From Mesaphorura yosii (lineage: Eukaryota; Arthropoda; Collembola; Poduromorpha; Tullbergiidae): a stretch of 64,000 bases of DNA. This document shows positions 1-64,000 of the stretch, in pieces. The stretch is taken from NCBI GenBank assembly GCA_009869945.1, contig WIXG01000320.1, positions 1 to 64,000 on the forward strand, given 5' to 3'. Below the pieces are notes generated by a model. That model had not been told where the DNA came from and did not search any database. It saw only the letters and a list, made by a program, of their open reading frames with translations. Made by a program: the position numbers and the translations under genes. Every line of letters begins with the position of its first letter. Position 1 is the first letter of the stretch.

Positions 1-131
1 TTCTTGGAAACTACGTCTACGTAAAGTTGCAGAAGGAAATGGAGAACATGTTGAACAAACTAAAAAAATTCATAGGCGTAAAATGTAACGTATTCAGGCA
101 ATATTACTGTGTGTAAATAATATCGTAATGA

Positions 132-545
132 CCCTGTATTGCGACGAGCACGAGGGGAGTCTCTTTTGTCTCCTGCCACGCTCTCTCCACAAATTCGTAC
201 GTGTACGTATATCTCAAGCCCTTCGACGTTGCCGTATGGGTCCTGGTAATAATTTCTGTTGTCATAACCTCCATCTGGTTGCACGTCTGCCGGCGCTTCG
301 AATTGAATGCACTCGACACGGTTTATCTGCTCCTGAGACTGCTACTGGACAACTATGATGTGAAATCAGTGGAATCTTCAAGGCTGTTCCGACTCTCAGT
401 TTTTGGTTGGCTACTTCTGTTGGTGATCCTCATCAACTGTTATCAAAGCATCGTAACCTCATACATGACAATACCACCTGCAAGTGAACCTGTGCTCAGG
501 TTTGATCAACTGGAAAATTTCGATCTATACACGGTCTTCCAAATC
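132..545 (+). pseudogene. Ionotropic receptor (IR) channel-domain fragment
   Basis: An open frame free of stops from 132 encodes the channel part of a variant ionotropic glutamate receptor (IR), a chemosensory ligand-gated channel. The sequence shows the short run before M1 ending in LKPFDVAVW, a hydrophobic M1, and after a linker a second hydrophobic run (GWLLLLVILINCYQSIV) resembling M3, followed by the pre-S2 segment (SYMTIPPASEPV). The ligand-binding lobes before and after are missing: upstream frames are closed, and downstream the frame ends where mariner transposase sequence begins (about 545). No start methionine fits. I read it as a truncated copy; an exon of a larger gene extending off the left edge remains possible. 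The IR family call is fairly safe, the pseudogene status less so. Confidence 0.6.
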
Positions 546-1178
546 ATTAATTCATAAAATAATTAGAAGGCTTGAGGAATCAAGAACAAGTGAATATAAA
601 AAGTTACCAGGCCATCCTCGTACTCAGGCTACTCAAAAGAAAGTCAGTGCTGTGAATTCATTATTCAAAAAGCGTCCAAATGTGTCAGTGCGCGCAGCAG
701 CCAGCAAGCTCAACTTAAACAAGACAACTGTGGGTCGAATTAAAGCAAAGATACTGGAAATTAACGGCTACACACGCAACAATGTCTTCGGCGGCATGTG
801 AAAAACCAGGCAGCTCGAGCGAAAAGTGGTCTCCGTAAAATCTACAAAACTGGACTGCGTAAGGAGCTCGTAATTGACGATGAGACTTATGTCCTCTTAG
901 ACCCAGAAGGCACACCAGGAAGAAAATTTTATCATGCAACTGGCCGAGAAGACGTCGAATACGACGCCAACTCCAAGCCCACTGCGAAGTTCGCAAAGAC
1001 GTACTGTTTGGGACCCTTTCATTGCACCGGTACAATGACACCAAAGGTGTACCTCAGTGACTGCCTTAAAAAGCGTTTAATTCCGTTCATTAAAGCACAT
1101 CAGAAAATTGAAGTCGTCTTCTTTAGGCCCGACCTAACCACCTCGCATTACTCAAGAGAGGTGACTCATAATCGATAA
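545..1178 (+). mobile_element. Degenerate mariner/Tc1-type transposase remnant
   Basis: Two overlapping frames together give pieces of an IS630/Tc1/mariner transposase. The first frame (to 801) carries the GRPR-like motif as PGHPRT and a helix-turn-helix (VRAAASKLNLNKTTVGRIK). The second frame (798-1178) carries DDETYVLLDPEGTPG, with the first catalytic aspartate region, and FRPDLTTSHYS, matching the second-aspartate motif (W/F-x-D-x-A/S-SHYS). The two frames are offset, the N-terminus is missing, and translation stops soon after the second aspartate, so the enzyme is dead. No terminal inverted repeats could be recognised. It abuts the receptor fragment upstream with no gap. Confidence 0.7.
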
Positions 1179-1746
1179 TTTCAGGGAGTGACATAAACCC
1201 TGTTGACAATAGCGAGCTTCGAGCTATCGTTCTCCACTGGGCATTTACATTACGCTATCGAATTATCGGGAGCATGATTTATGTAAAAGTCAATGTCAAA
1301 CGGGACACAAGATCTCATACAAAATTCCGTACAGGAGCTCCTATGCAACAAACAAAATAAAACAAGAAAAAAACTCTCATATCGTTGTATATGCATATTT
1401 AAAATTTCAATTGCAATTACTTGGCCAAGATCGTGGTTTCATTAGCCGAGATCTTTTTATGTGCACTTCTCTGAAATTGTTAATATATTGAATTCATGAA
1501 ACCTTGGTAACTGTCACAGTATTTTACGTCAGAAGTTAATGGCAGAATAGAAGAAACGTCCTAGTTGTCATCGAGTCCCAAAACCTATATAGAAATGTTA
1601 ACCTGCGACATGATTTCGCAAATGGTAGTGGAAGAATTCCTTCGTACGCAAGTCGGACACATGATTCGATTGCCGTTCGGGCAACCAACCGGAATCAGAA
1701 AAAAAGTAAACCCGCCGCCGGTCACCGACTTTGGTATAAAAGAGTG
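1179..1746. other. Intergenic, no gene seen
   Basis: AT-rich sequence. A 60-codon frame (1565-1747) has no recognisable motif. A TATA-like TATAAAAG lies at about 1734, only a dozen bases before the ATG of the next ORF, so it is too close to be a normal promoter for it. Confidence 0.4.
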
Positions 1747-2574
1747 ATGGTGAAATGCATTAATCTAGCCTCTAGCGTGTTCTTTGTGCAAACCGAATAT
1801 GGAGCATGTGTCAGTACCAGGGTTGGAAAAAATAAAAAAAATCGGATTTGATGATATATATCATGTTTTTTTTTATTTTTTTGAATTTGTCCTTTTTTGT
1901 GAAACTTTCCACTCAAATCAAAAAAAATTGACTTATCTGTCATAAAGCAGTGTTGCACAGGGACTGGTAGCTATAAAATATGAAAACCAATGGAAAGTTC
2001 AGCAAATTTACTTGAAATCGTCAAAATTCCGGTTAACGTTCTTAGTGCAAAAAGTATCCGCACAAATAAATCAAGGGCATCGAGTCAGAGTGATACTACA
2101 TTGTGTTCAGGAATTGCCGAAATTTGTACTTTTTCCCTTTTCGAAATGAAAATTTGTTGGTAGAATGCAGTTTTATTCAAATTTGAAAAAATCATGATAT
2201 TTATTTTGAAAAAAGCATGATATTTTCGATTTTTTCCCAGAATCATGCGCAGAGCGCTGTACAAGCTTTTAGTCACCGATTAGGCGTGAAGTAAGGAAAA
2301 GATAAAAAAAATCGAAACAATCATGATATATATCATCGATTTTTATCTGCCAACCCTGGTCAGTACTCGTCTCCACGCCGAGGCAGTGGCCATCTTCAGT
2401 TTGAATCTCACGGTTGCTACGCTCACCATGATCTTTTTCTGGTTGCTTTGGATCTTCCTCACGGTGCGCACGATGAGCAATCTGTCTTTCGCCATGATGG
2501 CAGCGGCTGCAATAAACCTCCTGCTGGGGCGGCCTGCCATAATCTCAGCAAATATAAAAGATATCGTTTATTGA
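1747..2574 (+). pseudogene. Small membrane-protein ORF split by a hAT-like element
   Basis: An ATG at 1747 opens a frame that is interrupted at 1817 by the element annotated separately. The same frame resumes at the right-hand target-site copy (2359) and runs to a stop at 2574. Leaving out the element and one target copy, the frame would read through as about 92 residues. The visible parts include a strongly hydrophobic segment (TMIFFWLLWIFLTV) and a second Ala/Leu-rich one, so a two- or three-pass membrane protein or an exon of a longer receptor is plausible. I do not recognise the family. That the frame is open on both sides of the insertion supports this having been coding when the element landed. 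Confidence 0.4.
1818..2358. mobile_element. hAT-like non-autonomous DNA transposon (541 bp) with 8-bp target duplication
   Basis: The element starts CAGGGTTGG (1818-1826) and ends with the exact inverse CCAACCCTG (2350-2358). Imperfect terminal inverted repeats extend about 50 bases inward and include TGATATATATCA on both sides. The flanks carry a perfect 8-base direct repeat, GTCAGTAC, at 1810-1817 and 2359-2366. An 8-bp duplication plus CAGGG-type termini is the hAT superfamily signature. The interior is very AT-rich and has no transposase frame, so it would depend on an enzyme supplied elsewhere. The perfect target duplication suggests a fairly young insertion. Confidence 0.8.
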
Positions 2575-3159
2575 TTAACGTGCTATTGGGACGAGCAGCG
2601 CTAAGGCGATAAGTTTACTAATTTACTTGAGTACCACATGGGAATTACTTCGTCGACACCGACTTTATCACTTGCTCTTGTTTATGACCCAGATAGGAAA
2701 TTAACATGGCGTTTTCTGGTAATCACCTAACCTAACCTGACCTACGGTGACACTTAGTCTTTGCCGCGCCTTAGTTTAGAAGCAGTTTCCCATGGCAATA
2801 ACGCCCACCAATCACGTCTGCATTTGATCAGTTTACAATTGATGACCTTTTCTTCCCAAAATCCCTGGACATTTGTATTTCAAATTTTATTACGTTGCTC
2901 ACACTTGAAGTGTAAAATTTTCCAAAAATTATGAATTCATAGATTCTAGATTGAAATAATTGGCCACTTTCCTAAATACAATATTCCTACGCTAATCGTT
3001 ACTTTTGAACCCGGTTCGGATCATGGATGTCTCCCATTATATCCTAGCCCTTGCCAATATTTGATCACAATATTTGATCAGAAGGTCAAAAGAGTGTCGA
3101 ACATAGATGCCGGTCTTACCGTGTGTACAGACAAATGCAAACAGAGTTCATTTACAGGT
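2575..3159. other. Intergenic, no gene seen
   Basis: A short CCTAACCTAACCT run at about 2726 resembles the arthropod telomeric pentamer but has fewer than three units. Otherwise AT-rich and featureless. Confidence 0.4.
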
Positions 3160-4462
3160 CTAATCCAGTGGATGTGCATTCAGTAGGAAAATTGTCTTAT
3201 CAGCGACTGCATCCCAATAACCAAGTAGACTCTCCGCATCCGCTTTGTATGTTGCCCCCAGCCAGACAGTATTCGAATGCAGCGCTCGGAATTCTTTCTT
3301 AGCAATCTTAACTTTGAGTACAGTTTGATGCATTTGGAATCGTGCAGAAAAATGTGTACGCCAGACTATCAAAAGTTGTGCAGATGAAGCATGAATCTGA
3401 CCAAATGCATTGAGTATGTATGAATCGAGAAGGGAGGTTGCAATGAACATGAAAAGCAATGAAACCCGTACAAGAAGTTGACCTTTTAACCCGCATACGA
3501 TGTACAGGGCGATTGTGGATATGGATGCAATGAAACCTAAAACTAATGCAAAAATGTCCGAGAGCCATTCAAAGAAATCATTTCCTAACAGCTTCAGAGT
3601 GCGATAAGCATGGAAAAAAGTCGGAATCAGATCAAGCCTGGCGAGGACACACTCCCTTCGAAGAGTGATACGAAGCAGATGTAAATAGAATGAACCAAAT
3701 GCAAAGATGATATGAATCATGACATTATAACGAAGCATTCCCATTGCAATTGCGTATGCATACACAATATATGCCAACCCCGTCAAAGGATACAGAATCC
3801 AACTCGGAAAGGTCGCACCACCAAAAGCCAATGGCTGCAAAAGCTCTGCCACAATAATCATCATGTCACCCACGAAGGGTAAGGCAATGAGTAAAAAACA
3901 TGGGCCAAGAATCCAAATGATGGACAAATGGATGGTCTTCAAGAATGTGCCCAATTGGATTTCGTACTCCGCCTCTTCATTCTTATCACGCTCCGTCCAG
4001 TAGCGGCCAAGTTTTCCTAAAAAGGGGATCACGCCGGGTTAAAGGGATGAACAGAAAGCGGACAGAGAAAGACTGACCTTTGACGTGGGTCAGATCGAAT
4101 TCCAGTTTCGAGTTCATGAAGTAGACAAGCGAGCTGGTCTTAGCTGAGAGACCACACAAATAATCAATGTACAGCGTGATTCCATTTGCAGCGAAGAGAA
4201 TGACAAAGTATGGGAAAACAATGTTTGAAATGAGATCATCAACTGACAAGTAATACGTGACATATGAGATGTAAATGAGCACCACTTCAACCAACAATGT
4301 AAACCCAATATTTGTATTGTAATGTCTCCAGAATGATTTTGATGCACTGAATCGGAATTGACGATGTTTCGAATTCCAGACAAGTGGAAAAACTCCGAAT
4401 TTTGATGTTAGATGAAGTATTCTGAAGAGACAGTCTAACTGCGTACCGCTGTTAGAAACCAT
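3160..4462 (-). CDS. Gustatory-receptor-like 7TM chemoreceptor, 2 exons
   Basis: Exon 1 runs 4462-4078 and exon 2 runs 4016-3160; the 61-base intron has a GT donor after a lysine codon and an AG acceptor (ccctttttag). The phases fit (385 + 857 = 1242 nt) and give 413 residues, a normal length for the insect GR/OR superfamily. The protein is hydrophobic throughout with about seven membrane segments. The C-terminus (YWDAVADKTIFLLNAHPLD) sits where GRs carry their last helix and the TYhhhhhQF signature, here in divergent form. It would act as a ligand-gated cation channel in sensory neurons. A truncated relative (4994-5242) and another receptor of nearly equal length (5803-7118) lie next to it, so this is a small receptor cluster. 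Ligand unknown; family confidence moderate because GRs are so divergent. Confidence 0.7.
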
Positions 4463-4993
4463 TTTAAGCGTCTGCTTTGAATATAAGGAATAAGTATAAA
4501 TCTAGAGATGACGTAGAAGCACTTTCAATTTGATTACTGAATACTTTCTTTTTCTTAGGAATTATCTTTTATTCCCAAACCAATTCTAGATATCGGAAAT
4601 AATGAGAATGAATTTGCCTGAGAAATGGCAAAATCATTTCACCCAAGGTTTACTTATCCATTAAATCGATTTAAAAATCGGTTTTCTTCTCATATTTTCA
4701 ATATTTTATGAATTAATTTAATCAAAGTGAAAGTCTTCATTGCTTGCCCTGAATTCCGAATACAAAATTAACGAAATTACAAGTTAAATAATTTTCACGA
4801 TTAAATTGCTTTCTAATTTCATTGATAAATTCTGCATGTCGACCGTTTGTAGCATTGTGAGTTATTTCTATGGACAGTTATTATTTGATGAGATCTGACC
4901 CATGACAATGACTGCTTTCTTTGAACGAATTCAAGAAAAAAATTTTTATTGTCAACGTTTATGACTTTAATTGCGAGCTTATCCAAAAAGGGT
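4463..4993. other. Intergenic between receptor genes
   Basis: AT-rich, no coding signal beyond a short frame without motifs. It should contain the promoter of the minus-strand receptor, but no clear TATA or initiator was found. Confidence 0.4.
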
Positions 4994-5242
4994 TTATGCC
5001 CCAAGTGGATATGCTTTTAGTACGAAGATGGTCTTGTCTATAATTACATCCCACGTACTATTCGGTATGTTGAAGTTAAAGAGAATCCCATCGAGCGTAA
5101 AGTTCTGAATTTTCTTCTCAAACGCTCCCATAACCAGGCGTCTCTTGATATTTGACCTTGAACAAGTATTTGCATAATACCTCATCAAATCATCGAGATC
5201 TTGTTTCGTTTCAGATTCACGATCTATGGCATGTAGAAAGTA
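4994..5242 (-). pseudogene. C-terminal stump of a gustatory receptor
   Basis: An open frame begins after an acceptor-like cctcttag at 5243-5250 and runs to a stop at 4994. Its end (STWDVIIDKTIFVLKAYPLG) matches the last helix of the receptor at 3160-4462 (YWDAVADKTIFLLNAHPLD). It would correspond to only the last exon: no upstream exons with membrane segments exist before the next gene at 5803. It is therefore a partial duplicate or the remains of a deleted gene. The frame carries no internal stop, so decay may be recent. Confidence 0.55.
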
Positions 5243-5802
5243 CTAAGAGGTAGGCTGTAGTGTGGTTTTGAAGTAGAGACTTGGCTTTCTATTTTGGGGA
5301 ACAAGCCAGGAGATGCTAGGACAGCTTTGCCTGGTAGGTCGTGTCTTCCTACTCTCAAATTCCCTTCAATGACCAGCCAATAATTCTAATTTGGAATCTC
5401 TCCTTTTTTGAGCAGTAACCTCAAGGAGTATTGACCATAGTGGAGATTGCGTACTCATTTGCGCCCGACCCATCCTTGCTCACAATTAGCCATATGTGTT
5501 CCTAAGGATTTTATCTAGCTTTGAAACGCCATAGTCGGCGTTCCGAAACAAGTTACCAGCCTATTTAACGGTTAATAATTGGAAGTGCTTTCGAAGAAAA
5601 ATCCATTTGTAACCAAAATTCATGGGACTTTCATGAAATGCGACCGCACGCGCTTTACATTATTCATTTTATGAAAAACACTCTAAATAAATAAGTTGTA
5701 AGAAGAACGAGAGTGATTGAAGGAATTATTCCAACAGTTTTACAGTTGCCGCAGTGCGACAAATTCGTACAACCAAGCAAGTAAGAAAAATCATAAGCAA
5801 AC
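5243..5802. other. Intergenic, no gene seen
   Basis: No receptor exon could be found that would complete the stump on its left. The right end holds the 5' region of the plus-strand receptor. Confidence 0.4.
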
Positions 5803-7118
5803 ATGTTTGAACACGAAATCTTTATCCAACTTGAGAAATTTTATCACTACAACCGTATCAGTAGTATTTGTCCATTCCGGTTCGTAGCCAATGAACGACG
5901 TGCTCTGGTCATCCATTCAAAACGCTTCTATTATCATTTCATTTTCAATCGTACTCTTGGTTTGGTTATGTTTGTCCTTTTCTCTTGGTCAACATGGGCA
6001 GGGTTTGGAATTCTGACCGCTGGCGGCTACATTAGGATCCCTTTTCTTATCTTTTTGACAATGATAAGTGTATTCTATCCCTGCATTATACTTTTGGATC
6101 ATATCAATTGGGAATGTCGTCAAGACCTTGTCTCAGCCTTCAATTCATTCATTGTCATGGCGGATCAGATTGATAAGAGCACTATCGTCAGAACCAAAAC
6201 GGAAGAAGAAAGGCGACGAGATGACCTCATCTGCTTAGCATTAGCCCGTCTTTTACAATTTATGTACTATAGCTGTGGACCAGCCTCCATTGTCGTTGGT
6301 TTCTTGTGGATCTTTTACATTGACTCTTGGGTAATTGTCACTACTGAATTAACAATTGAAACCCTTCACCTTCCACTTTGGTCATCGACTGTAGGAACCG
6401 TACTACTAATCATGGGCTACATGTACTCTGCCATTGGACTCATTCATCGTCTATACATTTTGATCTCTATCTCAGCAATTTTCTTTTGGTACACTTCAGA
6501 CATTGTACGAAACAAGATCAGGTAAGATTATCAAAAGTCAAAACTGTTAGTATTTGAGCCTCTTTGACTTGATTATTATCATTTTGCGGCAGTTTGGTCG
6601 AAAATTGGGAAACCCTGCCTCAACCCAACAATGCAATCCAAATCTACAAAACTCTGTACTTGCTCTGCAAAATTATGCTGGATAGTTACTCTTACTTTGC
6701 AACGTACCTTTTAGCCATGATGTCCTTCATTATTTTGCCATGTGGTCTGCATTTCGGCCTAAGCTATTCTCATGGACCAATACCAGAACGTCTACTTGTT
6801 GTAATTCAATTTACAATTTACGCTGTATATTTAACAATTATTGTAGATATGTCTGGTATGTTTTATCTACGTAGTCAGGCATTGATTACGGATTGGAAGC
6901 ATTTGTACATTCCCCATCTTTATCTTCGCCGCCACCGGGAACGAAAACGGACGACAAACATGTATAAGATCGAGAAACGTGTTGTTCAAACACTGCTTCC
7001 AATTCGTATCCATGCTGCTTCAATTTACTTTTTAAATCAGCGTGCTGTGCTAAATTTCTGGAATGTGATTGTAAATCAGGCCATTACATTCGCATGCGCT
7101 TTTCCTTTTGTTGAGTGA
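5803..7118 (+). CDS. Gustatory-receptor-like 7TM chemoreceptor, 2 exons
   Basis: Exon 1 is 5803-6521 and exon 2 is 6593-7118, with a 71-base intron (GTAAGA...GCGGCAG). The exons sum to 1245 nt, or 414 residues, almost the same length as the receptor at 3160-4462. About seven hydrophobic helices are present and a charged stretch (KTEEERRRDD) forms an intracellular loop. The final helix, FWNVIVNQAITFACAFPFVE, aligns with the C-termini of the two neighbours. Predicted role: odour or taste-gated cation channel of the GR superfamily. It is oriented opposite to its neighbour, so the cluster arose by inverted rather than simple tandem duplication. The intron lies at a different place from that of the neighbour, which argues for old divergence. 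Confidence 0.7.
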
Positions 7119-7197
7119 ATAATGAATAATAAAAGTCTCATCTTTCCCTCCGGTTTTCCTTTTGCTGGATCGAAGATGATGTGGACAAAGAATAAAG

Positions 7198-7490
7198 ATT
7201 AACACCCTTGAAGCCTTCGGAGCAACTGGCAGTCGACTCAAATTCATCGAAATCTTGGCCAATTACTTCCGTTCCGTCATCATCCTCTCCCCACCCGGTC
7301 TACCTCTGTCTCAACAAATAGGCACCAGCATACGAAGGAATTGAACTTGGAATTGCAGAGACGAACATTATGAAGGCAGTTGCAACTGCAATGGGTAGAT
7401 CACGGGATCGAATCAAAGTTGATGCTGCTAAACAAGGTGATTTGGGTTTGGTTGCTAAATCAAATCGTACGAATCAGAAAACTTTATTTG
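7198..7490 (+). pseudogene. LIG1: DNA ligase I retro-fragment
   Basis: Two frames give sequence close to the eukaryotic DNA ligase I region just before the catalytic core. The first frame (from 7198) reads INTLEAFGATGSRLKFIEIL then NYFRSVIILSP. The next part is one base out of frame and reads VYLCLNK, then a TAG stop (7319-7321), then APAYEGIELGI, ETNIMKAVATAMGRS and QGDLGLVAKSNRTNQKTLF. Ligase I has the matching segments in this order. The frameshift near 7295 and the in-frame stop make it non-functional. The fragment shows no introns, which suits a processed copy, but only about 100 codons survive and no poly-A tail was identified. It lies directly after the receptor gene. Confidence 0.75.
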
Positions 7491-7609
7491 TAAATATTGC
7501 GGCCGTTACGACTGGAAATATGTATGGCCAAGGTCTATGCTATGTTTAATCAGCGTAATTTAATTGGATTGAATTTTTACTGCGTATAATTTTGTCAAGC
7601 ACAAAGCGC

Positions 7610-8513
7610 TTATTTGCTGCCAATGATGTCAGCTCCCCAATTGCGGAACTTGCCCACGATTTCCTCTGCCGAGAGCTGGTTAGGCCATGCGAACATCGTG
7701 CCAAAGGCGAGTCCAATCGATTCTTCGATTATGACAGCGTAGAAGGCCCAGTACTCGTCAAACTTGAGTTTCCACTCGCGGCTCGCTGCAGCCCAGTCGG
7801 ACACGGGCCGTGAGTTGATTGTGTAATTTTCCGACCAGACGTCACAGGTCTCAAAGGCCAGCGAGGAGATGACGTCCTGCACATTGATGCGGCCGGACGG
7901 GTGCACGTGGAGCTTGAAGGTCGAGACGTAGTCGACGTTATGGAAGACGTGCTTGTACGCGCCGTTCCCACGTCTACGTTCGTACGGGCCTGGGCTGATG
8001 ATGGAGTGGTAGTCGAGCCAGAGGTCGTAGTCCCCTTGCCACGTCACTTCAGGGAACCGGACCGAGTAGCTCACTTGCGAGGTGCTCAGGTCCAGGCTGA
8101 AACGCACGTTTTCGGTGTGCGAGAGACCGAGAACGGTCGGATTGCTAAATAAAAGAACAGCCATTAAGCAATTAAACATTAAGCAGTTGTGATGGCGAAT
8201 TAATTGCCGTGCCAAGTTCGGCTTTAACTTACTAAGTATTGACTTCTCCCGTCCTGAAAAACCACGTCATGTCGTGAGTCGTGTTGGGAAACTGCCACGG
8301 GTCAGGAAAACTCGGGCCGTCGCGAGCGTTGAGGAATTTGGCCTCCGTCTTGGTTCGGATGATCGACCCCAGCTCCTTAGCGAGTATTTCCGACCACGCA
8401 TCGCCAAAACTTGCCGGCCTGGCTTGTTTACTGCCTAGAAATGCTGCCGCAGATGCAGATGCAATGGCGAGGCTGCAGCAGAAGTACACAACAATGGCGA
8501 GAATGAGCCTCAT
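7610..8513 (-). CDS. Secreted takeout/JHBP-like protein, 2 exons
   Basis: Exon 1 is 8513-8233 and exon 2 is 8144-7610, with an 88-base intron (GTAAGTT...TTTATTTAG). Their sum is 816 nt, 271 residues. The N-terminus is a signal peptide (LILAIVVYFCCSLAIASA). The body has a takeout-like layout: an early phrase GLSHTENVRFSLDL, a beta-rich stretch VRFPEVTWQGDYDL resembling the FP-x-L-x-GDYD motif, and a C-terminal amphipathic region ending WGADIIGSK. These proteins bind small hydrophobic ligands such as juvenile hormone in haemolymph or sensory fluid. Two N-glycosylation sites are visible (NTT, NYT). Function rests on weak motif resemblance; the paired cysteines near the N-terminus typical of JHBPs are not evident. 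Confidence 0.55.
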
Positions 8514-8940
8514 TGTTAGTCAGGTGCGGTCTAGTCTGTATTTAGATTCCTGGATTCTTTCTCTTGGCTATCAGCTCAGTTCTGATTAAATTATGCCGAG
8601 TTTGCGAGCAATTTAAATAAAATCATAATGCGAGCTCGTTTGCCACGGCGTGTCGAGCACGGCATTGCGCAAGACAGTTGGCTAAATAAACTAAATTTCC
8701 TTTGAAATCGCACCTGCAAAAGTCAAGTGGCTCAATTCTGCAATTCTGCTATGTTGCGTGGTGCTTGATAAGTTATAAGGAGTCCTCATTAGTGCCATTA
8801 GGAGAAAGCAGAAACTGCTGTGGCATGAAACACTTTACACTTGAAGAGTTCGAGTTTAAAGTCCGAGAGGCTTCCCGAGAATAATTGGGCAATCATGAAG
8901 TGCTGGGCAGGTGTGCGTTGATTGGAGGTTGAGTCACTAT
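8514..8940. other. Intergenic, no gene seen
   Basis: Holds the upstream region of the minus-strand takeout-like gene. A 60-codon plus-strand frame at 8702-8884 has no recognisable motif. Confidence 0.4.
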
Positions 8941-9192
8941 TCAGTGACTAATTGGCAATTGAACTAATTGAATTGAATTTGCCGTACTAGTGCCGATGAA
9001 CTTGACGAGGTTCTCGTGCACACCAATGTACAAAAGGACTTTGATTCCTACCAGGAGCGTGCGGATTCCGTCAAGGTGGGTTACGTCTTTACACGTTTTG
9101 ATAGCCACATCATTTATCATGTCCTCCGATCGCAGAGTACGCTTGAAGACACGACCGAACCAAAAAGTTCCCAGCTCCTCGCCCTGGTGCAC
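8941..9192 (-). pseudogene. Tyrosine-kinase N-lobe fragment
   Basis: An 83-codon frame shows the small lobe of a receptor-type tyrosine kinase: a decayed glycine loop (GTFWFGRVFKRTL), the beta-3 lysine in DVAIKTCK, and helix C followed by IKVLLYIGVHENLVKFIG, a phrase typical of FGFR/VEGFR-class kinases. The helix-C glutamate that should pair with the lysine is not in place (TLLVGIKV) and the glycine loop has lost a glycine. No other kinase segments adjoin it. It matches the part missing from the decayed kinase at 57938-60214, so both may derive from one expanded family. Confidence 0.65.
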
Positions 9193-9319
9193 ACAACGCG
9201 GTGCAATTACGTACTGTTGGCTATTAAGTGCAACAACTGTACTCGAATTCCTCCGTCTCCACTAATTTTTGGCGTATCACAGACATCGGGATTTCCCTCA
9301 AAAAACATTCGATGCTCCA

Positions 9320-10273
9320 ACTGGCGATTTGCTCTGACAGAAATCCCCTACGACTGACCTCTTTCAAGGGGGCGGTTGAAATTGGGGACGGCGATGCGGC
9401 AACGAAGCTTCTTCACACATTTCTAGTGACAATCGTCAACGCTAACTCTTCAACTTGACCGGTTTTATATGGGCAACTCTCGCAGCCCGACTCGCGTACC
9501 TGGAATGGAAACACTCACCAGCCTGCAACTAACACGATTGGACGAAAACGAGAGGCTGTTCGAATTAACGTTCGATAGCAACGAAGGTTCATCCTGGACA
9601 GAGACCCCTGTCCAGTCGCCCGAATCCTTTCCCGCACATTTCCCCAGCCTCGTCGACTCTCGTACGACTACGATCTCGAGCACTATACGCGCATCGTGGG
9701 TGTCCTGAATCGGAGAGCACATCCTGGGGTGGTGGAACTCCGGCTGGATGGATTCGGGCCAGCGACCCTTCCCTCGGCTCGGACTGTCGTATCCTTCAGT
9801 GATACAATTGGAAATTGCAATCATGTGAATTCCAGCGGATTGGAGTCAACAATTTCGCTCCAGTTTTCACCATTTGGCCGGCGTTGAGAGTACTGCATAT
9901 GGATTTGGATTCTAGCATTACGTTCGTTCAAATTGATCGTCTCATGTCAGGAATACCCTCAGAGCGGGAGGAAGAGTTGAGGAGCGATTTGGATTCATTG
10001 GCTGCTCCGCTGAGTTTGGAGTGACTTCGAACACTGCTGAGCCAGCACAAGACCAATCCAGGCCTGAGTGATCTGCATCACCGGCAAAATTTCAGCCTCC
10101 AAGTCGATCATGGGCTGAGAACAGACATCGGATGCATCTTCGGACTTGCACTCGCCGGCGGCTCTCCAGGCGGGCTCCAGCGCATCTCCATCAAGGGTCA
10201 TGATAACTTGATATCGGTCGAATGCAGCCAATTTCTGCTCGTGCTCGGTCCATGGGCTGTAATTAATATTTAA
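9320..10273 (+). pseudogene. F-box/leucine-rich-like family pseudogene (copy A)
   Basis: Successive short frames align in order with the intact family member at 33084-35239. The segment at 9330-9455 (NPLRLTSFKGAVEIGDGDAA, KLLHTFL) matches its LRLDEF...LLHDFL region. Next come PGMETLTSLQLTRL, HPGVVELRLDGF, FTIWPALRVLHMDL with DRLMSGIPSEREEELRSDL, and finally NPGLSDLHHRQNFSLQV...GCIFGLALAGGS. The copy ends in VINI and a stop at 10271-10273, as the intact protein ends in VVNI. Frames change several times and a TGA sits in frame at 10022-10024. The N-terminal F-box part is absent. Confidence 0.7.
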
Positions 10274-10514
10274 ATCTGAACAGCCTCTAATTAAGTTAGT
10301 TAATGGTAAGAAGTTTTGCCAGCTGAGCTTAAAAACTGATTTGTCAAACTGAAATGCACGAATAAATTCCACGTTTGATTAAAATTTATGCTGATTCACC
10401 AATGCTACACTCAATAAACTCGAGGTTTCGAGGGTAGTAGCACTCAGCCAATGTACTAATTATTTGCAAGAATCTGACATCTGAACTAAGATTAAGCAAA
10501 ATTTTAGCCAAATG
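10274..10514. other. Short intergenic region
   Basis: Contains the 3' flank of the minus-strand transglutaminase-like gene; no other feature seen. Confidence 0.3.
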
Positions 10515-12464
10515 TTAATAGTTTTCCACTTCCCAGCTGCAGAGCCAGTCGAGGCTCCAGCCCACTCGACCTTCGGTTCGCTTGTACTCTGCGACGCTGA
10601 TTCCTCTCCCGTCTTTGCCTCCCAGTTTGGTGACCACCCACGCGCTCACCTTGCAGCCTGGCATCAGTGAAGACGCTCCGCCACCGCCAACGTGGTTTTT
10701 CCACTCCGTCCCACTCCTGTCGACTTCGAATGGAGTCTTCCGCTGGTTTCCTTCGCCAACCGAAAGCAGGAGGACGTGCTGGTCGGCTGGCGGAATCGCA
10801 GCGTGCTCGCATTTCGTCCGGATAATGAAAGTCGCCGTCGTAGTTGAGGCGGGTAGAAATTTCTGTGGAGGCGAAATGCTTTCCACACTGAATCCGTACT
10901 TGTCGAATACATCCGAGCAGGTGTTTGGCGGCTCAGGCTGGCTTGAGTACTCCGCCCACGTCGACGGCGGGCTACAAAATTGGTGGTGGGCGTCAGTCGG
11001 AAAATGTCGGCGGCGAAATGCCTCGGGGGTAGACGTGAACCATTCCGTTGCGAGTTTCCGGTTGTATTGGCCGCCAGAGTCCAAGTGCCCGGCTCCCCAG
11101 CAGCAGTCGATCAAATGCCAGCCCCCGCCATCGCCGTCCAGCCGGACGGCGTTCCATGCGTGATTCGACTCGAATTTCGCGGTCGGATCACGACTGTACC
11201 CGAAACCCTTTCCATGGCCCGAGATGACGATCGATTCGAACCCTGCGTGGTGGCCCAGCTCGGTGAAGAGCTCAGCGTAGCCCTGGCAGACGGCCAGCCC
11301 ACTTCGAAGTGTCTGCTCGGGTGTTTTGTGCCGCAAGTCGTTGGCAAAGAACGAGACGGTGTCGTACTGAATGTTGTGATGCAACCAGATGAAGATTGCA
11401 CGCGCCTTCTTCAGGACGCTGGCGCCGCCGATGGACTGGAAGGGCGCCGTTAAATCGGCGGCGAGGGCGGAGAGACTGTGGACGGAGTGCCGTGGAAAGC
11501 GGGCCGCATGGGCGTCAACGGCGCTGAAGTCCTGGCATTTGAGGCAGGTGCCAAACACAGCGGGGACCCAAACTGCAGCAGCGGTGGCGGGCGCCTTCGT
11601 CGGCGCGTGGACCCGACCGAGATTGACCGACGACCCGAATCGGAATGGACGCTCGTGCTCGTCCGATTGTTTCCCGGGTTCTCGTTCACGCCCATGCGCG
11701 CCGACGGCTTTGTCTTTCTTTGTGTATTTGGCATCCTGCTCCTTTGCTTTGTTCCAGAGTTTCTTCATCGCATCGCTGATAACGTAGGAGCTCCCACCAA
11801 AAGAAGAACGCGGACGCGAGGAGTCGTCGGAGTCGCGTTCGCGCCCGCGCTTTGACAACGAGGAGTCGTAATTATCTTGGTCGTGGCTGTTGTATTGATC
11901 CCGGTAATTTCGGTCCCAGCTTCCGTCTCGGTCTCGGTTCCAGCCGCCATGTGGCTCCCGCTGTCGCTGCGGCAAGGACGTCGACGTGGACAACGTAGAC
12001 TTTTGTGGTGGCGGAGGGCGCGGCGGAGGTGGAGGCTTTTTGGAGGCAGAGGCCTGGCTCCGGCTGTGATCGAATTCGTAGTCGTACGACGGTGGCCGCC
12101 ATGACAACTGATAAGAAGCGGCGGTAGCAGCAGCGGAACTAGCGCCTTGGCCCCATGTTTGAGCCTGTATCTGTGTCGGAGTCGCCGAGGCCGAGGCTGG
12201 GCGTGGGCGAGGCGGGAGTGGCGGAGGAGGCCTGAATTCTGCACCGGTGCTCCCGCCATTTGGGTGTGCATGGATTGCTTCCCAGTTTTCGTACCTCGGC
12301 GTTGTGCTACTGGAAATCCTGCACCCATTGTAATTTCGGTTGATGCCGAAGCCTTCGCTGTGGTTTCCCGTTCCCGTTATAGTATTGATTGAGTTTAAAT
12401 TCGATTTATCTCCCAAATTGAGCCGTTCGAGCCGTTCCCTGAATTCCTTGCTCGTGGTCTCCAT
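10515..12464 (-). CDS. Transglutaminase-like (kyphoscoliosis/hillarin-type) protein, intronless
   Basis: A single 649-residue open frame. Residues 1-320 are low-complexity, with proline tracts (PPPPPRPPPP) and Arg/Asp/Ser-rich repeats. From about 340 there is a transglutaminase-like fold with the full catalytic triad: Cys393 in SGLAVCQGYAELF, His435 in ESNHAWNAV and Asp453 in WHLIDCCWGAG. The C-terminal 150 residues match the beta-rich KY-type extension (WFTSTPEAFRRRHFP). KY/hillarin proteins are cytoskeleton-associated and act in muscle or cytokinesis; many are thought to be inactive or protease-like, but here the triad is complete. There is no signal peptide, consistent with a cytoplasmic protein. 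The lack of introns in a gene this long stands out beside its neighbours and could mean a retrocopy. Confidence 0.85.
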   Translation of the reverse strand: METTSKEFRERLERLNLGDKSNLNSINTITGTGNHSEGFGINRNYNGCRISSSTTPRYENWEAIHAHPNGGSTGAEFRPPPPLPPRPRPASASATPTQIQAQTWGQGASSAAATAASYQLSWRPPSYDYEFDHSRSQASASKKPPPPPRPPPPQKSTLSTSTSLPQRQREPHGGWNRDRDGSWDRNYRDQYNSHDQDNYDSSLSKRGRERDSDDSSRPRSSFGGSSYVISDAMKKLWNKAKEQDAKYTKKDKAVGAHGREREPGKQSDEHERPFRFGSSVNLGRVHAPTKAPATAAAVWVPAVFGTCLKCQDFSAVDAHAARFPRHSVHSLSALAADLTAPFQSIGGASVLKKARAIFIWLHHNIQYDTVSFFANDLRHKTPEQTLRSGLAVCQGYAELFTELGHHAGFESIVISGHGKGFGYSRDPTAKFESNHAWNAVRLDGDGGGWHLIDCCWGAGHLDSGGQYNRKLATEWFTSTPEAFRRRHFPTDAHHQFCSPPSTWAEYSSQPEPPNTCSDVFDKYGFSVESISPPQKFLPASTTTATFIIRTKCEHAAIPPADQHVLLLSVGEGNQRKTPFEVDRSGTEWKNHVGGGGASSLMPGCKVSAWVVTKLGGKDGRGISVAEYKRTEGRVGWSLDWLCSWEVENY

Positions 12465-13003
12465 TGCGCTTGATATTACACTGGAAAGCCCGATGAGCTG
12501 TCAGTTTGTGGGTTACCCGAGTTGCCCACTGCCACTCTTATCTCAAATGTGAAGTGCCTGCCTGTTCCTGCTTGTGGCTTGTGATAAACGGATCGTGAAA
12601 TGATTGAATCATTATCAGACGATCCGTGTGAGGCTCTGAGCACGACCATGAATATGAAAACGAATACAAACACACATGAAGGTGTTGTTGCAAAAACAAG
12701 ATAAGGATTCTGGCTCCCCCATGTGGATTTTTCCATAGCATTGGCATCATCACGACAAAAAGCCAATCCCAACCCAAATTCTTTGTTCTTCTTTCTGAAG
12801 TTTTATCCTTGTGTATAGTGAAAGGAAACAGACAGAAAAGATGCAAGGCTCAAATTCTCTCGTTGCGTTGTTGATCCGCACCGGGAAGAAAGTTGAATAA
12901 TTGTGAAGGTCCAGTATCTATCTTTCATAATTTTAATTACCGAATACGTTTTCGGTAGTGGAACTGAAGCAGTTAGACTACTTACTTGGTCATAGTCATA
13001 TTC
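12465..13003. other. Divergent intergenic region
   Basis: Lies between the minus-strand transglutaminase-like gene and the plus-strand F-box-like pseudogene, so it should hold both 5' regions. No TATA or initiator is convincing. Confidence 0.4.
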
Positions 13004-15027
13004 ATGAGCCAGTCGATTGTTTCGGGGAGGGTGACGAGGTGGCAGACTCGGAAGCGGCAACTGGAGGAAAAGGGCCCGGACAATCAGTCCGAGGAAATGA
13101 CTGCTGCCGCTGTTGCTCATTTGGTTGAAGACAACTGCCCTGGGCCCAGTTCCAGTTCCAGCTCAGGAAATAGATGTAGACTTAGACAAGCCAAATGCAA
13201 GAACAATTCCCATTCCAGATCATCTGATCAAAAGCTTGACCGAGAAACAACAATTGGAGTCGGAGTCGCAGAAAAAGCAGGGATGATCATGAAGAATCCG
13301 CTGGTAAGCAACCAGCTGCTAAACTCATAACAGAAGTCACAGGTTGTTAATATGCTCGTGTTCGGATATAAGATTTACTTTCTGATTTGACTTAGGTAAT
13401 TGCGAAGATTGCTGAAGTCCTGCCGACCAAGGACATGCTGGAACTCCGCAAAGTGTGCACCATGTGGAACCGTAACATTATCCCGGAACTAAGAAGAAGC
13501 CATAAGCCGATCAATTGTACCGTCTAGCTGAATATGACGTGGAAATCTTGAAGAAATTCGTCGGGACAATGCGATCAAGCCGTGGGCTGCCTTTCGCCCG
13601 GTACAAAATCTACCCTGTGGGCGATCCCACAGTATTCCGCCAGACGCTAGAAGACTTCCTTTCCGTGTGTGGTCAATCAATGACGGCTCTGGACTTTCGA
13701 TTCTACATCCACCCATCTCAGATACTCACCATCGACAGCCTTCGAAGCGTCATTTTTCAGCTGGCGCCAGAGTTGATTGAATTGAAGATGGCTCTCGGAT
13801 TTAATATCGAGGAAGGGCGAGGCATCGCCAGTATCACTATGGCTGTGAGCGATCCGTTGATCACAGAACTCCCGAAACTGAAGCGGATCAAATTCGTTGG
13901 CTTCTCCAACGGAGCAAACGCAGCGTTCGCCTGCCTGATCGCGGATGTGATTCAGTCTGCTACGTCTCTGGAGTATCTTTCACTTTGCCACTTGGCCCCG
14001 GAAATGCAACTGTTGATACTCTCTCGCCTTCGGAATACGATGACACACTGGGATAAGTTGAAGACTGTTAAAATGGGACCAATGGGCCAAGAACAACTGC
14101 AAATCTTGATCAAATTGGCCCAACGCCGAGAGAACGCTCTGCGACTGGCAACTCTTTCCGCAAAACTCTTATGCGACGGTCAATTAAATGATACTGACGA
14201 TGATCGGAGTGAGACTGCCCGGGTTTTCCACTCATTTCTGGCCACTCAGGCGCCAAATCTGCGGAGTCTAAAGCTCGGCTTCAGATTTGACTCAGTCTTT
14301 ACTCTTTCAGTTCTTGTCCCAAGTATGGAACGACTCCACACATTGAAGCTTTACCGTGTAGAAGGTGCTCGGATTAAACTGCAATTCGAAGGGGTCGGAA
14401 CAGGAATTCTTGGAGAGGGAGTACGGAAGCGTAAGAAAGGGGCCCCAACACTTGATGACACTTTCCCACAGCTCCGACGATTCGTCTACGCTCACCGACG
14501 GGAGGGTGGCTTTACTGACAGAAATCTGAGGGACGATCTCGCACTCTGGAGTTACAGACCTCGACTTGATAGTGATACCGGATTATTTTCCCAAGCTCCG
14601 AGCGATCTTTTCCTCGGTGACGCGCCTGAAAATTGTTCTGATACCCCCTCCATGTTCGTATGAGCCTTCGTGCCAGCTACAACTTCCGAACTTCTGGGCC
14701 GCTTGGCCTGCCCTGGCGGAGTTGCATGCCTGCGTCATTAGTAGGAGAGTGGGCAGCTTGGAGAACTTAAAATTGTGCAGCGTGCTCACGGGCGTCGGTA
14801 GGTTGAAAAATCTGCAAGCCGTCACCCTGGATTTCCGGACTTACTTGCCCGATCGAGTAACTTTAACTGATGAAGACATCTATGACGGGTTGGCTGTGGT
14901 GGGTCCTCGACTTCGGCACATTGAAATTGGGGGGAACGTGAACAGTTTCGTGTCGGAGGATTGCCGTGAATTTCTGCAGGATTTGTTGGGTCCATTCGCC
15001 TTCATTGGCGTATATGTTGGAGACTGA
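13004..15027 (+). pseudogene. F-box/leucine-rich-like gene with two frameshifts (copy B)
   Basis: Exon 1 (13004-13303, 100 codons) encodes a charged N-terminus and ends MKNPL before GTAAGC; exon 2 starts at 13396. This is the same structure as the intact copy at 33084-35239, whose exon 1 ends MKNAL. Exon 2 opens with an F-box-like helix (IAKIAEVLPTKDMLELRKVC, MWNRNIIPEL). It then reaches a TAG at 13525-13527, while the homologous sequence continues in another frame (DFLSVCGQSMTALDFRF...). A second frame change near 14541 moves the C-terminal part (SGVTDLDLIVIPDYFPKL, FWAAWPALAELHACV) into a third frame ending at 15027. Everything else is well preserved. Either this is a recent pseudogene or two single-base assembly errors hide an intact gene of about 640 residues. 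Confidence 0.75.
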
Positions 15028-16552
15028 AAATAATTTATATTTTAATTTTATATTTAAGCTTTCCATGCCCATCGACTACACTCACATCGTATTATCTTAA
15101 ATTCATTTTAAGTATCACGTTCTTTGATCTTTCTCCTGAATCTATTATTACTTTCGCATGTGATGCGATACTTATTGTGCTTGAATAACAAATTCTGTGG
15201 GTGAGTTGCATTTTTCCGGCAAACATCAAATTCAGGCTCAGGCTCGCATACATTTGCTTGTTGGGGTCAGACTCAGGTCCAGGCTCGGGGTCATTCAGGC
15301 TCGGACTCATTCAGGATCAGGGGTTCCACGGTGTCTCTCTTTCAGATCGAAGCGATATTATTTGGCTCCTTGAATTCGTGCCGATGATGTGCGCGCATCT
15401 TCAGTTTTGTCCATAAGTCAGCTGCCGGGACGAGTAGTAGTTCGAGTGTAGAGTGTGTCGTGTTATTTTAAGTTCATATCCAAGTCTAATTAAGGGTCTA
15501 CTTGAAGTAATTTTTCGACAATGCGGATCAACATCAGCGGGCTCTTTAAACCTGGCAAAAAGGGCTGCGGGCCAACATATTTAGATTTAATGAAGTAGCA
15601 GCCCATAGGAGTTTCAACCATACACTTGTTTTGTCTAGTCAATATTTAGTCACAAACACTTCTAGTCAAGCACACTACACGTTCTAGTCAATTTTAGTAT
15701 TTAGTCGTTACTTTTTTAGACAATTCCGAGTCCAAGTAAATACTCACCATCGGGTTGTTCATTGCACTCGACATTGGTGCCCCAGAGCCCAACTGGATCT
15801 GCTGATAGCGTGGCGATGGCGGGCGGGACAACTCCGACCCGATTTCTGAATCCTGACTGATATCCATCATTGGTTCGTATAGATGATTCCGGCGGGTGAA
15901 TCTCCTGATTTTACGTGAACAATTATAATTATTCAATTATAAAAGGAATTCTAATATCCAAAATCAAAATCGATTTGCAGTTGCAGGTTTCTCCTTCTTT
16001 GTATGATTCAGGTTTTTAAATTCCCGCAAGGTCGTTTTTTTTGTTTCTCCATCAATGCGAGTGAGAGCAAAGAAACGGTGGAATGCGAAGTGATTCCATT
16101 TTCCCAGTCACATTCGGACACGTTAAGTGGTTTCTGTTTAGCGTTTACCAATGGTATCCGCATTTAATACACACACGCGTTTTTGACAAGCTCTTGTACT
16201 TTTGTAACGACGGGCAGTATTCGGACTCGAACTTCGAGGTCATGTCAATCATCCCTTACGTGACTTGACATTTCATGTTTGTCATAAAGCGGTGCGGCAT
16301 TTTGGTACGCATTAACATTGACACTAGAATTCAATTCAAGTGCCATTGAGTAATGTACGGGTCAATATGGATTCAGAAAAAGCTACCTGCTCCTCACTGA
16401 ATGCTCACTGATAAGGATTTTCGGCATACCACCTGCTCCAACTGCACATAAAAATACTAATAAAAAGCCAGAATTGGCAGCAGTCAAGCTCAAGTGACAG
16501 TAACCAGCATTTAGGAACTCTGAGAATCTGCCGTATTGGGCTCGAAATCAAA
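15028..16552. other. Intergenic; TAGTC-rich stretch
   Basis: Between about 15635 and 15705 the motif TAGTCA/TAGTC recurs five times at irregular spacing, and a similar AGTC-rich run occurs at 44050-44200. Around 15230-15320 the sequence is rich in CAGGCTC units. No gene recognised. The right end is the 5' flank of the kelch gene, with AT-rich TATA-like sequence around 16447. Confidence 0.4.
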
Positions 16553-17551
16553 ATGGAGTTCAAACACAGTCAAATCTGGCTTCTTGCAGCCTTTGTCGCT
16601 GTCATCGCTTTCTCCGGCTTCGTGGCTCCAGGATCCGCTTTGGAGCTGGTCGTCACCCCCTCCCGTCTTCCAATCCCTCGACACTCCCACTCAGCCGTGT
16701 ACGACGGAGACGACTCCATCTACGTCATCGGAGGAACGGCCGTTTCGGAAGGCATCAGCCACGGGGACAAGGTGCTCAAGTACTCCATCGGGTCGGGAGC
16801 CGTTGAGCAGGTGGGAATATTCCAAAACCTGACTTACGGCGCTGCAGTGCTCCACGGCGAGGACATTCTTCACTTTGGGGGTTTCCTGAACCACCAAGGG
16901 CTCATGTCCGACGTGTTCCGCTACTCGCTGCGAAGTGGCTCCTACGTCTCAGCAAACAACTTCCCGATCCGGCCGGATTTCCAGTCCGCAGTTTGGGACA
17001 CGCGTGACCAAGTCGCGTATGTCTTTGGGGCCTCCCTTTCGGCGTCGACCCAGTCGGACGCCGTGTACAAGTACGATGCGTCCAGTGACGAGGTCACCCT
17101 CGTGGCGACTCTCCCGACGCCCCGATACGCGACGGCAGCGGTTTGGGACGAACAGCGCCGGCTGGCTTACGTATTTGGAGGCGTTGGGGCGGCCGATGCG
17201 AGTCGGGAGGTGCTATTTTTCGACCCGGAAACCAACAACGTCACGAAGCTCTCCACGGAACTCCCTGTCGGCCTCTTCCGGCCTTCTGCAGCATTCCAAA
17301 TTGGGAGACGGCTCCCGATCGGCGACGAGGGGAAAGCGTACATCATCGACAACACTCCCGATGGCCCTCTCGTGTTTGATCCGAGCACTGGGACGAGTGA
17401 GACGGTAGCCGTCGACGGCTGGGTGGGACTCTACTCTGCTGCCAGTGTGTACGTGTCAAAGCTGGACAGGATTTACATTTTGGGGGGTTACAAGGTCCTC
17501 GAAGGCTGGACACCAACCGATGAAATTTCGTACATTGCTCTTAGCGGGTGA
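16553..17551 (+). CDS. Secreted kelch-repeat protein, single exon
   Basis: One 332-residue frame. It starts with a signal peptide (IWLLAAFVAVIAFSGFVAPG) and continues as about five or six kelch-type beta-propeller blades. Repeated phrases include PIPRHSHSAVYDGDDSIYVI followed by GG, YGAAVLHGEDILHFGG, TPRYATAAVWDEQRRLAYVF followed by GG, and LYSAASVYVSKLDRIYILGG, each pairing a hydrophobic strand with the double-glycine turn. The usual Arg/Trp positions of a blade are partly kept. There is no catalytic Cys-Tyr pair of galactose oxidase that I can identify, and the protein is shorter than those enzymes, so a binding role outside the cell is more likely. The coding part has no intron. Confidence 0.8.
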   Translation: MEFKHSQIWLLAAFVAVIAFSGFVAPGSALELVVTPSRLPIPRHSHSAVYDGDDSIYVIGGTAVSEGISHGDKVLKYSIGSGAVEQVGIFQNLTYGAAVLHGEDILHFGGFLNHQGLMSDVFRYSLRSGSYVSANNFPIRPDFQSAVWDTRDQVAYVFGASLSASTQSDAVYKYDASSDEVTLVATLPTPRYATAAVWDEQRRLAYVFGGVGAADASREVLFFDPETNNVTKLSTELPVGLFRPSAAFQIGRRLPIGDEGKAYIIDNTPDGPLVFDPSTGTSETVAVDGWVGLYSAASVYVSKLDRIYILGGYKVLEGWTPTDEISYIALSG

Positions 17552-17861
17552 TCACTGATGAACAGTCAGTAAACCGAACAGTGTATCCGCTGGCTTTAAT
17601 GATCAGTCTTTATGCAATTAAATTTATTGCACCTACTTTTATATTTGATCAATAAAATTGACAGTCTGTGACGCTGTACGGCCTTTACGATCTTGGAAAT
17701 GTCAAAATAGCAGTTAATAAAGACAATGATTTATTACTTCACAGTTTTGCCCCACAACTTAGTTGGTTACTGCTTAAGTAATAAAATTAATTACAGCCCA
17801 CGGTCCCAGCACTAAACTCAGTGGAGCAGCCAATGAATTCAATCCGCCCCTCAAATCTGGC

Positions 17862-18228
17862 TCACGTTGTGAGGGCACTCCCAACAAGAAGTCGCCAATT
17901 TGCAAAATGCAAAATGTATTGTTCAAATCCACATGCAGCACTCAACGCTGCCCAAACGGTGAAAATTGTGATGAAATTCGCTGCTGGGGCCGCGGGGTTA
18001 AATCCCCATTGATATGAGTGGATTTCAATCTCCAGGCGCTTCACTGAAGGAAATGCCAGTCCAGCTGCTGCAAGGCTCTCTCGTCCCACTCTTTTCAGGT
18101 TGAGTTCCACCACTCCAGTTCAGTTCATGTTTCTTTAATTTGGGGATGAAGATGAAGTTCCACAGCTTCCACGGTTTGCATAGCTCCTGTGCGTTCTTCG
18201 GCGGCAGCAATTCACCAATTCTTGACAT
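17862..18228 (-). pseudogene. F-box/leucine-rich-like fragment (copy C), internally deleted
   Basis: Reading the minus strand, the first frame has the F-box-like start (ELLPPKNAQELCKPWKLWNF, FIPKLKKHE). It is followed within about 40 bases by VVELNLKRVGRESLAAAGLA and FPSVKRLEIEI, which in the intact copy lie some 400 residues later. The next part (FTVWAALSAACGFEQYIL) corresponds to the WPALTRL...LWSAWPNL region. Two frames are used and most of the gene is missing. It is a deletion remnant of the family. Confidence 0.6.
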
Positions 18229-18852
18229 GACCTGTGGGTTTGAGTTCCGGTTTACGCATCATATCAACTAGGCGGATTACGTACGAGCTCGTATCTCCAA
18301 CTTACCACCGAATTGGTAGGCAATTACCCACAAGAGCCAGTCTCTGGCTGGTCTCCTCTTCTTCAACAGCTTGAGGCTTCTTTTCGAGTTTTGCAGCGCC
18401 AGAACACGAATTTTGACCACTGTGCTCGATCTCCGGTCGGTGATCGGATAATTCGGACAATAATCGAAACTTTGCAGCAGTCCGATCGAAGTTAACTTAC
18501 GAAATTGGAAATAGAAGATTCTCACGTTGCACAATAAAAACCCAAAGCCAATAAAGCCTGCGCCTGATTCTCATTTTAGCAACAGTAGAACGATTTACGG
18601 TCTTTCTTTCGCCCTGTATTTTCTACATATGAATTATCTGAGGTAATTCTTCTGAACTGCATTCAACTGCAAGCAGTGGAATGCGAGCGTCCTGTTGACT
18701 TGTTCTTTGTTTTGCTGGCACTGCAGTAGTAATCACCAAAGGAGTTTACTGATTGCTCGTATCACAATGCAAAAATATGCGCACACGCGAACACAACAAA
18801 AAGTGAAAGTACGAGGATGAAAATAGAAATTGAGTTTATTCATCAAGCAAGT
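18229..18852. other. Intergenic, no gene seen
   Basis: May include the lost 5' exon of the F-box-like remnant on its left, but no matching N-terminal sequence could be recognised. Confidence 0.35.
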
Positions 18853-19563
18853 CTATGTGATTGTGATATCAGCGCAGTTGAGAATAGTTTCTTGTGGTCC
18901 ACAGCCCATGTCGCCTGGGGGGTTGGGGCAGACGCAGATCCCATCGCATTCTCCCCAATCCTTGCTTGTTCTGTGGTACAGTCGAAGTACGCAGTGTTGG
19001 CAGCTCAGGTCTGCTGGAAGCGTGGCCGTGAACGTGACGGTTCCGGAAGCCGGGACCTGCTTTCCAGGTCCACCGTTCAAATCCAGGAACCCTCTACGTT
19101 GGAAGCAGGCCTCGGATTCATCGGTGACATCGTCGCAAATCTGAACGGAGACGTACCCGCCGTGGATCGCGCCTTCGTACCTCATTGGGATGGTCTGCCG
19201 CATAAATTCGTAATTAATTAATTAATTTGACTCACGCACTAATTAATAATTAGTAATCAATTTAATAACCTGTCCTCTTGTGTAGGTACCAACAATGATT
19301 CCCTTTCCATACTCGCCTCCGTTCTCGTTCGGGCGAGGAGCCGGAAGACTGGCGGAGTCCCCGCACGTCCCGCACTGGTGTGGAACGTACTCCTGGCGAA
19401 TTCCATCGCACCAGAGCCCGCCGTCGTTGTAGTTTGGCACAGGGTTCAGGTGAGCGAAGCGTGGGTCCCTCCAGACAGAAGATCTTTGCGGGGGCTCCAT
19501 CAGGGTACCGTGCCCGCTGATACCAATAATGGCGAAGGAAAGAAGTGCGAGGAAGGCAAACAT
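18853..19563 (-). CDS. AA15-type lytic polysaccharide monooxygenase, 2 exons
   Basis: Exon 1 is 19563-19270 and exon 2 is 19194-18853, with a 75-base intron; both exons are whole numbers of codons and give 211 residues. A 17-residue signal peptide ends just before His18 (HGTLMEPPQRSSVWR), which becomes the N-terminal copper ligand. The second ligand is His109 in GAIHGGYVSVQIC. Near the C-terminus, SKDWGECDG and GCGPQETILNCADITI match the conserved end of AA15 enzymes, and many paired cysteines are present. AA15 enzymes oxidatively cut crystalline chitin or cellulose in arthropods, in moulting or digestion. The gene has a good TATA box and initiator upstream. Family call firm; substrate cannot be told from sequence. 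Confidence 0.9.
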
Positions 19564-19608
19564 TTTAAATGTCGACGGTGTTTAATTGCTCAGGGAAATT
19601 GAAGCGAT

Positions 19609-19639
19609 ACTGAATTCATTTACCTCTCTCCCTTTTATA
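19609..19639 (-). promoter_or_regulatory. TATA box and initiator of the AA15 gene
   Basis: On the minus strand TATAAAAG (19639-19632) is followed about 26 bases later by TCAGT (19613-19609), the arthropod initiator consensus. The ATG follows at 19563, giving a 5' leader of about 50 bases. Confidence 0.65.
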
Positions 19640-20316
19640 CAGAATTTATGCATTCATGATTACATGTGATTATGGTTTAGACACTTATCACTTAGTTGTC
19701 GATGTCGACAAGAATCGGCAGGTGCGACTAAGAATAGCGCGTGTGTGTCTTGCATGGAAAGAATTGACGATCATGATCATGAGTGGATTGTGTTCTAAAT
19801 GCCAAACCACGTAAAAAGTGAAGAGAACGATTGCGAAATTGGCAACTTGGTTGGACTGGTCTCCGTAACACGTACAGCTTAGTTTGTGACCACGTTTGAC
19901 AGCGATATAGAATACAGAGAGTACTTCATTTGATTGATTCGATCAAACCCAGCAGCAGCAGCTGCTGCTGGGACATTCATTCGATTGTCAGTTGTCAGCG
20001 TCAGCCTTTGCTCATGAATTGGAATGTCAAGCACGTTGAAGTTGAAGGCGTTGTGTGTAACCTGCACACGGGCCACTCATTCCGACGTGGGCTGGGTCAA
20101 ATTGCCCAGAAAATGACTCTTTTGTTGACCTTCTTTGATTTATGATCAAATTTCTGGTGCCAATTTCAAAAATGCTCGAATTTCGGATTCGGATTGACTT
20201 GGCATGTGAAACTTGCGATTAAGCATTTCTTTTCATATGTTTTCAATATTTGTGGTAAAACCATTGGTATTTATTCACACTTTTAACGCATGCACTTGAT
20301 AAACTCAGCATACTTC
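19640..20316. other. Intergenic, no gene seen
   Basis: A palindromic CAGCAGCAGCTGCTGCTG block lies at about 19951-19968. No coding sequence recognised. Confidence 0.4.
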
Positions 20317-21038
20317 TTATTCAACATGCATGTCGACGTTAAGGCAAAGTTCCGGATGACTCTCACCAGCTTCGTTGGCGCCGACAAGGTTAAAGATGAG
20401 AACAGCGGGCTGTAAGGCGTAAATAGGATTTTAGGAGTATAGAGAGACTAGCAATTGATTAGCAAATATTCTTGCTGTTTACGAACCCCGGTGAATTCTC
20501 CGTTGATCACAACTGAGTACCCAAACGTGTATCGTGTCCCGGCTTCGACTGCGCTGTCTGCCACTTCGCCGTCGACGACAACATCAAGTTTGTCTCCGTG
20601 AGCGAGAACGATCTTCAAATCGAGTTTTGGGTGAGATCGGCCTGGAAACAAAAACGTATAAAAATGCAACGGAACGGCAAAAACACGTAGAGACTGGCAA
20701 AAATCAGTGCTCGCATAAATTTTTAGAAATTACTTGGCGCGAAATCCACTTCGATTCGATAAGTACCTCCCACATGCGCTTGGCATGGAGTTCTTTGACA
20801 GTCGGTGAAGCGAATGTCAACAATCTCTGCGAACGCTCCTGAAAATGCCAAGAATTCGTTGGTCAAAACTCTCAAAATCTTTATCAGGAATCAACTCACC
20901 ACAGCGAACCACGCCATCCAGCTCAAGGACGGAATTCTTCAGGGATTTGCTCAACGAAGCTTGCAGTGGCACGATAGAAGCTGCGTGCGAAAGGGCCAAA
21001 AGAGCGCATAAAAGCACGGCGGTTTTCATGGTCGTCAT
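20317..21038 (-). CDS. Secreted ML-domain (NPC2-like) lipid-binding protein, 4 exons
   Basis: The exons are 21038-20900, 20838-20734, 20641-20487 and 20409-20317. All junctions are GT/AG and in phase, giving 163 residues. After a signal peptide (TAVLLCALLALSHA) the ML pattern follows: the first cysteine in VVRCG, then IVDIRFTDCQRTPCQAHVGG, a strand ending VDFAP, RSHPKLDLKIVLAHGDKLDV, and the last part with PELCLNVDMHVE closing the domain. NPC2-like proteins bind sterols or other lipids. Arthropods have many, used in sterol handling, immunity or chemosensation. Start could also be the internal Met at 21029, which gives a more standard signal peptide. Family confidence high, ligand unknown. Confidence 0.85.
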
Positions 21039-21998
21039 TTTTCTTAATGCGAATCTGAACGAGAACGGAACGGTGCCTTACTGGAAATCGAAATCCTTCT
21101 GCTGGTAGTCGACTGCAGCAGGATAAAAGAATGCAGGTAAGTTTTAAACAATAAACACTTCAACTTGAATGCTTGTCATCAAAGTGGCTGTGGCGTGTTT
21201 GCTTCATGATTTTATCTCAATCACGTGTCGCTTGTGTGGTCTGGAAAATACCAACGCATCACTCATAATCATCCTCATCTCGTCCTCATCGTCAATCACC
21301 TTCTAGTCTGAATTCTAAATTCATGAATTGCGATTGATTGAAGGAATTGAAAGTCCAAACTCACGCCCGCGCCCATTCGATAGAGCGGGAAATTTGAATT
21401 TTACGATAGATTCTTGCCTCGCTTCGGCTTCTGAATTCGTAAAACAATTTACGAACCAACGAATAACAAATTAAATATTTATTCGGCGAGCAGCACGAAA
21501 CGCGAAGAGCGGAGTTGAAAATTCTCACTGCAGCAGATTTGGAAACAAAACAAATATTCAAGTGCACCTGTGCACGAAAGCCAACGAAATACGAAATGTT
21601 TAGTTTTTAATGGCACTGCCTCTCCTTTTCAGCAAATTGGCAACTCGGCGATTTCACGCGTGCACGTGCGGGAATTGCTCACTTGCCAATCAATGCATAA
21701 TGCATAACTAAGGTAATGAATTTCACCGCTAAAAAATTGCTGATTCGTCCGGTGTGGCTAATACCAGGATTTCCGCAATTAAATATGTGTTAAAAATATA
21801 AGAATATAAATTAAATACTCGAGAGTGTTGAAAGACTTCACACTTTAAATTATTGAGGGCGAATGACAGTTTTCTCGCTCTCAGAAATTTCACGGCTTAC
21901 CAATTTAGAATTCAAAAAATTCAGAATACAGTTCCAACTCGGCCAGCTTACAGCGTGCGAAGTAAAGAATTTTCAAGGGTTGCCATCACAAAATCAAA
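21039..21998. other. Intergenic, no gene seen
   Basis: Carries the 5' flank of the ML gene and of the broken receptor to the right. No further motif recognised. Confidence 0.4.
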
Positions 21999-23184
21999 AT
22001 GTGTTCCAGTCAGTCCATGCAGTTGCTGAAGCTCGTGAACAATCTTTCGTACCATCTTTACTTGATTCCATCCTGGCTAGTAACGGACGACAATGACTGT
22101 AGCAGCTGCGGAATGCGTGCCAGGTTCGAATACTGCAGCCAGCGCCGGGAGCGTTTGTGCAACCTGCACATTTTGTACCACATCGTTGCGAACGTAGGGT
22201 ATGTCTTTGGAGTCGGATTCTTCTACGACGTCACGCACGACTTCTCGCTGGAGGTCCATGCGCAGTTTTATTGCCTCTGCCTCATGATTCTTGTGACCCA
22301 AGTCATGGCCGGGTTCGCACTCATCTTTCCGAAGGAGCTGTACCAGGTGGAGCAGCTTCTCTATGGCTTCGCTGGAAAATTAAGTAAGTCCACGAGCAGC
22401 ATAGGCTGAACCCCGCAAGATTTGAGATTGACGCTCTTGCAGATGAATTCCACAAACTGAATCCCGATCGTCGGGACGGAATCGAGCCCGTTCTCACCGC
22501 CTTCATCGGAGCCATGCTCGGCTTCACCGTGGGCAGTTTCCCGCTCGCGTTCGCGCTCTTCTACTTTGAAATCCACGTCGGAGCCTTCTTCCACTCCGAC
22601 TCGCAGCTGTTCATGGCGTACTTCGCGGGCTGCTGCGCGGTCGAGGCGTTTTTCGGCTACCAGGTCTCTTTTCACCTTGGAGGAATCTGCATTCTGTACG
22701 TGAACGTACAACGCCAGGGCCTGAGGCGCTAGCGGCCATGAGCCACAAGAAGCGAAACCGGTACATTCTTATGTATCGGGCTCACCAGCTCATGAGCAGC
22801 TGCTTTCTGGCCATGATGAAAAATCTCGTTGGTTTCATGCTCGTGCTTGGCGCCATGATTCAAATCTCAGCTTTCTACTTTGCCACCGCGCATTTCTCGA
22901 CGGCGTATACGCTCGTGACTATCTTGCTGGTCGTTGAGGGGCTCATCATCTTCGTCATCTACAGGCAACTCATCAAAATGTCGAGCCTCTCGGCGGAGTT
23001 TCCACGCTCGCATTTTCGCGTGGCTCGGCGTGCTGGCGTCACGGCCGCACAACACCGCGCCCTGGCGGCCTGCAGAGTCATCTACATGGAGACTGGGTCT
23101 TTCATGAAGGTTAAAAGGAGCACCTTCCCCAATTTCATGTGCAACGTCGTCCTCCAGCGCGTGGCGGATCTTTTGCTAATCTGA
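21999..23184 (+). pseudogene. Gustatory-receptor-like gene broken by a 19-base deletion (tandem copy 1)
   Basis: Exon 1 is 21999-22383 and exon 2 starts at 22443; the intron position and phase are identical to those of the intact copy at 23844-25098. The two proteins share long identical runs such as RRERLCNLHI, YDVTHD/YDLTHD, SLEVHAQFYCLCLM and RSTFPNFMCNV. After VNVQRQG at about 22717 the frame fails: compared with the partner, 19 bases are missing between GG and CCTGAGG, and a TAG follows at once. The sequence resumes in another frame (PEALAAMSHKKRNRYI...) and runs to 23184. One 19-base loss is the only clear disablement, so the copy died recently, or two partial products are made. Seven-helix chemoreceptor family. 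Confidence 0.8.
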
Positions 23185-23843
23185 ATTCCTAACACACGAG
23201 CTGGGGACCTTCGAAGGTCGAACAGTTAAATATTTCGTTGAAGTACCCAATTGCGAATGTCAAGAAACGCTCACTTCCCCCTTTCATGACCGAAAAGCAG
23301 GAAACAGCAACGCGAAACATGGAATTCTAATAATATTTTAATATTCTAAAGTTGCATTGGCACTTGCAATTATTGATATGATTAATGAGTGAATAGAATA
23401 TTTCAGGTCTGAATGGCATGATCTTCCGACATTGGCACGATATGGAAAAATTTCCAAGCGTGCGGTTCATACATAAAATATTTCCTATACATTTGGCGCG
23501 ATTGAAATATTAACTTTTCACGCGTCACTGCCTTTTCCATTGCCATTGCCATTTTCCTTGAGTTTTGCTTATCGCGTGTCGTGTCAGAATTTTCAATCAA
23601 TAATTAATTCGGTCGGGACGATACAATTTTACGGTCGAAAAGCCGCAGTTCGATCGCTTACGTCAACTTTGGCGGAATCCAACAAGATAAGACTTAACTA
23701 ACTTATAATTTTCCAGGCTCTCAGACATTTTTCTCCTATTTTAAGATACTTTTCGCACCCATTTTCTGCTCAGAATTCAGTTGAACCTCGGCGAATTTGC
23801 AATCTGGCAAGTGTTTTACGAAGCGCCCAGCAAAATCGGCAAA
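23185..23843. other. Spacer between tandem receptor copies
   Basis: AT-rich with no coding signal; contains the 5' flank of the intact tandem copy. Confidence 0.4.
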
Positions 23844-25098
23844 ATGTGTTCCCGTAAATCGTTGATACTCCTGAAGCTCGTGAATAATGTGTCCTATCAG
23901 GCCTGCCTGATTCCTTTCCGAATCGTAACCGACAAAGACGCCAACGGTGGCATGAACCCCAGGCTGGAGTACTGCGGCCAGCGTCGGGAGCGCCTTTGCA
24001 ACCTGCACATTTCATATCACATCGCAGTAAACGTGTGTTTATTCTTTGGAATCGGAGGCTTCTACGACCTGACACACGACTACTCGCTGGAGGTCCATGC
24101 GCAGTTCTACTGCCTCTGCCTCATGCTTCTCTTGTCGCAGGTCATGGCCGTGTTCGCGCTTGCTTATGCGAAGGAGCTGTACCAGACCGAACGGCTGCTC
24201 TATGGCTTCGCAGGCAAGTTGAGTAAGTGCGCGAACACGAACACTGGTCGGAGACCACCAAATTTGAAATTAACACATGCTTGTTTTTGCTTTTCGTGCA
24301 GATGAATTTCACAACTTCAGCCCCGACCGTCGGGACGGAGTCGAAGGGATTCTTGGCGCCTTCTTCGGAGTCATACTCGGGGCCACGATCGGGACTTTTC
24401 CGGTGGCTTTTGGCCTCTTCTACATGAAAGTTCACATGGGAGACTTCTTCCACTCCGAGTCGCGACTGTTTATGGCCTGCATCGCAGGCTGCTGCGTGGT
24501 CGAGGCGTTCTTTGGCTACCAGGTCGGTTTCCACCTCGGAGGCATTTGCATCCTGTACGCGAACGTACACAGCCAAGGCCTTAGCGCGCTGCAGGCACCT
24601 GAGGTGCTGGCGGCCATGCACGGCAGGAAACGGGATCGATTTATTCTCTTGTATCGAGCTCATCACGTGCTGAACAACTACTTTCTGTGTACAATGAAGA
24701 ACCTGGCTGGCTTCATGCTCGTCGTCGGCGGCATGATTCAAATCGTCACCTTCTACTTTGTCATCGCCTATTTTTCGACGGCGAACCCGCTCGTGACGGC
24801 CATCCTCGCTGGGGTGGGTTTCATCATGTACGTCGTTTACAGGCAGCTGATTAAAACGTCGAGCAGAGTGGCGATCTTGTCGGAAGAGTTTCCTCTGTCG
24901 CACATGCGAAATGCAAACGGCCGGAGCTGGTGTGACGAGCCTGCGCCCACGCCCGCCCAACGCCGCGCACTGAAGGCCTGCAGAGTCATCCACGTGGAGA
25001 GCGGATCCTTCCTGAAGATTAAAAGGAGCACCTTCCCCAATTTCATGTGTAACGTCATCCTCCAGCGCGTCGCCGATTTGTTGCTGATTGAACATTAG
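23844..25098 (+). CDS. Gustatory-receptor-like 7TM chemoreceptor (tandem copy 2, intact)
   Basis: Exon 1 is 23844-24222 and exon 2 is 24302-25098, with a 79-base intron (GTAAGT...TTTTCGTGCAG) and matching phase; the protein has 391 residues. Seven hydrophobic segments are visible, for example GFMLVVGGMIQIVTFYFVIA and the pair before YRQLIKTSS. The C-terminus (FPNFMCNVILQRVADLLLIEH) occupies the place of the GR TYhhhhhQF helix but does not match it. Predicted ligand-gated channel in sensory neurons. It is the working member of a tandem pair whose first copy carries a deletion. An AATAAA polyadenylation signal follows at about 25127. The family is judged from length, topology and context rather than a strict motif. 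Confidence 0.7.
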
Positions 25099-25225
25099 TC
25101 GGCTTCCTAATCTTAACGTTCTGATTGAATAAAAGTTTATTGCGAATTGTTATTCAAGTTATTTTATTGCGAACGAACGAAGTGCCATTTTAATTTCGTG
25201 ATCCAATAATTTGTCAATGATGGAA

Positions 25226-25474
25226 TTACGTGCAGACTTTCTTGCAGTTTTTTGGATCAGAAGTGTCGGGATAGCAGTGCATCCGGCATCTGTTCTTTGG
25301 AGCGGGGTTTGGCTTCGGCTCCGGCTCGGGTTCAGGCTCCGGCGCTGGCACTCCCATCGACTCAGGCTCCGGCTCCGCTGCAGGCTCCTCGAACGGCTCT
25401 GGTCTTGCCCTTGCCTCTGCTGCTCCGAGACCAAAACCAAACACGAAGACGGCGACCAAGACTGCGAGATGCAT
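25226..25474 (-). CDS. Secreted Pro/Glu-rich peptide with a CX3C-CX3C tail
   Basis: An 82-residue frame with a signal peptide (HLAVLVAVFVFGFGLGAAEA). A middle section of repeated Pro-Glu units follows (PEPEPEPEPKPNPAPK) and then a short C-terminal tail with four cysteines spaced C-X3-C-X9-C-X3-C (NRCRMHCYPD...NCKKVCT). The tail could fold as a disulphide-linked helical hairpin, and the acidic proline-rich part may be a propeptide or a spacer. I do not recognise the family; antimicrobial, mucosal or structural roles are all open. An AT-rich TATA-like element (CCTTTAAATA, minus strand, 25680-25671) and TCAGTTC about 25 bases on suggest a promoter, with an intron in the 5' leader between. Confidence 0.6.
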   Translation of the reverse strand: MHLAVLVAVFVFGFGLGAAEARARPEPFEEPAAEPEPESMGVPAPEPEPEPEPKPNPAPKNRCRMHCYPDTSDPKNCKKVCT

Positions 25475-26503
25475 TTGACGTTGGAAGTAGCAATTGTACG
25501 CTGAAATTCAAGAGAACTGAATTAGTAACTTAAATTCAAAGCAATTATGCAATGTAATTAAGCGATCTTTAACAAATTAGTAGGGTTGTGAGGACTTACT
25601 TGGACTTGCTTTGGTTATTGAATGAAGAAGGACGAAGTTCTTGTGAACTGAGTGCATGAACCCTGACGAGTATTTAAAGGAATTCGAATCCAGGGCGCGC
25701 CCTCGTTGCGGGCTGCGTGTTTTCCTTGCTGCACTGCCGAGCTGCCTTATTTTTAGCTCAACTGGAGCATCAATTTTTCCATTGACCGCTGACCCCAATT
25801 ATTCGAAGAGGTCAATGATCTGCTGACCTTCTTCTGCTTCTCATTAATTGAGGGCTGAATGAGTGACGAGTCATTACCTTGTTTCCTCGTTCATAATCAA
25901 ACTAAATCCTTGGCTTATAGCTTGTATTTGCACCGAATTCTAGATTAATCAGATTAATAGCTTCCCTGGCTTCCTCCGCTGGCCGAGGCATCATCAAGGC
26001 ATTTAAATAATATCGCGCCTTCGGCCTTGGCCTTTCAAGGGCACTCGGTTACCCTTGCAAGCGATAGCGTAATTTTTAACACGGGTTCCAAAGCATTAAA
26101 AAATACCACACCGCGGCCGCGATAAATTTTTCTTGAAAGCTAATAGATGGAATATAAGAAGAGAAACGCGAGCTGAGCCTTTGAATATTTTATGCTTACC
26201 CGCCCATATCAAAGGCACATCGCATGCAAATTCCGAGCGGAGCAATTTGCTTTAATTCCAATCTCGACTCGTGGAATGACAAATGATGGCGATGTCAGTT
26301 AAAAAAATGAGATTGCTAGTTATCTCGTTTCTCGTTAGCCGACCGACTCCAGAAAAGTAGTGCGGAGTTTTCGCCAACTCCGCAAAACGCCAAAACCTTC
26401 GCAGTCATGCGTCGCGTGTGTCCGAGTTCCTGTTCCCGTTTTGCTTGGTTCGATTTGCTCGTCCGCAATTAATTTCACAGTTTAATCAAAATTAAATACA
26501 ATT
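25475..26503. other. Intergenic, includes the peptide gene's 5' leader and promoter
   Basis: The probable promoter and a leader exon of the secreted peptide lie at 25640-25680 (minus strand). The rest, 25700-26503, shows no gene. Confidence 0.4.
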
Positions 26504-27491
26504 TCAAAATTGCCACCGGTAAGCCCGAACGTAGTCGATCTCGAACGTTGGTTTTTCCCACCGGTCCGCTTCAATCGGGTCGAATGGCTCTCCACCAAAG
26601 AAATTGCCCCCAACCGCCAAATTGAGAATAATGAAAAAGTTTCGGTCGAAGGGCTGCGTGTTTCCAGTGTAAAGTCCAGGCCAGAAATTGCGGAGGAGGT
26701 TTTCTTCATGGACGACTTGATTGTCGAGCATCCAAATCATCTTCTGGGAGCTCCAGTCGATGCTGTAAGTGTGCCACTCCTGCGAAAAGTCGTTAGGGAA
26801 CTCCCGCCCGTAGCCGACCTGGCCTTTGTTGTCCCAGCTCGGCCCGTAGTGCAGAGTGCCGAGAATCTCCCACCAGCGCTGGCCCCTGTATTCCATGATG
26901 TCAATTTCTCCGGAGCGTGGCCAGCCCCCGTATGCAGACGCGGACGGCATCATCCAAATGGCAGGCCACAAATGCTTGCCCTTCGGAGCCCGGGCTCGAA
27001 TATCAAATTTACCATATAGCCAATTGGCTTTCGTCGTCATGCGCGCTGACGTGAAGGGCTTGTCGGGGTTCACACCGTCACCTGCGCCAAGGTCCAGGAC
27101 AAAACATAGGAATTAGGCGACTCCCCACGCCCAAGGATAGGACCAAGGATTGGCTTCGACTTACCCCACCATTCACGCCTGGCGGTGATGACCAGAACTC
27201 CGTTCTCTTGGCGGGCATTTTCACCGCGGTTATTCGTGTAGCACTGAAGCTCGTTGTTCCCCCAACCTAAACAAAACCAAGGTAATCTAAGGATTATTCA
27301 CCAAAGACGTCAATATTTAAAGCGCGCTCGACTCTCACTGTGCGCGTTCACTCACCACTGCAGCCGAGCTCAAAGTTCCACCGATCTGCCAGATTGCCAC
27401 CGTCGAACTCATCGGACCATTCCAGCACCCAGTCGGCCTGTATGGAGCCGATCACGCCACAAAGGGCTACGGCAAGGAGAATCGCTCGCAT
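26504..27491 (-). CDS. Secreted GH16 beta-1,3-glucanase-like enzyme, 3 exons
   Basis: The exons are 27491-27356, 27266-27165 and 27081-26504; introns of 89 and 83 bases are GT/AG and in phase. The product has 271 residues. A signal peptide (AILLAVALCGVIGSIQA) precedes the GH16 jelly-roll, which starts WVLEWSDEFDGG and NNELQCYTNN. The catalytic block GEIDIMEYRG is complete (Glu138, Asp140, Glu143), and the conserved strand FIILNLAVGGNFFGG is near the end. With both glutamates present it should hydrolyse beta-1,3 or mixed beta-glucans, such as fungal or algal walls, unlike the inactive GNBP recognition proteins. Its spliced structure shows it is a resident gene even if the family came from microbes. 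A TATA box lies about 65 bases upstream of the ATG. Confidence 0.9.
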
Positions 27492-27554
27492 TTTTGCACT
27501 CTGCAGCTTGGGAATTGCGGATTGCGAAGTACGAATTATGGATCGGTGAGGTTT

Positions 27555-27562
27555 TATTTATA
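27555..27562 (-). promoter_or_regulatory. TATA box of the GH16 gene
   Basis: TATAAATA on the minus strand, 64 bases before the start codon at 27491; spacing suits a short 5' leader. No clear initiator motif was found. Confidence 0.5.
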
Positions 27563-28179
27563 TGGACCACTTTGACCGATCGACCTGCTGGACCCACGGG
27601 TGAGATAACCTCGCACGTATACCAGGAGCCCGAGTCAGCCACCCTCCTGCACTTGAACATTCTTCCTGTCACTGTTACCAAGTTATTGATTGCCTGCACG
27701 ACTGCACGGCCCACGCAAAACCACGAAATTGTGGCAAAACATGCCAGTCAACTGCCCCATCAATCAATGAAGTCAATCGATTCAAAATTCGGCACGATAT
27801 ATTTGTGATTTGCGATTTGCAATCGCGATTGGTGACCAATACTTTCCTGTCAACATCAGCGCGCTGCGCACTGTCAAATGTGAAATGTCAACTTGAGCGT
27901 GTGTGAGTGTGAACGTGCAAAAATAACTGAAAGGTGACAATCTCCAATCTCGCACGATAACAGCACGATTTAATCAACATAAATTTAAATTTGATGAATT
28001 ACTTTTACAAATGTCAAAAATAATTGAACTATTAGATTTAAATGTGAGTTAATTAGGCTGGAGGCGGAAGATTTTTGATTCTTGAGCACATTACACGAGA
28101 AGAAAAGAAAAGATGAGCATGGCATCTTGCTTTACTTTTCGCTTGGTTTGGCGCAGTTCTTCTTTATCTTTGGAGTTGC
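27563..28179. other. Intergenic, no gene seen
   Basis: A plus-strand frame covering 27254-27808 is antisense to the GH16 5' end and has no motif. Confidence 0.35.
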
Positions 28180-28660
28180 TCAGTCGTTTGTCTTTCTTGA
28201 TTCAGAGTGGGTACGTCGCGCTGTAGCGGTTCGTCGGAATCCACCACGGGTTGCCTCCGTTCCCCTGTACGGCCCTGTACGGCTGTGCTCTGAAGCCCCG
28301 TCTACGACGACAAAGTTGCCGGGTTTGAGGTCAAAGTGCACCACGCCGCTTGCGTACAGAGCGTTAACGGCCAGCAGCATGTCATTCCACACGTTTGGAG
28401 GTCGAGGTACGTGAAACTCCGGCCGTTGATGCAGCCATTCCGAATGTAGTTAAGCAGGTCAGAGACCCGACCTCCATGACGATGAGCCCGAGCCCCGCGC
28501 CGTCCAGCAGCTCACTCGCGATCAGTTGCACGACGTATTTTCTGGCGGAGTCGGGGAACTGCAGCGATTTGACCACCGCCACTTCGTTCTCGAACGATTT
28601 GCTGTACGCTTCCCGCCTGCGCATGCTCCCATTGCGTGAAGAAAGTAGCGAGTGAAGATC
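28180..28660 (-). pseudogene. TTK: Mps1/TTK-like protein kinase remnant
   Basis: Pieces of a Ser/Thr kinase read in at least two frames on the minus strand. The first has FENEVAVVKSLQ with YVVQLIASELLDGAGLGLIV and the hinge MEVGS. A shifted frame gives DLLNYIRNGC. A further shift gives MLLAVNALYASGVVHFDLKP then GNFVVVDG. The HxDLKPxNFhhVDG catalytic loop and the MExG hinge are characteristic of Mps1/TTK spindle-checkpoint kinases. The DFG motif that should follow at once is replaced by unrelated sequence, and the glycine loop is absent, so no active kinase can be made. Confidence 0.6.
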
Positions 28661-28739
28661 TCTTCGTTGTGGTCGTCCTCGTTACTTCATGGCTTTTGTC
28701 TCCTGAGATAGTCCGCCTTGAACTGAGTGCTCTTGGATC

Positions 28740-29234
28740 CAGTCCCGGATGATAGTTCAGACCAGCGCAGATTACCAGATTCAGAATCACGTACGCATTG
28801 AAACCTGTCCCAGCGCCCTTCCCAGATGGAGTCGATTAAGCGCGGCAATCGTTAATGTACCACGTGATAGAATCCTTGCCGAAATTAACTCCGACCTTGA
28901 TGACGTTTCCTCGGATGGTCACGTTGTTACAGAAGAGCTTTTAATTGTTGGGCGGGGTCTTCTAACTGCCGTCCGCCTGCATGTAGTCCTGCAGATGGCT
29001 CGTGAACTCAACTACGTTGGGGCAGATGGGGTGGATCGAGTCCACCTCCTGCGTAGGGTTCCACATGCCACCGATGCCCACTCCCGAGGTCCATAAATCG
29101 GGCTCGGGAGTACCCAGAGTCTCGGCGTAGTCCCTCGTTTTGGCCTTGAACGCAGCGTCCCTGAGCCAACCTGTAGTGAAGTAGCCCGTGACCCATATCA
29201 GATTGCGAGGCTGTATTTTTAAATGTGAGTGCAC
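28740..29234 (-). pseudogene. Unidentified enzyme-like remnant
   Basis: A minus-strand frame (29234-28962) reads IWVTGYFTTGWLRDAAFKAK, then PEPDLWTSGVGIGGMWNP and PNVVEFTSHLQDYMQADGS. Beyond the stop, sequence continues as IRGNVIKVGVNFGKDSITWY and, past another stop, GTGFNAYVILNLVICAGLN. The WYIND...NAYVILNL order resembles the jelly-roll strands of GH16-like hydrolases, but no GEIDxxE catalytic block is present. At least two stops interrupt it. I cannot name the family with confidence. Confidence 0.3.
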
Positions 29235-29681
29235 ACTTGTGCAAAAAAAAATAATGGTGGCTTAGTATGTCTATGACGCATGGCCACGTACCATTCATTG
29301 ATATTTACGTCTACTACTCGGAAATCTTGACAATGGTACCTAAAGCATTCTTGTTCAATGTATGAACTCCAAGCTTGTGTTGTATTTTGAGTACAAAACG
29401 GTAAGCAGAAGTTCAGGTTTATGGCTCAATTTGTCGGCTGTCACAGCACGGTATGTAGACAAGGTATCATTAATTTCTGATTAGCATACCAGTCCTCGTG
29501 TTTTTTGAGCAGCTCATTAAATTTAGTAACGCAATTGTTGTCAGACTATAACAGAAGTTCCTTTCTTCATTCATAAACTCAGTGCGTCGTTAGCTATTTA
29601 TATGGAAACCCGTGACGAGTGACGAACACTGCACGTTAAAAATACAAGAACCATTCTTTCAGTTATCTTCATTCTTTAAAC
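29235..29681. other. Intergenic with the Kazal gene promoter
   Basis: TATTTATA at 29595-29602 lies 80 bases before the Kazal start codon and is a plausible TATA box. Nothing else recognised. Confidence 0.4.
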
Positions 29682-30031
29682 ATGGGAGCTCCAAATACTT
29701 TAATCTGCGCTGCGTACGTGACCGTAGTCTTGGCGGTCCTTCTGCCGGGTCAGACAACCGCGTGCAGTCCAGCCCCAAATTGGAATCCTGTATGTGGAAC
29801 AAACGGAGTGTCGTATCGCAACGGTGGCTATTTTTGGTGTACTGAAAAATCTCCAACCTCACGCTACCAAGGTAAGTCTCGTGTAGAAGCGAATAAATAA
29901 TAGCATGAGAGTAACAAATTCGTCACCAATTCACAGACCAACCGCCGTCAACCGTCGAGATTGCCCACAAAGGAGTTTGTAAGGGACATCCTACAAAGTT
30001 CGAGAATTGGGAATATGGCCGCCCAATGTAA
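29682..30031 (+). CDS. Secreted Kazal-type protease inhibitor, 2 exons
   Basis: Exon 1 is 29682-29871 and exon 2 is 29937-30031, with a 65-base GT/AG intron in phase, giving 94 residues. A signal peptide (ICAAYVTVVLAVLLPGQTTA) precedes the Kazal core: CSPAPNWNPVCGTNGVSYRN, then a third cysteine in YFWC, a long insertion, and the last cysteine in HKGVC. The VCGTNGVSY block is the Kazal hallmark. Only four cysteines remain, so the usual first and fifth (one disulphide pair) are missing, and the loop after the third is unusually long. The reactive-site residue two after the first visible cysteine is proline, which is odd for a tight inhibitor of trypsin or chymotrypsin. It may be a non-inhibitory relative. 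Confidence 0.75.
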
Positions 30032-31395
30032 TGCCAAAACTTTTTCTTCCAAGTGCGATTTATGATTTTATTTCCCAATGACTTCGAAAAATTGAACTCA
30101 GACTAACAAGTCCCCTATCAAAGCGATATCCAAAAACAAAAAATGGAAATTTGTACATAATTCATTCATGGAAAAGATTAATAAAATTTACAAGATTTCT
30201 GTATAACTTCTTGTTATGATTTCGAGTTCATTTATTACAAGTATGGATACCCACGCTCATACTTGGTTTTACTGGCCATTATTCCACCGTTGTCTTTATT
30301 GGTCTTGTGAATGCTAAAATTTCAATGTGTCCAAGATAAGCAGCGTTCCAGGCACGGACAAATGACGAAGCAAATGAGTTTGCAACACCGACAGAATCTT
30401 GCTCAACACCAAGAACGAACGTCAGAAACTGAACGTGTTCTTGAGAGAATTAGTTTAGACCAGTTTCACGCATGCAATTCGACCAGTCCTTCAAGAAACG
30501 GAAGGAAAACCCGAAAGTCTGGTCCGCTTGGGTACACGGACACTTTGCAAGTGAGACGGGAGAGGTCCTCATACACTGTGATAGTGGCCACTTCACCAGA
30601 GTCACCCAATTCAATGGAGCACAAAATGTTTGGACGACGGACCGTCGCATCTGGACCACGACAAAGGGTCAGCAGGATAATGGTCCAAGAAACGCTGGAC
30701 AAAATGTTTGTCGTCTCTTTGACACGCACCATTTTTTCTGGCACCAAGTTTTTGCGAATGTGTGAAATGTGAAATTAATTGCAATGTAAAGAGCTTTACT
30801 TCGCTCGAGAAAGTAATCGCGCAATAAATGTTTATATTGCTTGACTCAGTCGTCAGAATCAATTTTAAATTTATGCTAAACGACCTTTGCCTTCGCCAAT
30901 AAAAAGTCAGGCTTGGTTTGGTGTAGCTTTTTGTCATTGCTTTGGGCTTTGATGTATGCCGTGCGATTATCAGGCAGAGCAGCGACTATACTTATTAATA
31001 ACTGATAAAGTTAGGATTAATTACTAACAAGTAGAGTCTATTTGTGTGTATTCATGTCTGGATAGAGAAATACATTACATTTGTGACTTGCACAATTTAT
31101 GGTCATACAATGTAGCAATGGCGTACAAAGGACTAATTAATAAGAATTAATTAGTAACTGAAGTCCATGTTATGTCTAAACGTTGCCGTTGCCGGCCTCT
31201 GACCGTGCGTTGGTGTTTTACAAATAAAGGGCATCCCCAGGCGGGTTTCCCTTCAGTTTCTTGAAGACCTTTGCGAACCATGGTTCCATGTACGCGACGT
31301 TAATAAACCGCATCCAATACTAGCGGAATAGCTCCAACTAACAAAGGCTTTCCGTCAGACAACTGCTTGCACGCTATCGGTCCACCGCTTTGTTT
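30032..31395. other. Intergenic with an unassigned ORF
   Basis: A minus-strand frame at 30466-30747 (phrases GDSGEVATITVYEDLSRL and PSGPDFRVFLPF) looks protein-like but matches no family I know; an antisense plus-strand frame of 153 codons overlaps it. The rest, 30780-31395, shows no coding signal. Confidence 0.3.
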
Positions 31396-32338
31396 TTAAA
31401 AGGTGGGCAAGAAATACGTATAAGTATTGGCCTTAATTGTTTGAAATTTGAAGGTAAAGCATAAAGCCACGGCGGCGTTGATCCCGGTCCCGTTTCGTAA
31501 ACGACAGCCTTTTTGTGATGTCGACAGGCAATTCACCCCAACAGCGCTGTGGAGTACATCGACCAGCAAATGAATGTACGCTGGATGAAGAGCTTCGTAG
31601 TTCATGATCTTAAGGCACTTCAAGTTGGGAAGTTCTCGGGTGCGGTCTTGGCGATTCCAACTATTGCTATTGCTGACGCCGACGGACACCATGGCCATGT
31701 CTCCGTTCGCCATCAGGCCCAAGTCGACCAGTTCCGGTGTCAGCTCGAAAATGATCTGCCTTAGTTTGTCCATGATGTCTGCATACTGGTCACCACCGGC
31801 CCACGTGACGCATGGAGTGGCCGCATACTTAGAAGTCTCGAGAATCTGTCCATGTATTGCGACGAGTTGTGGTCACATTCCAAAGCTGGTAACGCGTGTG
31901 GCGGGCGTCTTGGCTGGAGCGCATCAGATGTGTGTACCCATTCTGCAAACGGGCGTCGCAGCGAGTTTCATTAGTTCATGTCCGGTCGCCACACACAGTG
32001 ATTATCTGGTCCGCCCTCTCTTTCAGCTCAGGAAGCCAGGACCAGGGCAAGACTTACTTCTCTTTCCATTTTACTGGTTTTCTTTAAGAAGGCTTTCGAC
32101 GGCTGCGGCTGTAAGGAGAGCCCCGACGGCCCTGCTTTAGCATTAGCACGCGGATCCTCATGCCGGTGCTGTCCTTCCGCTGCCTTTTCTTTGGTGGATG
32201 GTCAACATCTTCACCGTCACGGCCAAATGCACCTCGACTGAATTCTCCACTTCTGCTTGGGTTTAGATCTTGTTCTTGATTTTCCTGTGCCCGAGCCTGC
32301 GATCTGGTTTGCGGACTGGAGCTGGAGTCCGAGCTCAA
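31396..32338 (-). pseudogene. F-box/leucine-rich-like pseudogene (copy D)
   Basis: The first frame (32338-32084) is a Ser/Gln/Asp-rich N-terminus with a basic nuclear-localisation-like cluster (PPKKRQRKDS), comparable to the RPKKRQ start of the intact copy. The sequence between 32080 and 31780 is interrupted by stops (for example after VCGDRT, equivalent to SVCGRS). The frame at 31773-31396 aligns well again: DKLRQIIFELTPELVDLGLM and RELPNLKCLKIMN match EKLRQILFLLTPQLAQLCLS and NELPNLRSLEIKS. The rest of the repeat region is missing. A broken minus-strand family member close to the intact plus-strand one. Confidence 0.65.
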
Positions 32339-33083
32339 TTTTCTTCACCTTCTGTTTATAATTTATTTACTGCCCTTGTAGTGCCTTTAGGCACAGCTTA
32401 AATACTTTAAAACCCCGATTGCTCAGTTAATTTATTGAAAACTGTGAAATCTCGGCAGAAGTTTAAATTGGATTTTTTCAAATCCCAGATCCCAGAGCGC
32501 AAAAGAAGGACAAAGGAATCAAGACGAGATTTCTCGTTTCATTTTCCGCATTCTGCTTCTGCACTCTCAAGGCAAGAAGGCAAAACGTGCCTCGGTTTCG
32601 GTTTCCACACACCCGACTGGATTCCGGTATTTTCTATTTGGATTCTCAGGGCATGTAATATTAACTCAAGCTTCATGACCTTCGCCAAGTGCCAGCCACT
32701 TGTTGCACAACTTGTTGCAGTTCGCGTGTAAATTGATTGGCGACGAATGGTAAGGGCATCTTTTCTTTGTTGGGTTACTTTGTTCTGTGTTCTTTGTGTT
32801 TTCTTGGTTTTCAACTCTCAACACCCACCATCGCGTTGGTTTTCTCATGCGAGGCAATTTGAAGGCGAAGACGATTGACTCAGACAGTTTGCGTGGACTG
32901 CCAGAGAAAGGAAATCTTTCTGATTCGCGCTGAGTGAATTAACTGCTCCTGCGTCATCTCTCAGTTAACTTATTTGCCAAATTGTGTGTCTTTTCAGCTG
33001 AAGAAGGTGGTTGGGTGAATATTAATTCATCAACTCAACTTCGGGAAGAGCAAGTCCAAGGCACCGCCACGCGCCCCATCGCG
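32339..33083. other. Divergent region between two F-box-like copies
   Basis: Probably holds the 5' regions of both. An acceptor-like cttttcag at 32990-32997 suggests the intact copy has an untranslated first exon here. Confidence 0.4.
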
Positions 33084-35239
33084 ATGCGGCCCAAGAAGCG
33101 CCAGTTGTCCAAAATTCTGCCTGATGCTGGTGATAATAGTGAAGATCACGTCGAAGATCAGCGTCACAGTGCCAATGCGAGCCAATTTAAGCGGTTAAAA
33201 CCCACCGAAATTCAAATGGCGATGGAGGAAGAATCATCAGAAGATCGCTGTCCAAAGTCACCGCCACCGGCTGCGGCAAGCGCAATGAAGAACGCTTTGG
33301 TAAGAAATTGACGAAAACGAAATGTATACATATACCTAATCAACGTTGACGTTTACTGATTAACTGATATAATTTCCGTTTGCAGGCGCTGACCCTGATT
33401 GCTAGAGAGTTACCAGCTGACGACCTGTCCAGGCTTCGGCGAACTTGCAAATTGTGGAACAACTTATTCATGCCCGAGCACAGACTGAAGCATCGGCCCA
33501 TCATTCTGAAGAATGAATCGACCGTCGACCCCACGATGAAGAAGAACAACAACCACGCGATGAAGAATTATACCGACACCATGCGAGCAGCTTCGAGCTC
33601 TCAAATGATTCCGTTCGGACAATACACCATCCTCGACCTAACATTTGCTCGTCATTACTCCTTTAAAGACTTCTTTTCAGTTTGCGGCCGCTCCATCAAC
33701 GTCCTGCACCTGAAGTCAGAATGGCACTCAAGGTTCTCGCTCGACCGAGCCCGTGGTGTCAATCTCGAAAAGTTGAGGCAGATTTTGTTTCTGTTGACTC
33801 CACAACTCGCTCAACTCTGCTTGTCTCTATGCTCGGACGGAGAATTACCGCCGATCTCGTACAAGCGCTTGAAGCAGCGACTGATCAACGAACTTCCGAA
33901 CCTGCGGTCACTCGAGATCAAATCCCCCAGTAGGGAATATCGCTCGTACTGGGATCTGTTGGCTGATCTTGTCAAGTGCGCTAGTGGACTGGAGCGCTTG
34001 TCAATCGTTGGTGCGGATTCCGCCCTAAGGCTCCAGGTACTTTCGGCATTGCGTGATTCGCCGTCGTCACCAACGCCACCATCCCGGTTCGACAGACTGA
34101 AGTCTCTGCGAGCAAACAGGTTCGACTCGGACGAACTTCGAGTGCTCATTGATTTGGCGCAACGGAAGAATTTCCCACTCCGCCTGGACGAGTTCACGAT
34201 TAACATTTCGTGGGGCGGTGCCGTTGTCGCAACCGCCAATCTGCTTCACGATTTCCTCGCAACACAGGCGACAACATTGAAGACGTTCAGCACGTGCGTC
34301 GATGGCTTCCTTGGCGGGTATTTTGGCAATGACGGCGAGAAATCTCTGGTGCGATTGCCCAGAATGGGTCACCTGCGCTCATTTGCAATAAGTCGAATCA
34401 CGGGATGGCCCATCCGTCAGGGTGTGGGTAGGGTGTCCGCAGCGATGGGAATGGAATTTGGAGAGGGCTCATTGGTCAAGAACTTTCCCGCACTGACTCG
34501 ACTCGCCTGCAGCCTGAGTTACGAACAAGAATACGGGGATTACGATGACGACTCCTACGACGCCGACGCCATGGCCATCGCCGACGTGGCTTGGAGAAAT
34601 GATCCACGCATAAGAGACGATCTGGCCCACGATGGAGTCACTGAACTCCAGCTCAAGCTTGAGCACGTATGGGACAGGGAGGCTTTGCTCCTGTTCTCGG
34701 ACTTCTGGCCAGCGTTAACTCGTCTGGACTTGGAGCTGGCCTTCAGCTGCTTCCAACTGCTGCCCTCGCTTTGGAGCGCATGGCCCAATCTGGTCTTGCT
34801 TGACGTGACCCTTCGCCGAAGGATCCGGATCCATTCCGACGAAGAACAACCACAACTGGACGAGTTGCTCTCCGGAATACCAACCGAGAGCTTCGAAGCA
34901 CTGCTAGCTGAACTTGCAAAACTGGAATCCGAGATGGCCCTTGACCTTGACTCCATTCGTGTTCTGCTTCCCAATTACAAAACCATGGCGGGGATCAGCG
35001 ATCTGAAGCAGCTGCAAGAAATTAGGCTGAATGTTGGAAATTATGCGTGCACCCTCACCGACGTCGGAGGCTACTTTGGGCTTGCGATGGCCAGCGTCCA
35101 CATGCAGCGCCTGACCCTCGTGCCACGCCGAGCTGGGACGGCCGGGGTGACCCGCCCTGGCCTTGAAAATTTGATGTCAACGGAGTGCAAGAAGCTGATT
35201 CGAAGCGCGTTTGGGCCGAATGCGGTGGTCAACATATGA
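33084..35239 (+). CDS. F-box/leucine-rich-like protein, intact family member (copy E), 2 exons
   Basis: Exon 1 (33084-33299) has 72 codons: a charged N-terminus with a basic patch (MRPKKRQLSK), ending MKNAL. Exon 2 (33386-35239, after tttgcag) adds 617 codons, for 689 residues. Exon 2 opens with an F-box-like helix pair (LIARELPADDLSRLRRTCKL, WNNLFMPEH). A long alpha/beta stretch follows with leucine-rich-like units, for example LRQILFLLTPQLAQLCLSLC, LPNLRSLEIKS, FWPALTRLDLELAF and LWSAWPNLVLLDVTL, and the end is FGPNAVVNI. F-box proteins usually recruit substrates to SCF ubiquitin ligases; that is inference, as the F-box is divergent. This is the only full-length open copy among at least eight loci here and serves as their reference. 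Start chosen at Met 33084; an upstream in-frame codon is also possible. Confidence 0.75.
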
Positions 35240-35292
35240 AAGCTTGTGTGTATTGTGTTTTGTTTTGTGTACCTTTTGCTAAGTACTAACTT

Positions 35293-36021
35293 TTGTTTCT
35301 AATAAACTTTGTAACTGTTGTACTAAAATTTGCCAACTCTTGCGAGTTCCCTTGTCTTTCTTTGTTCATGAGCCTTCTGTTCTCCCTCACTGAGACGAAT
35401 CGATCGAGATCTCCCGAAGGGGACATCTCCGGGCATCTGCTGGCTGAAATGGTGCACGCGAATGTCACTAAATTGAAGCTGTACTTACTTCTCGACTGCT
35501 GCTCGACTCAGCATCCACTGCCAGGAAAGAAGGTCGTACCCAACAGGCCGATTTTGTCATCCCTGTTGATCGCGTGGCCCGAAATCACTGCCCTGCATAA
35601 TAAGCTCGGAACTTTAGCTCCGGACGGCAAATCATGCATCCCGGTGGACCTCGGCAAAATTTTCGCAGGAGTCCACGACTCCAACTCGAGGCGACCCGAA
35701 AACCTAAAACGCAAACTGCTGAGAACCCCGCGACCCTTGACACCGGACGCCTTACGCACAATGCTGGTCAAGTACAAGCCCAAACCAAGTGACCTGCGCC
35801 AGCTGAATGATTTTGTTCTGGATCTGGACCATCGCTGGAGTGAATACATCATCACCGATGCAGGCGTCTACTTTGGTCTGGGAATGGCTGGCTCCAAAAA
35901 TTTCATGCAGCGCATTTGGCTGGAAAAGCAACCGTGTGAACGGCGACGGAATATAGGCAGACTGTCGCGAATATTTGAAGAACGCGTGCTCTCCGGATGC
36001 CGTCATCCGCCTGTAATTTGA
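35293..36021 (+). pseudogene. C-terminal F-box/leucine-rich-like duplicate (copy F)
   Basis: A 242-codon open frame 54 bases after the intact copy matches only its C-terminal third. MVHANVTKLKLYLLLD corresponds to DGVTELQLKLEHV, LSSLLIAWPEITALHNKL to the LWSAWPNL unit, and PSDLRQLNDFVLDLDH with GVYFGLGMAGSKNFMQRIWL to ISDLKQLQEIRLNV...GGYFGLAMASVHMQRLTL. The family end (FGPNAVVNI) is not kept. No F-box-like start lies between it and the intact gene, so this is a tandem partial duplication. It is open throughout, and might be expressed or might be young debris. Confidence 0.6.
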
Positions 36022-37526
36022 CAATTGTACGCGATGACATTCTAATTAAGTAAGCAGCCAAGTTATTTAATTGGCCATTCACTATCTTCTTCAAGTAATT
36101 ATTGCTCTCAAGCTTATACGGTTCATTCGAGTTTTTTTATAATTGTAATGGTAATTTAGCATTAATTAATAAGAAAACTGGCACAATAAATTCGAATTCG
36201 GTTCGGTACATCAAAAAACGGGTCACCCTAAAAAAAAAAGATTTTGCTCAGCCGATTGAATTTTTAAGACTCCAACGAAGGAAACTTTGAAAATCAGGCT
36301 GCTCAAGATTATGCGCAATCAATTGCAAAGAGTGTAGGTTTTGAAATATAAATCTAGTGATTAACTAAGGAAGACTCCTGCTTGTTTCGTTTGAAGTGCA
36401 GGTTTGCGTGGAAGTCACAAGAGCAAACAGCATACTTTTGCACGCGTTTTTTTCGATTCGTGAGAAACACGAACGTATTTTTCAGTGTTGTTTTCCCGAA
36501 ACTTAATGGAAAAGCACCAGGGCCAGTCAAAGCAATTTCTTCCAAGAAATCTGTCAATGCATTGACAGTGGCACTGGCCACATGTGCCACCGGTTCCGTG
36601 TCTCATCATTAATTTAATCACACCTTACGTTGAGTTGAATCAGAACGAAATTTAATGACATTTGGCTGAGTCGAGTCTGAGTTTGATTGACGGGCCACTT
36701 CAATCATGCTTTGTTTACAGGAATTAATGATTATTGAGGATACAGCGTGAGCGTGAGGTTGGCTTGAGCTGCCTGAGAATATTAACAATCTACATGTAAT
36801 TTTCTACCAGTCATTAAGAGCAACAAGATTTTGTAACGTAGCGTACAAAAGGGAAATGCAAAAAACGGCCTGGCCAGGCTATGCCGGTGCAAAAAACAGC
36901 GGCAATGGCAGTACGACTTTTTCCAGGTTTGTGATCCAAAAATTGTGGTTTATTGACTTGTGGATTGCGACAGAGGTACAAGAGCAAAGTCAGCGCAGCA
37001 CGTGTGTGCCAGCCGTGAGAATTCTTTTTTCACGTCTTTCTTGGATACGGTAATCACGCGCTGACAAATAGGCAGCAGACGTGTTATTTGGTGAGAACTT
37101 TCGCACGAGGTTCTGAATTAGCCGAAGCCTGTTTGCGGTTGCCTGTGACAAGCTGGCGTTGAATTTGCACCAACGAGAATCACTCGTAAAACAACTCTAG
37201 TAAACCATAAACTAATTAGACTGTAATTGGGCATGCCACGAATGCATGCATGCCTGCTCGAGCTCGCTCGCTCGCTGCTGCACGGATTGCATGCATGATT
37301 TGGGCCGGTCGCGGCCCAACTGCAGGTTTTTCCTAACTTCCTGGTAATGAGGCCAAAAAAGCCTGCAGTACAGTAATCCCTTCCCATCGCTTAATTGATT
37401 AGGCTTCGGGCTTACTTCGGCTGGCAAGTTGAGGCTACGGCTGGATTGCTGTTTCTGGAACCTGCTTCATGAATTTTATGCCAAACTGATGATTAGGCAA
37501 CGAATATCTTGGTAACTATGAGAAGC
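36022..37526. other. Intergenic, no gene seen
   Basis: About 1.5 kb without a recognised gene. Cysteine-rich minus-strand frame at 36415-36621 is judged chance. A GCATGCATGC-rich, partly palindromic stretch lies at about 37242-37295. Confidence 0.4.
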
Positions 37527-37533
37527 TATAAAT
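37527..37533 (+). promoter_or_regulatory. TATA box of the monooxygenase gene
   Basis: TATAAAT about 109 bases before the start codon at 37636; a conventional position for a 5' leader of about 80 bases. Confidence 0.45.
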
Positions 37534-37635
37534 TGTGTGTAAATTGTCGCACTCTGACGTCTGTGACTGGTTGAAGGCATGTGAGTTCACGCGTCAGCGT
37601 CGCCAGTGTCACCTTACACCCGAAGATCCGAAATC

Positions 37636-39578
37636 ATGCTACCGAGCCTGAAAAATGGGTTGCCTCTTTACTTGGGCCCAGATGGATCCACGCCGCGCGT
37701 CTGTATCGTTGGTGCAGGACTCTCGGGCCTCTGTGCAGCCATCCAACTCAAACGGCAGCTGGGCAATTGCAATTTCGTGCTTTTCGAGAAGAAGCACGAC
37801 GTCGGTGGCGTTTGGCTTGTCAACACGTACCCCGGCTGCCAGGTGGACATCCCCGCCTACCTTTACAGCTTCTCCTTCGCCCAGAACCCGGCCTGGTCCA
37901 AAATGTGCCCGGACCGGGACGAAATGTGGGCGTACATTAAAGACACAGCGCAGAAGTACGGAATCTACGACCACACACAGTTTGGAACTACCGTGCACTC
38001 GATGTGCTGGAACGAAGGCAGCAAGACGTGGTTTGTGACGACGAAGGACATCAGCACAAAGGATGAATGCGTGCACGAGTTTAACATCGTGTAAGTGAAA
38101 AAACGTGCCGTATTTCTTTGATTTTTGCTGAATTTCGTTTGTGTTCCCTTTCAGAATTCTTGGCACTGGCCCTCTCAGTATTCCAAACAAACCCCCCGAG
38201 TTTGAGCCCTTCTCTGGCCCGAAAATGCACTCGGCCGAATGGGACGGTAGCATCCCGCTTGAGAATCAGGTCGTTGGGGTGGTCGGGACGGGCTCGTCGG
38301 CCGTGCAGATCATCCCCAGCATAGCGCCAAAGGTAAAGAAGTTGGTTGTCTACATGCGAGAGCCCAACTACGTCATGCCGAAGCCGCAGATACCGATTTG
38401 GTGGCTGGCACCCTTCCTCACACTTCTCCCGTGCCTGCTTTGGGTTGCCCGGGCGTTTAGCTTCTTCGTCCTCGACTACCTTTTCACGGGAGTCTACAGA
38501 GCCAGAAGCTTCAAAAGCAAAATAGGTGGGCAATTAGCAATTAATTAACACACTAAGAACGACTTTTCTTGAAAGGGCAGTCACAGGAAAATTTCACCTG
38601 CATTCGCAGGCCGCGTCATAGCACGTTTCAATATTTGGCGGGGCGTCAAGGGCAAAAACTTGAGAGAAAAGCTGACACCAAGGTACGAGCCAGGCTACAA
38701 AGTTCCTGCTTTCGCATACAACAATTATTATCAATCCTACAACCGGCCCAATGTGGAGCTCAACGGGAGTCGTGTCACAAAGATAGAAGGACAAAACGTC
38801 GTGACGGAGGACGGCCGAGTTGATCGACTGGACGTGAGTTCACGAAACTTACCTTCTTGGGGGCGAGAGCTGGCGCTCTAATTTTAATGCTGCTGTTCTA
38901 TTTTCTGTGAAAAGGTCCTGATTTTGTGCACCGGATTCAGACTTCAGGATTACTTCGCTCCAATGCGCGTGTTTGGGACGAGCGGAGTCGATCTCCTGAA
39001 ATTGTGGAAGAAGAGCGGTGCGGACACGTTTTACGGAGTCACTTGTGCCGAGGCTCCGAACCTTTTCTTCATTGTCGGGCCGAATGGGGTACGTTTTCAA
39101 TTAAAGCTGTACTAATCCACGGTCATCAAATTACTGGTCCCATAACGAAAATTTGAAAATTCCGCCACCTATACAGATCTCAAGCCACGGCAGCACGCTG
39201 TTTATGATTGAATGCCAAGTCACGGTGGTCATCAACGCCCTTCGAGAACTCACGAAACGGGGAGCGGCCAGCATTCGTGTTCGGCCCTCTGCCCAAGCCG
39301 AGAGCATGCTCGAGATTCGGGAGGCCGAGCAGACGAGGGTGTACATGCAGGCTCGGCCACCCGGCGTGAGCCCGACCTGGCTGCTGACCGAAAATGGGCA
39401 TTCAACTGTATGGGCCAAGTCGAGCCTGTGCTATTGGCGGAGAACGAGAAGGTTGGATCCCACGAAATTTGAATTCTCAAGTAGAATGGTTGAACTTCCG
39501 ATGGTCATCACTGGCGAGAAGGCGGAAAAGTATCGAAGACTTGAGGATATTATGATAGATACAAACTACAATGTGTAG
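37636..39578 (+). CDS. Baeyer-Villiger/FMO-type flavin monooxygenase, 5 exons
   Basis: The exons are 37636-38090, 38155-38525, 38610-38833, 38915-39088 and 39177-39578; all introns (64-88 bases) are GT/AG and in phase, giving 541 residues. Residues 22-31 are the FAD-binding VCIVGAGLSG. Residues 171-181 read FSGPKMHSAEW, the FxGxxxHxxxW fingerprint of Baeyer-Villiger monooxygenases. Residues 196-201 (GTGSSA) form the NADPH-binding turn. VLILCTGF and GPNG followed by SSHGSTLFMIE are the conserved later blocks. A hydrophobic stretch (PFLTLLPCLLWVARAFSFFV) may anchor it to membrane. Such enzymes insert oxygen into ketones, often in xenobiotic or steroid metabolism. The family is mainly bacterial and fungal, so ancient transfer is possible, but the five-exon structure shows a settled animal gene. 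Confidence 0.85.
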
Positions 39579-40590
39579 TAGAGTTAGATTTAAGTGTGTT
39601 AATTAAAGAAAATGAGTATTTGTTCGAGTTGTCGTTCTTTCATTCGTACTTAACTTTAGAAAGGCTATTGAGAGTGTGGCCAAACGCGACCGCCGCCGCA
39701 GTGCTTTCGAACTTCCCTTTCTCGTTCTTCGTACATTAATCTTTATTTGAGAATACAACATTCAAAGGAGTGTGCATTAAGGGGTCACTTTGGGCCACAA
39801 TTTTTTTCGACTTTTTGGTTAGATTTAGTCGTATTGATGAGAGATTAATCAAAATTGGGCTTAGAGGAGCCCATTTCTGGTGACTTTGGGCCGGTCCAAA
39901 GCTGGACCCGATTTTTTCGAATTTTTTGTACGAGGTCATGGAGGGCTATGGGGTACCTAATTTTGTAGTCCTTATATCCTGGAATATATCCATGAAAAAG
40001 TGGAGGTCTAATTCGGTTCCAGTGGCGAGAAAATCTGGATCAAAATCAGGGGTCTCGAATATTGATGAGCCATAGCTATTTGTTGCATGCGAATTTCGAG
40101 TCCATATCAAGTGGAATTTCTTTATATTACAGATATGCACATTTCATATCGGCTTGGTTGGTAAACACGGCGAGGTGTAGAAGTTCGATTTTTGGGATGG
40201 TGACTTTGAATGACTATATTTGCGGGATAGGTCGCGCTTCACATTCGGGCCAAAACGCCATTTTATTATCAGACTACTCCCAGGTACAAAGGAAAGCAAG
40301 CAGAATACTATTTCAAGTCATATTGATACATGGGTACTGATGTTCGAAGGTATGATCATGAAATGCATTAAGTGATCATTATGTTTATTAAATCAAAATG
40401 CAGCATGTTATCATAAACTCGAGCTAGGTTAGCTTTGATGCAGCCATTTCGACGGCTGAGCAAGAACTGAAAGAACACAGTTAAGTTCATATCAGATTCC
40501 TGCATTCGTGATAATAAAAACACGATTTGCTTACCATGATCGCTTAATGCAGTATGGAAATTATGTTGCATGATCATAAAATTTTCATGA
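39579..40590. other. Intergenic with a repeated TTTGGGCC motif
   Basis: Two similar units, GTCACTTTGGGCC (39784) and GTGACTTTGGGCC (39880), are each followed by T-rich sequence beginning AATTTTTTT or GATTTTTT. No gene seen. Confidence 0.35.
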
Positions 40591-40974
40591 TCACACACTG
40601 CTTGTACGAAACTGTACATGATCACTTACGACATCAGTACCGCTCCTCCACTCCTTGTGCCTCGTCACGATGTGGTTCTCCAAATCGCCTTTGTTGTAGA
40701 GCTGATTGTCACAGACGAGGCATTTGTAGGGATATTTCCTTGCATGACATGAAATTTTGCACAGAATCAATCCACCAATGTTTCTTGGAAGTACCTCAGT
40801 GGGCCGTGCTCTGGGAGTTACAGCTAACACGCCTGACCCTGTCACCGCTTCGGGATTTGCTACCAGTACTGCTGAGAGTGTCAGGATTTGAATATTAATA
40901 GAACCCAAATAGCGAATTGAATGAAACTTTGCCAGCATAAAGGAAATATAATCTGCTGCTTCCTGAGATGACAA
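40591..40974 (-). CDS. ORF with one C2H2 zinc finger
   Basis: A 127-codon frame containing one C2H2 finger: YKCLVCDNQLYNKGDLENH then HIVTRH, that is C-X2-C-X12-H-X4-H. The N-terminal 80 residues show no other known domain. The frame starts inside an acceptor-like stretch (tcatctcag), so it may be an internal exon. The plausible upstream frame at 41022-41291 ends at a donor (GTAGGT) of the wrong phase, so I could not join them. It could be a small single-finger protein, an exon of a larger one, or a fragment. The finger itself is convincing; the gene model is not. Confidence 0.45.
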   Translation of the reverse strand: MSSQEAADYISFMLAKFHSIRYLGSINIQILTLSAVLVANPEAVTGSGVLAVTPRARPTEVLPRNIGGLILCKISCHARKYPYKCLVCDNQLYNKGDLENHIVTRHKEWRSGTDVVSDHVQFRTSSV

Positions 40975-41346
40975 GAGCTCGGTCGGTTGAGTGGTTATCG
41001 CGATACAAGCAAAAGTGTTACCTACCTTATAGCTGCTGGACTCACTGTATGTAAATTAGAACAATGAGTCGGTCGATCAATGATCGATTTTTTGGATCCA
41101 TCGCTCTGGATAGCTAGCGATGACAAACTTAGACTGGACTGGACTGGACTGGTATCTCGGATCGGTGGCTTGAGGACTGAAGGTCGTGCAATTTTCGTAT
41201 CTGAACAGCGACGAGGGTACTCCTTGATAAGATAAAGTGGCATGATGCAATATACCAGGCGCGTTGCTGTAGATTGCGAAATAGTCTCCATTGCATTATT
41301 ATATTTTTGCCTTCAGTTCAGTTCAAATTTCTCCTGAAGCACAAAA
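40975..41346. other. Short intergenic stretch with a GACTG tandem repeat
   Basis: Four units of GACTG occur around 41132-41152. A minus-strand 89-codon Ser/Thr-rich frame here has no motif. Confidence 0.35.
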
Positions 41347-42039
41347 ATGGCCTACTCGAACGAGCTCATGCAGAAATTTGTGGCCCGCCGGCGGAACTAT
41401 CCATATTTCAATATTCCACCGGTCATCAGCATAGAAAATGGACGCGTGGACATTAACCCCAAGGCATTGCTCTTTAGCATCGAGGCTTTCAATTCAGTAT
41501 CAAGAACAACAGAAGGTGAAAACGCACCCATCTACAAAGCTGTGACACGCACTGCCAAATTGCAGGCTACCAGTTGGGGAGATTGGGGGTTGAGCGTGTA
41601 CGCAGTCAAGACGAGTTATTTCGCGAATCGGGAAGAATTCAATCAATTTATCAAGCATCAATACTTTGAACAAGAGCCACAACCGATGCAGACTGTGATT
41701 GCATTGCGAGATGCGTTTCGTCAAACGGGAGTCGAGATTACGGTCGATTATCAGCATCTCATGGAATCTGGTGATAAGGAGATGCGGATCCGGATTCAGG
41801 AATTCTTGTGGATGAATCCCGGCCCCTACGGAGAACGGAGATTGCAGGACAGGTTGCTAAACGCCACATTTGGCCAATTGTTCGGGGCCTCGACCATCAC
41901 GGATCTTCACGACGAGGAGACGGGTGCAAAACAATTTGCACTTTCTGATTTCCAAGTTTGCTATCAAGATGGGAATGAAAGAAGAGCAGCGGCAAGGCAT
42001 GGCGAATTTTATCTATTTTTCCGATTCGGAACTTCATGA
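41347..42039 (+). CDS. Orphan 230-residue protein, single exon
   Basis: A clean 230-codon frame with codon use and amino-acid balance like a real protein. There is no signal peptide, membrane segment or low-complexity run. Aromatic residues are common and the probable fold is mixed alpha/beta: phrases include TSWGDWGLSVYAVKTSYF, MQTVIALRDAFRQTGVEI, MRIRIQEFLWMNPGPYGERR and, at the end, HGEFYLFFRFGTS. I recognise no family. The start codon lies soon after a pyrimidine-rich run (tttctcctgaag), so an upstream non-coding exon is possible. It lies alone between the zinc-finger ORF and a receptor gene. Could be an orphan cytoplasmic protein or an old domesticated element gene. Confidence 0.6.
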   Translation: MAYSNELMQKFVARRRNYPYFNIPPVISIENGRVDINPKALLFSIEAFNSVSRTTEGENAPIYKAVTRTAKLQATSWGDWGLSVYAVKTSYFANREEFNQFIKHQYFEQEPQPMQTVIALRDAFRQTGVEITVDYQHLMESGDKEMRIRIQEFLWMNPGPYGERRLQDRLLNATFGQLFGASTITDLHDEETGAKQFALSDFQVCYQDGNERRAAARHGEFYLFFRFGTS

Positions 42040-42492
42040 TTTTATTTCATTGTTTGCACGTGTCACCGTTTTTTAAGTACTATTGAAAATAATTAAAGTG
42101 GAATTTTTTAATCGCTGTCGTCGCGTTTGACATCAATCCGTCGAATTTGAATTCTGTCAATGACAATGATGATATGATAATGAGCGTGGAAAATTGGACC
42201 CATTATCAGGTCAGCATTTAAGTGGAAATTTGGCATTTGTGCGAATATTTTTGCGACATTTGATTGTCAAAGCTGTCTGGACTGAAATTATTTCTGTCAC
42301 CTTCCACAATAATTAAGATGCTTAATTTGTGAAATTACTCGTTTAAGAAATAAACAGTGGAAAATTACAACCAATTCGACCGGGTAAATTATCCAATTTT
42401 ATTATCACCAATGAGATGATTAACGGGCAGGGACCGAAATTCTGGGCAAATCAGCAGTAGTTTGCGGCTGCTCCGGTCGGAAACAAGCCAAG
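42040..42492. other. Intergenic, no gene seen
   Basis: AT-rich 5' flank of the receptor gene to the right. Confidence 0.35.
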
Positions 42493-43617
42493 ATGCTTTC
42501 TCCACAAGAATTGATCATCGTCTGCCACTACGTCCGCTTCGCGGGCAAGTACCTGCCCATGGGGCTGGAATTTGACGAGAAAACCCGGCGCCTTCGAGTC
42601 CGGGCAGGACTCTGGGCCGAAGCGGCTTACTTCGGATATCTGGGGCTCGCAACCTACACCACAGCGTACGCCCTGCGTCGAGTACAGATTCTTACAGCTG
42701 ACTCCGACTTCCGAATCGAGTTGCTGGTCCTGTACTTGATCGTGCTTGCGACCCTCATCCCTTGCTTTCTGGCCCAGTGCGTGTTTGCTATCTGGAGATC
42801 AGAACTGGTGTCACTTTTCAATCTTCTCGTCGAACAGAACCAGAAATCAGGGGAAGGTTCGGGAGGAGCACCTGCAGGAGGGTCTCGTGAGAAACTACTC
42901 GGCTACGCCCACAGGGGATTCACGCTCATGGCATTCTGCGGCTGCATCCCTTCCTTCTGCGTAATTGAATTCCTGTACGCATGGACCACCCCTGATCATG
43001 GAGGAGGCCCTCTGCTCGCCATTCTGAATGCCATGGCAACATTTGTCCACCTCTGCTGCTGCTACATGATTGGCGGTCACTTGCAGATCCTTCCCTTTAC
43101 CTTCTTCGCCCTCGTCAGTGACACCCTTCAACTACAGTGCGATTGGAGCCGTGGACAAACGAGTGTGACCAACTTTCGCTCGCTCTGCATCATCTCGACT
43201 ATCTTCAACCGCTCCTACTGTCTCGTGGTGGTCCCTATCGTCAAGTTTGTGGTCAGCTTCATGGTCATGGCATGCATCGTCGGAGCAATTCGACTACCGA
43301 GCGGAGACATCACAAGCGCGCTCCTCAGCATCGGAATCCTGGCACTTGGCCTCTACTACGCGATCGCTCTCGTGATGGCAGCGAATGTGACCAGCAGCCT
43401 CTGGGCAAAATCTAGCGCCCAAATCTGGAATCTGCGACACCGCCCGGGGTGCCAAGTGACACCAGAATGTTCAAAGTATGTGGGGCTGGTGGCGGAGTCA
43501 ATGGTCCCGATTCGGTTTGGAGTGGGAGGGCTTTACCATATGGAGAGGGAGGCGAAGATGACCTTCCTCCATTTCTTGCTTCATGGCACCCTCACAATGC
43601 TCATCGCATTCCATTAA
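42493..43617 (+). CDS. Gustatory-receptor-like 7TM chemoreceptor, single exon
   Basis: A 374-residue frame, intronless. Seven or so hydrophobic segments are visible (for example AAYFGYLGLATYTTAYAL, LLVLYLIVLATLIPCFLAQC, FVVSFMVMACIVGAI, LSIGILALGLYYAIALVMAA). Between helices 6 and 7 is a charged loop, and at the end MVPIRFGVGGLYHMER then MTFLHFLLHGTLTMLIAFH. The PIRFGxGGLYxxxR block before the last helix and the FLxxxLxxxTMLI helix follow the insect GR/OR plan, though the TYhhhhhQF motif is absent. It likely acts as a sensory ligand-gated cation channel. The lack of introns contrasts with the receptors at 3-7 kb and 22-25 kb and points to a different subfamily. Confidence 0.7.
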   Translation: MLSPQELIIVCHYVRFAGKYLPMGLEFDEKTRRLRVRAGLWAEAAYFGYLGLATYTTAYALRRVQILTADSDFRIELLVLYLIVLATLIPCFLAQCVFAIWRSELVSLFNLLVEQNQKSGEGSGGAPAGGSREKLLGYAHRGFTLMAFCGCIPSFCVIEFLYAWTTPDHGGGPLLAILNAMATFVHLCCCYMIGGHLQILPFTFFALVSDTLQLQCDWSRGQTSVTNFRSLCIISTIFNRSYCLVVVPIVKFVVSFMVMACIVGAIRLPSGDITSALLSIGILALGLYYAIALVMAANVTSSLWAKSSAQIWNLRHRPGCQVTPECSKYVGLVAESMVPIRFGVGGLYHMEREAKMTFLHFLLHGTLTMLIAFH

Positions 43618-43689
43618 TTCGTCATCAATTTCGCACGATACACGCACTTCAGAACACGACTCTTGCTCCTCGACCTTGAGCTTGCATAT

Positions 43690-43935
43690 TTACGCAGAAG
43701 AAATGCTTACCGTCAAAGGCCAGCATCTCTTACGCGTAAGTTGGTGGTTGAGGTTGAAATTCACAATACTCCTTAGCCCAGTGATCTTGATGCATTGGAG
43801 TGTGGGGCTGGCTGCTATGAAGCCCCCAATAACTGTGAGGCGGTGATTGCTCCTTATCCAGCCGAGGTGCAGCGTGAACTTAGGCAGACGTTTCAGATCC
43901 GCAATCCCCGCCCCCCTCTTGTATCGATCCGCCAA
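43690..43935 (-). pseudogene. F-box/leucine-rich-like fragment (copy G)
   Basis: An 81-codon minus-strand frame has GIADLKRLPKFTLHLG and IAASPTLQCIKITGL, matching the GIADLKCLCKFELYLG and VAASRTLQFVTIIG of copy H (44396-45389) and the ISDLKQLQEIRLNV region of the intact copy. Only this C-terminal unit survives, on the opposite strand to copy H 700 bases away. Confidence 0.55.
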
Positions 43936-44395
43936 CGTGTTGCTTGATCATGTAACACGCTTTGAATTTTGTTTAGATCAAGCCCAACTCAAAGTCATTG
44001 TCCGATAGGAAGGCAAAAGAGCAACAAAGAGATAGAACTAGAGTGAGGAAGAGAGAAGGGAGTCGGTCAGTTAGTCGTTGGCTGTAGTCATAGTCAGGAT
44101 CTGAGTCATAGTCCGTTGTAAAAATAAATTAGTCGTCGAGTCAAGCGTCTTCTAACAGTCGAAGTCGAGTCAAAAGTCAAATAAAAGTCGGATCTTTAAT
44201 TTAATTGCAATTGCCCGTGCCCGTGTAGTTGTCTGCGTCCATTTATTATCTTTGCCGTCATCCGTCATTCGCGTCCAGAGTCCGGTAAGCATCCGTCGCC
44301 CATTGTCCTCGCGAAGCCGCACAGCACACATTCATTTCATACAACGTAGCGTCGGCGACGTGACGAACCTCACCTTTCATTGGACAGGTACTGAT
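43936..44395. other. Intergenic, AGTC-rich
   Basis: From about 44050 to 44190 the motif AGTC recurs many times (AGTCGGTCAGTTAGTCG and similar), like the TAGTC-rich stretch near 15.6 kb. A cattggacag at 44380-44389 could be a splice acceptor for copy H. Confidence 0.35.
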
Positions 44396-45389
44396 CCGAT
44401 CTCCCAATTTGTGCGTCTTCCCAGCAGTCACCCGCCTAGGCTTCCAAATGATCGGGCCACCGGACGAGAAACTGGGACTAGTGTTCGACAAATCACACTT
44501 TTTAAAAAATATATTTCCCATCACATTGGGAAATACTGGTAAATACCGCATGATACTGTCATATATGAAATACTGGGAAATGTCCATATATGCCTTTAAA
44601 ATGGGTAAAACTGACTTGATTTCGTTCAACCAGGCTGTTTGTTCTAACAAGGATTAATAACTATTAGGAATAATTCACGGTACTTACAAGGGGATAGGTC
44701 AATTCTCTCCAGTTTTCGAAGTTTTCATCTGGAGAATACCAATCTCCCCAAATTTTAGGGAGTATTTCACAGTATTCCACAATTTCACACCTTGCGGGCA
44801 ATTTTTCAGAACCTTATTTACTGGTATTTACCACTGTTGTATCACAGTGGTATATACCATGGTCGAACACTGACTGGGACCACTGTCTCTCACACGCCTG
44901 TGGACTGCTTGGCCGGCGCTGCAGACTCTGCACATGGTGTTGAGATACGAGGAAATTTTAGACGTTACGTGCTGGGACGTCGACAAGTTTCTTTCTGGGA
45001 TGCCGAAGGAGGAGTTCGAAGCACTGAAAGCAGAACTTCAAACACAAGTCCAGATCGGAGTCTTCACGGCTACATCCATGCGCGCCTTGGCGAGTCGACA
45101 CAAGAGCGCGGGAGGGATTGCGGATCTGAAATGTCTGTGTAAGTTCGAACTTTACCTTGGTTTGACGAGAAACTACCGCCTCGGACATTGGTGCTACGTC
45201 GACTTGGTGGCAGCCAGTCGAACACTCCAATTCGTCACCATCATAGGCCACAGCCACAGCAAATCAACAACTTCCGACGGAGAAGCCTAAGTTGAACGGG
45301 CCTGCTCAATTTCGGCCGAGTGTCAGGCGCTGATCAGGAGTGAACTGGGCCCTTTCGGAGTGTTGGAGTTGGAAGTTCCCGTTAATTAA
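44396..45389 (+). pseudogene. F-box/leucine-rich-like C-terminal copy split by a hAT-like element (copy H)
   Basis: Before the insertion the frame reads FPAVTRLGFQMIGPPDEKLG. After it, in phase once the element and one target copy are left out, it reads LTRLWTAWPALQTLHMVLRY, FLSGMPKEEFEALKAELQT, GGIADLKCLCKFELYLGL and VAASRTLQFVTIIG. These align in order with the intact copy at 34480-35110. A TAA occurs at 45288-45290; beyond it the same frame continues SAECQALIRSELGPFGV to a stop at 45387-45389, matching the intact TECKKLIRSAFGPNAV end. So there are two lesions, an insertion and a premature stop. The N-terminal half is not present nearby. Confidence 0.7.
44479..44872. mobile_element. hAT-like non-autonomous element (394 bp) with 8-bp target duplication
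   Basis: Ends are TAGTGTTCGAC (44479-44489) and the inverse GTCGAACACTG (44862-44872), matching at 10 of 11 positions. The flanks carry a perfect 8-base direct repeat ACTGGGAC at 44471-44478 and 44873-44880. Terminal C/TAGTGTTCG with an 8-bp duplication is typical of hAT elements. The interior has internal repeats of GGTATTTACC/GGTATATACC type and no transposase frame. Its sequence is unrelated to the hAT-like element at 1818-2358, so two different families are present. Confidence 0.75.
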
Positions 45390-45510
45390 TTAGTTGTATT
45401 TATTTGTGTTTTGTACCTTTAATTCCAAATAAATTTGAATGCAGTGGCATGTGGCTAGTATTAAATGAAGTCTTGAAGTGAAAATGATTTTTCACTCGGC
45501 TCAACTCAGC

Positions 45511-46755
45511 TCATACCGCAAACTGGAATTGAATGATGACGACATTGTATGTGATGACAGTCGCGAGCGCCTGCACGAGCATCGGCTTGTTTAGCTTGAA
45601 GAAACCGCACCCAGTCAGCTGCAGCTTCATTTCATCGTTGCCGCCAAGGACGATGCGATGCAATCTCGCCAGCGTCGTCGCGGGCGCGGCCACTCCGCCG
45701 GCAATTTCCGTATCCGCTGTCCCCGCGTTAAAAGTCGACACCGTCTGCCTGAACCTACGAGCCGCAGCCCGCAGTTTGTCGCCGCCCGACACGAGCAGCC
45801 ACATTTTGACGCACGTGAGGAGCATCAGCGTGGGAAACGTGACCTTGTAGACGCCATCGAATGGGAGAACAAAAAGGGATGCGACGACAAACGCCTGGAC
45901 GGTGAGCAGAAGAACGAAGGTGGCTGTGAGCGCCACGATTCCGGACCCGGACGCCCGCTGCAAGGCGAGAAAGGCGGCTCTGAGGTGAAGTGTCTCTGCG
46001 TAAACGTCCTGTACGTGGACGCGTTTTTCATCTTTTCCTGTTTGGTCAGCGAGGTCTAGAGCGCGTGTGAGCTCCTCCAGTCGCCTGGTCACGATTCCAG
46101 CCATGTGTGTGGTGCAGTTGCTTGTGAGGATTTCGGCCAGCGTGGAAATCAAGTTATGGACAGCCATGAAAAAGGATAACTGCCCGATTCCGAGTCCACC
46201 GTATTTCATGAGCCAAGAGATCTCAGAAAACTCACGGAGGTAAAGTGCATTTTGACGCGGGCGCTTGGGGCCCGGCCCAAGCGCCGTTGCACTGAGGCCG
46301 ACGGTGCTGACCAGGGCGAAAGGAGCCCAGATGAGGAGGAAAGAGAGCACCAACCGGGCAATGAAAAGAAGGCGCCGACTTTCGTTTCGATTTCGACGCG
46401 CGCACACCCGAGCGCTGTCAAGACGCTTCAATTCTCCAAACGCATGTGCGAATCTGCCCGCAGTCCACAGCCAATTCAGGTACACACCGTATTTTGAAAG
46501 GAGGGCGAGGACTCCGAGGAGATTCGAAAGTCGACCGGCGAAGAATTTTGCAAAATGGGCCCACCAAACGAAGAGCGAAGCGAACATGGACTGGGCACAG
46601 ACGACATGGAGCAGAAGCATGAAAAGTGCCCAGGCTCGGCTGGCAGGCCCCGTTGGGAATTGTCCAAGGATTTTCGCGACGGAAAACAGAAATTTCAAAT
46701 ACCTGAAATGAACTTCCATCTTGGGAAACCTTCGACTTCTTGGAGCCAATGCCAA
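45511..46755 (-). CDS. Gustatory receptor with canonical C-terminal motif, single exon
   Basis: A 414-residue intronless frame with seven hydrophobic segments. The last helix reads ALATVITYNVVIIQFQFAV, containing TYNVVIIQF, a textbook GR signature (TYhhhhhQF); just before it lies GCGFFKLNKPMLVQ, the equivalent of the conserved F-x-l-x-xxxl segment. This makes it the clearest GR in the window. Translation may begin at the second Met (MEVHFRYLKF), 12 codons in, which starts at a typical receptor N-terminus. Predicted taste or odour-gated cation channel in the dendrite membrane. It is transcribed toward the F-box-like copy H and away from hemocyanin. Confidence 0.85.
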   Translation of the reverse strand: MALAPRSRRFPKMEVHFRYLKFLFSVAKILGQFPTGPASRAWALFMLLLHVVCAQSMFASLFVWWAHFAKFFAGRLSNLLGVLALLSKYGVYLNWLWTAGRFAHAFGELKRLDSARVCARRNRNESRRLLFIARLVLSFLLIWAPFALVSTVGLSATALGPGPKRPRQNALYLREFSEISWLMKYGGLGIGQLSFFMAVHNLISTLAEILTSNCTTHMAGIVTRRLEELTRALDLADQTGKDEKRVHVQDVYAETLHLRAAFLALQRASGSGIVALTATFVLLLTVQAFVVASLFVLPFDGVYKVTFPTLMLLTCVKMWLLVSGGDKLRAAARRFRQTVSTFNAGTADTEIAGGVAAPATTLARLHRIVLGGNDEMKLQLTGCGFFKLNKPMLVQALATVITYNVVIIQFQFAV

Positions 46756-47825
46756 AATGATTAATTGAGTGATTCACTCTAGTTAAAGACGTTAAAATGT
46801 TGATAAATTGGCAGGTGGGTTTTCTCAGAAATGAGTGGCAATTGCGAATTTCCCATTAATGAGTTCACAAGTATTTACAAATAATTCAAAGGTGGCCATT
46901 AATTGAATGACAATTAATTAAAATTCAACCTTCCACTTTGCTACATTGCTAATTTGCTAATTGTCACAAGAAAAGAATGTGATCGAGTAAATGTCTATCA
47001 AAGATCAAATAATGCAATAAAGTTATGCAATTCGAAAGGGTCAAATGGGCAAATGACGAATCAATTAGCTAATTTGTTCCAGAGTTTTTGCATTGTGTTT
47101 TGACTCCGAACTTCAGCCGAACCGCCTACGTGACCCGAACCTAATGAGTAATAAACTGAGTGCAAAATTCAATTTTAAATACAAAAATACATAAGTAAGA
47201 ACACATTAGTCATTCGTAAATTTTCCATCTTGTTTTGAAATGACTATGACTAGTTTCATTTTTGCGATGCGACAATGTGAATGTTTAAAAATGTAGGTTT
47301 TCTAGGTGATTTGTCTTGTTTTTTTTCTGTTTTCAGGCTGACGCGTACCCGACAGCAAAGAGCAGAATCATGAAGAGGCCCTTCACTCTTCACGAAATGA
47401 CTAACCAGATATAAACACTTATACTTTTGCCTACGCGTGAGAGACACGTTTTAATTTTTTCACGCCACAAAGTGGGCTGTCGAGGGCCACCGCCGCAAAT
47501 GGCAAATGACATCAGTCTTTAATGTCACTCGGTTCTCGAAATACTCTGAAAAATATGAACTCACCCGAATAATTCGTCAAGTGGCAACCGGCGCGGCGCA
47601 GATAAACAATTGATTTGCGCACCGACCGCAAATTCCGAACCGTTCCCGTGTTCGTTCACGAGAGACGAGAGGTTTGTCTCCACCATGCCCCCGACTTGCC
47701 TTCTTGGTTGGAGAGGCCATGGCCAGCTACTGATTACTCACGACTGACATGAATCAATGTCAGGTGCAAATAATATTGATTATTGACTATTGCGACAAGT
47801 CACGTAGGCACAACCACCGGGGTGA
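46756..47825. other. Intergenic, no gene seen
   Basis: About 1.1 kb of AT-rich DNA upstream of hemocyanin and of the minus-strand receptor. No gene recognised. Confidence 0.4.
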
Positions 47826-47832
47826 TATAAAA
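47826..47832 (+). promoter_or_regulatory. TATA box of the hemocyanin gene
   Basis: TATAAAA lies 74 bases before the start codon; ATTCAAGTC about 32 bases on is a plausible start-site region. Strong core promoters suit a highly expressed haemolymph protein. Confidence 0.6.
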
Positions 47833-47899
47833 GCATGGGCTAGACGACCTCGAATTCGTATTCAAGTCAAGTAACGATTTCGACCTTCAGTCTTGAAAA

Positions 47900-50494
47900 A
47901 TGGCCAGAAGCCTCCTACTTTTCACCCTCGCCAGTCTGGTCCTGGCGCTCGCTGTCCACGCCAAGACGGGTTCCCAAGAGATTTTGAGCATCAAAAAGCA
48001 GTATTTGAACCTATTCAAGCCCACCACCACTCCCGTATCCGCCTCTTCCGCCGCCAATTTTCAAATCGACACGGCGAAAATCACGAAACTTATCCTTCGC
48101 GACTCGCTTTTCGGCTCGATGATCCCGAAACATCGACAGGCCGTGCAAGAAATCGTCAACATTTTGAAAGGTGCGTCTTCCCCCTTTCCTGTTTGCTAAA
48201 ATGAAAAAAAGTGAGTTGATTCATGGCCATTTCCGACTTTCCTTGCAGGTCAGCCAACGATTGAAAGGGCGCTCGAGGCGGCCGAATGGCTCAAAAACAG
48301 ACCCGAGATCAACCTGAAGGCGTGGTACTACGCTGTCACTGGCTGGTCACTCACTGACTCCAGATTGCGGGCGGCTCCGAAGCCCAGCCCATTTGAAGTG
48401 ATGCCGGACAGGTTCATCCACGCCGAGGCGCTCGAGAAGGTGGAAGAAATTCGACAGATGAGGAAGAAAGCAGCCAGTGCGAAGCTCAACGTCAACGCTG
48501 ACGTATGTTGTTGAATGGTGAAAATAATGTCTTGTAAAGCTCCTTAATTTGAAGTTATTTGTGTGATGCAGGAATGCGTTGTGATTGACCCCGAAGCTGG
48601 CGCCGACAACGGTCGAGAGCACGCACTGTGGTATCTGCGGGAAGATTTGATGCACAATGCCTTTCACTACTTCTACCATATTTACTACTACAACCACATC
48701 GAGACTAAACCAGATAGGCGCTCCGAGACTTTCTACTTCCTGCATCGTGACATTATTGCCAGGTAACGACAAGATTGTGAATGCGAAATTTTGCGAATAT
48801 TGGATCCTGGGACTAGTTTTAATACAATTTCTGGTTCGACTTTGAAGGTACGACGCTGACCGAATTTCAAACCGCCTGCCCCGCACCAAATCTTTGACTT
48901 GGGGACCCGGAAGCCTGATTGAGGAGCCGTTCTATCCGCATATAAATGACAGTATGGCCGGAGGAGCGTGGGGAGGTCGAGACGCAAATGTGCTACTGCC
49001 GGTAAGCCAGCGGTCGCGGAAGGTTCAAATCGAAGATCAGCTGCTTTTACTTTGACCGCAATGCCATTTCAGGACATCGATTTTTTTAACCTACAAGCTA
49101 CAATCGCCGATATCGTCCAAGTGGAGCGTAGAATCTACGAAGCAATCAACTCGGGGTTCCTCCGACTCCGAGACGGTTCACTCCTCCCACTGAATAACAG
49201 AGACGGAGTTGAAGTCCTGGGCGATATCATCGAAGGCAACGAATTCAGTCTAAATCCGGATTACTACCAAATCGGAATGGAGATCCATGGCGCCATTCAC
49301 GTGGCCATCGGCGTGGCAGAGCGACCAGCGAATGAGCCGCAGAACCCTGCTGGCGTCATGCTAGATATTGCAGTCTCCTTCAGAGACCCGACCTTCTACA
49401 GATGGCATCTGTACCTCAATGACCTCTTCGACGCGAATAAACAACGCCTCCGGCCATACACGCCGACAGGCGGCGAGCTTCCTCTCGTTTGGAACGGCGT
49501 GACTGTCACCGACGTCGGCGTGCAGCAGCAGGCCGGGGGGCAGCCCACAAATCAGCTCTTCACTTTCTTTGGAGAACGCCGCTTCGAGTTGAGCAGAGGA
49601 CTCGACAACCTCGGTGACTTCTTTGAGGAGCCAGTCGACGTCTGCGCTAAGCATTTGGACCACGAAGACTTCGTGTACAGGATCGTCGTGAACAGCGACA
49701 ATTTCTTCACACGCACAGCCACTGTGCGGCTCTTTTTGGTGCCGAGGGGTGACGAAAGTGATGTTCGATTCAGCATGCGCGAACAACGCGACCTGATTTT
49801 CACGCTGGACGTGTTTCAGGCGACTCGTAAGTGATGGGCGCTTATTTTGGGATTGGTGACAATTTCAAATTTCAAAAAAAGGAATTGATTTGATTTTGAT
49901 TTTCGCGCCATTTCAGTGCAACCGGGAGAAAACGTAATCTACCGGGCATCCAACGTGTCCGTGGCGACGACTCCCTGGCAGGCAACCGTCGACGAGCTTG
50001 ACAATGGAAACGAGACGACCACCGCCTGCGGCTGTGGTCTGCCCCTCCACCTGCAAATTCCCAAAGGCCGTCCAGAAGGGATGACGTTTGATTTGGTTGC
50101 GCTGGTCACCAATTTTGTGGATGACACCGTGGATTATGAAGAACCCGAATGCAGGGCGGGGTACCTGTATTGTGGACTGCCCGGCACAAAGTATCCTGAC
50201 GCCAAGCCGATGGGGTACCCATTCGATAGACTGCCTTATCAGGTTGATGGTGAGTGAATACATACGCAATCGACAATTTTCAGCAGGAAAAGGCAAGGAG
50301 AAAGGCGATTGCGACTGAGGTAATCTGTAATTTCGATATTTTTTCCAGAGAATGGTAACCCAATCGAATCAGGAGGCAGGCAAGTTCGTGATTTGGATGA
50401 ATACATTGCTCACGTCCCGAACATGGCCACTCGCCAGATTACAATCACACACTTGGGTGATCGAACAGGCAGAAATGTGAGCGCGAGGAAATGA
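47900..50494 (+). CDS. Hemocyanin subunit, 7 exons
   Basis: The exons are 47900-48170, 48249-48502, 48572-48762, 48848-49001, 49073-49826, 49917-50249 and 50349-50494, all GT/AG and in phase; 700 residues. The signal peptide (LLLFTLASLVLALAVHA) marks secretion and separates it from prophenoloxidase. Copper A ligands are His207 and His211 (FHYFYH) and His233 (FLHRDIIARYDADRISN). Copper B ligands are His362 and His366 (IHGAIH) and His402 (FRDPTFYRWH). The C-terminal immunoglobulin-like domain is intact, with GLPLHLQIPKGRPEGMTFDL and YPDAKPMGYPFDR. It carries oxygen in haemolymph, assembling as hexamers. The first six-histidine set is complete, so oxygen binding is expected. Hemocyanin is present in springtails but lost in many insects, which supports the host guess. 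Confidence 0.95.
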
Positions 50495-50643
50495 ATGCAA
50501 TAAGCCTATCTCAGATTCCAGCGCCAAAATCAAAAAATTAAGCCAACATGCAACAAACTGAATTTTATCCTTATCGCGTAGTTTTTGTTAATTCTCAATC
50601 ACTGATCACTTTTGTGAAATTAAAGAGCCTGGAGAATCTTTAC

Positions 50644-50900
50644 TCACTCTCTTAACCACGGAAATCTTCCCAGGATCCAATCGTCCATCAGCTCCGTGCC
50701 ATAGTCAAACCGGAGCTCTTCGTCTGCGGCGATTTCCCTCGTCGCTAGAAACAAAATTCGAATCTCCCCGCGATAGAACACGGCAAACGTACCAACATTG
50801 GCCCGCCGCGAGCTGTGGTTGATGAGCGGGCAAAAGACGCCGGGGCGGTCAGGGTTCGGGTCCACTCTGCTCAAGAGTACGATCAGGTCCTTTATAATTC
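50644..50900 (-). pseudogene. SET-domain fragment (KMT5A-like)
   Basis: A short minus-strand frame holds the C-terminal half of a SET methyltransferase domain: VFCPLINHSSRRANV, RILFLATREIAADEELRFDY then G. The INHS and EELRFDYG blocks are the cofactor and active-site motifs; the LINHS...N pattern is nearest to the H4K20 methylase KMT5A. The N-terminal half is missing, with a stop a little upstream (about 50901), and no other exon was recognised. A single exon of a gene cannot be excluded, but its position just behind hemocyanin on the other strand suggests debris. Confidence 0.55.
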
Positions 50901-51438
50901 ATCGCTTCTTCGCTTTGACTTGCTGAACAAAGACTCTTTGCGCGTACGCGTCTGCGCAAGACCTTCTCATCTCACGAGCTGTCACACTTTAGTCCGTAAT
51001 CCGTGGTTATATATGACTGAGCAAATTTAAGTTTAGTTCCAGTTTGGAGAAAAAATCGAAAATTGCATTCAGATTCCAGATTGCAAAATGACTTCCTGCC
51101 CCTATTCTGATTAACTACAATATACAGCAATTATTATCTTAATCGCTAATTGGACTCGAGTGATTGGGGGATTCGAGCAGGCGTATTTTTCCCATTTCCC
51201 TTGGGCACGGCAGGCGTGAAAATTCGTTACAGTAAATTTAGTAAATATAAACAAGGAAAATTTCATCAGACGGAAAATGAATCCGAGACCCAGTTGTTGT
51301 CACGATATTCTAAATTTAAGACAAATAAACCAGCAAGTCAAGTCAAGTAATTTAGTGCTAAAACGTACACCTTACGTAAATTAACAACTGAAACATAGTA
51401 TCGAGTAAATTCGTCAGTATACTGGAAAGCTGGAATGC
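50901..51438. other. Intergenic, no gene seen
   Basis: AT-rich 3' flank of the SLC22 gene; nothing recognised. Confidence 0.4.
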
Positions 51439-53471
51439 TCATGCATGCACTTCGCCGTCTTTTTCACTACTCCGCGCCCGCGCCGACGCGTTTACGGCGT
51501 CTCCGCCCACACCCGTGCCTAGTCGCTGGTTGAGTGCGTGCACTTCGGAGGCGCTGAGGCTCGAGCGGCGGCGTGCGACGACGTTCTCAATGTTCGTCAC
51601 TTTCTCAAACATCTCCTCGTCCTTCGTCTCGGGGAGGAGGAACCCCACGAGAGCCGCCACGACGGCGGTGACTCCGATGATAACTACGGACATCTCCTCG
51701 TAACTAAACTTGGCGCGTACGACGTAAGGAGCGGTGATTGACCCAATTCTGCCGAATAACACGGCGAGGCCAAGACCAGTCGAGCGAGCTATTAAGACAA
51801 GACGCCAGACTCTGCGTTATTTAAGGCTAAAACTTTAAGCTAGCTGCTTGGCTTGGATTTAACTTACCTTCTGTGGGGTATAGCTCTGCCGCAAGCAGAA
51901 TGATGATGGCCGAGCAGCCAGACACAAAGAGTTTGGCCACCATCGCCAGCGTAATTCGAAGTGCTCCCAGTTCTGCGCATTAACAAATGAATCAGTTAAG
52001 CTAAGCTGAGATCGAGCCCTCCAAGCGCCAAAAACTTAAAACTAACCGAACGGAACGAAGACAACGGCGAGGTACGCCAGCCCCGCGACGAGGAATGTCG
52101 TGATCGTCGTCGGTTTCCGGCCCCAGAAGGAGACGAGAGGAATGGAGCCCAAGTACCCGGGGATTTCCATGAGACCGCCAAGGAATACGATGAGGAACGG
52201 GTCGGAGCTCAGCGACGGGGACCCGAAGCTCACGCCGTAGTAGCTGAAGGACATGGTCATGTACAAGAACCAAATCAGGAAGGAACGTCTCCTCAACTCG
52301 GGCGTCCGAACAAGATTGGCGTAGCTGGACAGAAATTTCTTGAACCCCATCCAAGGGCTGCTTAGCAACGGCGCCGTGACCACGCCCGCGGGCACTTCCG
52401 GCACCGGCTCGCAGGATTCGTCCAGGATCGACTTGAGCTCGGTTCTGCTGGGCGGTGGACGCCGGTTGCGTCTTGCGATGCCTTCAAGTATGTCGAGGGC
52501 CTCTTCTTCCCGGCCATTTTGCGCCAGCCAACGTGAAGACTCAGGAAGAATCCAATAATACACGATAAGGGAAAGGGAGGAGATGGCAAATGCAAACTGG
52601 AGTGTGGGCCAGTCGCGGATGAGGTAGGCGTAGAGGGGTAGGAGCATGTAAAAGAGGGCGAAGGCCACCTGCGTGATGATCCCCAGCACGGCCCGGCAGC
52701 GGGTGTCGGAATACTCCATCAGAATCGTGAAGCAGTTCTGGTTGGAGCCTGCCACCCCAATCGCGATGACGAACCGACAGAGGACGAAGACCCAGTACGA
52801 AGGCGCGAAGGACGTCGCGAACCCAAACACGATGATGATCACGAAGCAGAGGAGCGAGGTCCGCCTTCGTCCGAGGATCTTGTCCGACACCGCGCCGAGG
52901 AGGAGCGACCCCGTGAAAATGCCCGCCATGTACGTGGCCTGGATCGTGGCGACGAGGTGCTTGCGGCTGCAGACGAGGTTGAACTGCGTGACGGTCGTGG
53001 AATGATACGTGGAATTGTCGTACACCCAGCCAGCACTGCTGCACTCCTTGGTGGTCACGTTGGAGTAGTCGATGCGGGCAAGGGCGTCCTCGTAGCGGGA
53101 AGACTGACGGAGGATACGTGCGTAGTCGAGATCGTAGTACTCACATTCGGCACCGGACGGGATGGAGAGATTCTTTATCTGGGCGGGAGTCCACGAGGAG
53201 TTGGCGAGCTCAGGAACGGCGCACCAGTGAGCGGGCGATGCGCCGAGGAAGATGTAGCCGATGTGGTGGAAGACGAGGACGCCTCGCTGTAGCGAAATAT
53301 CAAAGTGTTAGCTTTCTCGAAGCGATAGTATCAATAATTGCTTAATAATGCAATTTATTCACTGACCTGGAAGGATACGATGAGTAGGAGAACCCACTGG
53401 TAGAGGTGGTGTCCCCCGATGAGGGGGAAGACCCGGTCGAAGCCCTCAAATTGCTTCTCGGCGCCAGTCAT
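51439..53471 (-). CDS. SLC22-family organic ion transporter, 4 exons
   Basis: The exons are 53471-53367, 53286-52047, 51972-51868 and 51809-51439, GT/AG and in phase; 606 residues. The protein has the SLC22 plan: first helix (LYQWVLLLIVSF), a large extracellular loop with cysteines and three N-glycosylation sites (NSS, NLS, NVT), then 11 more helices. Signature blocks are AVSDKILGRRRTSLL (major-facilitator loop 2-3 motif), RFVIAIGVAG, ILPESSRWLAQNGREEEA, SFWGRKPTT and AAELYPTE. It is a plasma-membrane uniporter or exchanger for organic cations, carnitine or anions; arthropod members sit in gut and Malpighian tissue. The last junction uses an AG two codons inside the run TCTGG; an alternative acceptor is nearby. 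Substrate unknown. Confidence 0.9.
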
Positions 53472-54305
53472 CTTACTGATTTCTTATTATACCTGCAGGC
53501 TGAGTGCTCTTAACTGCTCTGGGCTAGAGCTGGGGTCTGCTGGAGTCTAATCTGCGGTGCGGTGCTGTGGAGGCTCACGTCCAGTGTTCACAGTGTCGCC
53601 ATACGACAGACGACGACACAACTCTTAACTCGATGAGCTCGCTGGACACTGGACTGGACTCGCGGAGTGTTGTTGGACAGAGACAGAGATTACGATTACG
53701 ACCGACCGCAACAGATTATCTTAATAGAGTATTAATTATTAATTGAGTGTGAGTGCTCTGCTCGCACTCGCGAGTCGCGACTCCACACAAATCAGCCAGC
53801 CAGATAGCTGAGCCGTGTGCGTGATCATCAGCATAAAACCCAGCAGAGGATGAGCGAGCATTATATCGTAATCCTAATCGCTGCTGGACTCTTTCATTAC
53901 ATATATCAGTACATTTCTATTTATAGAGTGACAGAGATAAAATGCGAATGTGTGAATGCGGTTGATGTGCGGTGGAGCGCGACCGGCGTTTCCTCTGCAT
54001 TCAACTCATCTTCAGCGACCCGCTCGAACAATTCACGTAACTGACAACTTTGGAATTGGAGTCAAATTCGTGTCAGTAAGGCCGGATGTCCACACTCGTG
54101 TCATGTGGATTGTCGACATGACACGACGCGGAGTCAGTCGTGGAAAAATTTGGGTTGCGTCAGCATAATAAAAATATTACTCAAAGCACTTCAAGTATAA
54201 TTCGAGCAAGCATTTTTTGAGTCTTTGACAATATCACATCAAAATGGAGAATGGCCATGGGGCATAAATAAGTTCAAATTCTCGCGCTTATTTAGGCTTT
54301 TATGC
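53472..54305. other. Intergenic between two minus-strand genes
   Basis: Contains the SLC22 5' region. Rich in short GACT/CGACT runs; a plus-strand frame (53817-54044) has no motif. Confidence 0.4.
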
Positions 54306-56599
54306 TTATTGGCACTCTGCAGGCAAGTCGAATGCCTCCTCACCGTTCCAATCTTCAAACCATTCTTGTTCCCCGCCTCTCGCGCTGAAGCCAACTCCCC
54401 GCTTTGCAAATCCTCGCCAGAGGGCGCACTTGTGCCAGCCGCCGTAGTCCAGCTCGTCCGCCTGGAGAATGGCGTCACGAGCCTGGACGAAGGTCGGGTC
54501 GCACGGCTGCAGCTTCATGCCGTCAAGCACCAGCTGAATGAAGACGGTGTTGCCCGCCGGTGAGCGGTTGTTAAACCAATCGCTCTCGAATCCATACTCG
54601 TCGACCAGATTCCAGTAGACTTCGTATAGAATCACGGCCCAGACTTCGCCGACGGCGTGGACCGAATAAAAGTAGTCGGTCCGGGCCAGCAACGCGTACG
54701 TCGACGGGTTCGTCGTCATGTTGGTCGAGTAGACGTATCGTCGAATGCCCACGTCGTCCCCCGTCGCGTACCCGCCCATGTTGAAGTTGTCGTCGCGAGT
54801 GGAGGTCGCCGTTGTCCGGGTCACTGTTGCAATGATGTCACTCCAGCCTTCGCCCATGCCGCCTGCCTCCCCAAAGCCCAAGCAGCCAACGTTTGTCGGC
54901 CCTTGCGTGAGGCGAATCGAAAGACCGTGCGTGTATTCGTGAAACTGCAGTGCAGCAGACATTCAAAGAACAAAGAACAAAGGATTCTGAGTTGAGCCGA
55001 GCTGAGCTGAGCTGACCGTGGGGGAAATTTAAATTGAAAGCTTGACTAATGACTTACCACAATTCCTCCGTCCAAGTCACCGTCTCTCCGTGGGCTGCCA
55101 GTCCAAAGGTACATTCGCATCACGCCTCGCTGCCCGTCGGGCAGAGTCAGGAAGTTGGCATTGTTGAAGCCGCCTCCGTCCTGAGCAAACGTCACGACTG
55201 GATCGTTGCCTTGCCCGCCGTTGTTGCCGTTGTTGTGCTGGAAGTTTCCGGAGGTCTCGTCGAAGCCGTACACGTCTGGAAATTAAAGACGTCCAAATAT
55301 TATCCAGGTCAGGTAATTTAAAAGCAAGAGAGCAGCCTACAGTATAAATCGTGAGCCGTATTGCTCCAGTAAAACAAGTTGGTGATCGCCGCGTCTTTGT
55401 AGTCGAGGGGGTCTAGCTCCAGATCGAGTGGGAAGTCAAAGTTTAGCGCCTGGCCAGCATCTGGTCGGTATTGATTCTCGTAGTCGGAACCCGAACCTGT
55501 GTCATAGTCGTAACCAGATAGTGAATCACAATACCTTCTTGAACGGGGCATCACAAGAATACTTGGAAATTCAAATTACTTGGATTATCTTGGCTGTGTA
55601 CATTATTTCCTTGAGTGTCCGTGAAATTACGCCCAAGAATTCCTTGGCTGTGCCATCCGAAGGGAGACGCGACGGGGTGCGACGGATCTTCAAGCAGTTG
55701 GCGGTCTCCGCTGACCGGATCGTTGATTCCAAGTGGGAAAACGTTGTACGTGGCCAAATCCGAAACAAGATCGTGCAGGGACAGGATTTCTCCGGTCTCG
55801 GCGTCCACGACGACATCGTAAAAGTTGTCGGAGCCCTTCATGTCTACAAGGAGCTCATAACCGAGGCGAACTGAGCGTCCGGAGTTAGTCTGGATGTACT
55901 TCAAGTCTGCAGTGATGGCGTTGGCGGCGAAGGAGGCCCCGGAGATGGAGAATGAAGGAGCCCCATTGACTTTGGCGACTGGAGAAGGCTGAAGGCCTGA
56001 TGCCTGGAAGGATTCTTGGCCTAGGAAGTTGGCAAAGGCCGCCACGGCGTCGGTTGGGGACAATTTCATCGCGAAACCTGAAAGAAAAGTCAAGGGCCAA
56101 AGTCAAGGATGCATTTTTCCAAGGATAATCCGCTACACTCTCGCCTACCAGCAGCTGGGGGTGGGACAGCCGCCGCTCCTTTGAAGAAAGAGTTGCCTGC
56201 CGAGACCACGCGATGCCCTTCGTCCACGTTGACGTTGGCTACTCCGTTGATGACGTCCAGGCCGTGCAGAGTCTGCTGCAGGTAGACGTGGGTCACGCCA
56301 TTGCGCTTGTTCACGTGCGAGCTGGCTACGTAGATGGACTCAGCGGGCAGCGGCTGGAAGCCCGATTCGAGTCTCGCGTGTTGTCTGGCGATCTGGATCG
56401 GGTCGGTGGTCATGGCTTCCAGGCTGGAGGAGTCAAGAAGCTGAGCGGGGCGCGTGGAGTACGTTCGTTGGACAGAAGGGCCGAAGTTTCGATGGGTGAC
56501 TCTGGGCGATGCCTGACGTGGGGCGGGAGCAGATGCGGGCGCCGCGGAGGCAAGCCCGATGGCGGCGGCGGCGAGAAGGACAAGTGAAATTGACTTCAT
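54306..56599 (-). CDS. Secreted M36 (fungalysin) metallopeptidase, 5 exons
   Basis: The exons are 56599-56149, 56077-55563, 55476-55341, 55275-55058 and 54944-54306, total 652 residues, the usual fungalysin length. The junction between exons 2 and 3 is the least certain, since the phase-correct acceptor (gactacgag) is weak. After a signal peptide ([15 protein letters not shown]) comes an FTP-type propeptide ([20 protein letters not shown]). The M36 catalytic domain follows: [36 protein letters not shown], the zinc motif HEYTH (His442, His446, catalytic Glu443) and the third ligand Glu472 in GEGWSDI. M36 is best known from fungi and some bacteria, where it is a broad secreted protease cleaving collagen, keratin and elastin. 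All key residues are present. Four introns and a signal peptide show an expressed eukaryotic gene, probably after horizontal transfer. Confidence 0.88.
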
Positions 56600-57039
56600 G
56601 ACGGTCGAAATTGGTTGATTGATGCCAACCTGCCCGGCACGCATCGTATTTATGGGAGCCGGAGTCGCTGGTGCGATGAAGACGTGGTGGATTTTGCATT
56701 TCGTAATCTGGTATTGCCCACGCTGATCCAAGCACATTGTTTACTCACGGCCTGATCTCATCAGCATATCACTCGACAACTACGTGGCGTGACAGAAGCC
56801 CAGGCTTTTCAAGTGGGCAGCGGCTGGCTGGCAGGTCACTTGGCATGAATTTCCCATGCGAGTGCGAGGCGACTGCTGACGCGACGTAAATGTAAAATGA
56901 ACCACTTCACTGCACTGCACCCCGACCCAAGGAAAATTATTATACAACAGGAAATTACGAATTACGTAACGTAACGCTCGGACTCGGACTTTTTGAGAAT
57001 TTTATTGGATCTACGTTCCATAATTAACTCACTTAATTT
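56600..57039. other. Intergenic, fungalysin promoter region
   Basis: On the minus strand CATAAATACG at about 56645-56655 is a TATA-like element some 50 bases before the fungalysin start. No gene seen. Confidence 0.4.
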
Positions 57040-57690
57040 AGAATGTGACCAGAAACCCCAAAGTTACGATGCCCGGCACTTTGCCGGAAAGTCTGGTGGT
57101 AGAATTCGTGTGAGGCACTCGGTTCACTGAAATCGCAGTCACGGGCTCCGCTGCCCCCAGCAGGCGGATGGTGCTCAGGACTTTGGTCGCCATGCCCGCT
57201 TATCCGTCATGAACCACGGTGACCGTCAGCTTCCAACCAGAAGCGGTGTAGTCGGCCTTGGAGTAAGCTCCATTCTCAACCGAATCTGTGGCTCAACACA
57301 AAAATGTTGCCGTTCAATATTATTAGGAGATGGGTTCAGTTTTCTTACCCCTGGGGTCCCCACCGACAAAGTAGAGCGTCCCAGCCGCCGTCCCGCGCCA
57401 CAATCAGGCCAAACGGATAGTTGCGTGACAGTCGCGTATTGACGGCCGGCTTCTGCATTAGGATGACGTTGCCCCCATAAATGTGGACGGGAAGAAGTTC
57501 AGCCGGCGCCGCAAGCGTCTCGTACCCGCCCCATCGTAGTAGCTGTAGAAGCGGGCGTTTGCGTTTAAGAAGTAGGCTCGGATTGTGATGGCTCCCTGCG
57601 TCAGCGCGGGTGAAATGAGGATGCCTGATCCCTTACAGGAACTGCCTGTCCGTGCCCGCTGCTGACAGGTCGCCTGGGAGTTCGTTGATT
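57040..57690 (-). pseudogene. GH31 alpha-glucosidase C-terminal remnant
   Basis: Minus-strand pieces in several frames line up with the end of GH31 glycosidases. GSGILISPALTQGAITIRAY and FLNANARFYSYYDG correspond to the LLISPVLxxGA...YFP...WYDYYTG region. A shifted frame gives YETLAAPAELLPVHIYGGNV, then NYPFGLIVARDGG. A third shift gives GTLYFVGGDP. Last comes GAYSKADYTASGWKLTVTVV, the C-terminal beta-domain. At least two frameshifts and a stop are present and the catalytic aspartates lie in the missing upstream part. It is therefore inactive. Confidence 0.7.
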
Positions 57691-57937
57691 ACCAACCGAG
57701 GCTCGTGTGGGCTCACAGACGTCAGAGCACCAATTGAATTTTCCTCACCTGAAATGTCTGCCCTCTTGGAATCAGAGTTGGTGGGATGACATGGTGACGG
57801 CAGGTGAATCTATTCTACAGGCAGGAGAAGTGACTATCGTCTCCGGTTGGATTTGCAGCTACCACTCCGCTCTAAGACAGCATAACGTTTTGTTTAAAAT
57901 GGAAGTTCTGGGAGGATCAAAATGCAAAAATGTGTGA

Positions 57938-60214
<2,277 letters not shown>

Positions 60215-61168
60215 TTAATCTCCTTTCCATTTTGAAGAGCCTGTACTTTGAAGTTGTCTCTGTCTTCCTACTTCGGGTTGAAACAACAAACTTATACACT
60301 TCATTACATTCATTCAATTCAGAAGAAGGAATGGCCCTTATAAGTGGTACTAATCGATTTTTTAATGCCCGAAATAGAATCTTGCAAAGCCTTTTCCATC
60401 AATCCTCTCTTACTACACAAAGCACAACGGTTGAGACAATTTTTGCGCTTCACTGGACACTGCGCAGTGTCGGCCTATGTTTTGAAGGGGAATTGGTTTT
60501 GTCAACAAACTCAGCGAGTAATAATAATAAACCATGTTAACATTTATCACTAGGATAAGTAAACGTTGCTGACGCTACTTCAACTCATTGAAGCAAATTG
60601 AATGTCAATGTCAGGAATCCAAAATTAATCAATTCATATAAACCAAATGAGGCAGCAAATCAGGACCACAACTTCACGACTATGAAAAACACTCCAGCAG
60701 GAAGCTACTCTGTGACCATGTAGCTGACATGGCCATGTCCCTGATAATGAAACCAATACCGCTCGACCGCACCATCGCAATTGCATTCAATGTCAGTCGC
60801 TCAATGAAACCTGATGGATTTAAACCTCGGCCGGGATAAAATGCTCATATAGGCGTCCGTTATTCGGATTCTGGGCATGCGTATGAGCTGAGGTGGAGCC
60901 TGGAGACGGTTGCGGCTCCCACCACGCGCCGAGGACACTGTGACAAACCCGGGTCCAGTTTGACCCATTCTCTGGTCGGTGTATGACTTGCTCCTGAGCA
61001 GGATCCCAGCCCTCCGGACTAGCGGAATCAGCAGCATCTTTCTTTGCTTCGTACCTGCTGCTGCGTTTGATTCGGGCGCGCCCGATTTTACCAGAAGTAG
61101 GCAGGAGTTGGTCCGCTGATGCCTACCACTGTTAGCGATCACAAGCCTCACAGTCATCATGCCCCTAA
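60215..61168. other. Intergenic, no gene seen
   Basis: Minus-strand frame 60801-61172 is Arg-rich with no motif. No gene recognised. Confidence 0.35.
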
Positions 61169-61690
61169 TCATAACTCTCGACCGAAGAAATTTGAAACCA
61201 CGTTTTTCAATCTGTCTGCCACACGCTCAACGACCAAAACCACACCCGCTGCAGCCATCAGGCACCCGGACAATGGAAAAATCTGCATAATCTCAAATTC
61301 CATCGATTCAGGTGGGTGGTGGTCACGTACGCACGACGTACGGTCAATGCAGCTGTGGTTTCTGCGAACGCGCACGACGTAGAATTGATAGCCTAGCTCA
61401 TAAATGCTGCCCCAAAACATGTTCACGCCATGCTCGATCAGACGCCTTGCGAGAGCACACATTTCATCCCATGTGTCTCATAAACCTCATCCACACGAGC
61501 TGATCCTTTTGCCATGGTTCGGGAACGTGATGGCAAGATGCGCTGAGGTTGTACAAATTCCAAAGTTCAATCGCCCCGCCCGACGTCATTCGCGTGATGT
61601 ACGGCGGAACTGTATCCTCCAGCAGCACGGCCTGGTCTGCGCGACCAGCGCAGGGATCCAGTACACCGAATGGAATGCTTTAAGTCAGTT
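61169..61690 (-). pseudogene. Possible membrane-receptor remnant
   Basis: A 97-codon minus-strand frame (61462-61169) reads LARRLIEHGVNMFWGSIYEL, a middle part with two cysteines, then EFEIMQIFPLSGCLMAAAGV with VLVVERV, a single hydrophobic helix followed by a short basic tail. This layout resembles the S2 lobe, M4 helix and tail of ionotropic receptors. Further upstream pieces in other frames (for example LLEDTVPPYITRM) are interrupted by stops. The assignment is weak. Confidence 0.25.
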
Positions 61691-61769
61691 ATGATCGGTG
61701 CGAATCCGCTCCCGATCATAGTCACAGTATACGAGAAAGTATACTTTCTATCAGGACTATAGTCCTGAT
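61690..61769. repeat. Three consecutive perfect hairpins/palindromes
   Basis: Hairpin 1 pairs TATGATCGG (61690-61698) with CCGATCATA (61712-61720), loop 13. Hairpin 2 pairs AGTATAC (61726-61732) with GTATACT (61739-61745), loop GAGAAA. The third is a perfect 20-base palindrome, ATCAGGACTATAGTCCTGAT (61750-61769). All three fit into 80 bases with gaps of only five and four bases. No open frame uses them. Function unknown. Confidence 0.7.
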
Positions 61770-62634
61770 TCCGGGTTAGGAGGTGGATGCTCGTTTAGCC
61801 GGGCGGGGTCGACATCTTGGCCGTGTTCTCTTCCCCGAAGACGGACTGGCGCTGGTATGAGAAGTAGCTTCTGTACACTACAGTTCCATTTATGATTCGG
61901 ACAAAGAATTGCGTCATCTTACGCCTGGCCAGGCAGGCGGCACTATTGTTACCCTTGCTGGCGATGCGTTGTCTTTGAATCTGATGCCCCCTCCCCCCCC
62001 CCCCTGAGGGCAGATGCCCGAAACGCCTTCTAAATGAATCATCTCGACTGGGCCGTCACAAAAATTCAGAACCGTCCCCTACAGTACTGCGGCAACATTC
62101 TGAAGTGGGAAACCTGGCCGGATTTGGTACCGCACCGAATTTGGGACGTTGTGCCAGTAAATGGCTTGCACCCTCCCCAAGTTCTGATCTATCTCCATTT
62201 CGTAAAGTTGCAAACTGTAGAGGGATATCGCAGGAAAGTACATTATAAGTTGAACAGTAATCTACAGATTCTTAGAACTCAAATGTTACCTTGTGCGATA
62301 AGATTCCACCCATTAATTAACTTGCCAGAGGACGAGTGGCCAAATGTAGAGCCCAATGCTAAATGTGTCACCGAGATATTCAATTCCCAAAGTACTAATG
62401 CACGCATTCTGTTTAGTTATAAATTATTTAGCCAGCGCGTTCCATAAATTCAGTACCGACCGAGTTCCATCGATGCAAAGGGAGCCCTACTTTCCTTATC
62501 GTGCCCATTTGCCATTCGCAATAGCAATATTTCGCAGGAGCAGAAGGTAGCAATTTCCTTGCATTTATTTATTTAACACCACTGTAATGATCCACGATAA
62601 TTAGTAATAAACCTTTATCTAGAAATTAAATTAT
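61770..62634. other. Intergenic with a long C tract
   Basis: CCCCC-T-CCCCCCCCCCCC at 61987-62004 gives a long G tract on the minus strand. A 137-codon plus-strand frame (62034-62447) lacks any recognisable motif. The right end is the 3' flank of the GH3 gene. Confidence 0.4.
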
Positions 62635-64000
62635 TTAAGTAACCAGGATGGTCCTTTCCAAATCTCCGACTAGCAATCTCCAGGCTCCAGTCACAATTTG
62701 AAACTGCCCTGCCTCATCTGCCAATTCAAATTCATTTCGTCCCAAACAAATCTGTAGCAGTCGTGACTTATTCGGCGGGACGTTGAACACCTTGTCAAAC
62801 TCGTGCAGTTTCTTGATTATCCGACCGCCTTGACCCGCGCCCGGTGGCTCGAGGAACCAGAGCACAGAATGATCACCGGCTCGTTGTCCAGCGTTGCGAA
62901 CACTGACCTGGAAGCCTGCAAGGTCGCCACACCCCACGGGGTTATCCCCCCACGTGTACTGCCAGGTCGTGTATGAGAGTCCGTAGCCGAAAGGGTACAC
63001 AGGCTCGCCCGTGTAGAATCTGTACGTACGTCCGGGGTTTCCGGGCCCTGGTCGCATGTACATGTTGTTCATGTCGACTTGATTAATGAAATCGCCGTCA
63101 TAAAATGTCTGCGTCAAACGTCCTGAGGGATTGTACGCACCAAACATTACGTCCGCCATTGCTGTACCCCCCGCCTGTCCCAAGTACCCCGCCCAGATGA
63201 TGGCGCCAACCCGAGGATCATTCTTCCACTCAGACAGGTCAACGGCGCCCCCAGAGACCACAAACATGATGACGGGCTCCGTCACGACCGCCAGCACGCG
63301 TCGAATTAGTTCGTCCTGACTCCCGACCAAACTGATGTTTTGCCGATCGCGACCCTCATCCTCCACGAATTTGTTGATGCCGACAAAGAGAACGACTTGC
63401 GCAGAGCTGCGCGCCATGTCTTCCGCTTGTTGTATCCGATTACATTCGAAGGGTGGCTGCCAGTTGCATCCAAATTCGTATTCAAGGTCAGGAACGTACC
63501 TCCCAATTTCCACGAGTGGTCGATGGATGTACGATGGATGACCGAAGTAATTACCGAGGAAGACATAGCTTGCGTTGGCGTATGGGCCGATGAGCGCCAT
63601 ACTCGCGTGCTTCGCCCTGAACTCAGAGGCGTCGATGGGAAGCGGTGCCCGCCCCGTCCTTGCATTGGGCGCATTCTTCAGGAGAACGATGCCCTGCCGG
63701 GCTGCGTCCAACGCCAACTGTTTGGACTGGTCAGTGTCGACCGATCCGGCCTGTAGCTCCTTGTACGGGCGCGTGGCCTCTTTCTCAAAGTACCCTGCCC
63801 GAAACATGACTTTGTACGAGTTGAACAGCGCCTTGTCCAGCTCTTCTACGGTGACCATCCCTTCGTCTAGTGCCTGCTGGAGGTATTGATGAATATAATT
63901 CTTGTTTTGACACGCGAGATCGATGCCTGAGTCGAGCACGATCCGCACGGCGTCAGCCTCGCTCGTCGCGTAGTGATGTTGGCTGTACAGGTTCCCTACC
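62635..64000 (-). CDS. GH3 beta-xylosidase/beta-glucosidase-like enzyme, 3' part
   Basis: The frame enters from the right edge (it is open to 64000) and ends at 62635, so about 455 C-terminal residues are visible and the N-terminal half with the catalytic SDW aspartate is outside. Conserved GH3 blocks of the plant/fungal beta-xylosidase type are present: HHYATSEADAVRIVLDSGID at the end of the TIM barrel, ARQGIVLLKN and ALIGPYAN opening the second domain, FVGINKFVEDEGRDRQNISL with the candidate acid/base region, WAGYLGQAGGTAMADVMFG, YNPSGRLTQTFY, YPFGYGLSYTTW, and a fibronectin-III-like C-terminal domain. It would remove terminal sugars from xylan or glucan oligosaccharides. No intron occurs in the visible part. 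GH3 enzymes of this class are rare in animals but known from plant-feeding arthropods. Confidence 0.88.
   Translation of the reverse strand, partial: VGNLYSQHHYATSEADAVRIVLDSGIDLACQNKNYIHQYLQQALDEGMVTVEELDKALFNSYKVMFRAGYFEKEATRPYKELQAGSVDTDQSKQLALDAARQGIVLLKNAPNARTGRAPLPIDASEFRAKHASMALIGPYANASYVFLGNYFGHPSYIHRPLVEIGRYVPDLEYEFGCNWQPPFECNRIQQAEDMARSSAQVVLFVGINKFVEDEGRDRQNISLVGSQDELIRRVLAVVTEPVIMFVVSGGAVDLSEWKNDPRVGAIIWAGYLGQAGGTAMADVMFGAYNPSGRLTQTFYDGDFINQVDMNNMYMRPGPGNPGRTYRFYTGEPVYPFGYGLSYTTWQYTWGDNPVGCGDLAGFQVSVRNAGQRAGDHSVLWFLEPPGAGQGGRIIKKLHEFDKVFNVPPNKSRLLQICLGRNEFELADEAGQFQIVTGAWRLLVGDLERTILVT

Follow-up and report, generated by a model that had tools for sequence, protein, structure and literature searches.

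The window analysed here, a stretch of 64,000 nucleotides from the springtail Mesaphorura yosii (contig WIXG01000320.1, positions 1 to 64,000), carries at 54306-56599 on the minus strand a complete five-exon M36 fungalysin gene of this species, read as one spliced frame of 653 amino acids. Exon 1 (56149..56599) encodes a signal-like N-terminus and the FTP propeptide motif, exon 2 (55580..56077) the remaining propeptide, with a weak PepSY resemblance, and the start of the mature domain at A259; exons 3 (55341..55496) and 4 (55058..55275) follow from the gene model, and exon 5 (54306..54944) encodes the zinc site from HEYTH to GEGWSD and the C-terminus, stop codon included. Between them lie intron 1 (56078..56148, 71 bp), intron 2 (55497..55579, 83 bp), intron 3 (55276..55340, 65 bp, phase 1, after HDLY) and intron 4 (54945..55057, 113 bp, just before FHEYTH), all on the minus strand. 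No intron length can be divided by three, which makes the frame dependent on splicing. The original prediction had placed a gene with four short introns at 54306..56599, and these coordinates proved exact, with GT-AG borders throughout. It had queried the join of exons 2 and 3, where the spliced 15-residue junction peptide lines up with its counterparts in relatives. Joins 3 and 4 likewise sit in well aligned stretches, and join 1 lies inside a poorly aligned propeptide linker.

Pfam identified the M36 domain (PF02128) at residues 260-629, covering profile positions 1-368 of 368 (499.5 bits, cut-off 23.3), and the FTP propeptide at residues 91-138 (45.8 bits, cut-off 21); chance is no issue at such scores. 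PepSY remained below its cut-off (20.6 vs 24). The mature domain aligns with solved fungalysins over residues 259-632 (7qfy, 382.8 bits), and because these structures align from residue 259, the mature enzyme is taken to start there. The prodomain chain 4k90_B also matches the protein (40.3 bits), and a signal-like N-terminus of 19 residues was recognised by eye in the translation. The zinc-site residues H443, E444 and H447 (HEYTH) and E473 are invariant across an alignment of eight sequences; together with the Pfam match to FTP, this bears out the propeptide and the complete HEYTH/GEGWSD site first read from the translation. The residue following GEGW is serine in the window protein, and among 141 fetched proteins possessing the motif it is serine in two and glycine in 139; this position is not known to be a ligand. 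Judged by these matches, the gene is a full-length member of peptidase family M36 (fungalysin).

The M36 gene is adjoined by an SLC22-type transporter exon (52042..53307, minus strand), whose best named match is a protein of the springtail Orchesella cincta (388 bits, 42% over 99%), followed by two unnamed proteins (300 and 296 bits) and then by Drosophila as the next named match (222 bits, 34%). This search scored only the candidates sharing most words, and Orchesella cincta is the sole named springtail among its 78 rows. A hemocyanin/phenoloxidase-like exon lies at 48950..49834 on the plus strand, and hemocyanin-family genes of such type are a hallmark of arthropods. The window also encodes a 7tm_7 chemoreceptor, a transglutaminase-core gene and a kelch gene according to Pfam, which gave matches to LDL-receptor-A and JHBP below their cut-offs. 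From this gene content, the contig is arthropod DNA and the M36 gene is borne by the animal, for which the transporter match points to a springtail or something close to one.

Several other features of the window were recorded. The clear 7tm_7 chemoreceptor occupies 45511-46773 (minus strand), and further frames at 3160-7118, 21966-25098 and 42424-43617 look like chemoreceptors by eye; Pfam gave no match for 3160-4038, 5797-6525 and 42424-43617. Just upstream of the M36 gene, a broken stretch with several in-frame stops (57050-57535, minus strand) is possibly a decayed gene, which by eye we take to resemble a GH31 alpha-glucosidase in its C-terminal part. A lytic polysaccharide monooxygenase-like gene at 18853-19581 (minus strand) consists of an LPMO_10 exon (18853-19221) and an exon without a Pfam match (19243-19581); with a GH16 glycoside hydrolase exon (26504-27112) and a GH3 C-terminal domain (62635-63999), both on the minus strand, the contig that carries the protease thus holds several polymer-degrading enzymes. 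Two overlapping frames at 469-1178 (plus strand) resemble by eye a decayed Tc1/mariner-type transposase, with no Pfam match.

A search of the genome (93.0 Mb in 1127 contigs, copy counts being lower bounds), in which COX1 gave no match, revealed at least two intact M36 copies and two relics beyond the window gene, spread over four contigs. The copy on contig C673 is intronless, encodes 636 amino acids and is 66% identical to the window copy; its neighbours are an SDR gene and an ORF whose 7tm_7 match stays under the cut-off. The copy on C824 encodes 625 amino acids, is about 50% identical to the window copy and has one 64-bp intron, and the stop reported in it by the genome search falls between its two exons; no neighbours were identified for it. 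The relic on C1003 is an M36 3' fragment, and the one on C771 is shorter and contains a stop codon. The locus on C1003 (629-919 and 1330-3641) places the M36 3' fragment beside a GH35 beta-galactosidase gene.

Intron 3 of the window gene and the sole intron of the C824 copy coincide in position and phase, and therefore, on the simplest reading, intron 3 would predate the split of the two copies. For the intronless C673 copy, the roughly 900 nt downstream of the stop codon contain no stretch of at least seven A; retroposition is unproven, and an A tail would have decayed at such age. Between the window and C673 copies, dN is 0.257 and dS 1.164 (dN/dS about 0.22, by a simple counting method with silent sites near saturation), which suggests purifying selection between these closest copies, and between the window and C824 copies the silent sites are saturated. 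The original description of the gene as old agrees with the 66% identity of the closest copies and their near-saturated silent sites.

These copies bear on whether fungal DNA became attached to an arthropod contig through contamination or misassembly. The named kin of the gene are fungal, and its introns, which the original prediction had used as an argument against contamination, have no power on their own against fungal contamination, because chytrid genes likewise have short GT-AG introns. The location of the gene in the animal genome is supported instead by the arthropod genes on the same assembled contig and by the intact copies and relics on other contigs, of which the intact copies group with the window gene in a single clade, and the earlier judgement that contamination is unlikely stands on that ground. 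The GC3 of the window gene (0.69) is like that of its neighbours, lying inside the range of 0.54-0.79 of nine other ORFs from the same genome. Codon usage correlates with that of other ORFs at only 0.31-0.80 for the window gene and only 0.17-0.59 for the C824 copy, and is less telling than GC3 on this question. Taken as a whole, we regard contamination as very unlikely.

The M36 database searches were each limited to 7997 scored candidates. In the top 120 of 4933 hits, the closest relative outside the genome is P0001 (58%), which is unnamed and lies on a short contig, and the best named relatives are chytrids at 47-49% identity. The fungalysins of Geranomyces, Spizellomyces, Powellomyces and Rhizophlyctis, genera of the orders Rhizophlyctidales and Spizellomycetales, share the FTP-M36 order and this level of identity over 95-100% of the query, and the zinc site is also conserved in Powellomyces, the one chytrid fungalysin aligned. 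Unlike the springtail copies, the fungalysins of these genera have an inserted loop of 32-46 residues, and they are longer (705-751 aa) than the window protein (653 aa). The solved fungalysins 4k90, 7qfy, 7z6t and 7qp3, all non-animal (4k90 from Aspergillus), match the window protein with lower scores than the chytrid relatives.

In a quick tree of 74 rows (71 of the 120 listed homologues plus the three genome copies), the genome copies grouped together (99); eight unnamed proteins and these copies made up a clade of 11 rows (99), which joined chytrids (93). The unnamed proteins, P0001, P0002, P0008, P0011, P0016, P0019, P0076 and P0113, come from contigs of 1.3-2.1 kb. A careful, bacteria-rooted tree of 57 rows, including 30 fungal rows hand-chosen from the lists and 16 bacterial rows from 80 loci kept by a scan, again recovered the genome copies as one clade (100/99) inside the 11-row clade (100/99), which joins Rhizophlyctis and Spizellomycetales (99/96); several forks within the chytrids are weak (such as 80/10). 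The 16 bacterial rows form one separate group (100/100), and a bacterial origin was rejected. A set of 78 rows, with two aphelid rows left out and 23 fungi added, gave a quick tree in which only the three genome copies, and not the 11-row clade, are a listed starred set. From this set C824, three partial rows, fifteen fungi deemed long-branched or near-duplicate and six bacteria were removed, and the realigned careful tree of the remaining 53 rows showed the same chytrid placement (99/92) with several supported forks inside the chytrids; the cut was made after the unhelpful 78-row test was seen, and may lean towards resolution. The placement was the same for the 53-row set minus bacteria (96/96). 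The 78-row and bacteria-free trees were interpreted from group tables and starred sets, not drawn.

These trees were weighed against vertical inheritance, by which M36 would go back to the common ancestor of fungi and animals and would survive in a few soil animals after being lost nearly everywhere else. The careful trees put the springtail set within chytrids, and fungi formed one group in 0% of 200 bootstrap trees for both the 57-row and the 53-row sets. Nevertheless, holding the fungi together without the springtail set is not rejected by AU tests, the cost being 8.5 log units with 57 rows (p = 0.291) and 16.7 log units with 53 rows (p = 0.0995), and in the 78-row quick tree the fungi-together arrangement even beat the free tree by 7 log units (p = 0.658). 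Holding only the chytrids together without the springtail set costs 36.6 log units in the 53-row set (p = 0.0604), 30.1 in the same set minus bacteria (p = 0.0598) and only 0.44 in the 78-row quick tree (p = 0.484). The nesting is thus supported at 96-99 bootstrap in the careful trees and contested at AU p of 0.06-0.29 on the same sets, and the chytrid origin is less firm than the support values suggest. The phylogeny to which the original prediction looked therefore speaks on both sides, with chytrid nesting in the careful trees and alternative placements that the AU tests do not reject. A broad animal M36 clade, which that prediction had set against its own reading, was sought in the listed hits: the top 120 of 4933 contained no named animal, and a second search, with a profile of the 11-row clade, likewise gave none in its top 120 of 5008. 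Vertical inheritance would moreover demand loss in nearly all animal lines, given the distribution of the family, and on this evidence it appears improbable.

The loop between DWFN and GN gives a further hint of a chytrid origin. It has at least 31 residues in all 21 scored named chytrid rows, 20 of which show a YRDFRTG-like motif by eye; many rows escaped the search pattern, including at least six named chytrids (P0014, P0033, P0045, P0047, P0072 and P0095), and the pattern mis-measured P0046. Within the 11-row clade, P0019 has a 31-residue insert at this place, and the other ten rows, springtail copies included, are without it. Loss of an ancestral insert in most of the clade fits this pattern, and a separate gain in P0019 is possible; the place is evidently prone to inserts, because glomeromycotan rows carry there a different one of 26-28 residues.

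The eight unnamed proteins bear on the identity of the donor. They may represent another soil eukaryote that served as donor, or a soil animal that was the first recipient, since the closest outside relative among the best 120 of 4933 hits, P0001, is one of these short-contig sequences, the springtail copies in the 57-row and 53-row trees group with the unnamed rows first and with named fungi only after them, and in the 53-row tree P0001 is the unnamed row nearest to the springtail genes (96/76, not starred). Uncultured chytrids or other springtails would fit unnamed contigs of 1.3-2.1 kb equally, and an arrangement in which five unnamed rows form a clade without the springtail genes was not rejected (p = 0.223, 53-row set minus bacteria). 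We consider a donor or first recipient of this kind unlikely. Transfer from a fungus is the most likely origin, and the donor can be narrowed, on these comparisons, to a chytrid-like fungus, with other placements formally remaining. Of the horizontal transfer originally proposed, the part that the gene is borne by the animal is upheld by the arthropod contig and the copies, and the transfer itself is the best reading of trees whose alternatives the AU tests leave unrejected. The gene would have entered an ancestor of the animal from a chytrid-like fungus and would then have been duplicated, with introns gained or lost in the animal genome.

Fungalysins are secreted as inactive precursors and activated by removal of the propeptide. 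By its sequence, the window protein is intact and apparently constrained, and its product would be made as a preproprotein, exported and held inactive by the propeptide (residues about 20-258) until release at A259 yields a mature enzyme of roughly 395 residues. This enzyme would bind one zinc through H443, H447 and E473 and, with E444 as base, cut proteins outside the cell, the roles of these four residues being assumed by analogy with solved fungalysins. Going by the domain plan, extracellular protein digestion is a plausible role, and the likely substrate would be dietary protein in the gut of an animal that feeds on fungi or detritus. A digestive role appears likeliest because the springtail Folsomia candida is described, in the main text of its genome paper, as a grazer with a preference for fungi (PMC5490193). 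Neither tissue nor substrate follows from the domain plan of such a secreted enzyme, and a different job, such as defence against fungi or microbes, or a part in moulting or in egg-shell turnover, would be compatible with any origin; we hold it to be possible but rather doubtful. Altogether, we think it reasonably probable that this is a working fungalysin gene of the springtail, taken from a chytrid-like fungus, duplicated, and serving as a secreted digestive protease.

Gene acquisition as such is already known in springtails: the main text of the genome paper on F. candida reports a total of 809 acquired genes, of which 87 have an arbuscular mycorrhizal fungus as the indicated source, and a set enriched in carbohydrate-active enzymes (PMC5490193). 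The case resembles ours in that the host is a springtail, linkage to native genes was tested, some sources are fungal, and the genes are thought to aid life in soil (PMC5490193). The words 'M36' and 'peptidase' are both missing from the main text of that paper (PMC5490193), and neither 'fungalysin' nor 'M36' occurs in the main texts of a compendium of metazoan transfers (PMC13342648) and of a 2026 paper on arthropod fusion genes (PMC13389597). Among the open-licence papers listed on the subject, no title or opening of an abstract describes M36 in an animal. We tentatively suggest that one chytrid transfer founded a secreted M36 family of many soil arthropods, in which the unnamed proteins would be transcripts of other springtails or of mites, the enzymes would belong to a toolkit for digesting fungi, and the gene may have spread between soil animals. 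A fungal-type secreted protease with three intact copies would extend the acquisitions of springtails to protein digestion and could be used to date a transfer from fungus to animal, and the copies with four, one and no introns in one genome would give a view of intron gain and loss after transfer.
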